Assembly (NCBI RefSeq): GCF_051622035.1
Contig: NC_135358.1
Coordinates: 1,676,501-1,740,500 of the forward strand
From: Arctopsyche grandis
Lineage: Eukaryota; Arthropoda; Insecta; Trichoptera; Hydropsychidae
Direction of reading: 5' to 3'
DNA length: 64,000 nt
Within the stretch, counting starts at the first letter, position 1. Each line of letters opens with the position of its first letter. The translations under genes and the position numbers were made by a program. Positions 1 to 64,000 of this stretch are shown one piece after another. The notes below the pieces were generated by a model, which saw only the letters and a program-made list of their open reading frames with translations, had not been told where the DNA came from and searched no databases.

Positions 1-86
1 AACCCTTATTTTAAAAAAGACGTTGTATGTTTGGCGGCTACCTCGTTCCATCAATTTTCATACCCTTTCAAACATACCGGTGCGCT

Positions 87-400
87 TCAATGTACTAATA
101 TCTCGAGACTCGTTTTCTCAACTTTTTCGGTGTATATTGTCGTCGAGTTTGTTTTACTTATTTTACGGGATAAACATTAACTATTAAAATAATATGATAA
201 GAATAAATTTTTAAACGGGTTTTTAACTATTTTAAAGGTGTGTTAGTAGCTTAAAAATCTATTAATGATCACAATATGTCTCGTATATTAAAGATATTAC
301 ATACGTGTATACAAAATAATTTTTTTATACTATACAGACGAAAAGTTGAGAAAACGAGTCTCGAGATATTGCAAGTTGGTACATTAATTAATTAAATTTA
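87..400. repeat. Fold-back (MITE-like) element
   Basis: A stretch near 95-132 (ATATCTCGAGACTCG, then TTTTCTCAACTTTTTC) recurs in inverse orientation near 335-375. The two arms flank an AT-rich centre of about 200 bases. The outer edges also match as inverted AATGTAC blocks. This is the structure of a non-autonomous fold-back transposon. No clear target duplication or coding capacity is seen. Confidence 0.55.
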
Positions 401-427
401 TTTGAATCGAAAAAATAATAATATTAT

Positions 428-842
428 TTAACGACTAATCACAAACGTCTTTGACCAATCCAGCCAATTAGAAATGAATTACAGACGCTACTTCGGTTTT
501 GTATATAAGATTTATTATTAAAATACTCACCTATTACAAAATAATAAAACTCTCCCCTTTCTAGGGCTGCTCGACTTCTCAACATAATAATAATAACAAT
601 CATATATACATATAATATCGCTATTCTGTGTGTCTGAGATAACGCTTGCAGTACTATAATAGTCCTTTCGATTCGACATACATATGTATTTCACAGCTAA
701 AAAATGCCAACAAAACGTACGAATAAAATAACAAAAGAAAAATAATATAATTTAACGACCGACCAATCACAAACGTCTTTAACCAATCCAGCTAATCAGA
801 AACGAATTGCAGACGCCGTTTCGGTTTTATAGACATATATGT
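428..842. repeat. Pair of direct repeats of about 85 bases
   Basis: The segment near 430-515 (AATCACAAACGTCTTTGACC, then CAATCCAGC and a CTTCGGTTTT end) recurs at about 756-842 with modest divergence. AT-rich single-copy-looking sequence separates the copies. The cause is unknown; it could be an internal repeat of the dispersed element that follows. Confidence 0.5.
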
Positions 843-1335
843 ATAATAGACTGGTGTTGTGCCCGTTAATTTCAACGGGTGGCTTTGGAAAGGAATTGAT
901 ACACGAATTAAAATAAAGTTAAATATTATAAATAAATGTGTGTAGTGTAAGGCAATTTATAAGCGTGCTTGTATTAAAACGCTCCCCGTTCGCCCACGTC
1001 GAAACGATGAATGAATGTGTGTGTGTGTGTGTGTGTGTTTTCGTGGATATGTGTATGTGTGTTCACTCCCGCGCATCTGACGCCACCCGTTCCAAGTCAG
1101 GTGTGCTCAATATCAGGAGCACTTCCCCGCTACCCTGCGTCTCCTCGACACGATCGGCCGTCACGCCACACCCCTATGCATAAAGCATACTCCTGGTATT
1201 CTAAAATTTGTTTTTTTTTTTTAAATCCCCATTTTTGTTGGCGCATCCGCCACATACATATCCACAAACATACATCGCGTCCGTTTTTAAATATATTATT
1301 TGATATTTGTATCTCTGCACTACTGTATGTATTAT
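843..1335 (-). repeat. Dispersed repeat family A, truncated copy
   Basis: It begins GTTGTGCCCGTTAATTTCAA and continues through TTGATACACGAATTAAAATA to a block ending near CATCGCGTCCGTTTTTA. The same blocks appear in inverse order and orientation at 16036-16680 and partly at 42030-42320. A GT dinucleotide run lies at about 1016-1038. The short open frames here are low-complexity artefacts. The class is unknown; a Helitron-like element is possible but not shown. Confidence 0.5.
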
Positions 1336-1990
1336 AAAACCCATTGTGTCCATTGGCTTTGCCGCTTTTCCCAAGTATTCTTAAATAAAAAAAATTGCTA
1401 TAAGTCTACATATGTATGTATGTATATGATGTGGGTTAACCTATTGTTGCCTTCGTTTCGAGCGTGTGCCTTAAATTAATGGCTTTCATAATTTGATATT
1501 TATTGGGTTACGTGCGCGGTGCGACCTTACCATTACAGTAATTGAAATTGTCACATTTTCATGTAAAATTCCATTATTGTTGAATTAAAAATTATTTGTT
1601 ATTTTTAGTTATCTCCATCCCGGATGCTATTCTCAGATTGTTATGTTTTACATACATACATACAACTGGAACTAAATAATGTGTCGTGTTGAATTGTATT
1701 GATTTTCTTTTCATAGGCTTCTTAGTTATGACATTTCTATTTTGTCCGTACATATATGTATGACGAATAATTACTTATGTAAACTGCTTGACGAGACTGG
1801 CACGCAGACGTTTACCTATGGAAAAAAAACTTGTTTTTATGTAAACGATCTTTATTTGTCCATGCTGCAAGTACGTGAACGTTTGATGAACTCGTAAAAC
1901 TTGAAAAATCAATGTTAGAATGTGTAGAAAGGTATAACAACAGTCAATCATCAGTTTCTATGAACTCCTCAAAACTTAATCTATTCTTAC
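1336..1990. other. AT-rich stretch, no feature recognised
   Basis: Only AT-rich sequence with short TATG/CATA microsatellite-like runs is visible. No open frame or splice-consistent coding segment is apparent. Confidence 0.5.
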
Positions 1991-2905
1991 TACTTTACCT
2001 ATGTACGTAGTAAGAATAGATTAAGTTTTGTGATCATGAGAAAATTCGAACTCGAGACTATGACTGATCCGAACTCAGAATCGATCACTAATCATGTTTT
2101 CATGATCTATGTAGAAAAAAATGTGGGTGTCTGTGTATTTTGGGAATTTTTGGAACACCATTACTCATATCGAACTGAAACTTAGTATCGGTCACTGCAA
2201 TTCTTATCGATACAAAGTAAATTTTTAAGTTGACCGGAAATGGTACCTCCCCTTATACGTGTCTCTTTTTTTAGTTTTTTAATTCAATTCTCACCCAAAC
2301 CGCTTACCGAATCAGTACAGTACTTTTACTTTAGAGAATCGAGGTTTTTTATGTCTTTCTCAGCAACTTTTTGGTTTGTTAAATTGAAATTTCATATGTA
2401 GAAGTTTAAGCATAATACCAAGGTATGTATAAAATTTGGTAAGCATCCGTCAACCGGAAGTGGCAGTTTACTCTTGTTCGATTTTTCTTCTACTATTTTT
2501 TTTTTACCCTTTAAACATGTGTGCGAAAAAATTGAAGTATCTTGTATCAATGTGATGAAAATAAAAAAAAATCACTAAATTTAATAAACCGGAAGTTGGA
2601 TTTTTTCCTCTTAGAAAAGTCAAAAATGTTGTGACCTCGATTCTTTCCACACCCCTGAACGTATCAGGCTGAAAATTTATAAAAAAAATTTCGAACAAAA
2701 TCCGACAACCGGAAGTCAGATTTTGAATTTTGTCTTGTTTAAGTTTCCCTACATATGTGCTCAATTTGCATCGAAAACTCTCTCATAACCGGTATGTGTG
2801 AACGTGTATGTATGTTTAACTATCGAATTTTGTTTTGTGACCTTCTTATATTCCTCAAATACATAGATAAAGTCATGGGTTGGTCACATCTGAATTTTTT
2901 TTATT
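1991..2905 (+). repeat. Dispersed repeat family B
   Basis: A block of about 900 bases matches 17285-18478 segment by segment (CTATGTACGTAGTAA; TTGACCGGAAATGGTACC; TTTACTCTTGTTCGATTTTT; TTCCACACCCCTGAACGTAT; CTTCTTATATTCCTCAAATA). The motif CCGGAAGT or CCGGAAAT recurs every 100-300 bases. There is no coding frame. Its right edge (TGGTTGGTCACATC) is also found next to family A at 42124-42210, so A and B may be parts of one element. Confidence 0.65.
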
Positions 2906-3712
2906 TTATATTTAAAATATGACAAAATTATGAACAAAAACAGCGCGTGTGAGTTCATGCATCATACAAGAGAAACTTCCGAATTGAAAATCTCCCTCAT
3001 ACCCCACCGCTACTTCTCTTTCTATTACCATGAAACTACGAAAGCGGAAGTTGTCGAACTTTTCTAAACAACTCGATGAGTGTTTCGTAACAATGACGAC
3101 TTCCGGTATGAGTTTGCTATGAATTGCTAAACATGAAGTGTTTATTTATGTACACTGTAAAACTGGTAAAAAATGCATCGGCCCATGTGGTTATTTACAA
3201 TCAAAGATATTTTAATACTTATGTGATATAACACGTATTCTACCTATACATACTATCATTATATGAAATGTAACTACTCTACATATGTATAATATCCAAT
3301 GGAATCTGGCTATCATCAAGTGCTTTGTTTATTTACATTTAAAATGTTTATAATCTGATTTTCATATCATCAACATTTTTTGCGTACTATGTATTAACAA
3401 AGACCTATCCACCTGTACGAGTAGGAGCTTGGTGAACAAATATAGTTCAAACTTCGTTTTGTTCAGTCTAAATATTTGTTTCCAAGAAATATAGGCTATG
3501 CCAGGGGTCCACAGACTTTTTCACTGAGCAAAAAAAAGTTGTCTGTGTTTTTATTGATTTGCATTGGGATTGTATTGATCAATCGTGTCATTCCTTATCA
3601 GTTATCATTCAAATTTCTTTGAAAAATTATTCAGTAAGTTTTTTTTATTGAAAAACATCTAAATTAGTCTAAATTTCATTTGTCTTACATTATATACAAT
3701 GTACATACATAT
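2906..3712. other. AT-rich intergenic DNA, possible hAT end at about 3503
   Basis: Nothing coding is seen. CAGGGGTCCACAGACTTTTT near 3503 resembles the left terminus of hAT elements, but no matching inverted end or target duplication was found. Confidence 0.35.
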
Positions 3713-4108
3713 TGTTGCGTAGGGGTGGGTGGAGGATCCAAGTAAAAGGCCAAAGTCGTGTCACAGCATTTATTGGTGATTAAGGAGATACACACACTGG
3801 CAGTGCTCCGTCCAGAATGTCTTGATATGGTCTAAGTACCTCCTTATAAAAGACAGGTCGCTCAGGGCATCTTTGACGTCCGGTTACTTCCCCATTGTTT
3901 AGTCACGTACTCGAATGTGTAGTCCCACGCTTTGGCGTTGTCAGTTCCACGAGGATGCGACCTTAGAACTCCATGGGAATGCGACTGAGTGCCGCTATCG
4001 CCGCTAAGTGCATTCGGAGGTCTCTCATTGTTTAGCCGACTTGCACTTAAGCCTGGAGATAATCCTCGAAACCAATTATAACGGCTGCTCCTTTTAGCAT
4101 ACGCTACA
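3713..4108 (-). mobile_element. Solo LTR of an LTR retrotransposon
   Basis: A 396-base unit begins TGTTGCGTAGG and ends CGCTACA, so it carries TG...CA ends in a short inverted repeat. It is flanked by a 4-base duplication ATAT (3709-3712 and 4109-4112). On the minus strand there is a TATA-like TTTTATAAGG and, downstream, AATAAATG, the usual LTR promoter/polyadenylation order. There is no internal coding region, so it is a recombination-derived solo LTR. A related, more diverged copy lies at 36894-37265. Confidence 0.75.
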
Positions 4109-4142
4109 ATATCATACAAATACTCAAGTCTTTAAATTAATT

Positions 4143-4380
4143 AACCAGTAGACTAGTGGTTAGCATAGAATGCTTTGAGCCTAGTGGTGACGGGTTCAAA
4201 TCCCACTAGTTGTGACTCCAGGTCGATCGTTTCCTATCAGAGTTTGCCAATTTATCTGATTTTAATTGAAACAGTTCCAACAAATTGGCAACCTTACCCA
4301 TTTTCTCGCCAAACCTCGAGTTTTCACCAATCTCTAATTTCGCTGAATTGTATAAAATGCTACAAATTTAACAATTAATG
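4143..4380 (+). mobile_element. SINE, tRNA-headed
   Basis: An A-box-like ACTAGTGGTTAGCATA is followed by a B-box-like GGGTTCAAATCCCAC. The family body follows (TGTGACTCCAGGTCGATCG, TCCTATCAGAGTTTGCCAAT). The same order recurs at about ten places in the window on both strands. The tRNA-like head drives RNA polymerase III transcription in this class of element. It is not a functional tRNA gene because the acceptor stem is not completed. Confidence 0.75.
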
Positions 4381-4439
4381 TCTCTGTGGATGTTAATTTA
4401 TATATATTTAATGAATTTCTCCGAATTGTTTTAAAAAAA

Positions 4440-4720
4440 GCTGCAAATTTATAAATTTGACCACAGATATCTCTGTGGATGTTAACAACGATCGATCTAG
4501 AGTTACAAATCCAAGGTCTGGCCAGCAGAAACCAGTGGGATTTGAACCCGTGATCACTGGGTTCAAAGCATTCAAGCTAACCGATACTTTATTCTGCTGG
4601 TTAACTGGGAGGCTGCAGGCCCGCAGCCCATTTGTCTCGTATTTGGTAGTGCGCGTGCACTTTGACCGACTCGGCCAGGTCGACCCCCCTGTGGTAACTT
4701 TGTCATCGAAATGCATCGGT
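4440..4720 (-). mobile_element. SINE copy, minus strand
   Basis: On the minus strand it reads GTGATCACGGGTTCAAATCC followed by the family body (TGGCCAGACCTTGGATTTGT). Its reading frames are by-products of the repeat. Confidence 0.65.
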
Positions 4721-5440
4721 TCTTAAAGCTTTAAATGCATAAACCACCTCTTATCTATGCTTTAATATACACACAATCATATATTTTCCACGGCGAAAGT
4801 CTATCCAATTTTTCCCCAATCGAAGCAGTAAATTTTTCGCGGATAATCGAAGTTCGATTGGCGGAGACATGAAAGTGAACGTTATCTGTGTATTCGCCAG
4901 TAATTTGAGCAATGAACAAAAAACATTTACAACCTCTAGAGTGGGGCAATAAATCGCCAGGAGTGAGTATGCATGGACTTTCGTGACTCCGTTCGACATT
5001 TGCATTTCAAATTGTGCTTTTCGAATTTGACCCTTGGCGTGTGTGAAAATCTCGCGTGCCGACATTGACCTTTGCGAAGAGTTCTCCGAATGCACGATTC
5101 TATTTGCACTTGTACCTACATGGCTAAATCAGGCGAAATTTAAAAATAATCATACAACACGATTGTGACAGGATGAGAGCAAAGCACACACGTCAACGCG
5201 TTATCGGCCGGCATATTGGACGGTTGACACTTTTATCGGGCAAATGAAGAGTGCCTGTGACTAATATGTCGAACCTGATGCGGGTATTAAGGGACAAATA
5301 TGCAATAAATTTTTGTTTTCAACTATATAACATATGGCGTTTGGAATCCACATAGATACAAATGTATTTATCACGTTTCATTTGTATTTACATATGTACA
5401 TACAAACGTTGGTGAAAGATCCTATCTAGTACTGAGGCCT
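4721..5440. other. Unassigned, less AT-rich segment
   Basis: Base composition is more balanced than in the flanks, and a 114-codon minus-strand frame is open at 4751-5095. I recognise no family in either strand and no splice-consistent link to MAP3K4. It could hold promoter or 5' non-coding sequence of the downstream gene; that is speculation. Confidence 0.25.
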
Positions 5441-5795
5441 ATTGCGCACTGGCGACCGGTCGTCGTCGACTGTCAAAGTCGCTCACTGTGTGAAGATTTC
5501 CAATTGGTCGCCGCTGACACAGTGACTAGCTGGCCGTTCAGGTGATCGTCGACCTAGTGCGTAGTCACCCATCTAAGACCCGGGCCACGCCGTGCAACTT
5601 TGTTGGCTGACTAGAAAAAATATATGGAAATGTGAGCGACAAACAAGGCGTGGCAAGCCCCATCTATGGAACTGCATACATTGGTCTGGTCCGCTGGTCC
5701 CCCTCAACCAAGTCGCTCGCGAGTCGCACGGTGTGATCCGGCTCTAACACTGTATAAATTACAGTCGATGACGACCGGTCGACAATGCGCTTTTG
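5441..5795. mobile_element. MITE with long terminal inverted repeats
   Basis: GCGCACTGGCGACCGGTCG at about 5447 is mirrored by the reverse complement of GACGACCGGTCGACAATGCG near 5770-5790, giving inverted ends of roughly 30 bases. The interior is non-coding. The terminus style (GGCC...GCGCACT) resembles the PIF/Harbinger MITEs elsewhere in the window. Its right edge is interrupted by the hAT element at 5804. Confidence 0.6.
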
Positions 5796-5803
5796 GCCAT
5801 AAC

Positions 5804-6721
5804 TAGGGATTGCAATACCGGTGAATCAGCAAAATTTCGCCAACTGTGAATATCGGCAACTTTTAAAATTTACCTGTAATTACCGGAAACTAATTTATCG
5901 TCAATTAAGTACATATATAATACAAGCATATATGTAATTGCATAATATTACATTAAAAATCGATGCAAGTGTCATTTATTTATTACAGGTAAACCCCAAT
6001 GCGCCTTCCTGGCCAATTACAAACACTGCAGCATTTTTATTATACAAGTCGCTGAATTACGAGACACCGAAAACTCGCAAATTAACGAGACATCTATGAC
6101 TTTTACATTCCTACCGCATGCGCGCTTTATGTGTTCATTCGTTGTTGTTAATTTTGTACTTGGTTATGTACAGTGTGGTTTTTTTATTAGAACAGTGATG
6201 TGCGGTTGTTCTTGTGCGATATTCATGAACAACCGTCTCGTTCTCCGACGAAAGGGTCTCTTGGACTGTATTCGTCGGGGGGGTGGTGGCCTCATGTTGA
6301 GGGCTTTAAGGGTCAAATTCCGTGACCTTTAAAGCGGGCTTAGAAATTGTACATTAATCATACTTAAATAGTGGTGACATAGTAGTTAGAAAGGGCTTTA
6401 GCTAATTTAATCGGGAACCGTTTCAATAATGAAATCAGAAAAATTGGCAAACTCTGATAGGCAACGATCGACCTGGAGTCACAAATATCCAAGTCTGACT
6501 GTTTTGAATTTAGTTGTTTGGAATTTCTAACATCGCGTCTATTTTTATATATGTATGTATATAATTTATATTTTTTATGATCAAATCTAAGATAACGTCT
6601 TTAGGAAAAGTTTGAACTTGAACTTTCTTTCATTTACCGGTAAATACCGGTATACCGGTAGTAGGAAATATTATTTACCCTTTACCGGTTTATGAAATTT
6701 TACGGTAAATTGCAATCCCTA
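5804..6721. mobile_element. Non-autonomous hAT element with perfect 8-base target duplication
   Basis: The ends are TAGGGATTGCAATACCGG and, inverted, ATTGCAATCCCTA. They are flanked by GCCATAAC on both sides (5796-5803 and 6722-6729), an exact 8-base duplication typical of hAT. The body contains several ACCGGTA motifs and no transposase frame. About 530 internal bases are a later SINE insertion. Confidence 0.85.
5985..6520 (-). mobile_element. SINE nested inside the hAT element
   Basis: It begins CAGGTAAACCCCAATGCGCC (the SINE 3' side on this strand) and runs to the GTTTGCCAA/CTCTGATAGG body near 6450-6490. The order matches the full copy at 11147-11590 in inverse orientation. The hAT element resumes after it, so the SINE is younger. 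Confidence 0.65.
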
Positions 6722-6729
6722 GCCATAAC

Positions 6730-7290
6730 TCATCAAATTTCAAAAATTTTGAAGTAAAGCTTCTTTACAGGTGGTATAGTGATTGTGACGTCAGTGTCAC
6801 GAAACGTAGTATGGAACCAAAACTGATAGGGAAAAAATCTTGAATTAAATTTCATATTAGAACATGTCATTTTTATTCCATCGATAGGTGGTGGTGGTTT
6901 ACCATTGCCTCGTGAAAGGCACAAGTTAATAAGTTTAAATATGTTTTGGCAAAGTTCATATTTATCGTTTTGATTAGACGTAGACGACAAACGCACATTT
7001 GACCTAAGAAGGTCGAGTTTCGGTAGGCTTTTTTCAGCACCGATCGATCGTTCTCGCTAATAATAGACCTGTTAATAGAACGGTCTGAAATTCACCTGAA
7101 ATATTCAACACGCATGTATACAAAGATGGATCGTCTATCTAATTTTACATAAACGTGAACTTGTCTTATCCAATATTGGGTTGGTTTCCCAACATTTTAA
7201 TAAAAATCTACCTTTGACTTCGCCTACTGAAGCTCCAGCTTTCACAGTATCTCTCAACTTCATTATTTACATTATATGTAACGTTTTCAG
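6730..7290. other. Non-coding DNA upstream of the first recognised MAP3K4 exon
   Basis: No coding exon was recognised. The segment ends in a good acceptor tract (TAACGTTTTCAG at 7279-7290). The first exon of MAP3K4 should lie here or further upstream, but I could not place it. Confidence 0.35.
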
Positions 7291-10200
7291 AGATACTTCA
7301 ACGAAGAAAAAGCAGAGGACATGGGGTTTCTTAGACAATTTGCATGCCGAGTATGACCATTTGGGTACTACACCTCCGAGAACGAGAATACGCAATAAAG
7401 TGAAAAATATTAGGTATTACATTTTATGTCGTATTATACTACGTGGTCTTAGACGTAAGATATCATAATTTCCAAAAAAATACATAGAATGTCTAAATCA
7501 GGGATTCCCAACCCTGTGCCCGCTAGTTATTTGCGTTAAAATAACGAGAAAAATCATAAAAAAAGGAAAAAAACGGTTTTGAAATTAAATTTTTAAATCT
7601 TATGTACAATTAGTCAATACCATGATCCGTGTCTTTGTTTATTTTTTTGGCCCAAATACCTGTTATTTTACCCCAAAATGAGTAATTCAAGTAAAAATCA
7701 ACAAAAATTCAGCTGAAATGATTAATTATGTAAGAGTATTCAAAGCTAACTAAAGGTTTAGTGTAATAAAAATTCAAAAAGTTCTCTCGTACATAAAAAA
7801 TGGGATTGGTGAAAATAGTTTTGACCCAACATTGTTAATTACTCATCTTAGACATACATAAGACATTTCCTTATTTGTATTTTTACTTATTTTAATTTTA
7901 ATTATTACTATAAAGGTTTTTATGATTGTGTTAACAGCTGTATTATTTTTTACTTATCTTTTTTTGTTTTGTAATTTTTTATATCTTTATTTTTTGCTTT
8001 CCTTTTTGTTTTATATATTAATTTATTTTTTGTTTTCTCCCTCTCTTATTTTATTATTTTATTATGTAGGCCATTGGGGTGCATTAGGTTCTTCCTGTAA
8101 TGGTCATAACTAGTCACCGGAGCCTGAGGGGGCCGTGTATTGTTCAGAGGTTGTAAATGCATTGTTAAAGGTTTGCCGAACAATGGATAGCACTGTGACT
8201 ATCCTACCTCTAGTCATAACCGTTAATAAATAAATTATAATTCGTTAAATCTGTGATATTTTCAAAGTAACGTCTATAATTAATAGTGCACGTGTTTGAT
8301 TACTTTCACATCGTTATAATATAATAATAATATAATATTAAAAAGATTTTGAAACAATTTGAATTTAGGTTCCAGCAATTTCCTACTATAGATTCCAGCA
8401 ATTTACTACCTGTAGCTACATATTTTGTAAATCCTTTTAATAGACAAATATACATTACCGATATTGCAAAATCCATAACAAAACTTCTTTAAGAAGAAAC
8501 ATCAAAAATTGAAGACGAGATTTTGGAAATTTAAAATGACATTAAAATCTCACGGCACCAGTGAAACCTCTTGGAATATATGTAACTAACCATAAAAAAG
8601 TACATTTTTTATTTTAAAAAATGGATGTACTAGGATGAAAAGTATTGTCTTAAAAATATAATCCGGTGTTAGTTCCACATATTTGTGCAAATCTTTAGTA
8701 AGTGAAATGCAATGATCGCACTGCTTTTTTTTATTTAGAAAATAAAACAATATCTGTAAATTCAAAATAAAATACTATCAAATATGTATATATATACAAT
8801 TTTAATATTTAAACCTTTTTTTAATTCGGCTTGCGCCCGCCACCATTTTTCTCAATCTCGAATGCGCGTACACTATAAAAAGGTTGGGAGCCCCTGGTCT
8901 AAATTACAGTAAATTTCAACTTTTTTGTGTGCAACAGAGCTCAGCCCAAAAGCATTGTTTAATACTCATTTGAGTCCACTAAGTACAAATATAATATTAA
9001 AACATTCCTACATACATATACATATGTATTATAATATTTTATTTATATTTTTATTTTTTATTTTTTTTTATTAATTGAAAAATCAACAGACAGGATGTAC
9101 ATAGATATGTATAAAAAAACAAATAGTAATAAATAATATATGTATGTAACATCCGAGTCCAATAATAGATTTTTACAAAAATGAAAAAGATAAATATAAG
9201 GAAAACAAATTAAAAAGTAAAGAATAAAGGCATGACAAAATATGTAGAACATTGCATAATTAAACTATAGTATTAAAATATTGGGAAAAGGTTATAAAAT
9301 TTAAACATTATGTTTAACTGTTATGTTTAAACAGGTAAACGGATTATTCCGCAAAAGGCGATCTCACGCACGTTACTAAAATCTCGATCACGGAATATCT
9401 GGCACTCGAGTTCTTGTTCGTACAATATTTCGCATGGATAGCTTTCGATTGATGGAATTTTTAGGTGCCAGATGTTCCGTGATCGAGATTTGAGTGACGT
9501 GCGCGAGGTTTTCTTTTTGCAGAATAATCACCGAACCGTTTAAACATACATACTTTGTAAAAAATTAACTTGAATAATTCACAGATTATATTTTGTTTTG
9601 AAAACTAGTATAATAACTTGCTTAAAACCGAAAGTTTGGTCAGGATCGAATAGAGATTTACCAATGTGAATATGCTTTATACATGTGTGAAGTTTTTACC
9701 TGCATATACCTATATAATGCTACTTCAATATAAAGGTCTGACCGCACTATGCGTCTGCGACACGAACGGCAGCGTGCGGCCAAATATTGTTTGTATGAAA
9801 TTGTATGAGATATAACGCACTACGCGTCACGCGACAGAGTTGCCTTTTGTATCAACTTTGCCGTGTTGTGTCGTGCTGCAGCAGTCGACGGCCGTATAGT
9901 GCGGCCAGACCTTAAATCTCTTTTGATTAGTGAAAATGTCACCATTGTGTTGTCAAGATGATCGTTCATATTTGATTATTGCTTTAGAAATCAGGTAGTG
10001 GATGTGTTGAGTCCTGGATCACCCCGGATCAAATTCACCAGAAGAAACACCACCGATAATGTTATCAACAAAGAGGCAACTAATGAGAATCACGGTATAC
10101 ACATTGCAATTATTTTTGATATTTTATATCAACTTAATCTAACCTAGTTTTGTTTGTTAAATTACACTTTATATAACACAAAGTCATAATTTTTATTATT

Positions 10201-13200
10201 GTATTGAATAGAAAACAAGAAATCAAAGCGAAGGTCGCTAAAAACCCTCCGAGGACATGAACGAGATTTGAAGCTAGATATTGACAAGTGTACTAACGTC
10301 AGATCAGATTCGATTCCATGCTCTTTACAAGTGAATATCATTTCTTATTGCATTTGAATATGATAGATTAACTTAACCTAACCTAATATGCTTTCAAGAT
10401 AGAGACAAGCAATCGGTTCTTGTCACTCTGTTCTCAATTGGTGAAGCGCGAGCCTCGCAAGACCAAGGAAACCCAAGAAAATGATGAAAAATCTACATCA
10501 GAATCCTACATCCAAAATAGTCGCTCCACTTTTCATCAAACTTTCAGCATGCTCATCCGAATGCGGAACACCGAGAAAAATTGGAAACGAACGGTAAGTT
10601 TATATACAAAAAGTGTATTTCTCAATTTTAATAGTCATACAGCTGGAGAACATATATTTTATTTTATTTTTATATACCAGGAAGGCCTAACAGGTAAACC
10701 CCAATTCGTCTTCGTGGCCAATTACAAACATCGATATACAATTTTTAGGATAATTTTAACAGCAACATATGTAGATACATCTATGGATAAATTTTTGATA
10801 AAGTTACATTTTCAGATCATTTTTTAAAATATAAATGGTCAAACATCGAGATGCTGAAAAACTCGAAAATTTGTGAGACATTTATAGACAAATTTGCAGC
10901 ATTTTTTATTACATACCTCCTTTACGTTTCACTTACGATTACAATTCAGGAAAAAATTTGCCTCTTATCCGATCGTTTTCATACTTTGCCATATTGCTCA
11001 TTTTGGTCATCAGTGTAAGTAAATGGATCCTCCGCCATTACGATGGTGCAAAAATATCGGGTAAGACGCGTTTGAAATTTGAATTTATGAAAAGTGACTG
11101 ACTTTTATCCAGTTTTTAGTTTTAAAAGTTTTCAGTTTTTTTTAGCCAGCAGCATAGCTCGGACGGTAAGCTTCTGCTTACCGTCAAGAAGGTGCCGGGT
11201 TCTATCCCTGAATGAAAATGAATTTTTCAGAGTATGCTGTTGGTCAGACCTGGATTTGTGACTCCAGGTTGATCGTTTCCTATCAGAGTTTGCCAATTTT
11301 CTCTGATTTCATTGTTGAAACGGTTCCCGGAAAAAAAAATTGGCTAAAAATCCTTCCTACCTACTATGTCACCACTATTTGAAAAATTTGATTGAAGTAC
11401 AATAAAAATTTATGTACAATTCATAGATGTCTCGTTAATTTGCGAGTTTTTTCAGTGTCTCGCAATTCAACGACTTATAATAAAAAATGCTGTATTTGTA
11501 TTTGTAATTGGCCAGGAAGGCGCATTGGGATTTACCTGTAAGGCCTTCCTGGTATATATGTAAAAATAAAAAAAAATAAAAAAAATAAAATAAATAAACA
11601 ATGTAGATGGCGGTAGTAAAATAAAATTATTGGTATTTTTATTCAAAATAATAATTATACGATTCAGCCAAATCCGAGATGCTGAAAAGTCGAAAATTGC
11701 AAGAAATGGGTAAAGGTTGCCAATTTGTTGGAACCCTTTCAATCAAAATCAGATAGATTGGCAAACTCTGATGGGAAACAATCGACCGGGAATCATAAAC
11801 CAAGGTCTGGCCAGCAGCGACCAGTGGGAATCGAACCCGTGACCACTTTGTTCGAAAGCATATATGCTAACCACTAGTCCACGCTGCTGGTTGTGTATGT
11901 ATGTGTATGTGTATGCTCGAAACAGACTCAAAACGTCAGCTGAGTGGCATTTTTCAAATGCTGATATTTAAATACTCCGTCACAAACAATTGTTTAATGG
12001 TCCGTACACATTAAGCCAATGAAGGCAAAACTTAGTTGGCACCAGTAGCATACAAAATATCGAAATAAAAATTAAATTAGGCTTAATTTGTACGCACCAT
12101 AACAAGCGATAGACAATCAGCTGATGGTTTGAGTCTTGACAAACTCTAATACTATTATAATTTTTTAATTAAATATGATATCTGCACTAAAAGTTGTTAA
12201 CATACATATTATATATGAAACCACATACGTTGAGTAGCCATATGTTTACCTAAAGGAAACGAATTCATCTCCTTTTAGAAAATTTCCAAAATTGGCACCT
12301 CAACAGTCCAGCAGCCGTTTTGAACATACAGTACAATATGTTTTAAAAATGCAATGAATATTTTTTTTATTTAAAAGCTTACATCTATTATAATTTCAGG
12401 TCTCAATGGAGCACACGTGGAAGAACGAATTGAAAGATTTGATCTGGTTAGAAGTGTCCGCTAAACATGCCGGACGAACGCCAACCCAACACGATTATTA
12501 TCTACTGTCGAAGCGTGAAACTGTACCGATACTTCTACAACAAATATTGGACTATAAGTAATACAACTTATTCTTACAATGCCTTATGTACTGGATCTAC
12601 CATTGTATCAATCTTGAGAATCGTGTTGCCATACGTGTGCTGTAAACCCCCTAAATAGTCAAGAAGCAACTTGGAAGTTTCACTTCGAGAATGTGTGGCT
12701 ATACACAACATTTTTCTTTCTACCCAATGTTTTCTATTTGTAACTCTGTTAATATTAACCTGTGGTTTCGATTATTTCTGACATGTACATACAAGTGAGT
12801 GTGTCTCCGACATTAAAATTACTCCCGCATCACTTAACCCTTTGAGTGCTGACGTCTTTTCTGTTGAAAGCCAGCCACGCTGAAAATTCCAACTAGAATT
12901 ATTTAGAAGTCTAATATAAAGCAGGTATAAGAATTGTAGCTAATCCAAACAACCCCTAGATAACTACCGCTGAGTATTTCGAGTCTTGTAAAGGTGTGTT
13001 TAGACTCTCTAATATATCTTGCAACAATATAAAATCAACATAAGAAGTCTATTAATGAATGTATTTTCCAAAACTAGTTCCATCTTCTTCGTTGTTGTTA
13101 AAATGTAATGCTCACAATCTAAAATACTCAGCAGTTAAAGATATCCATCGGGTAATTCTGCTATGGTTTTAAATTCAGAAATTCCTATGTAAACGAGTCT

Positions 13201-16200
13201 TTATAAACGTTGACAAATGAATGACACGGATTACACGACCCATGTTCAGTGCATTTTGTTTTCAATGCTACCTGGAAAGGCTTAGTTTTCTTGTTTACTT
13301 TGTACATGCTCAAAATACAACGCCTATCGGCGTTGGTCAGCATTCAAAGGGCTAAGTGATGGGGCCAAGTAGACCGTGGAGACCCATTGGCTTGATGATT
13401 CATTTTAAAACTGCAGGTTAAAGTTAATAAGTAGAAATAACAAATGTATGCCAATACATTATGAGCTCATTAGCATTTCTCATGCTATGATGGTAGACCT
13501 CTACAATAAAATCTTGCACTGCTGATTATTTAGCAGTGTCAGACATGTTGTTGTAATGTTTCCAGGTTTATTATTAAAATGTTTATTTCACAGATTTGAA
13601 AATAATGAAAACAAATGCTCACTCTCGGGCATATGGACAACTCAAGTGTCTGTACTAAGCTCTGATAGCGGTATCGCCGGTAGTGTCACTCCAGATATTT
13701 GCGACACTGATACTAATCGTAATATAAACCGTCGATTATATTATCATATACATACATAATTATTTGCACAAGCATTACATATTTCGCTTGATCATTTCAG
13801 AGAAACACGCACAGTGCTTGTGTGTAGATTGTGAAGCGTGCTCAAAGGCAGTGGGTAAAGCCATGTGCGAGGTCAAAGCTCTGATGGACGCGCTAGCGGA
13901 AGCTGAATCCCTGTACACATCGTCTAAATCCATGAGCACTCAACATCCCATGATCAATTCCGATAAGTTTATAAATAAAGTCAAGGTGTGAAGTGCCGAT
14001 TAATTGGAATATATGATATCAGTGCTAAGTATTAAGTGATAAGCTCAATGTTGATTGTTTGTACAGGCTATGTGTCTATGGTACAATATGGTGCATCATC
14101 AACGGTTGAAGATCCTCATAATCAAGAAAATACTATCTAAACACATTTGGAAAGAGTCGACGAAATCTTATCATTACAAGATTCCTGATTCGGATGAATT
14201 GTAATTTTATCATATAATGTTTTACTTAATATAATATGTTTTACACTTAGATTTTTGATTAAAAAAGCCTGGTTTTGGCTTGCGTATTTATGAAAAACTA
14301 GTGTTGTGCCAGATGAAATATCATCGCTTGGGTTATGGCTATAGACACGTTTTTTGGGCATTTTGCTGTTAATGCTTAATTGATGTTAAAATTCGGAATA
14401 GATGCTAAATTCGTAAAATATGCTAATAGATGCTAAAATAACAAACAAAAGTGAAATTTGCATACAATTTATAAAGTTAATAGACAATTTAGAAGGGTCT
14501 TTCTATCCCTTTGCCCATTTATTATGTAAAGAAATTGAGGGGATACAATAGAGCTTGCAGTTTACCATAGACGATGTTTTTCTTGTCGAAACCAAGCAAC
14601 TGCTTTTGTCTACTATGTACTGTAAACAAAAGAAGACAGTTGGAGCTGTGTATCCAAAAGGCTGCTCAAAAAAGCGTCTTAAAACTATACTCGCACTCAA
14701 GACTAAATGAGACAAATCTATTCCTCCAAACATTGAGTAAACTATTCAATCCATCTGTGGCAGCTACAAAATCTAATATTAATGTTTAAGATTGACAGTT
14801 TTATTTTTTAGAAACCTGTCATTGTTTAATGTATTAACAGAGGCTCAATGTTTGGAAGGATATCAGCACTTTTTTAGACAATTAATAGAGAATCTTTAAA
14901 ATTAAAATGATTGTTTGTAAATAATTACACTTTGGAATAAACAGTTTTATTTTTTCTTCCAGAGAATGTTGTAAAAAGGGTGACATCAAATTTAAGAAGA
15001 ATAAAGTGAAATTTGATTTAACCGAATGCGTCATCAAAGACGAAGCCACATCCAGTGAATTTATTGAATGCGTTGAATCGGACGACGATAATGATGTCAA
15101 GCAATCTTCCAAAATCCATATTGAAATAACAAAGAGTGAACCAAAAAGTGTGGAAGCAACCAAAGATGAGGAAAATCCGAATATGGAAATGGAAAAGCTG
15201 TCGGCTAGCTCTCCGTACGAAAGTACAGACTCATCTGTTGGCAGTGTAATATCCAACGAAAGTGGATTCGCATCATCCGTTTACGATAATTCTGATGAAA
15301 ATGAAAAAAATCAATCCATCACGCACACTTTTGATGTTTACAATTTGGGTTCACTGCGCGATTTGACCAAATTACGACTTTACAATCCAAAAATTGTTTC
15401 GCCTTATAGGTATATACATATGAATATATTTTTATCTCTGATGTAATGCTTGTCTGCATAATTAGTAATGATTGATTTTGTCATATATTTTCAGGGATTA
15501 CATAGAAAAAATGCTTAAAGTTAGAGGACTTCGGAGTGCGTTGTATTTCTTGGAAAAATTGCAAGTTGAAGTATTGAAAAAAGCCAGAATGACTTTGGAA
15601 AAGTACAAAGCAAGTCTTTTTTTTTGTCTTTGAGCCTTAAACTCTATACTTAAACGTAACTAAAGCTAATTACCGGTTTTTATTTTCAGGAAGATACTCA
15701 ATCAGAGACAATCGACGACACAGACACTCCGAATATTGAACCGCATATTCAGAACGCGAACGATTCTAACGATTCAGACAACGATTTTCAATACGAACGT
15801 CACACCAGATACGACGTCGACATTGACGAGCTCAAAAACGAATGCTTGGAATTGAAACGATTTGGTGCTTGGTCCGAAGAAACTTTAGACATGTGTCTGC
15901 CTTCATATAGGAATACTTTTCTATTTCTTTCAACTTTACCCCTCGAAAATATACATGAGTTCTTGGCTATGAGACTGGAGACCAAACCGGAGAAACCCTC
16001 TGCTCTTTCTATCAAACAGGTTTTTTAACTTTATAATATAATATATATAAAAACGGACGCGATGTATGTATGTATGTGAATATGTATGTGGCGGAAGCGT
16101 GGACAAGTATGGACATTTAAAAAAAAAAACAAATTTTAGAATACCGGGAGTACCTACATATATGTTGTGCCTAGAGATATTTAATAAAATAAATACACGT

Positions 16201-19200
16201 GAACAATGCGCACAGCCAATCAGAGTGAAGTGGTCCACGTGGACTAAAACGTTTAACCAATTACAGAAACGTATCGTCGTTCTGACCAATGGGTGCATTT
16301 TAAGCATCTGCTATAGGGATGTGGGGTGACGAGCGATCGGTCGAGGAGACGCGGGAAGCGGGCAAGTGGGGGGTGTAGAGCGTCTGACATGTGCTCCTGA
16401 TATTGAGTGCCGAGTGACGGGTGACGTCAGCGTCAGATGCACCTAAGCATGCGCAGGAGCGTGCACACACACACGTTCTTTCATCATTTCGAACAGGTGA
16501 ACGGGTTGGATCGACGAGCGTGTAATGCGCTCACTCAACTTTTTCTGTTAATACGTGGGTGCGCGTGCCTATAAATTACCTTACATTATATTTTTATATA
16601 ACATATAACTTTATTTTAATTCGTGTATCAATTCCTGTCTGAAACCACCCGTTGAAATCAGCGGGCACAACATTAGTTTATAATAGTTTTCAAAAGTATG
16701 TATGTACATGTCTATGTATTTCGAGGATAACTCAAACACCATAATTAAAACTTAATATTGGTGATGAATTTTTTCTTTTATACTCCTTATATTCCTCATG
16801 AACGTATGAATTGGCCGCATCTGATATTTGAATTTGTCGATATTGAACTTGTTACATAATATGTATATATACATACATATAAATTATCTGATTTTTTTTC
16901 AGCTCATACATGAATTAAGGGAAGGTTTGGCCATCGCAGTCAGACTTAGAGGACGTTTCATCCGTCACGTATCCACGGCTCTAATGGCTGAAGACGACAA
17001 CTCTAAACACAGACAGTTCTATGCTCGAGTCATTTCAACTTTTGACAACACTCTGAATGAAGTTTATAAAGTAATTATAATTATGTCACACATATTGATC
17101 ACATTTGATCCTTTTTTATTCAACTTTCTGGTTTGTTTCAGTTGTACCTCTCCTATTTATCCGACTGGGCCACGATGGAGCATCTTCCGCGTGCTCCACT
17201 CGTCGCAGAATGGTCTTTCAATAGATACCTAGCTCAACGATTGTACCTCGCCGCTACAATATCACCGCTCACTTTTTGGTACTTTTAATTGATATACTTT
17301 GTGTTTGTTACTTTATCTATGTACGTAGTAACAATATATGAAGTTTTGTGATCATGCGAAAATTTTAACTCGAGATTTTGAATGATACAAACTTAGAATC
17401 GATTACTGATCACGTTTTCGTGATCTAGAAATAATGTGTGTGTATTTCTGTGTATTTTGGGGATTTTTTGAACACCGTTAGTCCTATCGGTTACTGAAAT
17501 TTTTATCAACACGACGTTATTTTTTTTCAAATTTGTAAGTTGACCGGAAATGGTACCTCCCCTTATATGTAGATGTTCACTTTTTTAAAGTTTTTGAATT
17601 CAATTATCTGCCAAACCGCGAAATGAATCAGACCGAGTTTTTTTTACATGTAATAGAAATTATAAATTTTATACCCTAATATTTTTTGAATATTTTTACC
17701 TGAACCGGAAATAGTACTTTTACTCTAGAGAATCGAGGTTTTTTATGTTTTTCTCAGAAACTTTTTGGTTTGTTAAATTGAAATTTCATATGTAGAAGCT
17801 TAAGCTTAATACCAAGTTATGTATAAAATTTGGTAAGCATCCGTCTACCGGAAGTGGCAGTTTACTCTTGTTCGATTTTTCTTCCACTATTTTTTTCGAC
17901 CCCTTAAACATGTGTGCTCTTCACGAAAAAATTTAAGTATAATTCATATATCAATGTGATGAAAATAAAAAAAAGCACTAAATTTAATAAACCGGAAGTG
18001 GGATTTTTACCTCTTAGAAAGGTCAAAAATGTTGTGACCACGATTCTTTCCACACCCCTGAACGTATCAAGCTGAAAGCTTGTATTTGTATTCTCAATAT
18101 ACTAACTTAGAGCTGCTAAGGTTTTGGTCAGAATTCGCAAACCGGAAGAAGTATTTTTTTTGTAAAACAATATTTCATTATTTTATTTTGACCTTTTAAA
18201 TTAATTTTATTTTCTTGATATTAAATGTGAATGTTGATTATAGTGATTTTAAGTTATAAAAAAATTTCGAACAAAATCCGACAACCGGAAGTAGAACTTT
18301 TGTCTTGTGTAAGTTTCTCTACATTTGCGCTCAATTCGTCTCGAAAATGCTTTCATAACCGGTATGTGTAAACGTGTATGTATATTTAATTATCGAATTT
18401 TGTTTTGTTACCTTCTTATATTCCTCAAATACATTTTGGTTGGTCATATCCGAATTTTTTTAAATGTTATTGTAATTGAGTTTAAATTAAAGTTGCTTGA
18501 CCGTGCGACAATTGGAAGGCGCTGCAGCTCGTCTGAAGACCAAAGTTTTGGAACTGAAAGATACAGCAATATCGTTCACATCAGGAATATCCAAAGGGGA
18601 CAGATCTAACGATATTAAGTAAGTTCATATCATACAAATAAATACATTTTAAAATATGTGTCATGTTTTAAAATCCATCACTATATTCAGATTGGGTGTG
18701 TTGAAAGTATGCCGCGACATACAATGTCTACTATCGGAAGAAAGAGAACGAGCTCTGAGTACTGCCCACTTTGCTAGAATTGTATCAAAACATTTATATC
18801 ACAATGCCGTGTTCAGAGATCATCGACGGAACATATATGTAAGCTTTACAGACATCGATTATAAAACTGTCGAAATTATAATAGGTGTTTTATTTCATTT
18901 TGTATGTATATTATAATGTTGTAGAAAGCAATGGCGTGCGTACAAAGCGTTTTGTGTTCAATCATCGAACAATTACAAGAAACGACGACTCCAAAGCGAC
19001 TGTCCGAGTTAGACGAGTTAGATCGACCGAGCGTTCAATCTCGCACAAAAGAAATCGTTTCCCAAGGATATAAATTTGGATTTGAAGTAAGTATACAGTT
19101 ATTTTTTTTATTTATTTTTTAACATATAAACCAGGAAGGCCTTAAAGGTAAACCCCAATGCGCCTTCCTGGCCAATTACAAAGCAGCATTTTTTATATAA

Positions 19201-22200
19201 GTCACTGAATTACGAGACACTGAAAAACTCGCAAATCAATGAGACATCTATCAAATTGTACACAAACTTATTTATTGCACATTAATCAATCACAAATTAT
19301 AGGTGACATATTGTATAGAAAGGATTTTTTTAGTCAATTTTTTCCGGGAACCGTTTCAACAATGAAATCAGAGAAAATTGGCAAACTCTTATAGGAAACG
19401 ATCAACCTGGAGTCACAAATCCAGGTCTGACCAACAGCATTCTCTGAAAAATTTACAAAGCATTTTCATTTTTTGTTTCAGTTTCATAAGGAAATGTATC
19501 GCCTCGTTAACGATGGCATCGCATCGGATGATTCCATGTCAAAGTCTAGACCGAGGGTCCAGCGATCTGAGAGTATTCAATGCGATGCCATCCAAGCTTC
19601 CATGGAAGAGAATTACTTCCCGTTCACTCCGTTCACACCTACGAGCACGAACAGCGCATTTGTATATCCGGCGAATTACAAGCCGCCTTCTAAAGATGAG
19701 GAAGCTTTAAAATACAGTCTGTACGGTCATAAGAATTTGTTCAAAACATCGTCTCACTTCGACAACGAGTTCACGCTGAAGTCACTGTCTGAATTGACGC
19801 CGGAAGACTTTCAAACCGGAGTGCCCGGTTGTGAAAAGTGTAATAGGACAGTGTTCTGTGAGAACGAATTGAACGAATGTCCGGTCAAAGAATACAATTC
19901 CTCAGATTGCGATTGGCATATGGTGGTGTCAAAGGACCTTATTGAATTTGCCAAGAAATGGATGATCTTTGCCGTTACAAGATGCGAGCGAGGAAAGGGT
20001 CGCAGACCGAGGTAAAATATTTCGCGTATTCTCTTAGACATTCTTTACAATGAATTATTTTCTTGTAACTTTTTACTACCCTCAAATTATTTCATCCCTA
20101 AATGAATGTTTTCTTTTCTAGATGGGCCAGTCACGGATTGGAGTTTTTAATGTTAACCTGCGACCCCCAACATACAAAGCATCTTTCTGATGTGGAATTT
20201 GAGGTTCTGATAAATTTTGAGGTTATATTCTTTTATTCAAGTTTTTATATTTATGCGTTAATGTATATTATAATGTTTTTCAGAAATTCAAATGTATGAT
20301 GGACGCATGTATATCACATGTAATCGGCTCATGTTCTATCAGTGCCAGCTCCGGATCGACCGTCTATACACCTGGCTCCCAACGACCAAGAGTTTCATTT
20401 AATTCTTCTCATGTAAGTTTACTTTTACATATATTATATAACACATTTCATTTGCGTTTATTTTAAGCACCGAGAGGTTACTGGGTTCGATCCCGTACTA
20501 ATCTTTAATACTGCTGGTCAGACTTGAATATTTGTGACTCTAAAGGTCTGACCGCACTATACGGCCGTCGACTGCTGCAGCACGACACAACACGGCAAAG
20601 TTGATACAAAAGGCAACTCTGTCGCGTGACTAGTAGTGCGTTATATCTCATACAAACAATATTTAGCCGCACACTGCCGTTCGTGTCGCAGACGCATAGT
20701 GCGGTCAGACCTTAAAGGTCTGACCGCTCTATGCGTCAACCGAACGATCCGACACTTCACAACAGTATGCGACCAAATATTGTTTGTATGAGACATAACG
20801 CACTGCTCGATATTCGCATGGCGTAGAACGACACCATGCGTCGAAGTTGACTTTCCGACCAACTTTGACGCAAGGTGAAGTGAAGCAGGTGTCGTCGAGG
20901 GAGGTTGCCTTGCGACAATTATTCTCCATCTTCATATCGTGACTTTGAAATAGCATGTAGCCATAATTTTTTGGTTTTTCTCGGTTGTTCTTCTTCCTCG
21001 CATATCAAAGATACTATAATAGCGTCCGTTTCGTCCATCTTGCTCCGAGGTACCGAACGAATGATTGACATAATTAACTGCGTAGTGTCGCATCGCTGTC
21101 GTTCAAGTGCGGTTTACCTAATATTGTCGCACACTGTTGTGAAGTGTCGGATCGTTCGTTTGACGAATAGTGCGGTCAGACCATAAGTCGATTGTTTACT
21201 TTCAGAGTTTGTCAACTTATCTGATTTTATGCGCCTTCCTAGACAATTAATTACAAACATTGCAGCATTTTTTATTACATAAACCGCTGTATTTCGAGTG
21301 GCTGAAGAACACAAAATTAACAATAAATTAATTAATGAAATAATCCATAGAGACATTTATGGATTTAGACTTGTACATAAATCAAATTCAGATATTTATA
21401 TATATATAGGATTTGTTTTTGCCAATTTGATGGAGGAACCATTTCAACAATGAAATCAGAGAAAATTGGCAAACCCTGATAGGAAACGATCGACCTGGAG
21501 TCACAAATATCCAGGTCTGACAGCAGCACTACAAATATATTCAGAAAAATTCTTTTCAATCGAGGTCAGCTCATGGGATCGAACCCGGCGCCTCTTGACG
21601 CTAAGCAGAAGCTTAACGACCGAGCTATGCTGGCTAATATATACATATCTACATATGTAAAAAATAAAATCTCGTTCAAAGGTATTCTTTGAAATTTAAG
21701 CTTTCTTTTTGGTTTCATAAGAATACCTTTAAAATGGCATCTCCAAAACTGATGCCATTACTAGAATTAACATCCCAGATATTTCCATGAATCGGACCAT
21801 TTTCTAGGTCATCAAAATTTGTACTAGGCGTTGATTACTATCTATTTTAATACACTATTGTTTGTTTCAGAATCCATTTTCAAATAAAACGTTTCAATCT
21901 GTATCGCCATCTACGCCTCCTATAGAAAACTCTCCAAATTTACAAAACTGTGTAGAAGACAATGGTGAATTTTGGTCTTGTGAAGATTAAATCACTAACA
22001 ATACAGTATTAGTACTTTTCAATTCGATTTTTCAGAAGCCGATCGTCAAAGTAGAAAGATCTCGGTTTTAAAAGAGCTCGATTGTAAAAGAGATGCTAAT
22101 CTTCGGCGTGCTGGCGCCATAGGCAATGTGAAACACAGCATTGAATCCAGGGATCATTTCCGTCCTCGTCCGGTAACTTTCAAATGGCAGCGTGGTATAA

Positions 22201-24032
22201 AAATTGGACAAGGTCGATTCGGAAAGGTATTTGTCTATTTTAATCTGGTCTAAACATATAAATTTTGCACTCTAGTGTGAATACAATTCGTCTTTCAGGT
22301 TTACACGGTGGTGAATATCCAATCGGGTCAATTGTTGGCGATGAAAGAAATCGGTTTGGGTATTGGTGATAGACGAGCTATAGATCGAGCGGCTAACGAA
22401 CTTCAAATACTGGAAGACGTTGTACATCCTAATTTAGTGCGATATTACGGTGTTGAAATATATAGAGTATGTTTATCTTCTTCATTGAGTATATAATTTT
22501 TTTCTATATTGGTAAAGGTATATTAAATATCCTTAAATGTTTTTGGTTTTCTTAGGAAGAAATGTTGATTTTTATGGAATTGTGTGTGGAAGGCTCATTA
22601 GAATCGATGATAGCGAATTGCAACAGTAACAGCGATGAGGAAACTGGAAATGGTCTTCCTGAACAGTTGATAAGACGATACACCGGACAACTTGTATCAG
22701 CCGTTCGAGCGCTTCACGAACGATCGATCGCTCATCGTGACATAAAAAGTAAGGACTTTTAAATTCCTTTAATTACATTTTAGTACGCGGGACAGGTGTG
22801 TTGACCGTGTCCCGGTCTAAGAAAACACCGTTTGTGTTTTCCGAAGAGGATCGTTTATTTTTGTTCAATTGTTACAATGGTTATTGTATGTACGAAGAGG
22901 TTGAGCCTCGAAGAAGTGAGCTGGTTGAACTCCAGAGGTTCACTCTGATGTTTGGAGCTGGTGCATCGCTTTATATACGTTTTGGCTTGAAGCGTGCCGT
23001 GTGCAGATGCTTTGTCTTCGTCTTCAAGACACGTGTTTTAGGGACACGTGTTTGGGGTCAGCGCCAGGACGTCGTTCATTTAAGAATGCGGTCGTGTGCC
23101 ACGTGTAAACGACTTTCAGGACACGTGTTACAGTTTCCTGATGACATCACTGTTGGGTTTCGTTCATTTTACGATCGAGCGATGAAATCTTTCTTCTGGA
23201 ATGGTCAAAGGGGACGTTGTCCTCGAGTTATGCATGTTTGTACAGGAGCGATGATGATTGGTGTGAAATGTATGAGATCACTAGTTTTGATTCGTAATAG
23301 CACAAGTTGTGCTATATTCCTACAATATATTCATTCTAATCAAACGTATAATGAAAATTTTGTGTATTTCAGGCGGTAATATATTCTTGACCGAAGGTGG
23401 CAATTGTCTCAAGCTCGGTGATTTTGGATGCGCTGTAAAAATACGTGCTAATACTACAGTTCCTGGAGAACTTCAGGGTTATATCGGAACGCAAGGTTCT
23501 TGAAAAGTCTCAAAAATTATATAAAAGAAATAAATTTGCCGTTACTGATTTGTTTTTGATTTGTATATAGCATATATGGCACCTGAAGTTTTCATGAAGT
23601 CTTCGGGGCATGGTAGGGCTGCAGATATCTGGTCGTTGGGTTGCGTGGTAGTGGAAATGGCCTCTGGAAAGGTTTGTAAATATATACAGAATATACGTAT
23701 GTTGTATTTTGAGTCGTAGAATTATTTATAATGCATTCTTTCAGCATCCTTGGAGCGATTGTGATTCAAATTATCAAATAATGTATAAAGTGGGAACGGG
23801 TAATAGACCAGAATGGCCTAGTTCGCTATCCCAGGAAGGAACAGATTTTTGTATCGCTTGTCTGCAGCACGATTCGACTTTACGTGCCACAGCTGATAAA
23901 TTGGCTGAACATCATTTCTTAAAGGTTTTTATAAAATAGATATCAAAATGTATGTGTGTATGTATTTAATTTGTTTTTTTTTTTCATTGTATACTATTGT
24001 TTCAGGTCAATCAAAACGATTTTCTATATTGA
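7291..24032 (+). CDS. MAP3K4: MAP3K4/Mekk1-type MAP kinase kinase kinase (5' end not located)
   Basis: A serine/threonine kinase that relays stress signals to the p38/JNK MAP kinase kinases in the cytosol. The coding exons I infer are 7291-7413, 9988-10094, 10212-10330, 10399-10593, 12400-12557, 13594-13730, 13801-13985, 14067-14200, 14963-15409, 15495-15609, 15690-16019, 16903-17070, 17142-17278, 18493-18618, 18691-18838, 18925-19086, 19482-20011, 20122-20203, 20284-20412, 21871-21964, 22036-22226, 22299-22466, 22556-22748, 23373-23495, 23571-23671, 23745-23924 and 24006-24032. All phases agree, giving 1,535 residues from the first seen exon. The N-terminal region shows family segments such as [10 protein letters not shown] and [15 protein letters not shown]. 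The C-terminal kinase (about residues 1255-1530) starts [16 protein letters not shown] and has AMKEI, HRDIKS, GDFGC, MAPEV and DIWSLGCVV, so it looks catalytically complete. One intron (15610-15689) uses a GC donor. Introns are full of transposons. The start codon exon is missing from this model. Confidence 0.93.
7499..8896. mobile_element. hAT element with perfect 8-base duplication, in MAP3K4 intron
   Basis: The ends are CAGGGATTCCCAACC and the inverted GGTTGGGAGCCCCTG, flanked by GTCTAAAT at 7491-7498 and 8897-8904. About 1.4 kb. A retroelement 3' fragment (GGCCATTGGGGTGCATTAGG, then TAATAAATAAA) lies inside at about 8060-8240. No transposase domain is readable. Confidence 0.8.
9333..9537. 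mobile_element. Fold-back MITE, 8-base target duplication (family M1)
   Basis: It is flanked by GTTTAAAC at 9325-9332 and 9538-9545. Nearly its whole length is an inverted repeat: GATTATTCCGCAAAA, ATCTCGATCACGGAAT and CTGGCACTCGAG on the left are mirrored on the right. Other copies lie at 24416-24570, 61285-61430, 62067-62277 and 63487-63590. It is non-coding. The 8-base duplication suggests mobilisation by a hAT- or P-type transposase. Confidence 0.8.
9734..9912. mobile_element. PIF/Harbinger-type MITE, TAA target
   Basis: Inverted ends AGGTCTGACCGCACTATGCG and AGGTCTGGCCGCACTATACG (the latter read on the minus strand) are flanked by TAA (9731-9733, 9913-9915). The 3-base T-A-A duplication and GGTCTGACCGC-type ends resemble the larger Harbinger elements at 26533-29595. 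A close copy in the opposite orientation lies at 20544-20712. Confidence 0.75.
11147..11590 (+). mobile_element. Full-length SINE, tRNA-headed, about 440 bases
   Basis: The head has an A-box-like CATAGCTCGGACGGTAAGC and a B-box-like GGTGCCGGGTTCTATCCC. The body is TGTGACTCCAGGTTGATCG, then CAGAGTTTGCCAATTTTC, then GTCTCGTTAATTTGCGAG. The 3' part is TTGGCCAGGAAGGCGCATTG and the tail is an AAATAAA-type repeat. This is the best reference copy for the family in the window. Confidence 0.75.
11700..11905 (-). mobile_element. SINE head copy, minus strand
   Basis: Read on the minus strand it has GTGGACTAGTGGTTAGCATA and GGTCACGGGTTCGATTCCCA, then TGGCCAGACCTTGG and the GTTTGCCAATCT body. The head is unusually tRNA-like but lacks a cloverleaf acceptor stem. 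Confidence 0.7.
11997..12106. mobile_element. Small MITE of about 110 bases
   Basis: TGGTCCGTACACATTAAGCC on the left is mirrored by GGCTTAATTTGTACGCACCA on the right, and TAA flanks both ends. The interior is non-coding. PIF/Harbinger-type by its 3-base target. Confidence 0.65.
12838..13351 (+). mobile_element. TTAA-target (piggyBac-like) MITE, family P1, full copy
   Basis: It starts CCCTTTGAGTGCTGACGTC next to TTAA and ends GTTGGTCAGCATTCAAAGGG next to CTAA, a decayed TTAA. The 514-base interior is non-coding. TTAA duplication and CCC...GGG ends are hallmarks of piggyBac-type elements. This is the monomeric relative of the satellite at 31644-34940. Confidence 0.75.
14340..14893 (+). pseudogene. 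hAT element remnant, right end deleted
   Basis: The left end TATAGACACG, then TTTTTTGGGCATTTTGCT, matches the left inverted repeat of the hAT element at 52842-54173. The body (AATAGATGCTAAA; AAGGGTCTTTCTATCCCTTT; ATTGAGGGGATA) matches that element to the GGATATCAGCACTTTTTTAG segment and then stops. Frames fragmentary, so it cannot encode transposase. It sits in the MAP3K4 intron 14201-14962. Confidence 0.7.
16036..16680 (+). repeat. Dispersed repeat family A, longest copy
   Basis: It is the inverse of the 843-1335 block: AAAACGGACGCGATGTATGT at one end and TTGAAATCAGCGGGCACAAC at the other. Unlike the first copy it keeps an extra part with CAGCCAATCAGAGTGAAGTGG-type sequence and CCTGATATTGAGTGC. 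It lies in a MAP3K4 intron. No coding frame is recognisable. Confidence 0.6.
17285..18478 (+). repeat. Dispersed repeat family B, longest copy
   Basis: It matches 1991-2905 over all blocks and has about 300 extra bases (18070-18260). It ends CTTCTTATATTCCTCAAATA just upstream of a MAP3K4 exon at 18493. At least seven CCGGAA motifs are spread along it. No coding frame. Confidence 0.65.
19123..19460 (-). mobile_element. SINE copy, minus strand
   Basis: It runs from CCAGGAAGGCCTTAAAGG and AACCCCAATGCGCCTTCC to ACCTGGAGTCACAAATCC and the AGACCTGG side of the body, so it lies in inverse orientation to 11147-11590. It ends about 20 bases before the MAP3K4 acceptor at 19481. Confidence 0.7.
20544..20712. 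mobile_element. PIF/Harbinger-type MITE, TAA target (inverted copy of 9734-9912)
   Basis: It is flanked by TAA at 20541-20543 and 20713-20715. Its ends are AGGTCTGACCGCACTATACG and the mirror of CATAGTGCGGTCAGACCT. Internal blocks match the 9734 copy in reverse order. Confidence 0.75.
20716..21183. mobile_element. Second PIF/Harbinger-type MITE, abutting the first
   Basis: It begins AGGTCTGACCGCTCTATGCG directly after the shared TAA and ends ATAGTGCGGTCAGACCA followed by TAA. The ends extend as inverted repeats (CGATCCGACACTTCACAACA near 20747, mirrored near 21135). The two elements share one TAA, so one was inserted at the edge of the other. Open frames here arise from the repeat. Confidence 0.7.
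21186..21640 (-). mobile_element. SINE copies, minus strand
   Basis: GAAAATTGGCAAACCCTGAT, then CGACCTGGAGTCACAAAT and GATCGAACCCGGCGCCTCTT, then ACCGAGCTATGCTGGC form an inverse copy of the 11147 SINE including its tRNA-like head. The left part carries a truncated 3' piece. Confidence 0.65.
22780..23340 (-). mobile_element. Possible solo LTR in a kinase-domain intron
   Basis: The MAP3K4 intron 22749-23372 contains a GC-richer block with a 193-codon plus-strand frame (22798-23379) of no recognised family. On the minus strand GTATATAAAGCGATGCACC resembles a TATA box, and AAAATAAACGATCC downstream resembles a polyadenylation signal, as in the LTRs at 3713 and 25203. No clear target duplication was found, so the identity is tentative. 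It is not a MAP3K4 exon, because the kinase reads directly across it. Confidence 0.35.
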
Positions 24033-24049
24033 AAGTTAATTAATTGAAC

Positions 24050-24055
24050 AATAAA
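24050..24055 (+). terminator. Polyadenylation signal of MAP3K4
   Basis: AATAAA lies 18 bases after the stop codon. A second AATAAA at 24202-24207 lies before a T-rich tract and may be the main site. Confidence 0.45.
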
Positions 24056-24415
24056 ATAGCTATGATTTTTAACAAGACTGAATTAGATAAAACTACTTCA
24101 AAAAACTTTCATCTAATTGACATTATTATAGTATTGTGTATTTCATTCAAAACATTGATTTGCTAATGTTGTAAAAATTTTGTAATGTGATTTTATAACC
24201 AAATAAATAATTTTTATTTATGCTGCCGTTTTAATTATAAAATATATGCGAAAAAATCTCAATTAATACAAAAAGCAAGTTTTAACTTACCTTAGCCTAA
24301 CTTAGCCTTACAGGTAAACCCCAATGCGCTTTCCTGGCCAATTACAAACATCAATAAACAATCATGTTTATACAACATAGAGACAAAGTGGGTAGCATTT
24401 TATAATATCTAGCAT

Positions 24416-24570
24416 GGTTCGGTGATTATTCCGCAAAAAGCGATCTCGCGCACGTCCCTAACATCTCGATCACGGAACATCTGGCATCCAAAATTCCATC
24501 AATCGAAATATTGTACTAACGAGAACTCGAGTGCCAGATATTCTGTATTCGCGATTTTCATGGCAACAAT
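24416..24570. mobile_element. Fold-back MITE family M1, partial copy
   Basis: GATTATTCCGCAAAAAGCGA, then ATCTCGATCACGGAACATCT and ACTCGAGTGCCAGATATTC match 9333-9537, but the right arm is lost after about 24570. Confidence 0.6.
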
Positions 24571-25080
24571 TGTCTTTTGGGTGATCGCAATGTGACTAAT
24601 AATCCAATTACCATATTAGATAATCCCGTTCCTGGATCTTTAATACGCCCCCTGGTCTCTCTATTGTCTTCAAGGAGTGATTTTGTGTACTCAATCCAGA
24701 AAAATGTTATAATAATAGAAGTGGTTTTAGGCGTTAAATTGTAGTCGAGTGACGATTGTCCACAGACATTCCTAAATAATTTTAGCATCAGTCGTAAATT
24801 TGATGCTTGGTGCTCGACGTATGTCCGATAAAAACTTCTCTGTTTTTTTATATTACTCGCAAGATAAGCAAGTGCATCGTTAAAAATTGCATAATGCATT
24901 CAAAAGTGTTTTTGAATATGTTGTTTGTGTGTACAATAAACAACATGGGATATATTTTATAAGTATAACTAGTGGTTTTACCCGGCTTCGCTCGGTATTT
25001 GTAATATAAACCGCCTAAACATGACTAATCTAATAGTAAACATTTTATTAAATTTATTTGAATAGTTTTATTTTACTTCG
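24571..25080. other. Intergenic DNA, dispersed repeat end at 24967
   Basis: The ACTAGTGGTTTTACCCGGCT motif at 24968 recurs inverted near 42785 (AGCAAAGCCGGGTAAAACAA). It marks the end of a dispersed repeat of unknown class. The 113-codon minus-strand frame at 24558-24899 shows no recognisable domain. Confidence 0.4.
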
Positions 25081-25790
25081 TCCAGCTTAACCCATAAAGG
25101 CGATTCGACTCGCTCCAGATACGCAATCACGAGCACACGGGAAATCCCAAGGAGCTACGCAACCACGCATCAAACATTGAACACAAAGGAAGACCTCGAC
25201 CCTGTCGGAATCTTCCAGAACGTGATCTCACCAGCCCAGCTACGCGTTGCTCAAGCAACACCTTTATAAACCAGTGCATCGTCCCCAGATGCCAGTGAGC
25301 TTCAGGAACTCGACCTAGCTCGTTCCAGTGAATCCTCTACCTACTTCGCTGTACATACAAATACACCTGTATTAATCGAGTAATAAAGATCCTCTTCAAA
25401 ATTCAACTGAATTTCCATAGGCCGGGAAACGGTCCAAAACCTTCAACCCCCCTATAAGCGCGATTATACATCATTTTTCGTTCGATAAACGTCAAAACAT
25501 TTTTGCTGACTTGTATTCTGACGCGTAGCTACGAATGCACGTGTATGCATTCATATTGCAAGTACTCGACAATACGACGTAAGCAATATTGCACCGTATT
25601 GGCATAGCCTGTAATGTATAAGTAAGCCGATTTTGCCTTGCACTCGGCCAAATTGCTGTAAACGTGACGTGACTGCGACGTGTAGGTAGATATGAATAGA
25701 AATGTAATAAAATGACATATTTGAAACGGAGTCGTGCAGTGCTGAAGCCGTGCAGTGCTGTTAAGTATGAACAGACCTAAAGTCGTGCGC
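25081..25790. repeat. Duplicated intergenic segment, copy 1
   Basis: CTTCGTCCAGCTTAACCC, then the GATACGCAATCACGAG block, then TTTTTCGTTCGATAAACGTC to GTCGTGCAGTGCTG matches 26167-26530. Copy 1 has about 290 extra bases (25158-25450) that look like a solo LTR. It also preserves the uninterrupted sequence GCTGTTAAGTATGAACAG, the empty site of the Harbinger element at 26533. Confidence 0.75.
25203..25446 (+). mobile_element. Probable solo LTR
   Basis: It starts TGTCGGAATCTTCC, has CCTTTATAAACCAGTGCATC as a TATA-type promoter and AGTAATAAAGATCC as a polyadenylation signal, and ends near AAAACCTTCAAC. Copy 2 of the surrounding duplication lacks this block. Exact ends and target duplication are uncertain. 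Confidence 0.45.
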
Positions 25791-26166
25791 TCAATAGACT
25801 GTAGCGCGTATGTGTTGGCGTTGGCGCGTATGTGATGTCTGTAGTTGAACCGAAACGCCTTTCCATCACCTTTGTTAGATCATAGGTGAGTATAATAGCA
25901 GTGATTTATGCACGAGAATTCATATGCAACTTAGTATTAGTGTCGCACAGGAGTAAATTTGTGATGTCATTATGGCAAAATTGCAATAAATAAATAATTA
26001 TATTTGTCATGTGAGTGCAACCACCAATGGAGTTGCTTCTTTTTCCAACAACAGCGTGTAGAGATATAGCACGACTTGTGATATCACCTATTTCCCTCAT
26101 CGAACTTAATCTGTACAAATGACATCATCGTGTCCTCTTCTCGTACACGAAAGTTAGCCGTGGCCG
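25791..26166. other. Intergenic DNA, no feature recognised
   Basis: No coding or repeat structure is visible beyond the flanking duplicated segments. Confidence 0.4.
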
Positions 26167-26532
26167 AAATACTTCGTCCAGCTTACCCATAAAGGCGATT
26201 GTACTCGCTCCAGATACGCAATCACGAGTAAACGGGAAATCCCAAGGATTATACATCATTTTTCGTTCGATAAACGTCGAAACATTTTTGCTGACTTGTA
26301 TTCTGACGCGTAGCTACGAATGCACGTGTATGCATTCATATTGCAAGTACTCGACAATACGACGTAAGCAATATTGCGCCGTATCGTCATGGCCTCTAAT
26401 GTACAAGTAAGCCGATTTTGCCTTGCACTCGGCCAAATTGCTGTAAACGTGACGTGACCGCGACGTGTAGGTAGATATGAATAGAAATGTCATAAAATTA
26501 CATATTTGAAACGGAGTCGTGCAGTGCTGTTA
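26167..26532. repeat. Duplicated intergenic segment, copy 2
   Basis: It matches 25081-25790 with the LTR-like block absent and small substitutions. It ends GTGCAGTGCTGTTA, where the Harbinger element begins. Confidence 0.75.
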
Positions 26533-26801
26533 GACTGGCCGCGCACTAGGCAGCCAGGCTGCGGCAGCCAATCTAACATACGGTGGCTCATTGGAGCCCG
26601 CGCACTAGGCAGCCAAGAATTCCTGGCTGCGGCAGCCAATAGATCGCGTACGATTGCACGGCAGCCAGCTGGCTGCACGCAGCCAGATCGTGCAAGGTAG
26701 AACTGACAGGCTAGTATGTGGCTGCCTTCAGTCTCCGCGCACTCGTCGTAGCAGCTAGAAGTATTTTACGCTCCGAAACTAGTTTTAACTTCTATTTGAA
26801 A

Positions 26802-27325
26802 ATGAGTTTCGATACAGAGAAACTAATTCGAGAAATCGAAAATCGTAAGGCAATATGGGATATGTCTTCAGAAGAATATAGTGATCGGGATGTGAAAATA
26901 CGAAGATGGGAAGAAATCACAAATACAATGTGTGAGGAAAGCTTAGCAGAAAATGAAAAGAATGAATTCTCCATTTATTTGCCAGAATGGAGATAATGGA
27001 CGTCATACAAAGAGCACAACCGCAACCTATGGAAACTCAGCATTCGCAATTTGGTCTGTTTCGCCAAGGCTATGCTGATAATGAACCAGGAACATATAGC
27101 CGAAGATATACGACACAATCGAATTATGGAGCAGAAACTTCAGTTAATGGGCAATATCGCCAATACTCGACACAGCCAAACCATGAACAGGAAACCTTCA
27201 GCAGTGGGCAATATCGCAATCGTACTACGGCATATAATGAGCGGTTATCACCAACCGATACAAATGTATCAGATACTCAGAATACTGAAATACTTGACTT
27301 GTTTCGGGAATCAGAATCATTCTAA
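26802..27325 (+). pseudogene. MADF-domain accessory protein of the Harbinger element, frame-disrupted
   Basis: PIF/Harbinger elements usually encode a second, Myb/MADF-like DNA-binding protein beside the nuclease. Here 26802-26996 reads MSFDTEKLIREIEN, then KAIWDMSSEEYSDRD and RRWEEITNTM, the start of a MADF domain with its two conserved tryptophans. After that the frame stops. A second open frame (26987-27325), rich in Q, S, T and Y and ending ILDLFRESESF, looks like the C-terminal part in another register. An internal deletion plus frameshift is the simplest reading, so the protein is not made intact. Confidence 0.65.
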
Positions 27326-27642
27326 AAAATGTAAAAAATAAAAGAATAAATGCTTCTAAAAATAAACAAAATATATTTGATGTATGTACTCACCTCAAAG
27401 TAATTATCAATTTTTCTTCTGGAATTATACAAGCTCGCATACGAGTATTAGTATCCGTAATTGAATTTCTTATTTTGTTCAAGAGGTTATCAAACGATTT
27501 CACTGACATTCTTGTAAAGTTAAAAAAACGTTACGAAGATCCATAAAATAATTATTAAATAAGCCTTTTGAGTGTCGTTCCAGAAGAAGAGGATGCATCC
27601 AAAATCTTCTCTTTGCTTTGCGTTTCTTACGAAACAAGAGGT

Positions 27643-28721
27643 TATGGAGGATGGACGAATGAGACGACTGGCAGGTTAATGCACGTGTTTATTATATGAC
27701 AGCTGAAGACAGAGTGGGTAGCGGCTCTCCGAACCCAGCCGGGTTGGTCCCCACTCGCAGGAAGGCAACCAAACTCGACCATGTCGTATAAGCGAGCCGC
27801 CACATCACTCCCCCCCCAGCATCAGCGATACCAAAATTACAAAGAAACAAATTTTACAAAAGAAAAAAATTATTGTTACACAAAGAGAAAAAATTATTAC
27901 GTGGGGAGAAAAAAAATTGTTGACGTGGGTCATCCGCTGTGTACATAGGTGTACCGCCCTGAATGGTCGGTAGATTCGAGGGCGGTGACGTCGCGAGCAG
28001 GACGGTGGGTGGTCCGATGGTCGCGCCGATGCGATGCTGCGGCGGCGCCGCTCTTCCGAGGCTGATGTCGGTTGGTGGGGCGGCGGGGGCGGCAGGGGCA
28101 TCGATGTGGTTGATGATACTCCGAGCTGGACTGTGAGTCGTTGTGGCTCGTGGAGGTGTTGTAGCGCTACCGCCCGTCTCAGCGTGACGACGCTCGTGGG
28201 GACGGACGGGGCCTTGATGATGATGATGATGATGGTGCTGAGGTGGTGTATGTCTTGTGGTGCTGGATGACCGTTCTATGTGTAGTGGATCGCGCATGAC
28301 TCCACATCCAGCTGTCAAGATCGTCGTCTCATTCGCTCCCCCATTTTTGTAAGCACCTGTCATCGACGTTGTGGCTGGACGTCGGTAGGTAGGTAGGTAG
28401 CCGTGTCTGCTCGTTTATTGTCACCCGCGGGCCGCGGCGTGCTGTGTTGATGGCGATGGGGGCGCGGCGGGTAGCTTCCCCGCCTGGCTCGGCGAGGCAG
28501 GGATGAGCGGCATGTTGAAATTGATCGAGGCTGCGTGGCTCGATGTCGGGGGTCACCAGTATGGAGGATGAACGAATGAGACGACTGGCAGGTTAATGCA
28601 CGTGTTTATTATATGACAGCTGAAGACAGAGTGGGTAGCGGCTCTCCGAACCCAGCCGGGTTGGTCCCCACTCGCAGGAAGGCAACCAAACTCGACCATG
28701 TCGTATAAGCGAGCCGCCACA
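27643..28721 (-). mobile_element. LTR mini-retroelement (TRIM-like) nested in the Harbinger element
   Basis: Two 162-base direct repeats (27643-27804 and 28560-28721) bound a 755-base interior. AGGT flanks both ends (27639-27642, 28722-28725). Read on the minus strand, each LTR starts TGTGGCGGCTCGCTTATAC. A polypurine run GGGGGGGGAGTGA precedes the 3' LTR, and TGGTGACCCCCGACATCG, a primer-binding-site-like sequence, follows the 5' LTR. The interior has only short proline/histidine/arginine-rich frames; no protease, reverse transcriptase or integrase is present. The LTRs are almost identical, so insertion is recent, and mobilisation must have been in trans. Confidence 0.85.
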
Positions 28722-28853
28722 AGGTAAAGAATTATTTCTTCTACGCTTGACGGAAAGGTGACTACCGGCCGTCGACTCTGGCTGCCGAAACTGGCTGCTC
28801 AATATTTTGGCTGCGGCAGCCAGGCAGCATGGCTGCCTAGTGCGCGGCCAGCC

Positions 28854-28874
28854 TTAAGTATGAACAGACCTTAA
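28854..28874. other. Spacer between two Harbinger elements
   Basis: TTAAGTATGAACAGACCTTA matches the empty site in the duplicated segment at 25771-25786, showing that both elements were inserted into the same duplicated segment. Confidence 0.6.
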
Positions 28875-29595
28875 GGCTGGCCGCGCACTAGGCAGAAAGG
28901 CTGCCGCAGCCTGGCTGCCGCAGCCAAAATATTGAGCAGCCAGTTTCGGCAGCCAGAGTCGACGGCCAGTAGTCACCTTTCCGTCAAGCGTAGAAGAAAT
29001 AATTCTTTACCTCTTGTTTCGTAAGAAACGCAAAGCAAAGAGAAGATTTTGGATTCATTCATTCAAACAAACAGCGTTTCCAGAATTGAATGGAGAAAGA
29101 TGGATTGAGATAGCAAATGGTTTCAATAAAAATGCAAATTTTCCCAATTGCATTGATGGTAAACATATATGTAAGATTAATAAAACCAAGCTTTCCTCAC
29201 ACTTTGTATTTGTGATTTCCTACCATCTTCGTCTTTTCACATCTCGATCACTATATTCTTCTGAAGACATATCCCATATTGCCTTACGATTTAATCCGTT
29301 AACAGATATCCGTTACAGATAATCCTTGAAAGGTCACACAGTCTCTGGGATTCTATTCGCTATCCGCGGCGTAAAACTTCTGGCTGCTACGTCAAGTGCG
29401 CGGAGACTGAAGGCAGCCACATACATTCTACCTTGCAGGCTCTGGCTGCGTGCAGCCAGCTGGCTGCCGTGCAATCGTACGCGATCTATTGGCTGCCGCA
29501 GCCAGGAATTCTTGGCTGCCTAGTGCGCGGGCTCCAATGAGCCACCGTATGTTAGATTGGCTGCGGCAGCCTGGCTGCCTAGTGCGCGGCCAGCC
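28875..29595 (-). mobile_element. Second PIF/Harbinger-type element, internal deletion derivative, inverse orientation
   Basis: It starts GGCTGGCCGCGCACTAGG after TTA and ends with the inverse before TTA (29596-29598). Relative to the 26533 element it is inverted: its left end matches the other's right end and vice versa. It carries a transposase fragment (about 29065-29180, plus) and a MADF fragment (about 29205-29300, minus), in convergent order. Near 29310-29370 lies a short piece also found at 37198-37250 (GTCACACAGTCTCTGGGAT), either a further insertion or a template-switch product. Confidence 0.75.
29065..29180 (+). pseudogene. Harbinger (HARBI1-like) transposase fragment
   Basis: The frame reads TAFPELNGERWIEIANGF, then NANFPNCIDGKHI. 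The last part corresponds to the conserved FP.CIGA.DGKH catalytic block of the Harbinger DDE nuclease, with the GA of CIGA missing. No other transposase parts are present. Confidence 0.65.
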
Positions 29596-29598
29596 TTA

Positions 29599-29760
29599 CA
29601 ATATTATATTATTCTAATGTTAATCTACAGAGCATAATAGGAAAAAGAGCTGAAAAACCTATTTACAATTCTTATAAATGCTCATATAATACATCTAATA
29701 CATAATATTAATGAAAGATTGTCTAAAGTCGACGACTTAAAGCAGATTGTGTTTAGGTAA
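29599..29760. repeat. Duplicated segment, copy 1 (uninterrupted)
   Basis: TTATATTATTCTAATGTTAA, then GCATAATAGGAAAAAGAGCT, TTTACAATTCTTATAAATGC and ATACATCTAATACATAATAT recur at 30560-31030, where a retroelement fragment interrupts the copy after ATTCTTA. Confidence 0.65.
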
Positions 29761-29975
29761 TATATAGTAGTGATTTGCGAAGTGGCACGCGTTCGCGGAT
29801 TCCGGTTGGCAGCAGTGGTGTTCGCGAGCGACGCTCAGTCCCCCAATTGGCGATCGCCGGTCGACGGCCGTCAGCTGAGTTGGGCAGCTCGACGATTTGT
29901 GTCGCCAACTCTTCACTGCCAATCTGCCAACTGCACTCCAATCCACTGGAACCGGAACCGGAACCGGGCCCAGAC

Positions 29976-32900
29976 ATGAGCTTCCTCTTGTGAGTCACAC
30001 CTCTCCCCCTTTTATCCCTTTCCCCCCCTTTCGCCCACTTCCTACTGACAAGTAAATACCAGGAAACAGAACAGAAACCGATTCTCAGAACAAAGCTCTT
30101 CACATAAACACCACAACATTACCCTCGTCCAAACAAAAAGACCTCACTCACATTCATTTAAAACATACTTCACACCTCTACATTTCAGCTCCGTGTTTTG
30201 GTTTAAAAGTGATTTTTTTTTCATACAAATTATAGTATTTTATTGCGATATAAAATCATCAAAAAAAATCGAATTAATTTCAAAGATGAAACCTAAAAGA
30301 AATTTCAACTTAGTATCTGTTGTTATAATAAAAAGTGGTTTTGATTTGTCCAATTTCCATACAGCTTTGATCATGTTCATTTTATATTATCAATATATAA
30401 TGTTCCACAAATAATTAATAAGTGCTCTTGGAACAGATATTTAAATGTTTTTTATGATTACTGAATTATGTTCACAATACGTCTTATATCTAATTTAACA
30501 GCTACTGATCTACTGATCATTTTCTATTTTATAATTTTAATTTAATTTCGTTAGTAATCATAGTATTATATTATTCTAATGTTAATATACAGCATAATGG
30601 GAAAAAGAGCTCATAAACCTATTTACAATTCTTAGAACTGTGGCTTTTAGTTATTCTCCCATTCCTCGTGGACTCCGTTTCTTAAATTCCCTGGATCGTG
30701 CCATTGACATTTGTCACATCTCTCTTCATTCTCTGCACCGCTTCCTAAGTTATGGAAGTCGCGACTATTTAGAAAGGTTGAGTTAGTTTATTTAATTATG
30801 ATTTTATTTAGAATTCTTTTTTTCTATGTCATGTTTCATTTAATTATCTTTTCTTTACTTAATTTGTATTTTTTCCTTTTGTACTTCTTAATCTTTTTAG
30901 CACACCCGTCACTTTGGAGCAATCTGTTAGACGAGTGTGTTTGATTAATTGATGTTGTTAAAAATAAAAATAAATAAATGCTCATAATACATCTAATACA
31001 TAATATTAATTGACTATCCAAAGCAGATTGATTGTGTATTACATTTTCGGTTTATTTCCCCTGTTCATTAATTCGGTCCAGTTTTCGAGTCACAACCGTT
31101 AAAAACGAACTTCAATGAAGAATATTCTTATCTCTGAACTCAAATTTTGTAATATGAAGCCAAAATTTCCCTATCGTCGGCCTCCATTCTCTAATTTGAA
31201 ACTCCCAACTGCACTTAAAATCCCATTAAACTTGGCCGTTGGCGATTTATGAACAGAATGTTGAATTTACACAGCGGTAGCAGGTCTAATAAGACATTCA
31301 AACCCAAGAAAAACATACCGGAGGGCACACATCAATATGACCTGATGAAGCATGCGGCGGCCACGCTCGGATCGGGAAACCTTCGACTGGCCGTCATGCT
31401 TCCGGAAGGCGAGGACTTGAACGAGTGGGTCGCCGTCAACAGTAAGCACTGCACAACTATATACATATATTATATTATACTGGATACCAAAACATCAATC
31501 TTTTGCCTAGCAACTCTAGTTTAGGAAATACGGCATAACTACCTTGCATGCTGACTCAACCACTCCGTCGAATAGCATGATTTTTGATAAACATAAACCA
31601 ATGTGGGCGAAATACTTCCCCTTATCATATTCTGATAAGTAAACCCTTTGAGTGTGGACGTCTTTTCTTTTGAAAGCCAGCCACGCTGATAATTTCGCCA
31701 ACATTTCCAACTATAATTATTTAGAAGTCCAATAGAAAGCAGGTGTAAAAATTGTAGCTTTTCCAAACAAACCCTAGATAACTACCGCCGAGGATTTCGA
31801 GTCTTCTAAAGGTGTGTTTAGACTCTCTAATATATCTTGCAACAAAATAAATCTATTAATGAATGTATTCTTCCAAAAGTAGTTCCGTCTTCTTCATTGT
31901 TGTTCAAATGTAATGCTCACAATATAAAAGTCAAGCCAAGTTAGTGATTTCCATCGAAAAATTCTGCTATGGTTATAAATTCAGAAATTTCAATGTAAAC
32001 TAGTCTTTATAAACATTGACACGAATCACACGACGCATTTTTTTTCAATGCAATTCTTGTTTATTTTTTACATACTCAAAATATAACGCCTATCGGCGTA
32101 TTTCAGGCTCATGGACTTGTTGGCAAAACGCCGATCGGCGTTGGTCAGCATTATTTTGTCTATATTGTTGCAAGATATATGTACATATATTAGAGAGTTT
32201 AAACACGCCTTTACAAAGCTCGAAATGCTCAGCGGTAGTTATCTAGGGCTATGATCTAGAGTTTGTTTGGATTAGCTGCAATTTTTAGACCTGTTTTCTA
32301 TTGGACTTCTAAATAATTGTAGTTGGAAATGTTGGCGAAATTATCAGCTTGGCTGGCTTTCAAAAGAAAAGACGTCCACACTCAAAGGGTTTACTTATCA
32401 GAATATGATAAGCGGAAGTGTTTCGCCCACGTTGGTTTATGTAAACTAGTCTTTATAAACATTGACACGAATCACACGACGCATTTTCGATGCATTTTTT
32501 TTTCAATGCAATTCTTGTTTATTTTTTACATACTCAAAATAGAACGCCTATCGGCGTATTTCAGACTCATGGACTTGTTGGCAAAACGCCGATCGGCGTT
32601 GGTCAGCATTATTTTGTTTATATTGTTGCAAGATATATGTTCATATATTAGAGAGTTTAAACACGCCTTTACAAAGCTCGAAATCCTCAGCGGTAGTTAT
32701 CTAGGGCTATGATCTAGAGTTTGTTTGGATTAGCTGCAATTTTTATACCTGTTTTCTATTGGACTTCTAAATAATTGTAGTTGGAAATGTTGGCGAAATT
32801 ATCAGCGTGGCTGGCTTTCAAAAGAAAAAACGTCCACACTCAAAGGGTTTACTTATCAGAATATGATAAGCGGAAGTGTTTCGCCCACGTTGGTTTATGT

Positions 32901-35900
32901 AAACTAGTCTTTATAAACATTGACACGAATCACACGACGCATTTTCGATGCATTTTTTTTTCAATGCACTTCTTGTTTATTTTTTACATACTCAAAATAG
33001 AACGCCTATCGGCGTATTTCAGACTCATGGCAAAACGCCGATCGGCGTTGGTCAGCATTATTTTGTTTATATTGTTGCAAGATATATGTACATATATTAG
33101 AGAGTTTAAACACGCCTTTACAAAGCTCGAAATCCTCAGCGGTAGTTATCTAGGGCTATGATCTAGAGTTTGTTTGGATTAGCTGCAATTTTTATACCTG
33201 TTTTCTATTGGACTTCTAAATAATTGTAGTTGGAAATGTTGGCGAAATTATCAGCGTGGCTGGCTTTCAAAAGAAAAGACGTCCACACTCAAAGGGTTTA
33301 CTTATCAGAATATGATAAGCGGAAGTGTTTCGCCCACGTTGGTTTATGTAAACCAGTCTTTATAAACATTGACACGAATCACACGACGCATTTTCGATGC
33401 ATTTTTTTTCAATGCAATTCTTGTTTATTATTTACATACTCAAATTAGAACGCCTATCGGCGTATTTCAGACTCATGGCAAAACGCCGATCGGCGTTGGT
33501 CAGCATTATTTTGTTTATATTGTTGCAAGATATATGTACATATATTAGAGAGTTTAAACACGCCTTTACAAAGCTCGAAATCCTCAGCGGTAGTTATCTA
33601 GGGCTACGATCTAGAGTTTGTTTGGATTAGCTGCAATTTTTATACCTGTTTTCTATTGGACTTCTAAATAATTGTAGTTGGAAATGTTGGCGAAATTATC
33701 AGCGTGGCTGGCTTTCAAAAGAAAAGACGTCCACACTCAAAGGGTTTACTTATCAGAATATGATAAGCGGAAGTGTTTCGCCCACGTTGGTTTATGTAAA
33801 CTAGTCTTTATAAACATTGACACGAATCACACGACGCATTTTCGATGCATTTTTTTTTCAATGCAATTCTTGTTTATTTTTTACATACTCAAAATAGAAC
33901 GCCTATCGGCGTATTTCAGACTCATGGCAAAACGCCGATCGGCGTTGGTCAGCATTATTTTGTTTATATTGTTGCAAGATATATGTACATATATTAGAGA
34001 GTTTAAACACGCCTTTACAAAGCTCGAAATCCTCAGCGGTAGTTATCTAGGGCTACGATCTAGAGTTTGTTTGGATTAGCTGCAATTTTTATACCTGTTT
34101 TCTATTGGACTTCTAAATAATTGTAGTTGGAAATGTTGGCGAAATTATCAGCGTGGCTGGCTTTCAAAAGAAAAGACGTCCACACTCAAAGGGTTTACTT
34201 ATCAGAATATGATAAGCGGAAGTGTTTCGCCCACGTTGGTTTATGTAAACTAGTCTTTATAAACATTGACACGAATCACACGACGCATTTTCGATGCATT
34301 TTTTTTCAATGCAATTCTTGTTTATTATTTACATACTCAAAATAGAACGCCTATCGGCGTATTTCAGACTCATGGCAAAACGCCGATCGGCGTTGGTCAG
34401 CATTATTTTGTTTATATTGTTGCAAGATATATGTACATATATTAGAGAGTTTAAACACGCCTTTACAAAGCTCGAAATCCTCAGCGGTAGTTATCTAGGG
34501 CTATTATCTAGAGTTTGTTTGGATTAGCTGCAATTTTTATACCTGTTTTCTATTGGTCGGCTTTCAACAGAAAAGACGTCTGCACTCAAAGGGTTGATGA
34601 ATGTATTTTTGCAAAACCAGTTCGATCTTCTTCATTGTTGTTAAAATGTAATGCTCACAATATAAACGCCAAGCCACAATCTAAAATACTCGGCAGTTAA
34701 AAATTTCCATCGGGTAATTCTGCTATGGTTTTAAATTCAGAAATTCCGATCTAAACGAATCTTTATAAACGTTGACAAATGAATTATACACGGTATACAC
34801 GATCCATGTTCAATGCATTTTTTGTTTAATGCTACCTGGAAAGGCTTAGCGGGTAGTATTCGTGTTTACTTTGTACATGCTCAAAATACGACGCGTATCG
34901 GCGTTTTTCAGGCCCATGGACTTGGTCAGCATTCAAAGGGTTAAGCGGAAAGTGTTGAACATTTCAAAACAACCGCAAGGCGGCGCGATAGGCGTTTCCG
35001 TTACGTGTCATGACACATTTCCTGTATGAGTTTGTTCCATAGAAGTTCAAAGCAACGTAAGGACATCATGGTAGATCTTACTCCAAGATGCTTTATAAGA
35101 TAAGATCATGTGTTGAATGACTGATCTTTTTACATGGTTTCGTTTGGAATAAGCCGGCTTAATTAACCTGTGCCTTCGAGCAGAGTGGTCACGGGTTCAA
35201 GTCCCACTAAAGTTCCGTTGCTGGCCAGACTTTGGCTTGTGACTCCAGGTCGATCGTTTCCTCACAGAATTTGCCAATTATTCTGATTATCATTAAAACA
35301 CTTCCTGTAAATTGGCAATTCCTTTCCAATCTATTGTTCAACTCCAACGTCTTGAGCTTCGCCAATTTCTATAATGAAATGCTGTTTGATTCGCATTGTA
35401 TAAAATGCTTGTATATTGTGTCCGTTTAAATGGACTCCTCGCTTTGGAGCGATCTGTAAAGACGAGTGTTCGTTTTCTTTGAAATAAAATAGCAGAATAG
35501 ACTAGTGGTTAGCATATAATGCTTCGAACAGAGTGGTCACGGGTTCAAATCCCACTGGTTTCTGCTGGCCAGACCTTGGATTTGATCGTTTCCTATCATA
35601 GTTTGCCGATTGATCTGATTTTCATTGAACAAATTGGCAACCTTACCTATTTTCTAGCAAAATCTCGAATTTTCAGCAATCTCGAATTTCGCTGAATTGT
35701 ATATTATGCTGCAAATTTACAAATTCGATCATAGATGTCTCCGTGGATATTAATTGATATGTATTTGTGTACTTTGCATATAATGTTTCTGGGCCAGGAA
35801 GGCGTATTAGGCTTTCCCGGTATAAATTAAAGATAAAAATAAAATATGCGGTCGGTTTAATCGACGTTGTGATTAATAAGGAGTGTGTGTGTGTGTGTGC

Positions 35901-38136
35901 TGTGTGATCTCCGAGACTACATATGTGCATAGGTCTGGCCATGTTTTGTATCGCGTGTTTGTGATTTCAGCCGTGGACTTCTTCAACCAGATCAACATGC
36001 TGTACGGCACTATCACGGAGTTCTGCACGGAGAAGAGTTGCACGATCATGTCGGCGGGGCCCAAGTACGAGTACCATTGGGCCGACGGGCACACGGTGAA
36101 GAAGCCGATCAAGTGCTCGGCGCCGAAGTACATCGACTATCTGATGACGTGGGTGCAGGATCAGCTGGACGACGAGACACTGTTCCCGTCCAAGATAGGC
36201 GTGCCGTTCCCCAAGAACTTCCTGTCCATCGCCAAGACGATACTGAAGCGTCTGTTCAGGGTGTACGCGCACATATATCATCAGCATTTCGAAGAGGTCG
36301 TTCAGTTGGGCGAGGAGGCCCACTTGAACACGTCCTTTAAACATTTTATATTTTTCGTTCAGGTATATTGAATTTTTACCAACCGACGTGTTTATGAAGA
36401 TTTGTGTCTTTGTTGGGTTTGACGAACGGCGTACTGTGAATTGATTTAAAAAAAAATTTAAGCCATTCCAATCGAAATTTTTGTGCTTGTTTTTAACCTT
36501 TCCACCGCGTACGACTACTATACATGTCCTAGCGAACATGCCCTCAGCGCGCGAGACACGCATTATATGTCTTGGAAGTTCCAACCTGTATAAGAGCCGT
36601 CTATTGTGTTAAAATTTTATAGCTTGGTTGAAAATATTACTAAATGTATACTTTACCAAATTCAATAGATGGCAGTAGTCAAAAAAATTAAAATATAGGT
36701 TGTAAAATTCAAAAAAAATTTACAACCTATATTTATAGTCGAAAACGCGATAACAAAATCCGCAAAAAAGCAGCCGCGTACAGGGCATGTTCGCTAAATT
36801 TGGCGACGCGGGCAAAGGGTTAAAGAGGAAATGAAGTTGACCGTTAATAATGCCCTCAACATTAGGTCCTCTTGAAAAATTTACTATAAATATTGTTGCG
36901 TAGGTGGTGGGTGGAAGATCCAAGTAAAAGGCCAAAGTCGTGTTACAGCATTTATTGGTGATTGAGGCGATACACGCACTGGCAGTGCTCTGTCCAGAAT
37001 GTCTTGATATGATCCTTATAAAGGGACAGGTCGCTCAAGGCATCTTCGACGTTCGGTTACTTCCCCATTGTTTAGGCATGTACCCGGATATGTATTCCCA
37101 TGACACTAAGTCCCACGCTATCGGTCACTTCTGAGAAGGGACCAATAGCGGCTAATTCGGTGGCCATTGTTTAGCCTACTTGCACTAATTCTGGAGATAA
37201 TCCTTGAAAACAATTATAACGGTCACACAGTCTCTGGGATGCTACTCGGCCTAATCCGATTGGACTAACTCGGCGGTGTACATAACACTATTAGGAATTA
37301 CATTGAGCAACCAAAAAAAATTACCGGAGATGAGACTAATCAATTTTTACCCAGTTTGAACTCGTTGATGAGTTATGAATGTTTGAAAAGATGCGCAAAT
37401 TTTGCATTCAACTCAAAAACTAGTATTGCTGTGCCAAAAGTCAGAAGAAATTTGGGTTCTTATCCGATCGTGTTCAAACTTTGCCATTTTTAAATGCTCC
37501 TAAACGAGAAAAAACCAATAAAAATCATTATCATATTCGAATTCAGTTGGTCAAACTTAGTAGAGATTGGTTAGTCTCCGCTCCGGTATGTAAATAATGG
37601 GATTTGTTTGTTGCTCAGTGTTATTAATTTAAAATGTTGTATTGGATAAATCTTAAACGCTTTTTTACAAACCTCCATTCACTTTTAATTCAGGAAAAGA
37701 TCTGCCTCTTATCCGATCGTTTTCATACTTTGTGCCATATGGCTCATTTTGGTCATCAATATAAGTAAATGGATCTTCCGCCATTACGATACAGATAAAA
37801 TATCGTTTAAGACGCGTTTCAAGTTTGCAAATTTTAAATCTGGGTGACGTCTACGTAGTCTTTAGTTTTATACATAGATGGCGGTAGTAAAATAAAATTA
37901 TTGGTATTTTTATTCAAAATAATAATTTATTAATTATGTATATTGAGTTCACATTGATTCACAGTTTGCCATTACGAAATTGATTGAAGATGCAAATTTT
38001 CGTTTATTTATTGTATTGCGTTTAATCTTAATGACATTCATCTTTCTCACTTTAGGAATTCAGTTTGATAGAACGTCGAGAATTGGCGCCATTGCAAGAA
38101 TTAATAGAAAAACTAACGGCCAAAGACGCACGATGA
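29976..38136 (+). CDS. mats: MOB kinase activator 1 (mats)
   Basis: MOB1 binds and activates Warts/LATS (NDR-family) kinases in the Hippo pathway, in the cytosol and at the cortex. Four coding exons, 29976-29989, 31275-31441, 35971-36362 and 38056-38136, join in phase to 217 codons, close to the 216 of human MOB1A. The first exon encodes only MSFL plus part of a Phe codon. The next gives GSRSNKTFKPKKNIPEGTHQ and ends at the AVN/T junction. The third carries the zinc-binding motif residues (Cys in TEFCTEKSC, His in AHIYHQHF) and KFIFFVQ-like HFIFFVQ. The last reads EFSLIERRELAPLQ and ends AKDAR. The frame is intact and very conserved. The second intron (4.5 kb) holds a satellite array and SINEs, and the third holds MITEs. 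It runs toward SF1 on the opposite strand. Confidence 0.96.
30635..30978 (+). mobile_element. 5'-truncated non-LTR retrotransposon (3' end)
   Basis: Coding remnants in one frame read PRGLRFLNSLDRAIDICH and LHRFLSYGSRDYLE, typical of the C-terminus of a Jockey/CR1-type reverse transcriptase polyprotein. CACTTTGGAGCAATCTGTTA follows, and then an AAATAAATAAA tail. It interrupts a segment whose uninterrupted copy is at 29599-29760. A shorter related tail lies at about 35435-35490. Confidence 0.65.
31644..34940. repeat. Satellite array derived from a TTAA-type MITE, in mats intron 2
   Basis: At least five head-to-tail units of 448-458 bases run from about 32270 to 34550; equivalent points lie at 32323, 32781, 33230, 33678 and 34127. 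Each unit carries the MITE terminus GACGTCCACACTCAAAGGG, the palindrome AACGCCGATCGGCGTT, the block GTTTAAACACGCCTTTACAA and TAGTTATCTAGGGCTA. The left flank (31644-31900) is in the opposite orientation, so the array sits inside an inverted structure. The outer ends match the P1 MITE at 12838-13351 (CCCTTTGAGTG... and ...CATTCAAAGGG before TTAA at 34941-34944). Small open frames repeat with the unit and are not genes. Confidence 0.85.
35145..35430 (+). mobile_element. SINE copy
   Basis: GTGGTCACGGGTTCAAGTCC, then TGTGACTCCAGGTCGATCG and the GAATTTGCCAATTATTCTG body form a copy with a partly degraded head. Confidence 0.65.
35495..35830 (+). mobile_element. SINE copy
   Basis: ACTAGTGGTTAGCATATAAT, GTGGTCACGGGTTCAAATCC, TTCTGCTGGCCAGACCTTGG and GTTTGCCGATTGATCTG form the family order. 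The copy ends near GGGCCAGGAAGGCGTATTAG. Confidence 0.7.
36497..36819. mobile_element. TTAA-target MITE, family P2, in mats intron 3
   Basis: TTAA flanks both sides (36493-36496 and 36820-36823). The ends are CCTTTCCACCGCGTACGAC and GACGCGGGCAAAGGG. A closely similar copy lies at 52875-53196 and a longer relative at 47880-48385. The centre has a perfect short inverted repeat (TATAGGTTGTAAA...TTTACAACCTATA). It is non-coding. Confidence 0.8.
36894..37265 (-). mobile_element. Diverged LTR-like copy related to 3713-4108
   Basis: TTGTTGCGTAGGTGGTGGG, AAAAGGCCAAAGTCGTGTTA and CAGCATTTATTGGTGATTGA match the solo LTR. The right end continues into GGTCACACAGTCTCTGGGAT, absent from the first copy but also present at 29335-29355. 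Target duplication not found. Confidence 0.5.
37266..38055. other. Rest of mats intron 3
   Basis: Segments near 37680-37890 (CTCTTATCCGATCGTTTTCA; AGTAAATGGATC) also occur near 10960-11045, and TGGCGGTAGTAAAATAAAAT also occurs near 11607, so this is a mosaic of dispersed repeats. No coding sequence is seen. Confidence 0.4.
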
Positions 38137-38813
38137 ATTCCGGCGCTTTCTCCATCACATAAACACTGGGAAGAAAAAAAAAACCATCTTTGTTGATTTC
38201 GTCAGCTTTAATTTAACGTTACACACACTTTTGTACTACGCATAGAACTATTATTATTATATATGTATAATGTTTTCATTTTTAGCGAGACGAGTCTCCG
38301 CCTTATCATTATATCATTTTGTCGAATCTCAAAGAACTGCACTTGTATATATTATTATATTATATTATTATAAAACAAAACACAAAAAAAATATGTATTC
38401 AAGTCTATTATAATATGTACTTCAATCTATAAATATTATAAGTTTGGTCAATCATGTATACGTGTGCGCAATATTTCATTCGGAAAGACACATTACCGCA
38501 TATGACCGTATCTTTTAAGGATAATTCAATGATTTGAAGATACATCCAATGTATCAAGATTTCTATATATATATATATATATATATTTATAATATTATTT
38601 CTAGTCATTCGTTTCATCGCCACATTGAAATTCAACCGAACGGAAGCTGTCTGTGTATAAATTATAATGAAATACTCAAAACTGCACGAATTCACTGATA
38701 ACCCTTATCGTAACGTCGGGTCTAAGTACAAATACGTAAATCTCACACTGCACACTCGTACTATGACGTAAAAGTATACTATAAAACGATATAATGAAAT
38801 ATTTAATATAAAA

Positions 38814-38819
38814 AATAAA
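38814..38819 (+). terminator. Candidate polyadenylation signal of mats
   Basis: AATAAA lies about 680 bases after the stop. No closer AATAAA is followed by an obvious T/GT-rich tract. An (AT)n run lies just beyond, at about 38865-38897. Confidence 0.35.
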
Positions 38820-38862
38820 AGGATTCGAGCTTTTATACTTACACATATACATATATCATATG

Positions 38863-38900
<38 letters not shown>

Positions 38901-39081
38901 TAGTATGTTTAAATTACGAATGAAATTGTAGACCGCAGTCTCATTTAGCGATTGGTTTATCTTGTGTATAGTTAATTTATGAATCGATCGAGGCGGGCCC
39001 AATCTTTGTCAGTTTAGAAAGCATATACGGTGAATCGAAATCGAATCAACGATTCTTTTAGTCTATGAAAAACGTGTAAAG

Positions 39082-39904
39082 CAGCAGTTTTCAACCACCG
39101 GTGCACACAAATTTCTTGCCGATTTGAACGTTCTTGTTTGTTCAACTCGATAAAGATCTGTAATTTTAGATTAAATAAGAAGAGGCTAGTAAATAAAAAG
39201 GGTGCGATTTAACTGTACTTTGAGAAAAAAATACTTTGTATCTTAAAAGAAATGATTGTGCATTAAAATTTTGCATTATTTTCGGTGCATTAGACAATCT
39301 CGTATCGTGCATCGAATAAAATATTTTGGCATTATTTATTTATAGTTAGTTTTGGACCAATGTGGCATTACAGGAAAAACCTAATGCGCCACAATGGCCT
39401 ACATTTGATAAAGAAAAACAAAAAATGAAATACAGAAAATAAAATATTATTAAGTGACCATCAAAAAATATGAAACGATCATTCGAAAAAATAGATTTTA
39501 GCATTAGAATAGATACAAAAAGTGGCAACGTTGCCGTCTTCCGCTATTGACAAGTGTCAATAGTGTTTACTTTTGTTTACGTATGAATATGAATGACGCA
39601 AGGTCGCAAGCCGAAGAGTAAAAAAGAAGGAATCCTGTAGAGCGAAGCGTCGGTCGTTGTCGGTTCGTATTTTTCTATTCGCGACGTTGCCGATACATCT
39701 GTCACTTTAATGCACATTTCATCCGCTTTTTAAGTAGCAAATGATTTTTTCTATGGTCAAAGCAAAGTATCCGTCATTTTGAAGCGTACACAAATTTTTT
39801 GTAATTGCTTTTTTAAATGCACATTTATTTTGTTTAAATTGTTCCCTTAAAAAAATAGTGTGGGTTTTGTTTCCGTCTTATTCGATAATGGTTGAAAACC
39901 GCTG
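39082..39904. mobile_element. hAT-type element between mats and SF1
   Basis: CAGCAGTTTTCAACCACCGG on the left is mirrored by GATAATGGTTGAAAACCGCTG-type sequence on the right, giving inverted CAGC.GTTTTCAACCA ends as in many hAT elements. An 823-base interior without transposase contains a fragment of the repeat also seen at 8060-8100 (inverse, 39346-39410). Flanking duplications are decayed. Confidence 0.6.
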
Positions 39905-40796
39905 GTTGATAAATCAGTCATGTCTAAGAATTATTTAAAATAAAATAAAACAATCCTTAGTGTATGTAAGTCCGATTTGCAATATGTTTTTAGTTTAAGT
40001 TTGGGCCTGGTATTGGATGTGAACTTCGGTTTTATTATAAAAATAGAAATGATTGTTCTCATGTTTGTATCGTTTGTATTTTTTTTTTTTAATCGAGCAC
40101 TTCTTTTTCTGTATCAGTATTAAATAATCGGATGGTATTGAATAATTGGCGATTGATTGATTCTGCACGCTAAGTGTCTAGTTTAGTAAAACAAAAAAAG
40201 TACCACAAATTGTCAGCGATATATGCCTTGTTTATTAGGACCTGAACGGATCACTAGATGTAAATTTCAAATGGTTTAGTAATGAGATATGTATTGAATT
40301 GCGTATTTCTATTAGCGTAAGGAAGTTGTCAACTGAAATGTATATTTTTCCACCGTAATAAAAAAAAAATGAATAAATGTGTAAAGATTTCCATAGTAGA
40401 AATGTTACTATTTTAAAATTTGTGAATACATTAATTAAGAGGAATACTATTTCTTTGACATGAGGGGGGGGATGCACTGAGTTTAGAACAATCTTGTCTA
40501 TTTCTGTACATTTACCGTAATCTGTTTGTGAGGTATAATTTTATAAGAGGAATGTATAAAATAACGATAACAATAAATAAATAAAAAAGTAAATTAATAA
40601 TAATATTTAGTTTATTTTCATTTTTACTAATTTGATTATTATTCTTTTTCTATATAAATGAAAACATTTATGGAATACATTTTATGTGGATAAGCTTAAG
40701 ACTAAAAGTAAAGAGTATTGGTACACAATTCAAACACAAACCAATCATACCAAGTGAGGATTTAGCTAGACACATTTTTTAATCTCCGAGGATGAT
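39905..40796. other. Intergenic DNA and SF1 3' untranslated region
   Basis: AT-rich, no coding sequence. TTTATT at about 40611, which is AATAAA on the minus strand, may serve the SF1 transcript. Confidence 0.35.
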
Positions 40797-43700
40797 TTAG
40801 CTCGGAGGTGGTGGTGGCGGAGGCGCCGCGAGAAGATTCGGTGGAGCCGGCGGTGCCCCCCAATGCGGCGGAGGGAAAATCGGCCTCCAAGAAGCCCCAC
40901 TCGCCGACATATTCATCTGAGGACCCATGCCGAACCTTTGAGGAGGAGGTCCCGCCTTATCATTCTGCAACAAGTAACTCGTATCATCATTACAATGCTT
41001 AAATATCTTTGAAATTTTGTTCTATTGTACAAACCTGTGCATTTTGTCCCGGGATATTCTGTGCTTGGTTCTGACCGTTGAGCGGTGGCGGTGGGCCGAC
41101 TCCAGGAGGACCCATCGGCACACCGGGAGGCCCCATCTGTGAACCCGGCGGAAGAATACCGCCGATGCCCGTTCCCGGAGGCGTCATGTTAGTACCCGGT
41201 GGCGCCATGGATGTGGGTGCACCAGGTCGTACAGGCATCATGCCCATCATCGGAGCGCCGAAGCCCGGAGGTCCCATAAGTGGCGGGACTTGGCCGTTTA
41301 TGTTTGGCGGTGGTGGAGCCGGAGCTGGTGGTCCACTACCGGGCGGTGGTGGTTGTGAGCTGGCGAGCCATGGCATCGTCGGCGGAGCACCTGGTGGGGG
41401 TGGCGGTGGGCCAAACGGTGGCGGCCCAGCCTGTCCGAATCCTGGCGGAGGAGGGAGCGAATTCGGTATCATGTGCGGCGGTGCCATTATAGCTCTGGGC
41501 GGGCCGCGGTTCATATCTCCAAACGGATTGCCGAAGTTGTTTCTTCGTATGGCTGGATTGTTTTGCTTGTTCTGCTGATCGGGCGGTGGGCCTTCGCCGA
41601 GTTCGGCCATTAGAGACATGTATTCTTCGTCGATCTTGGCGCGGGCTGCCGGCGGTGGAGGTCCACCTTGTCCAGGTCGTTTGGCGCGGCAATCGCCAGC
41701 AATATGTCCCGCTCCTCCGCAAGACGAGCACACTATGTTGTTGGTGACATTCGGCTTGTCTGGGCACTGTATTTGGAAAAATTCATCAATAAATTGTTTA
41801 TATGCATATGAATGGTTTAAAAAGGTTGTTAGATTTACCAGCCAGCTTTTATGATCCGTTGCACCGCAGTTGGAGCATCTACCACGGGCGTCGCCCTCTC
41901 TCAAAGTGCCGTTGAGCTGAGCTAGTTCTCGTAGCTGCATCCTGCGTAGATCGTTCTGACCCTCGGGAACTTCAACTCCCTGACGGATGACTTCTTTGAT
42001 CTATAAAATACGACAGTATTAAAGCAAACGCCTTGGGTATGAGTCAACAGGTAGGGTCAATTTTAAAAATAATTGACCGTTGATTTTAACGGGTGGTTTT
42101 GGAAAGGAATTGATACACGAATTAAAAATTCGGATGTGACCAACCCATGACTTTATCGATGTATTTGAGGAATATAAGGTCAAAAAAACAAAATTCGGTA
42201 ATTAAACATACATACACGTACTCCTGGTATTCTAAAATTTGTTTTTTGAAATCTCCATACTTGTCGATGCACCGCACATACCCACAAACATACATCGAGT
42301 CTGTTTTTATATCTAATACATATATATGTGGTAGATAATCCTGACAGATGACACTGTTCAGGACCACGGTTGGGATGTGGCGGTTTAGGTGAAGATCAAA
42401 CACGTGTGTTTTCAGTCATGTTGTTTATTGAGACGAAATGTGCGGAGGTTGAGCAACCAACCGCGCGGAGCATAGGTCCAACTGCGACTAACCATTACAT
42501 CTCCTTCTCACAATCAGTCGTAACATACTCTTTCTCAGCCATATCCCATACATCAGCCTTTCGTTCAATTCCAACCCTACCTATATATAATTTCGAAAGA
42601 GACTTTGTAAGTATATATGTAAGTATCTTTGGTTGGGAACTTCGTAAACAAAACAAAGTTTCCATGACAACAATTCAATTGGTTGAATATAATATTTTTT
42701 TCGATTCAAATAAATTCAATGAAAAAAACAATTGAGTATTTACTATTAGATTCGCCAAGTTTAAGCTGTTTTATATAACAAATACTGAGCAAAGCCGGGT
42801 AAAACAACTAGTAATTAATAATTATAACCTACATAAATATGCATTTTCATTCCCCGGCTATCAAAGTTGTTTATTGAAATATGAATATAATTTTAACACA
42901 TAGAAATGAAGAGTTCGAAATCGAATCTAATGATAAGACGCGAAGGCTCTGATCCATCACCGAACATTATCAATCAACTGGAATCATTTGTTACGAGCAG
43001 GTATTGCCTTATATTTTATTTTTACATGAAATCAGACAAATTGGCAAACTCTGATCGACTAGGAGTCACAAATATCCAAGTCTGACTGATTAAAGATTAG
43101 CACAGGATCGAACCTAGTACTGAAAATAAACGCACACACACAGATGTGTCACAATATCGCTCATGTTTATTATTTTTATTTATTTTATTTATTTATTTAT
43201 ATATATTTTAGCTATCAAGCTAATTTAAAAATACATCTTAATTATTATACTTAACTCTAAAATTTATAATTAACTTATATGTACTGTCCTTCACAGAGGT
43301 GTCTCTTCGCACCTCGCAGGAATGCATCCATGTTTTTAGCAGACCTGACGCACTCAGGGAGGGCATTATACATGAGCACACCCCTGTGAAAAACACCCCC
43401 AGCCGTCTTATTCTTTCTTACTCTACTTACAACTAGTTTGTCCTTATTTCTAGTATAAAAACTATGTTTATCTCTATTCCTTATTATATAATCATCAAAA
43501 TACTTAGGTAATAACTTATAAACAAAAGACAATGTACTAATATTTAGACTAATTCTAATACTCATCCATCCTAATTCATCTAACATACTTCCAATACTCT
43601 TAAATCTACTCATTCAAAATAGCTCTCATAGCTTTATTCTGTATTTTTTGCATTTTTTCTAAATCTTGGCCACTAAACAAATTAAGCACAGTGGCACAAT

Positions 43701-46700
43701 AAACCACATGTGGTAAGACAATTGAATTAAACACTAAAATTTTACTTTTTTTACTTAAAATATTTCTTAATCTACATAATACACCAACTTTTCTAGCCAT
43801 TTTTTTTATTATATAGTCAGCGTGCATTTTAAAATTTAGTCCTGAATCTATGTATACATCTAAGTATTTTATATTTTCAACTTTTTCAATTAACTTCTAA
43901 TCATCAATTCTAATTTCATTCAATATATTTTTATTTTTACCATTCAACCACATCATTTTTGTTTTATTCACATTCAACTTTAATTTATTTTCACACAACC
44001 AGTCATTCACATAATTTAATTCTATATTTAAAATCTCAGACATTACATCAACATTCTTTCCAATTATATATATCAATGTATCATCTGCAAACAAATGTAT
44101 TTTACACATCTTAATTACCTTAACAATATCATTTATATATAATATAAATAATAAGGGTCCCAATTTGGACCCTTGCGGCACTCCATGAGGTGTTACAAAT
44201 TCAGAGGATAACACCTTATCAATTTTTACTATTTGCCTTCTATTATTTAAGTATGATTGAAGCCACTTTAATACTATACCATTTATTCCTAACTTATATA
44301 ATTTTTGTAATAAAATATTCCTATTTACTGTCTCGAACGCTCGCTTAAAAACCAGAAAAACTGCTTCAACAACCATGCTAGATTCATCCATCGCCTCCAT
44401 CCAATCAGAAACCACCAATTGGATAGCGGTTTCTGTTGAATGTTTCACTCTAAATCCAGACTGTTCCACAACCAAACAATCATTTATACTAATGAAATCT
44501 TTCAATTGAATCATAACGATTTCCTCCAGCATCTTCTCAACAATTGGTAACATATTGATGGGCCTCATTTCACTGGCTTTATGTGTGCCAGTAACCTTTG
44601 ATACCGGTACAATAGAAGACACCTTCCATGCATCCGGGACGGATCCCACTTCTAACGATTAATTTATTAATTTCAGTAACTGAGGTCCAACCATGTCCCA
44701 AGTGTTGATTAAAATATCTAGAGTCAATCCATCCATACTAGAAACAGATTTCATGCCCTTCAATACACCATTTAATCCCCCCATTTCCACCAATTTAAAC
44801 CTATCAAACTTATTTAAAAACAAATTAATATCATCATTCACACTATTATGCCTTGTTTATATTGAATTAACTATATCATTCACACTATTGATGTAAAACT
44901 CATTCAATCTTTCAACCATATCCTCTTTATCATTATATACTACCCCCTCGACTTCTAATTCATTCAAAGAAAGATTTTTTCCCCCGGAAATCAAAGTTTT
45001 AATTATTCGCCACATTTTTGTGGGATCTTTTTTTGCACCATCTATATTTCTTTCATGCCAATCCCTCTTCGCATTACGCAAAACATTCACACATTTATTC
45101 CTCTTTCTTTTATACTCTAACCAAGCTTTTTCTAATTGGATTCCATCCATAGCCTTAATAATTTTATATCTTTTATAACTAACATTCTTATCAACTAAGC
45201 TTTCCTTTACTTCCTTGGTAAACCAAGGTTTCAGCTTATGCTTATGCATGATTCTTGTGGTTTTTACGCATTTACTTTTAGAATATGTTATATTACGATA
45301 CATTATCTCCCACATTTCATTCACACTATCAGCATCCTTTCCCCATACACACTCCTTTAACAATTCATTCATCAATTGATAATCAATGTTTTCTCTTTCA
45401 GTCACCTGCATACTTTTAAGTCCTCCGTTACTAAACCGCTGTCCCAAAAACATGTTGACAATAGAATGGCCTCCTATTTTCGGTATATCTTTCACCTCAC
45501 ACCGCAAATCCATTATATTTGTTATAACCAAATCAATGAGAGAGCTTGATAAATTATTCACTCTCGTTGCTTCCGTCACTTTTTGTTTAAAACCCAATTT
45601 CTCAACTTTTTTACATAAAATTCTTCTGTCTGTAACCAATTAAAATTCCAGTCCCCAAACATAATTATATTTTTACTCACATCTATACTACTTTCACTCA
45701 ATTCTTCTAAAAATTTAAGAAATCTTCCACTTCTACCATTCGGAGAGCGGTAAATTACTAGCAAAAACACAGTAACTCCATTCACAAGCACATCCACACC
45801 AATTGTCCAAAACTCACCATCAACCTTATTAACTATTACATTACCGTAACTTAAATCATCCCTTAAATACAATAGTACCCCACCCGTATGTCTAGAATTA
45901 GAGTCACACCTCAAAACACAATATCCATCTATATTCAGCTCAAAATCTTCAAAATCACTAGTAACATGCGTTTCACTTAAGCCTATAAATAATGGTTTTT
46001 GACTTACAGTTAAACTCCAAACCTCATCCTTGTGAGCAAAAAAACTTTGTACATTTATACCGATACCTTTTGGTGGTTGCTATATATTATTATACTTAAT
46101 TCTATTTCTCATTAATTCTATATTTCTTTTATATACACTGCACTTAGTGTCGAACGGTCCGTGATTCGTGTTCAAATTTAATTTTAATTTATTATTACAC
46201 TTAAAGCAATTAATACATTTTATTATTTTATTGTTACATCCCTCGTTTTTGTGCCCTTCTTCTCCACATTTCGCACATGTCACCTTGTTTATACAATCCA
46301 CCGCTTTGTGATTAAATCCGTAACAATTTAGACATCTTAGAACATTAACTTCTTCAAAAACCCTACATCTATCCCAATTTATATTTACTTTTCCATTTTC
46401 AATTAATCTTTTGAATGTATTGCAATCTACTTCCACTATCGCATTATATTTATTATTTTTGCTTCTTTTCCATATTTTTAACACCTTCAATTCACCATCA
46501 TTTATAACTTCTTGATTTTGATTCATCAAACACTCAGCCAACTGTTCACTTGTAAGTTCCTCCGAAATATCTACAATTTTAATTTTGGGATTTTTTAATT
46601 CCCCTCTTTTAACATTGTAACTCTCCCCTAATTTATTTTTTACTTCTTTTATTAATTTAATACTATCCTGTGCACTGTTACACGTTACAACGATACCCCC

Positions 46701-49700
46701 TTTACCGATTTTTTTAACCGCTTGTATTCCTATTTTTAGTTCCTTGGGTTTTATTACATTTTTGCACTCTTCTTTTGTTTTGTCCGTTTCTTGAATTTTT
46801 TTTGGAACAATTATTGTTACGTCTTTATTATTATTTTTAAGTGCATTTGCATAACTTAAATTATTTTCATTCTTATTTACACCCCTTTTTAAAATGTTTA
46901 ATTCACTGTTGCTTTTTAATATATTTATGTCTTTTTGTGTATTGTTTTTCAAATTTTTAAATTCACTTCTTGATTCACATATTACATCCAAAAATTGTTC
47001 CTTATCATTATTTTCACTTTCACAAATATATTCAACTAATTTTTTAACTGATTCAATTAAAAATGTCTTATTTTCATTTGATATACTGTTAGTTTTTGTG
47101 GTCAAAATGTCCATAATTTTTTTTTCAATCGTTATTACTTCACTTATGCGTTCTGATGCCATTATTTTACACTTAGAACAAACACATAATTATATATTAC
47201 AAATTTATTTTTATTTTTTTAATTGTTACAATTTCGTTGCCCAAATCGCCACACACGTAATCAACGTCTGTACACGAACACGATAAGAACACGACTGTGT
47301 TCTTATCGTGTTATTTGTTATTTGTATACCTTTTCAACAGCTTTTTTGACGCATTCGGGATTGGTGGCTGTGATGTAAGCGTGAAGGTGTTCATCTTCTC
47401 CGGGCAACGGCTGTCCATCTTTGCGTCCGACTTTGCCCTCCTTCACGGAACCTTTCCCTCGTATAATAATCTTGGCACCGGTCTCTTTCTCCATAGCTGT
47501 GAAGTACACACGAAATTTAAACACACGAATATAAAATTTACGCTGTCAACAAACGAAGTATTGGGTGCTACTTTAGTATGCGGTCTACCTTCACGTTTTT
47601 ACTTTAATATGCGGTCTCACTGTCTCAGTTCTCGCGTGTGACACTGATACTGAATAATACCGACCGTACCAACCTAACCTTAAATGATTAGGGCCCACCT
47701 TAACTTAACCTAAACTATCTTGACCCATAAACAAATTATTGAAGGCTGCTAGATATGATTTTTTTTAAGTTTTATTTCATCAATATTTTCACAAGAAAAA
47801 ACATATCTTAGCAGCCAACAACTATTTATTTAAGGTTCAGGATAGGTTAGGTTATGTTAAGGTTGGCCCTATTCATTTACCCGTTTGTCCGCGGCCGTCT
47901 TCTATGGAAGCTTTGCGCGACAAGTCTGTAGCGCGGGCTGTCTTCCATAGAATTTCTGAACTTTGCATGGGATTTTGAGCCTTATATGCGCCTATTTCAA
48001 CTGTTTTATGGTTCAAAATTGGTTGAATATATTACTGAGAGTTGAATGCCATCTATTCAATTTGCTTAAAATGAATATATACCAGTCAAAATTAGTTTTT
48101 TGTGGAACCATACTGAAACCTCGTTTATGTGACGTCACGTCTGTTAAACAATGGCGACGATACATCTCAATTGTATGAAGAATGATTATTTCACAATTAA
48201 GCCAAAACTACGAGATACATTATGTACTTTATTGTTTAAAATAATACTTTGTGTTAATTAACATATCTGGTTACTTGAGTAAATATTAAAATCTGTATTT
48301 AAAGTCGAAAACTCGATTCCCAAATTCGCGAAAAAGGTGCCGCGTACAGGGCTCGTTCGCTATATTTATTGCCACGGGTAAAGGGTTAAATAAATAGTTG
48401 TTGGCTGATAAGAAATGTTTTCTAAAAGTTTTATTTCATCTATTTTTTCACAAAAAAAAACATATCTTAGCAGCCAACAATTATTTATTTAAGGGTCAGG
48501 TTAGGTTAGGTTAAGTTAAGGTTGGCCCTATTCATTTAACACGTTCAACCCGACATGTACCACCGGTGGCCACGCGGATAGTCCTATAGCAGACTATAAT
48601 TTTACGGTTCCACTTCATTGAGCACCCCAACACTAAAATTCCTATAAAATTCTAAAGATTTAGGCACAACTCATTATATAAAGTGATTTAATGCCGTCAC
48701 GCGTAATTGGGTGCCGATACGCGTGACAATGCCGCCACATGGGCAAATGTATGAAATCATGCGCCGGGCTGAATGTATTAAGAGATATGCATCTGCCGAC
48801 GATATATTGATAGAAATGCTTCGACAACATTATGGGGCGGCAGGAAAGAACAAAAATTGTAATAAACATTTCGTTGCTACGATACAAATAAAAAAAAAAA
48901 ATAGTCGACTGCGATTCAAAGGCAGACTAAAGTAGCATCCAAGTATATTGAACGCTTACATTTGAGTGTGTTGCCGCGAGGTCCGATCAAAAGACCGACG
49001 AAGTTAATATCGGGATGCTCCTCCTGCGGAATCATCACCCTGTCGTTCACCCTGATTATCGGAGGCCTGAAACATTCCACGGACGAAGTGAGTAATGAAA
49101 TGATGCAACGGCAAACTCATACGTGTGACGACTCGGTACTTGTAATCGTTGGGCGGTTTGAAGTCGGGATTGATCGCGAGCATCTGCTGCACGAGGGCGT
49201 GTCGTTTTTCTTCCAGCTTACGTCGCGTACGATATTCCCTCATATTCAACCTCTTGCCGTCAGACGAATAGATAGGTTCCGGCGACGGCGATCTGTTGGA
49301 TAGAAAACAAGCGTAAATCAAATTCGAAATTCGACCGTGTCAATAATGATAGTATTTTGAATTCGTTAATGTGCGGGAATATTGATTTTTTTTTTTTTTA
49401 CTTAATAATCTTTTCTTCCTACTGTAAATTATCAATAAATTAAGTGGGGGGGGGGGGGCGGGGACTTTAAGCCGACACGTGGAGTAAAAAAATATAAATA
49501 AAACATGTGTGTGTGCGATTGAGCCGGTTCAATACTTGGAGATCTACCACCTAAAGTTTCCTGCAGGTTCCCTCTATCCTAAGGAAATTAATTAAACGGA
49601 TTAAATAATATATAATGAGAACCTTTATATATATATTATGTGGAGAAAAATAATCAATTAAAAATTTGTATAATATTATTAGCATTATTATAAAATATAA

Positions 49701-52700
49701 AAAAAAAATTATTAGCTGCAAAATTAAACCAGATTACTTTTGCATATATATATATTAAATAATCATATTATAAAATTTATTTGTTTTTATTAAAAAAAAA
49801 AAAAAACATTGAAGCTAATCCTCTTTTGAATAAATGAAATTTAATCATATAAATTATTATCCTTTTTTTTTACAGTAAAAAAAATATATATAAGAGGTCA
49901 GCGAGTTGTATATTTCAATTACTGGGTATACTTTTCGCCGTTGACACGGCAATTTAATGGCGTCGGCGAAAACCTGACTGCGTCGGATAGTCGGAAAAGA
50001 AACGCTGACAAAGCTCGGAACTTTCCTCGTATGTGTGTGTGACGAAAACCCTAAATATTTTATATATATATATATATATATATTATAATATCTACATATC
50101 GTCGACTTAAAAATATATTTGAATGATTATATTTTGCAATAGATTATCTGTCATTATAAGGGTGGATGGGTGGGTGTGGTGTTGCGGTGAAGCAGCGCGG
50201 GGACCACCGCCGCTGTCACCGCCGTCTACAATCGTATCCAGACCTTTCTTCGACGTTTGCCGGTATTCCCAAATCTCCGGATCTCAACTTGCGGCTAACC
50301 TCTTCGATCTGCAGTTGCACTGAAACCAAAACGGGTTAGGCAAGGGCCAAAAAACCCACAATTAGACATGATATCCTTTTGAATCTTATCCATTCAAATA
50401 TTTAATCGAAACATTCTACTTACAATACATATATATATATATAATAATAAATATATATAAAAACAAAACAATTAATACGCCGATTGAAAAAATAACGTCC
50501 CATTAATAATAATGCTTATATGATTTGATTTTTTAAATACAATGAAACTAATGATTCAATATCTGACTGCAGTGAGAAAATATTGAAATAAAAATTAGGC
50601 GATCTCTAATACCAGGCCCAATCCTACATAAAATCATACGTTAAATCAGATTCAAACCATCAACTGATATTTATGAATATAATAATTCAAATAATTCAAC
50701 AAAATAAGCATATACGTAAAAACATATATGCTTATTTTGGTGCCACTTTAGTATGCGTAGCAACGACCTGTTTATTTTAATTTTTGTTTTTTATACGGCC
50801 AACCCTAACTTAATCTAACCTAACCTGACCCTGTTGTTGGCTGTTAAGTTTTATATCATCAATATTTTTACAAAAAAAAAACATATCTTAGCAGCCAACA
50901 CCTATTAGGTTAGGTTAGGTTAAGTTAGGGTTGGCCCTATTCATTTAAGATTAGGTTTTTGATTAGGATGTCACACGCGAGAACTGAAACCACATATTTA
51001 AGTAAAAATGTGGAGGTAGATCGCATACTAAAGTAGATACGTGAAGGTAGATCGCATACGAAAGTGGCACCCTTATTTTTTACTTTATCTACAAAGCATT
51101 ATTGATTGTGAAAAGTTCTAAATTTTGACTGGTATCGATCTTTGTTTTACGTTTTATTATTTGCATTGCATTTTTATATTCGATTTACTTGTACTTTCAG
51201 TGACTGTGGGATCTACAATGCTTTCTTAAATGAAATTGAGCAGTGTGTCTGCCATTTATACACTCACTGGTACAGAAACGGCCATTATTTAGTTAAAAAC
51301 AGTGTCATGATCAGGGCCAGCTCAAAGGTGCAGCAGACTAGGCAAGTGCCTAGGGCGCCATGAACAAGGGGCGCTGCGATGCGCCCCCATTTTTCTTTTT
51401 TTGATTATAAAATTGAAAAAATATATATTCTCCACTCAAAGTAACAAAACTGATTTGAAAATATTATAATTTACGAGGAACGCAGGAAGTTGACTGTTGA
51501 CATAAAATAGCAAACTGTCGTCGGTACAAATGGTAATTTGGAATTGTATTTTATATAAAATACCGCTGAAACATATGTATGTATATATACATACACATCA
51601 GGGATGGATTTGCTTTACGAAATTAAATATCTTAACAAATCATATTCGAAAGAAGAAATGTCACTATAAAATTCTTCAATTCACAGTTGAATATAAATTA
51701 ATGTCTTCATTACCGAATTTATTCATAGTTATCTGTATTTTATTTTGTTTTATTCATTTTTATACATAAAACGTGTTTATTTAGAATAAAAGATTTTAAT
51801 TTTGTCTTAATATATTTAACTGCCAAGAAATTTATTGTTTAAACATTTAAGGGAGGTGGGGGGGGGGCGCTATATACCCTCGGGCCACTCCTGGTCATAG
51901 TTTAACATTTTGGATCAATATACATATAAACTGAGGTTTCAAGTAGTTAGTTAATCAAAATATATATAGAAAATAAACTATTATATATATTTTATGACAC
52001 TTTCTGTTCATATTTTGCACCAAACTTTGGTAAATTTAGCTGAAAGTTTTGAATCTGATCTAGAATACGTTTTTTATGCGGATGGTTTTAGCAGTGGGCA
52101 TTTTACATCACTATTTCTACGGCTTGTGTGATCATTATTGTGAAATGAAAAATAATAAAATGTACAGTCAACTATACCTGAAATAAAAAGTATATATGTA
52201 AAACATTTACTGCAAAAATGGATTAGAAAATTTTCATTAAAAACAGACACAAATTATCGACAAATGACAAAAATAAAATTACATCTTTCATTATATTAAT
52301 AAAAACAAGTATATTCGATTAACGCCTGAAAATAAAATATAAATGAAGTAACTATGTATTATAAAATGTAGCCTGTAAGTAATTAATTATATATAATTAT
52401 AATATTCACGAGTGGTGTAGTATAAAGCGAAAAAAAATCTAAATACACTGTGAACAGAATAATGTAATAAAATCGTGATTAAGCATTTTTTCAGGCGCCC
52501 TGTTGGAGGAGACAAAGGAAAAACGAGCGATGAGGATTAAAAATAAATAAATTTACAATGCATCAATGGAAACAATAAATAATATAAAAAAGAAAAGTAA
52601 GCGTATACAAAATGCGAACTCATATCAAGACACTTACAAAGATACTGTTCCTCTTGTTGTTTAGTCAACGTCGGCGGTAAGATCGTCGGCATACCGGGAA

Positions 52701-54903
52701 TGAATGTTTTATCATGTTCGGAGCCGGCCCAACGGGAACGTTTACGTCGCGTCTTTTTATCTTCAGCCGACTCTCGGTTTCCTGGAAAACAAATAAACCG
52801 TAAAAACTGTACAGCGTGGCGTGGATTATTGCTAATCGCCGTAGAGACACGTATTTTGGGCACTTTGCTATTAACCTTTCCACCGCGTACGACTACTATA
52901 CATGTCCTAGCGAACATGCCCTCAGCGCGCGAGACACGCATTAGATGTCTTGGAAGTTCCAACCTGTATAAGAGCCGTCTATTGTGTTCAAATTTTATAA
53001 CTTGGTTGAAAATATTACTAAATGTATACTTTACCAAATTCAATAGATGGCAGTAGTCAAAAAAAATAAATATAGGTTGTAAAATTCAAAAAAATATTAC
53101 AACCTATATTTATAGTCGAAAACGCGATAGCAAAATCCGCAAAAAAGCAGCCGCGTACAGGGCATGTTCGCTAAATTTGGTGACGCGGGCAAAGGGTTAA
53201 TGCTAAAATTCGGAATAGATGTTAATAGATGCTAAAATAACAAACAAAAATGAAATTTGTATAAAATTAATAGACAATTTAGAAGGGTCTTCCTATCCCT
53301 TTGCCCATTTATTATGTGAAGAAATTGAGGGGATAAAACAGAGCTTGCAGTTTACCATAGACGGTGTTTTTTCTGTCGAAACCAAGCAACTGCTTTTGTC
53401 TACTACTGTAAACAAAATAAGACAGTTGGAGCTGTGTATCCAAAAGGCTGCTCAAATAAGACAAGACTAAATGAGACAAATCTATTCCTCCGAACATTGA
53501 GTAAACTATTCAATCCATCTGTGGCAGGTTCAAAATCTAATATTAATGTTAAAGAAACAGTTTTGTTTTTTAGAAACCTGCCATTGTTTAATGTAATGTA
53601 ACAGAGGCTCAATGATTGGAAGGATATCAGCACTTTTTTAGACAATTAATAGAGAATATAAGAAGTGAATCCACGCCGGATATATTGCTATTATTGATGG
53701 CAACAAAAATTAAATATGAAGAGTTTGGTTGTGCCGCTCTAACATCTATTTGGTGTCCCGTCAATAGTGTGGATGCTGAAAGGTATTTTAGTAAATACAA
53801 TATAATTTTTACCGGTCGTCGCACGAATCTCAAAAAATAATCTGTAGAAATAAGCTCCATGTTCAGTTTTAATCAATTTTAATTGGTATAATATTTTTAT
53901 ATTCATATTTTTTGTCTTTGTATTTTTATATTCATGTTTTTTTCATTGTAATTTTAACTTCAAAACATTTTAGAATTTTTCTATTATTTTTTAATGTTTG
54001 TGTTGTCTTTAAATTGTATATATGTATATACATTTTGTTAAAATTCATCGAAATTTTTTATTATTTAAAATTAATATCTTCATAAAAATAGATGCTAAAT
54101 TGAACATTTTTATCGCCCTAAAACGCAAATATGCAAAATTGACAAAAATAGATGCCCAAAATACGGGTCTCTACTAATCGGCGATGCATACCCGGAGAGC
54201 CGGAATCGTCAGGTGTCGGATTCATATAAGACATCTGGTCCTGCATGGCGTTCAGATTTTGCAAGCTGTGAATCGTCGTGTTAGCTGAAGCAGCGGCTAG
54301 TATAGCTGCCTGTGTCAATCTGTCAACGAGAGCTCCATTGCCGCTGGTGCGGGACATGGTGGAAGTAGTCGTCCCGACCATCTGATCTAATAAGGCGATG
54401 GTACCATCCCTGCAAAAAGTATATGTATATACGACAGGAAAAATATATAATTCTACATAATATGTTATTTAAAATAGTAAACGTTATTACTGCTGCTGGT
54501 TAAATATTACAATAATATAGAAGAAAAGTGGAATTTTTTTTGGTTAAAAAATGAAAAAAGTATCAAACCTATCTTTGGATTTGTTCCGTCCCCTGCTTCG
54601 ACTGCGACTGCGACTTCGGCTTCGACTTCTGTGGTCTTTCGACTTCCTCTCACGATCCTTGCTCTTCCTATCCTTGTCCCTACTTCTGTGACGGCTCCTA
54701 TCCCTAAAATGACATTTGACAGTGTGAAAACGCACAAGTGAGGTTAGAATTTGAGCGAAAGTGGTGTACCTCTTGGAGCGATGCCTCTCTCGGTCTCGGT
54801 CCCGATCCCGATCCCGGTCCCGATCTCGGTCCCTGTCGCGGTCTCGGTGACGATCCCGGTCCCGATCTCGATCCCGACTCTTGTCCCGACGTCGAGAACT
54901 CAT
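40797..54903 (-). CDS. SF1: Splicing factor 1 / branch point binding protein
   Basis: SF1 recognises the intron branch point and binds U2AF65 in early spliceosomes (nucleus). Exons in transcript order: 54903-54770, 54703-54569, 54409-54192, 52781-52638, 50319-50244, 49292-49140, 49066-48960, 47496-47330, 42000-41839, 41766-41035 and 40964-40797. All phases agree, giving 731 residues. The N-terminal ~90 residues are an RD/RS repeat. The U2AF ligand motif RKRSRWAG is near residue 175, followed by [11 protein letters not shown]. The KH domain spans about 290-380 ([30 protein letters not shown]). Two zinc knuckles follow the QUA2 segment [15 protein letters not shown] ([14 protein letters not shown] and [14 protein letters not shown]). 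A proline/glycine-rich tail ends PPPPPPPS. The start is the first Met before the RD repeats. Introns carry a non-LTR element, hAT elements and MITEs. PERK-like lies head to head upstream. Confidence 0.95.
42030..42345 (-). repeat. Joined fragments of dispersed repeat families A and B in SF1 intron
   Basis: TTGATTTTAACGGGTGG and TTGATACACGAATTAAAAAT (family A) run straight into ATTCGGATGTGACCAACCCA and TGTATTTGAGGAATATAAGG (family B right end, inverted), then back into family A (CATACATCGAGTCTGTTTTT). This suggests A and B belong to one larger element. Confidence 0.55.
42346..43140. other. SF1 intron, repeat fragments
   Basis: It holds an LTR-like patch at 42350-42620 (TATATATAATTTCGAAAG; minus-strand AATAAACAACATG), the CCGGGTAAAACAACTAG repeat end at 42790-42812, and a SINE body fragment at 43025-43110 (ACAAATTGGCAAACTCTG). 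No gene is recognised. Confidence 0.4.
43275..46078 (-). pseudogene. ORF2 (endonuclease-reverse transcriptase), frameshifted and mutated
   Basis: The endonuclease part reads [38 protein letters not shown] and, after a frameshift near 45620, SLIDLVITN and GGHSIV. The reverse transcriptase (44649-43897) has [26 protein letters not shown] and [10 protein letters not shown]. The block normally reading D..KAFDTV is [11 protein letters not shown], so the first catalytic aspartate is replaced. A stop separates [14 protein letters not shown] from [13 protein letters not shown], and further breaks lie near 43897 and 43606. The C-terminal piece ends [16 protein letters not shown]. It cannot make an active enzyme. 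Confidence 0.85.
46080..47162 (-). CDS. ORF1 (gag-like, RNA-binding) protein of the non-LTR retrotransposon
   Basis: A 360-codon uninterrupted frame. The N-terminal half is lysine/asparagine-rich and probably coiled (repeated [12 protein letters not shown]-like and [15 protein letters not shown] segments). The middle has an RRM-like segment ([20 protein letters not shown]). The C-terminus holds three cysteine/histidine clusters: [28 protein letters not shown], and a third beginning CINCFKCNN. Such proteins coat the element RNA. It starts [15 protein letters not shown] and overlaps or abuts ORF2. AT-driven codon use (many Asn, Lys, Ile) differs from the host genes. Confidence 0.85.
   Translation of the reverse strand: MASERISEVITIEKKIMDILTTKTNSISNENKTFLIESVKKLVEYICESENNDKEQFLDVICESRSEFKNLKNNTQKDINILKSNSELNILKRGVNKNENNLSYANALKNNNKDVTIIVPKKIQETDKTKEECKNVIKPKELKIGIQAVKKIGKGGIVVTCNSAQDSIKLIKEVKNKLGESYNVKRGELKNPKIKIVDISEELTSEQLAECLMNQNQEVINDGELKVLKIWKRSKNNKYNAIVEVDCNTFKRLIENGKVNINWDRCRVFEEVNVLRCLNCYGFNHKAVDCINKVTCAKCGEEGHKNEGCNNKIIKCINCFKCNNKLKLNLNTNHGPFDTKCSVYKRNIELMRNRIKYNNI
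47671..47879. repeat. Fold-back element with TTAGG-like internal runs
   Basis: TAAATGATTAGGGCCCACC and AAGGCTGCTAGATATGATTT on the left are mirrored by AACATATCTTAGCAGCC and AAGGTTGGCCCTATTCATTT on the right. The AGGTTAGGTTA-type runs are part of the arm. Related copies are at 48392-48540 (half) and 50800-50955. Confidence 0.65.
47880..48385. mobile_element. TTAA-target MITE, family P2, longer relative
   Basis: It starts CCCGTTTGTCCGCGGCCG after TTTA and ends GCCACGGGTAAAGGG before TTAA (48386-48389). It shares GTGCCGCGTACAGGGCTCGT and the CGAAAACTCGATTC region with 36497-36819. Non-coding. Confidence 0.65.
48386..48959. other. SF1 intron: half fold-back element and unassigned DNA
   Basis: 48392-48540 is a half copy of the fold-back element above. 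48541-48959 has a short frame (48711-48935) without recognisable family. It ends in the donor side of the KH exon. Confidence 0.4.
49330..50243. other. SF1 intron, low-complexity DNA
   Basis: It contains a run of about 12 G at 49447-49460, poly-A/T tracts, and a (TA)n run at about 50060-50083. No gene or recognisable transposon is seen. Confidence 0.45.
50739..51071. mobile_element. MITE with GGTGCCACTTT ends enclosing a fold-back copy
   Basis: GGTGCCACTTTAGTATGCG is mirrored by CGCATACGAAAGTGGCACC. Inside lie a fold-back element copy (TTGTTGGCTGTTAAG...CTTAGCAGCCAACACC) and TTAGGTTAGGTTAAG runs. The same terminus occurs near 47568-47620. Confidence 0.65.
51312..51893. mobile_element. hAT-type non-autonomous element in SF1 intron
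   Basis: It starts CAGGGCCAGCTCAAAGG and ends CCTCGGGCCACTCCTG, so the ends are inverted CAGG-type repeats. The flanks GTCATGAT (51304-51311) and GTCATAGT (51894-51901) are a slightly decayed 8-base duplication. Poly-G patches and AGGGCGCCA/GGGGGGCGC motifs recall the element at 59001. Confidence 0.65.
51902..52637. other. SF1 intron, AT-rich, no feature recognised
   Basis: No repeat or coding structure could be named. Confidence 0.4.
52875..53196. mobile_element. TTAA-target MITE family P2, nested in the hAT element
   Basis: Perfect TTAA on both sides (52871-52874, 53197-53200), ends CCTTTCCACCGCGTACGAC and GACGCGGGCAAAGGG. Very similar to 36497-36819, so movement was recent. Confidence 0.8.
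53616..53840 (+). pseudogene. hAT transposase C-terminal remnant
   Basis: The frame includes [17 protein letters not shown] and [17 protein letters not shown], then GRRTNL. This matches the hAT dimerisation block around S.DAER.FS. The upstream transposase is broken into short frames (for example 53219-53470), so no full protein is made. Confidence 0.75.
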
Positions 54904-55393
54904 TTCTTGTGCGTGGTTTTTCCAAAAAGCGAACCCGACAAGCAGCGAATCTCCACTCCCAATGCCTAATGGCGGCCCTAATACATCTACATGTCACTTT
55001 ATGATCCAAACACCAGTTTTCACGTCCATCGTTTAATCGCTATTTATTGTTTCCAAAATCTATAGTTCGTTTATGTGCACTTATGTTCATCTCACAAAAG
55101 CGTATTTTATACTAAAATTCACACTAGTAAGTGGGGTGTATATTTTCCTTGGAAAAATTGGCTTCATTGAAATTATATCTACATATGTATGTAGTTGTTT
55201 CGATATCATTTCTTTCTATTATTACCTCTATTTTTCACGTGAGACCAAAATGCCACGTTACACTGAAGCGAAATACCATTGTTCGTCATCAGGGGCGGCT
55301 CGTGACTTTAACGTAGACAACTAAAAGTGACCTTCTGTATACGGCAATACGGATCTTTTTTTTCTGCTTCGACTGACTGTCTACACCAGTGTT
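54904..55393. other. SF1 promoter side, intergenic
   Basis: Upstream of the SF1 start. CAGGGGCGGCTCGTGAC at 55290 resembles a hAT terminus. No promoter motif can be named with confidence. Confidence 0.35.
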
Positions 55394-55401
55394 GGCGAAC
55401 C

Positions 55402-56212
55402 CAGTGGCGTAGCCAGGATTTTGTCAAGTGGGGGGGGGGGATTTTGACAGGAAAAAAGGCAAGATAATTTATATAATTTATATTTAATTAATATAAAATC
55501 ACAACATATAAAAATAAAGTAAATACGTAATAAACATATAGTATGAACAAAATTCAAATAAAATAAAAATAATGAATACTTTAAAAAAGTACGAAATTCA
55601 CAGATCCAATCTTCGCGTATTTATCTAATATTTTTTCTGCAGTAACATTTATATCCCTATGAATATCTTATAAAGCAAGTCCATTTAGTCGATTTTCCGA
55701 CATCGTACATATTTCTTAAATATGTTTTTAGTCATCGTAGTGTGGAAAAGCTCCGTTCACTTGTGGCTGTTGTCACTGGAAGTGTTGCTAGAATTTTTAG
55801 AAGTATGTAAATAATGGGGAAAATTGAAGGATTGCAAATTGCAATTGCAGCTAGTGCGTCTTTGGTCGATTTTCACTAGTACTTATATATTGCCACCACA
55901 TTTTCCAACTCTTCAGTTAGAATGCAAGGCCCACAAAATATATCTTGGTTGTAAATTTCCCCCAAAGTCTTTATCTTATTTTTTAAAACACTTGATGGTT
56001 GAGAGCTTTTTCCATCAGGAAGCAAAACATTGGAAATTTTCAAGTATATCTTTACGTCCTAAAAATCTGTTATGGATTTGAGATAAAAACTATCCAAAAA
56101 TGGTACAAACGATCAATTGCGACAGGAGTGGGATATTTTGCCGCCGACTGCACTCCGCCAAGGGGGGGGGGGTCCAGACCCCCTGGACTCCCCCCATTTC
56201 GCTACGCCACTG
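55402..56212. mobile_element. hAT element with perfect 8-base duplication, inserted in another hAT end
   Basis: It starts CAGTGGCGTAGCCAGGATTT and ends ATTTCGCTACGCCACTG, flanked by GGCGAACC at 55394-55401 and 56213-56220. Poly-G runs lie just inside both ends. Removing it restores CAGTGTTGGCGAACCTATGA, itself a hAT-type terminus. The coding remnants are too broken to name. Confidence 0.85.
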
Positions 56213-56220
56213 GGCGAACC

Positions 56221-57139
56221 TATGACCCGTGGGTCAGACACTGACCCAAGAAGAATTTTTTAATGACCCGCATGTCGAAAATTGAAGAAATATGTACATC
56301 TGGCAATCGCAAAGATAATAGAACATAAAAGACCTAGCTCAGGGTGGATCTAAGATATACCTACTATCCCGTTATTTCCCCCAATTATATATTTGGGTGT
56401 GTTACAAGTTGTAACTTACAAAAAACAATCCACAAGTATACAACAAGACAACCTAAATGCATTTTAAAAAGTACGATGTCTTGTTTCGTATTTTTTAAGG
56501 AACATAATTTTTTCAATTCTCATTTCTTTCGGTCGCCTAGGTGCACACATTTATACATATGATAGGCGCGGCCCTGGATAATCTCATCATATTGATGGTT
56601 TATAACCACTGGTATTTTGATTTTTGCACAGTGCTATCTGTAAAGTGTGTATGCGGCGCGATATGCGTCATTTCCTTTTTTTTATTTTTTAGTATATTTA
56701 TCCTCTGCAGGCCGACGAAGTACATACGTACTGCTAGAACACCATTTTCTCATTAGAAGATGTTCTCATAAAATATTATAAATGCTTTTGCATTGAAATA
56801 CTAAGTGTACTGGTGGGACATTATAAATGTACAAGTTATGTGCAAGGTCATAGACACTTTGATTTTATCAATACCGTGACTCACGAACATATGTAAATAT
56901 GTCAAAGTAGTCGCAAATACATGAACATATGTATATAGATTCATAATATATTACAGTAGAAGGTAAAGATGACAACATATTCTATTTAATTTAAATATTG
57001 TATGATGCAAAAACTCTTTTTGGATTAGAGGAAGTGTTTGCATTTTACATAAATAAAAATTGAATCATTACATAAATAATCAAAGTGTAAACCTAATATA
57101 CATATGAATTTCTGTTTATTCCATCAGTTTTCTGCAGAG
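56221..57139. other. Intergenic DNA before the PERK-like gene
   Basis: It begins with the rest of an older hAT end (TGGGTCAGACACTGACCC). No gene is recognised. A TTTTCTGCAG acceptor-like tract sits at 57128-57137 just before the ATG, so a non-coding first exon may exist upstream. Confidence 0.4.
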
Positions 57140-60100
57140 ATGTCGATCGGTAAACAAGCGTATGAAATCCTCACGAGGGAATTGAAGCTTCTTCGTTATC
57201 AAAAAAAGCCAAAGTTTCCAATCTTACACCGAATGCTACACGATTTTTCCATAGATAAAAAACAGACACAAAAAGTATACAGTTCTCTACAGATTTTACT
57301 AATAAAAATATGGAAAGAATATGACGATGACAACAAGGATTTTTCGGATGTAAAATTGAGTATCGTGAATTTTCTTCTATCTGATAGAATATCCAACTTA
57401 ATTTTGAACTCCATCAAAGTTACTCTCGGTGATGAATTAACAGATACTAGTTTGAAAGAAGTGGAGAATTGTATCTTGCAAGACTTTAAGAATTTCTTAA
57501 TCCGTAGCTTATCAAGAATAATTGCCCAACTAACCATTTTGCAACTAAGCAAGTATCAACTGGATGAGTAAGTTTTATGAAAAAAATTAGCTCACAAATT
57601 TTGTATCGCAACATATGTACTAACAAGTGAAGCTTATAAAATGATACCTACACATTTTTACATACTTAAATGCGAAATATTTTTATTTTAGTTTAATTAT
57701 TGTGAGTACGGTGAATGGGAGACTGTGTGCTATAGATCTATTCTTGGGAATAATCGTCTGGAGCTTTAAAGCGGGACTACCATTGGTCCAGTCGAATAAG
57801 ACTTCACAGGTATTTACTTTGTGGTTTAATTTCGTAATATATGTACTTGTGAAGATGAGTTGTTTATATATTTTATACTATTTTTTAACTAAAGTCTATA
57901 GAATATAATGGAAAAATTGTCCGTATAATACCCACCTCGGGCGGAGGGCTGTACAAACTGGTAAACAAATCAATACCAGTGCAAATGCAAGTTTCAATGG
58001 AACAATTGATTTCTATGTGCCCTTGCATCGGTGATGTAATTTTTACTGGTACGAACATCACTTTTTTATGTATAGCGATTTTCTTTATATTTGATAGAAC
58101 TTCGTGTACTACATATTATATTATATTTCAGGTAACAAAATTACTTTTGCCAAAAATCTTTCATTGCCTATGGGGTTTGTTAATCACAAGAGTTCACAAA
58201 AAGTCTTGGAAAATTTGGATAAAAATGAAGATTGTGTGCCGAGAACTCCCTTGATCTTAAAATCTACAATACAAATACTGCACGCCAACCATCAACATAA
58301 TTTGAAAACAAAGTTGTTATTGCTTATTTCAGTGAAATTATCAATGCAAATAAAAAATTGTTAAAAGAAGTGTTCTTTAGATGGAGTATGAACGTTACGG
58401 AATATGACATTCATCTTAAAAAAGATGCACGTCCTGAAATCCAAAACGATTCAGATGTCACTTCCTCAGCGATCAGTTCCATCGTAGTGGATCCACCCAA
58501 AGGTGTAATAACTCGAAAGATTGGTGCTAATTACAGTCGTTACAACTTCTTTTGGAAGATAGAAGTAAGTTTTCACACAATTTCTCGATCATATATGTAT
58601 ATATTCAACACAGTAAGTTGTATAAATTTTAATTTACAGCTTAGATCTTCAATTGCAAATGTGTGGATTCTAGAAAATGAACGACTACAAAAATTGGATT
58701 TATTTAGTTCACCTCATGTGATGCCTAATGATAGCGGAATTCTGCCAAGTTTTTTCTACACATGTATGGAAGATGTAAAAAAGTTTTCATATAATATTAT
58801 ATACTATACAAATATATATGTATACTAATCTATATTTTATTAAAGAATGCATATATTCAAGAATCTCCACGGATCAAAGTTCAAAAATCTAATCAAATGA
58901 ATTTTGATAAAATACTCAATATAGATGATGACTTAATGCAAAATTTAGGTCGGAAATTCTCAAATGGTATTTTAATTTTTACTTCTATATCTATTATATA
59001 CAGTGCCGGTTTTAGGGGGGGGGCTGGGTCAGGCGGGGCCTGAGGGCGCCAAATAAGTTAGGGCGCCGCACGATGCACCAAAGGCGCTATAAAATTTAAA
59101 ATTAGAGCTCCAAAAGACATTCAAAATTTTAGATTAGAGCGCCAAAGCCGAAAGTTTTTTCTAAGGGTGTTTAGAAAAAATTGCCCGGGGGCGCCATCGG
59201 GTGTAAGGCCGGCACTGATTATATACGTGTATGTATTCTAGAATATATACATACGTATATATAAATAATTTTTTATTCGATGATTAGGTCATAAATATTC
59301 GGATATTGGATTTTATGCGTATTTCAATGAAAGTTCATCTGCTATTGAAGAAAAATTTGAAAATCTTACCGTCAAAGAGTTCAATGACGACGTATATAAT
59401 AGCGAATTTGTTAAAAAATTCGAATACAACAAGAAGTTGGGAGAAGGAGGATTTGGATTTGTTTTTGAAGCTCGTCACAAACATGACAATTGTACTTATG
59501 CTATTAAAAGGATTGAAATGAAGTAATTATGTATTTTCATTTTTGTATATAATGAGTTTATTTACATTCAGAATAGTTTTAATTTATTTTCTGCTGTCAC
59601 TAAGAAAATTTTTTGAGCTTGATTGGTCTATTGTTTTTATATTTTTCATATACTACATACATACATTTAAATATAATTTTCTTTTAGGCCCTTTTAAACA
59701 AGCTATTTATCTAAGGTTTTATTTTGAAAAATTTTCAGAAAAGATGAAATGGATCAAATAGTGCGTGAAGTTCAAGCACAAGCAAATTTAGATCACAATA
59801 ATCTTGTACGTTATCATCATTCTTGGTTAGAAGAACCGCCACTCGATTGGGACGATCCTCTAAAATCGTAACTATTTTAGATTACTTTTAATTTCTTATA
59901 ATTTATAATTTTTTACTATTGTATTTTTTATCATAGGGAGATGGAAAATGATGAATCTTCTTTAGAGTTGTTACAACCTGGAAGTTATCTTACAAGGTAT
60001 GAGTCAAGTATTTGTAGCAAGGCTTATTTTTATATCCAAATGCAATTGTGCAAATCGGGGAATCTAAGAGATTGGTTGAATAATTCTAAAATGCTAGAAA

Positions 60101-60902
60101 TACGCAAAGAAAAGGTATACATTAAATTTTCCCATATTATGCATTTAAAAAAAAATTCATTAATTATATCATTTTGTCACATTTCATATACGCCCAGACT
60201 GTTTCTTATTTTAAACAAATTGTAAGTGGAGTGGAATATATGCATGAACAGGGTTTCATTCATCGAGATTTAAAACCTGAAAATATATTTTTTTTCTCTG
60301 ATGATTATATTAAAATTGGTGATTTTGGATTAACAACCAATTATATCGTTGATTCATTAAATAATGGTGATATAAACGTAAAACTGCCAAATAAATTGGA
60401 ACATACGTTAGACGTTGGTTAGTAAGAGTTGTACATACATGTATTTTATTTTCAAATTTGTGTATAATTATTATAGTTTGGTGACTATTCAACTAGGTAC
60501 TGGATTTTATAAAGCCCCAGAGCAAAAGGTCACAAAGACTTATAACCATAAGGTGGATATTTGGGCTCTTGGGATTATTTTGGTAGAATTTTTATCTATT
60601 TTCAAAACTGGAGTTGAAAGGATTAAAGTCTTGGAAAAACTGCATGTCGGAACTTTCACACAAACATTAATCGATGCTTTCCCCAATGAGGTGCGCTTAT
60701 AGATAATAAATCTTTTTTGTTTTATAAAATATAATTATGTACATAATTATACATTTCTTCTGATTTTTAGTACAAATTGCTCCGTTTAATGTTATCGCAC
60801 GATCCTACAAAACGGCCCACCACTTTTGGTATTAGAGCACATTCACCAATTAATGATAAGAATGTTAAAGAACGTTTTTATTTTAAAATGCCTTCTATAT
60901 GA
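57140..60902 (+). CDS. PERK-like eIF2-alpha kinase without visible signal peptide or membrane anchor
   Basis: PERK phosphorylates eIF2-alpha on ER stress. Thirteen exons join in phase to 802 residues: 57140-57567, 57692-57809, 57895-58048, 58132-58312, 58381-58564, 58640-58774, 58846-58966, 59288-59522, 59739-59867, 59937-60114, 60198-60417, 60497-60690 and 60771-60902. Exon 1 (about residues 1-143) is an unrecognised helical-looking segment. Residues about 143-455 follow the PERK luminal propeller ([42 protein letters not shown]). The kinase (about 485-790) has [24 protein letters not shown], the PERK-type [25 protein letters not shown] and APEQ. Only about 30 mostly polar residues link propeller and kinase, where PERK has its transmembrane helix and juxtamembrane segment. 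The intra-kinase insert is short. Human PERK is about 1,115 residues. An alternative in-frame Met at 57104 adds 12 residues. It could be a cytosolic paralogue, or the true start may lie on an unseen exon. Confidence 0.85.
59001..59217. mobile_element. hAT MITE with perfect 8-base duplication in PERK-like intron 7
   Basis: CAGTGCCGGTTTTAGG and the inverted AAGGCCGGCACTG are flanked by ATTATATA at 58993-59000 and 59218-59225. It is 217 bases long with GGGCGCC motifs and is non-coding. Confidence 0.85.
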
Positions 60903-61072
60903 ATCAAATTTTTAGTTTAAAATATATGAATTTGTATGTTGTTATTTTTTCGAATTTGAATTGTATTTTTATATATAGATTTATTTACAATAGGAATATT
61001 AAGTTTATGAACTTTTTGCTGTTACTGAACAGGTTTTTTTATGATAGCGATATATTTATCTTGAAATGAAAA

Positions 61073-61078
61073 AATAAA
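61073..61078 (+). terminator. Candidate polyadenylation signal of the PERK-like gene
   Basis: AATAAA about 170 bases after the stop, followed by TTTTCGTGTTTTTATTT, a T/GT-rich tract. Confidence 0.5.
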
Positions 61079-61099
61079 TAAAATTAATCAGATTATTTT

Positions 61100-62066
61100 C
61101 GTGTTTTTATTTACATTTTTGTAACCAATTTTCAATTTATATTGAAATTTGCTAGTTGATGTTAATTTTAATTAAGAATTCAAAATAAATAAGGGATACA
61201 AATCGTTGTTCACTATGATTTTAAATTTAAAAGATAATAACCATATAAACAACGTTCCCTCTAATATTTATATTGTGTGTGCGGTAAAATCTCGATCACG
61301 GAACATTTGGCACCCAAAAACTCCAGCAATCTAAAGGCATTCACGCGAAATATTGTACTAACTCCAGATATTCCGTATTCGCGATTTTGTGGCAACGATT
61401 ATCGTACGTGCGATCGCAATTTGAGCAATAATCCCTTTACCGTCATTTTAGATATTTTATATTTATTTTTAACATATTAGCCACGGTGACATTACAGAGT
61501 TCTCTAACGCGTCACTGTGGCCAGTCGCACAATCATAGCTCAAATAAGGGTTTGTAAAACATCCGTTCTTGACATTTATAATTGATAAAACCAGGGCTTT
61601 TTTTTCGCAACTCGCTTCTTGTCAAGTTCTTTTTGGAAAAGACTGGTAAACGGGTTACATCCCAAAAATGTGAATCGCTACCAAGATAACCACCGCTACG
61701 AAAATGCTTTTTTTTACGATATCTGGGCAGTTGTCAATAGTCGAGACTCCAATGAGTTGAAGCCTAATGCCCCTAATGAGAATGCATTAGGATATAGCCA
61801 AGGATAATAACTATTCAATTTTATATAAAGATATCCGAGAAACCCTTTTTGATTCTCTTAATCTTCATTGAATGAGTCATATGAGTAGGACTCCATAAAA
61901 TGGAAGAAAATTTTAGGATGCTACGTACTAGAGATTCATAAAGAATTTTAAGCGCTGACGCACTTTGGAAAGGTTTACTAACTCGTAGTACGAATCCAAG
62001 CATTTTTGTGGACCGCAAATATGTAAGACGAATCACCAGATAGTGTATAATTGTGGATGTTAAATA
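61100..62066. other. Intergenic DNA between PERK-like and mRpL36
   Basis: It contains a partial fold-back MITE M1 (61285-61430: ATCTCGATCACGGAACATTT), a repeat end at 61480-61525, and a retrotransposon remnant at 61830-62060. Confidence 0.45.
61830..62060 (-). pseudogene. Non-LTR reverse transcriptase C-terminal fragment
   Basis: The minus-strand frame reads KMLGFVLRVSKPFQSASALK, then ILYESLVRSILKFSSILWSP and RIKRIKKGF. This is the region downstream of the polymerase core in Jockey/CR1-type elements. Only this fragment remains. Confidence 0.7.
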
Positions 62067-62277
62067 CGGCTCGGTGATTATTCCGCAAAAAGGGATCTCG
62101 CGCATGTCACTAAAATCTCAATCACGGAACATCTGGCAGCCAAAAACTCCATCAATAGAAAGCTAACCACGCGAAATATTGTACTAACGAGAACTCGAGT
62201 GTCAAATGATCGAGTGATCGTGATCGAGATTTTAGTGGCATGTGCGAGATCGCTTTTTGCGGAATAATCCGCTTACC
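62067..62277. mobile_element. Fold-back MITE family M1, intact ends
   Basis: Flanked by GTTAAATA at 62059-62066 and 62278-62285. GATTATTCCGCAAAAAGGGA is mirrored by CTTTTTGCGGAATAATCC. Matches 9333-9537. Confidence 0.8.
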
Positions 62278-62524
62278 GTTAAATACCGATTATTCTAATT
62301 TGAAATAGGCCAATATATGGAAAAATCAGTGTGGCGATCACTGTTTATTTGTCATTATTTTCAATATGGCTACACTTTTTATATGGCAAACATGAAAATT
62401 TGTAGGTTATTTCACATCTGCCAAATTGAATTGATGCTATATTGAACTGGTAATATCAAAATAATTCGTATTTTGAACTTATATAAGATTTTCACTATAT
62501 CAAAACCTATTTTTGCAGGAAAAT

Positions 62525-62890
62525 ATGTTTCACACATTCAGAAGACTTCTTACAAACATACCTAAGGTTGTAAACAATTGTACACCTCAATTAGACATAA
62601 GTGTTCAGACTTCAAGATGTTTCGGAATGTTTTCGGCCATTCGACCCTTTGATTCGTGCACTGTTTCATTTTTAAAACCAAACCTTCCGTTGTTGATATC
62701 AAGCTGTGGTCTCAAGTACAAAGGCAAGCCGAAGCTCAGATGCAAAGATTGCTACAAAGTCTTAATAGACGGCAGATTACATATTAAGTGCCTGACTTTT
62801 GGTCGCCACAAACAAGTACAGCTATGGAAAAAACCTAAAAACACTTGGGAATTAGCACATGCCACCCAAGGCAAATATAGAGATTGGTAG
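62525..62890 (+). CDS. mRpL36: Mitochondrial ribosomal protein L36 (bL36m)
   Basis: A small protein of the mitochondrial large ribosomal subunit, imported into the matrix; the bacterial L36 domain binds zinc near the peptidyl-transferase region. 121 codons from MFHTFRRLLTNIPK. The N-terminal part is basic and amphipathic, as in a mitochondrial presequence. The C-terminal 45 residues hold the L36 domain: GLKYKGKPKLRCKDC, then VLIDGRLHIKC and RHKQVQL, with the CxxC, Cys and His zinc ligands. A TTTTTGCAG acceptor lies 6 bases before the ATG (62510-62518), so an upstream non-coding exon is likely. An in-frame Met four codons upstream falls in that acceptor tract and is not favoured. Confidence 0.93.
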   Translation: MFHTFRRLLTNIPKVVNNCTPQLDISVQTSRCFGMFSAIRPFDSCTVSFLKPNLPLLISSCGLKYKGKPKLRCKDCYKVLIDGRLHIKCLTFGRHKQVQLWKKPKNTWELAHATQGKYRDW

Positions 62891-62936
62891 TTTATGTGTA
62901 CCTCGTTGATTATATTGTACATGTTATTTATAGTTT

Positions 62937-62942
62937 AATAAA
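62937..62942 (+). terminator. Polyadenylation signal of mRpL36
   Basis: AATAAA 47 bases after the stop codon, followed by a TTTACTTTGTATTTG tract. Confidence 0.65.
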
Positions 62943-64000
62943 TTTACTTTGTATTTGTAGTAATTCTTGGTGTTTGAATACCTTCGTTCCGCTTGATAAA
63001 CAAACATTTAATAAAACATGTTTTTATTTAACAAAATAATATATTTTTTTATTAATATCACAATGCCATGAAATAATATACATATATAAAATTTTAAATA
63101 ATTTCATTAATTTGCTATAAATAAAATTCAATCCATAATTGCACGGTAATCATATTCTTTACATACATATGAGGCATTATTTTATTCCTTTGGCACTAAT
63201 ATGATATTTACAATTTATAGGATACCATTTGGGAAAAATTTTAAAACAATTATATATCATGTCCTCATGTAAATGTTTTAAATCATTATTTTTAATTAAT
63301 ATATTTGATAATAAAAATGGTTATTTTTAAATAGTCAAAAGTATAAGATTTTATTTTCTTCTGTTGCCATTTTATCAATCTGATAAATCATCAACAATGA
63401 TGTTCTGGTGATGTGCGAGCGCTACGGAACCATCAGTCTGTTCAAGAAAAAATATAAGAAATGAAGTTTCTTTTTACAATGTCACAATACGGAATATCTG
63501 GTACTCGGAGTTCTCGTTAGTACAATATTTCGCGTGGTTTACTTTCAATTGATGGATATTTTGGGTACCAGATGTTCTGTGATAGATTTACAAATTGCAA
63601 ATTGCTATCAATTAAAAGTGAACGGTTATCGAGGGCACAAAATATACTTCATAAAGTCACAGGAATTTTATTTTTAAATTTGAAAATCCAAGTTTCTAAC
63701 GACTTTCTCATGATAGACGGCTCTACATAGTATTTCTCTTAATGATTTTTGCATTGGGAATTAGAAGAAGAGATTGGCCGTCTACCTGCTGAATTAACTA
63801 CGTAGATGAAAGAAGACAGACCTCGTAGAAAGTAAAATGTTGCGAGGAATAGAAGTATTTCATTAACGGCATGACAATAACTCATGTTAATAATAACGGG
63901 TATGGAATTCGATATCTTTGTATGGCTTTTTCAAAGTGGTATCGTTTTTATTTTTATTATCACAAAATTGGAATCTAAAATTTATATATAATTACTTAAA
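62943..64000. other. AT-rich intergenic DNA to the window end
   Basis: Apart from a degraded fold-back MITE M1 at about 63487-63590 (ACTCGGAGTTCTCGTTAGTA; TACCAGATGTTCTGTGATAG) no feature is seen. Confidence 0.45.

Follow-up and report, generated by a model that had tools for sequence, protein, structure and literature searches.

PERK is a type I ER membrane protein, and a PERK-like kinase gene that encodes neither a signal peptide nor a membrane helix raises the question of whether it is intact, how it arose and what kind of protein it would specify. Such a gene lies on the forward strand at positions 57140-60902 of the window analyzed here, a stretch of 64,000 nucleotides (C4:1676501-1740500) from Arctopsyche grandis. 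The assembly searched comprises 475.7 Mb in 189 contigs.

Gene Model and Domain Identity

Rebuilding of the exon model gave 13 exons, all with GT-AG junctions, whose 2409 nt encode 802 residues (Table 1), so that the exon number, length and unbroken frame proposed in a sequence-only reading of this DNA were reproduced exactly. Omission of intron 4 yields a 12-exon version whose frame is broken. An intron at the same place and in the same phase, just before KWS/KWN, is present in a second soluble copy (copy 2, 79 nt) and in the canonical PERK of this genome; intron 4 was therefore accepted, and a frameshift at this point was ruled out. Alternative introns of 17-20 nt at the same position were discarded as too short, since the minimum intron length exceeds this range.

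Table 1. Features of the soluble PERK-type kinase gene, in window positions.
Feature	Position	Strand	Description
Exon 1	57140..57567	+	Start codon and 142-aa N-terminal domain in place of the PERK signal-peptide exon; all-helical prediction of low confidence
Exon 2	57692..57809	+	PERK luminal-type domain begins
Exon 3	57895..58048	+	Luminal-type domain
Exon 4	58132..58312	+	Luminal-type domain
Intron 4	58313..58380	+	68 nt; the open frame depends on it
Exon 5	58381..58564	+	Luminal-type domain
Exon 6	58640..58774	+	Luminal-type domain
Exon 7	58846..58966	+	Luminal-type domain
hAT-type MITE in intron 7	59001..59217	.	217 bp; terminal repeat CAGTGCCGG; 8-bp target duplication ATTATATA
Exon 8 (fused)	59288..59522	+	Luminal end directly into kinase N-lobe; PERK membrane exon 9 absent
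E480-x-x-x-K484	59404..59418	+	Charge-reversed, at the site of the R-x-x-x-D/E dimer salt-bridge pair
Exon 9	59739..59867	+	Kinase N-lobe
Exon 10	59937..60114	+	Kinase; long PERK kinase insert reduced to a short linker
Exon 11	60198..60417	+	Catalytic-loop region and activation loop (HTLDVGT)
Exon 12	60497..60690	+	APE and alpha-G helix
Exon 13	60771..60902	+	Kinase end, tail FGIRAHSP (common to own-genome PERK), stop codon

Searched against the PDB with phmmer, the luminal part of the window gene matched the PERK luminal domains 5v1d (2e-6) and 4yzs (7.8e-6), and all four chains listed up to E 10 were PERK. Its identity with the PERK of the same genome is 26% over 291 aa (E 5.9e-21). The kinase matched PERK best in the PDB (3qd2, 6e-66), ahead of GCN2 (4.5e-49), and shares 48% identity with own-genome PERK over 322 aligned residues. 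Only kinase models were significant for the window gene in Pfam; a weak beta-propeller match (E 0.031) fell below the cut-off, and no dsRNA-binding or Z-alpha domain of the PKR/PKZ kind was significant in this search. Comparison with own-genome PERK and PDB PERK shows that both soluble copies retain the catalytic K, HRD and DFG, the activation loop as HTxxVGT with its Thr, and the alpha-G docking motif. The region earlier read as a PERK propeller is indeed PERK luminal in kind but not a classic propeller, as the PERK luminal domain is described as a beta-sandwich in which dimer and tetramer subdomains are distinguished; it forms dimers and transient tetramers (PMC4474532), and would thus be a ready-made module for dimerization.

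The sequence-only reading had mentioned neither the 142-aa N-terminal domain that replaces the first PERK exon nor, as described below, the existence of another soluble copy and the reversal of charges at the dimer interface. In this genome, exon 1 was found by tblastn only in the two soluble genes: the whole-genome search at E <=1 returned itself, C4:477624-478037 (54%, 4.4e-36) and two further matches at E 0.66 and 0.89. It matched no Pfam family, and a PDB profile search with both exon-1 copies gave two matches, the better at E 2. The AF2 model from the single sequence is all-helical at low confidence (pLDDT 64, pTM 0.55), and none of the 509 Foldseek matches to this model reached E 0.001 (best E 0.2, TM 0.25). 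A reading of exon 1 as an HRI N-terminal domain gained no support, for against the N-terminus of the own-genome HRI copy 2 gave no alignment and the window gene only E 4.1. A viral origin likewise gained no support in one scan of viral contigs, in which none of 231 pattern matches was a relative.

Absence of the ER-Targeting Parts

The canonical PERK of the same genome served as positive control for hydropathy. Over the 110 residues that precede the glycine loop, the maximum of the 19-residue mean is 0.28 in the window gene and 0.87 in copy 2 versus 1.80 in PERK; in residues 1-40, the maximum of the 12-residue mean is 0.37 and 1.39 versus 2.65, respectively. Neither a signal peptide nor a pre-kinase membrane helix was found by hydropathy in either soluble gene, which bears out the earlier claim on both elements. 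One segment of the window gene, residues 154-172, reaches a mean of 1.83, as high as the PERK membrane helix, yet it contains D and K and aligns with luminal strands of PERK. N-glycosylation sequons in the luminal-type part number nine in the window gene, two in copy 2 and five in PERK.

Intron 7 measures only 68 nt in copy 2, and of its 321 nt in the window gene 217 bp are a MITE, with the 8-bp target duplication besides. Since this intron is short or MITE-filled, and exon 8 runs from the luminal end into the kinase without a break, there is no room for a hidden membrane exon. This hAT-type MITE is absent from copy 2.

At the 5' end, a splice-acceptor-like CTGCAG|AG directly precedes the ATG of the window gene, and the 7.1 kb upstream contain four signal-peptide-like reading frames by chance criteria, which leaves a small probability for an upstream exon. 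In copy 2 the frame is closed eight codons before the ATG, without an earlier ATG. Both copies have the ATG context GAGATGTCGATCG, which fits a start. What the sequence encodes is, as had been proposed, a soluble PERK-type luminal-domain kinase whose ER-targeting parts are absent by hydropathy. A response to lipids, which in PERK without its luminal domain is reported to depend on the membrane anchor (PMC4376399), would therefore be closed to such a protein.

A Second Soluble Copy under Purifying Selection

Copy 2 (C4:478037-474560, reverse strand) also has 13 exons and 802 aa, with identical phases and no stop, and is soluble by hydropathy. All exon length differences from the window gene are multiples of three, and protein identity is 65% across 787 aligned codons. 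On C4, a distance of 1.26 Mb separates the two genes, which have opposite orientations. A genome-wide tblastn with the luminal-plus-kinase part gave at least 83 matches at E <=0.01; among those listed, which covered the best candidates, luminal-part matches were limited to the window gene and C4:474-478 kb, the diverged luminal exons of canonical PERK not appearing in this list.

Between the two copies, dN/dS (Nei-Gojobori, 95% bootstrap intervals) was estimated domain by domain: 0.33 (0.18-0.53) in the N-terminal one, 0.31 (0.22-0.44) in the luminal one and 0.18 (0.13-0.26) in the kinase, the most constrained of the three; with dS as high as 0.7-0.95, these omega values are approximate. In none of 1000 bootstrap replicates did dN/dS reach 1 in any of the three domains. 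Under drift over the distance between the copies, a mean of 39 stops, and a minimum of 23, would be expected in one copy (300 simulations). Both soluble copies are constrained, as dN/dS is 0.18-0.33 across the three domains, and all three, including the new N-terminal one, are kept by purifying selection. Disabling mutations, together with the absence of an expressed transcript, had been named beforehand as evidence that would speak against the gene; of such mutations, the window gene carries none, and the second soluble copy is under constraint.

Outside the coding exons, no similarity was found between the flanks of the copies, either upstream or downstream, with simple repeats masked. A search for a shared upstream coding exon in the 7.1 and 10 kb before the genes, with masking off, returned nothing beyond simple-repeat matches and one weak alignment over the final 400 bases. 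Intron identities of 0.68-0.91 were not accepted as conservation, because homologous pairs scored a mean of 0.04 per base against 0.10 in 101 non-homologous pairs; without intron 7, the homologous score is 0.16 per base.

Origin from PERK

The search for a second, canonical PERK gene suggested by the sequence-only reading located one at C7:17519781-17524003, with 15 exons and 1008 aa; its signal peptide is MRLLAVLLLVLSFHPYLHA, and its membrane helix is encoded by exon 9. HRI is found on C7 at 17.010 Mb (best PDB match HRI, 3.5e-38) and GCN2 on C4 at about 24.326 Mb (best PDB match GCN2, 9.6e-73). HRI and canonical PERK thus lie about 0.5 Mb apart on C7 (17.01 and 17.52 Mb).

All 12 introns of the soluble genes correspond in order and phase to PERK introns 1-7 and 10-14, which excludes an origin by retrocopying. 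Introns 8 and 9 of PERK, on either side of the membrane exon, are absent from the soluble genes, whose exon 8 resembles PERK exon 8 at its start and PERK exon 10 at its end. The membrane part was lost in frame, most simply through a single deletion. The phase at the end of exon 1, just before L(I/V)(I/F)VST, is that of the PERK signal-peptide exon, which was therefore replaced as one unit; in what order and by what means this exchange and the membrane-exon loss took place, we infer.

Two intact soluble genes thus arose through PERK duplication. The tail FG(I/V)RAHxP is common to them and to own-genome PERK, and human PERK differs there, so a duplication after the vertebrate-arthropod split is favored on this thinly sampled sequence comparison.

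Charge Reversal at the Dimer Interface

At the site of the dimer salt bridge, the own-genome kinases follow the pattern R-x-x-x-D/E (PERK SRYLTDF, HRI SRYFSDF, GCN2 SRIKNEF), and the PDB alignment gives RFGMDF for PKR. The window gene has SEFVKKF, with E480 and K484, and copy 2 has SEFFNTF, that is, only half of the reversal (E, then T). The Asp-Tyr-Tyr hydrogen-bond triad of the dimer was located by its distance from the catalytic lysine, with PKR numbering as the guide; it reads D507, Y511 and Y544 in the window gene, and Asp is replaced by Ala in copy 2.

The reversal of the charges suggests that the protein could pair with itself. A PKR study describes a single salt-bridge mutation as impairing activity and the reciprocal double mutation as restoring it, and the charge-reversed pair of the window gene resembles this reciprocal mutant; the same source gives the pair as absent from 11 of 31 PKR/PKZ sequences (PMC2291453). 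In another report, PKR R262D raised rather than lowered the dimer signal (PMC5345052). The reversed pair makes it testable whether a swap of dimer charges is a means by which eIF2-alpha kinases become insulated after duplication.

Genomic Surroundings

Just 3' of the kinase gene, a ribosomal protein L36 frame lies at 62477-62887 (+; Pfam 2.5e-8). Elsewhere in the window, a 449-bp tandem repeat of 5.7 copies (97% matches) occupies 31993-34556, and a retroelement reverse transcriptase frame is found at 43900-44658 (-; RVT_1, 1.1e-29), adjoined by long frames without Pfam match at 44860-47189. A Mob1/phocein exon (35880-36368, +; 2.4e-63) is overlapped by a frame at 35970-36608 (-), which shares a long near-identical stretch with the frame at 52540-53085 (-); these two frames are possibly a duplicated piece. 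Nine contig ends of 2 kb were read: TTAGG/CCTAA arrays make up five of them, another two have the TTAGG unit among mixed repeats, and the remaining two consist of N. Telomeres of TTAGG type indicate an arthropod, probably an insect.

Proposed Function and Alternative Explanations

We consider it probable that this PERK-derived gene pair under selection specifies a soluble cytosolic eIF2-alpha kinase, dimerized via a re-used luminal domain. In the two intact genes that arose by PERK duplication and are under purifying selection, the new 142-aa exon has taken the place of the signal-peptide exon, and the membrane exon is missing along with its two flanking introns, which leaves the luminal end fused in frame to the kinase. 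Activity, substrate, location, dimerization and stimulus of the soluble kinases we infer as follows. The product would dimerize through the PERK luminal beta-domain and the kinase lobes, autophosphorylate its activation loop and then phosphorylate eIF2-alpha at Ser51. A signal may be received by the N-terminal domain, by the luminal-type domain or by both. The reversed dimer charges would favor self-pairing and disfavor pairing with canonical PERK, HRI or GCN2. Having lost the parts that place PERK in the ER membrane and gained a new front domain, the two proteins probably serve as an unanchored switch by which protein synthesis is slowed.

That the substrate of an active soluble kinase is no longer eIF2-alpha seems unlikely to us: the loss of the long insert and an identity to own PERK of only 48% over 322 residues would suit such a change, but the alpha-G region and activation loop stay near those of eIF2-alpha kinases and differ little or not at all between the two copies. 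The retained dimer modules, both PERK luminal-type and kinase, might instead belong to a regulator that damps canonical PERK or another eIF2-alpha kinase by pairing and is not a kinase in its own right. We regard this as improbable, given that no catalytic residue has been lost and that constraint is strongest in the kinase domain; in addition, the charge reversal disfavors pairing with R-x-x-x-D/E kinases, and a luminal-type domain in the cytosol cannot meet that of PERK inside the ER.

Entry into the ER through an undetected upstream signal-peptide exon, giving a luminal or secreted kinase, would agree with the splice-acceptor-like site before the ATG and with the nine sequons of the window copy. 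It is nevertheless very improbable: the 7.1 and 10 kb upstream of the two copies match in simple repeats only, the frame of copy 2 is closed eight codons 5' of an ATG that no other precedes, the shared start context fits initiation, and a luminal kinase could not reach eIF2-alpha. Although loss of both ER-targeting parts would be a first sign of a broken PERK copy, a decaying pseudogene is scarcely credible here. The two copies, separated by 1.26 Mb, oppositely oriented and set in unalignable flanks, are both open with matching splice sites, and dN/dS well below 1 in all three domains contradicts decay, barring a very recent relaxation of selection on the window copy.

For the soluble cytosolic eIF2-alpha kinase that we prefer, the presumed need for a different way of sensing stress, raised in the sequence-only reading, follows from the architecture. 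A more tentative idea, which we regard with considerable doubt, is that an ER stress sensor has moved as a whole to the cytosol, where its luminal domain would sense, or be oligomerized by, cytosolic cargo, the lineage-specific N-terminal domain would provide a second input and the charge swap would insulate the proteins from PERK, HRI and GCN2; the lineage would then have five eIF2-alpha kinases, the fourth and fifth of which would answer to separate stimuli. The soluble kinases would extend the set of eIF2-alpha kinases in an arthropod where PERK, HRI and GCN2 are already present. A soluble kinase with a PERK luminal domain separates what this domain senses from where it sits.

Comparison with Known eIF2-alpha Kinases

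No soluble PERK paralogue of arthropods was found in the titles and abstract openings of the open-access literature, a weak negative. Canonical PERK shares with the soluble genes the luminal-type domain, the kinase, the tail FG(I/V)RAHxP and 12 introns that agree in order and phase; it differs in having a signal peptide, a membrane exon, a long kinase insert and the R-x-x-x-D pair, and lacks the 142-aa exon 1. HRI and GCN2 are soluble eIF2-alpha kinases, and their own-genome representatives have related kinase domains. However, the PERK luminal-type domain is seen in neither, and the N-terminal region of HRI has no match to exon 1. A likeness by description exists with PK3 (eIF2K3) of Trypanosoma brucei, a putative paralogue of PERK whose described action lies outside the ER once it has relocated to the nucleus (PMC9684732), but this protein starts at the ER and moves under stress. 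PKZ and PKR of vertebrates have other sensors and no descent from PERK, whereas they resemble the present pair as eIF2-alpha kinases of one stock with exchanged sensor domains, the dsRNA-binding domains of PKR being replaced in PKZ by Z-DNA-binding domains (PMC7137213).
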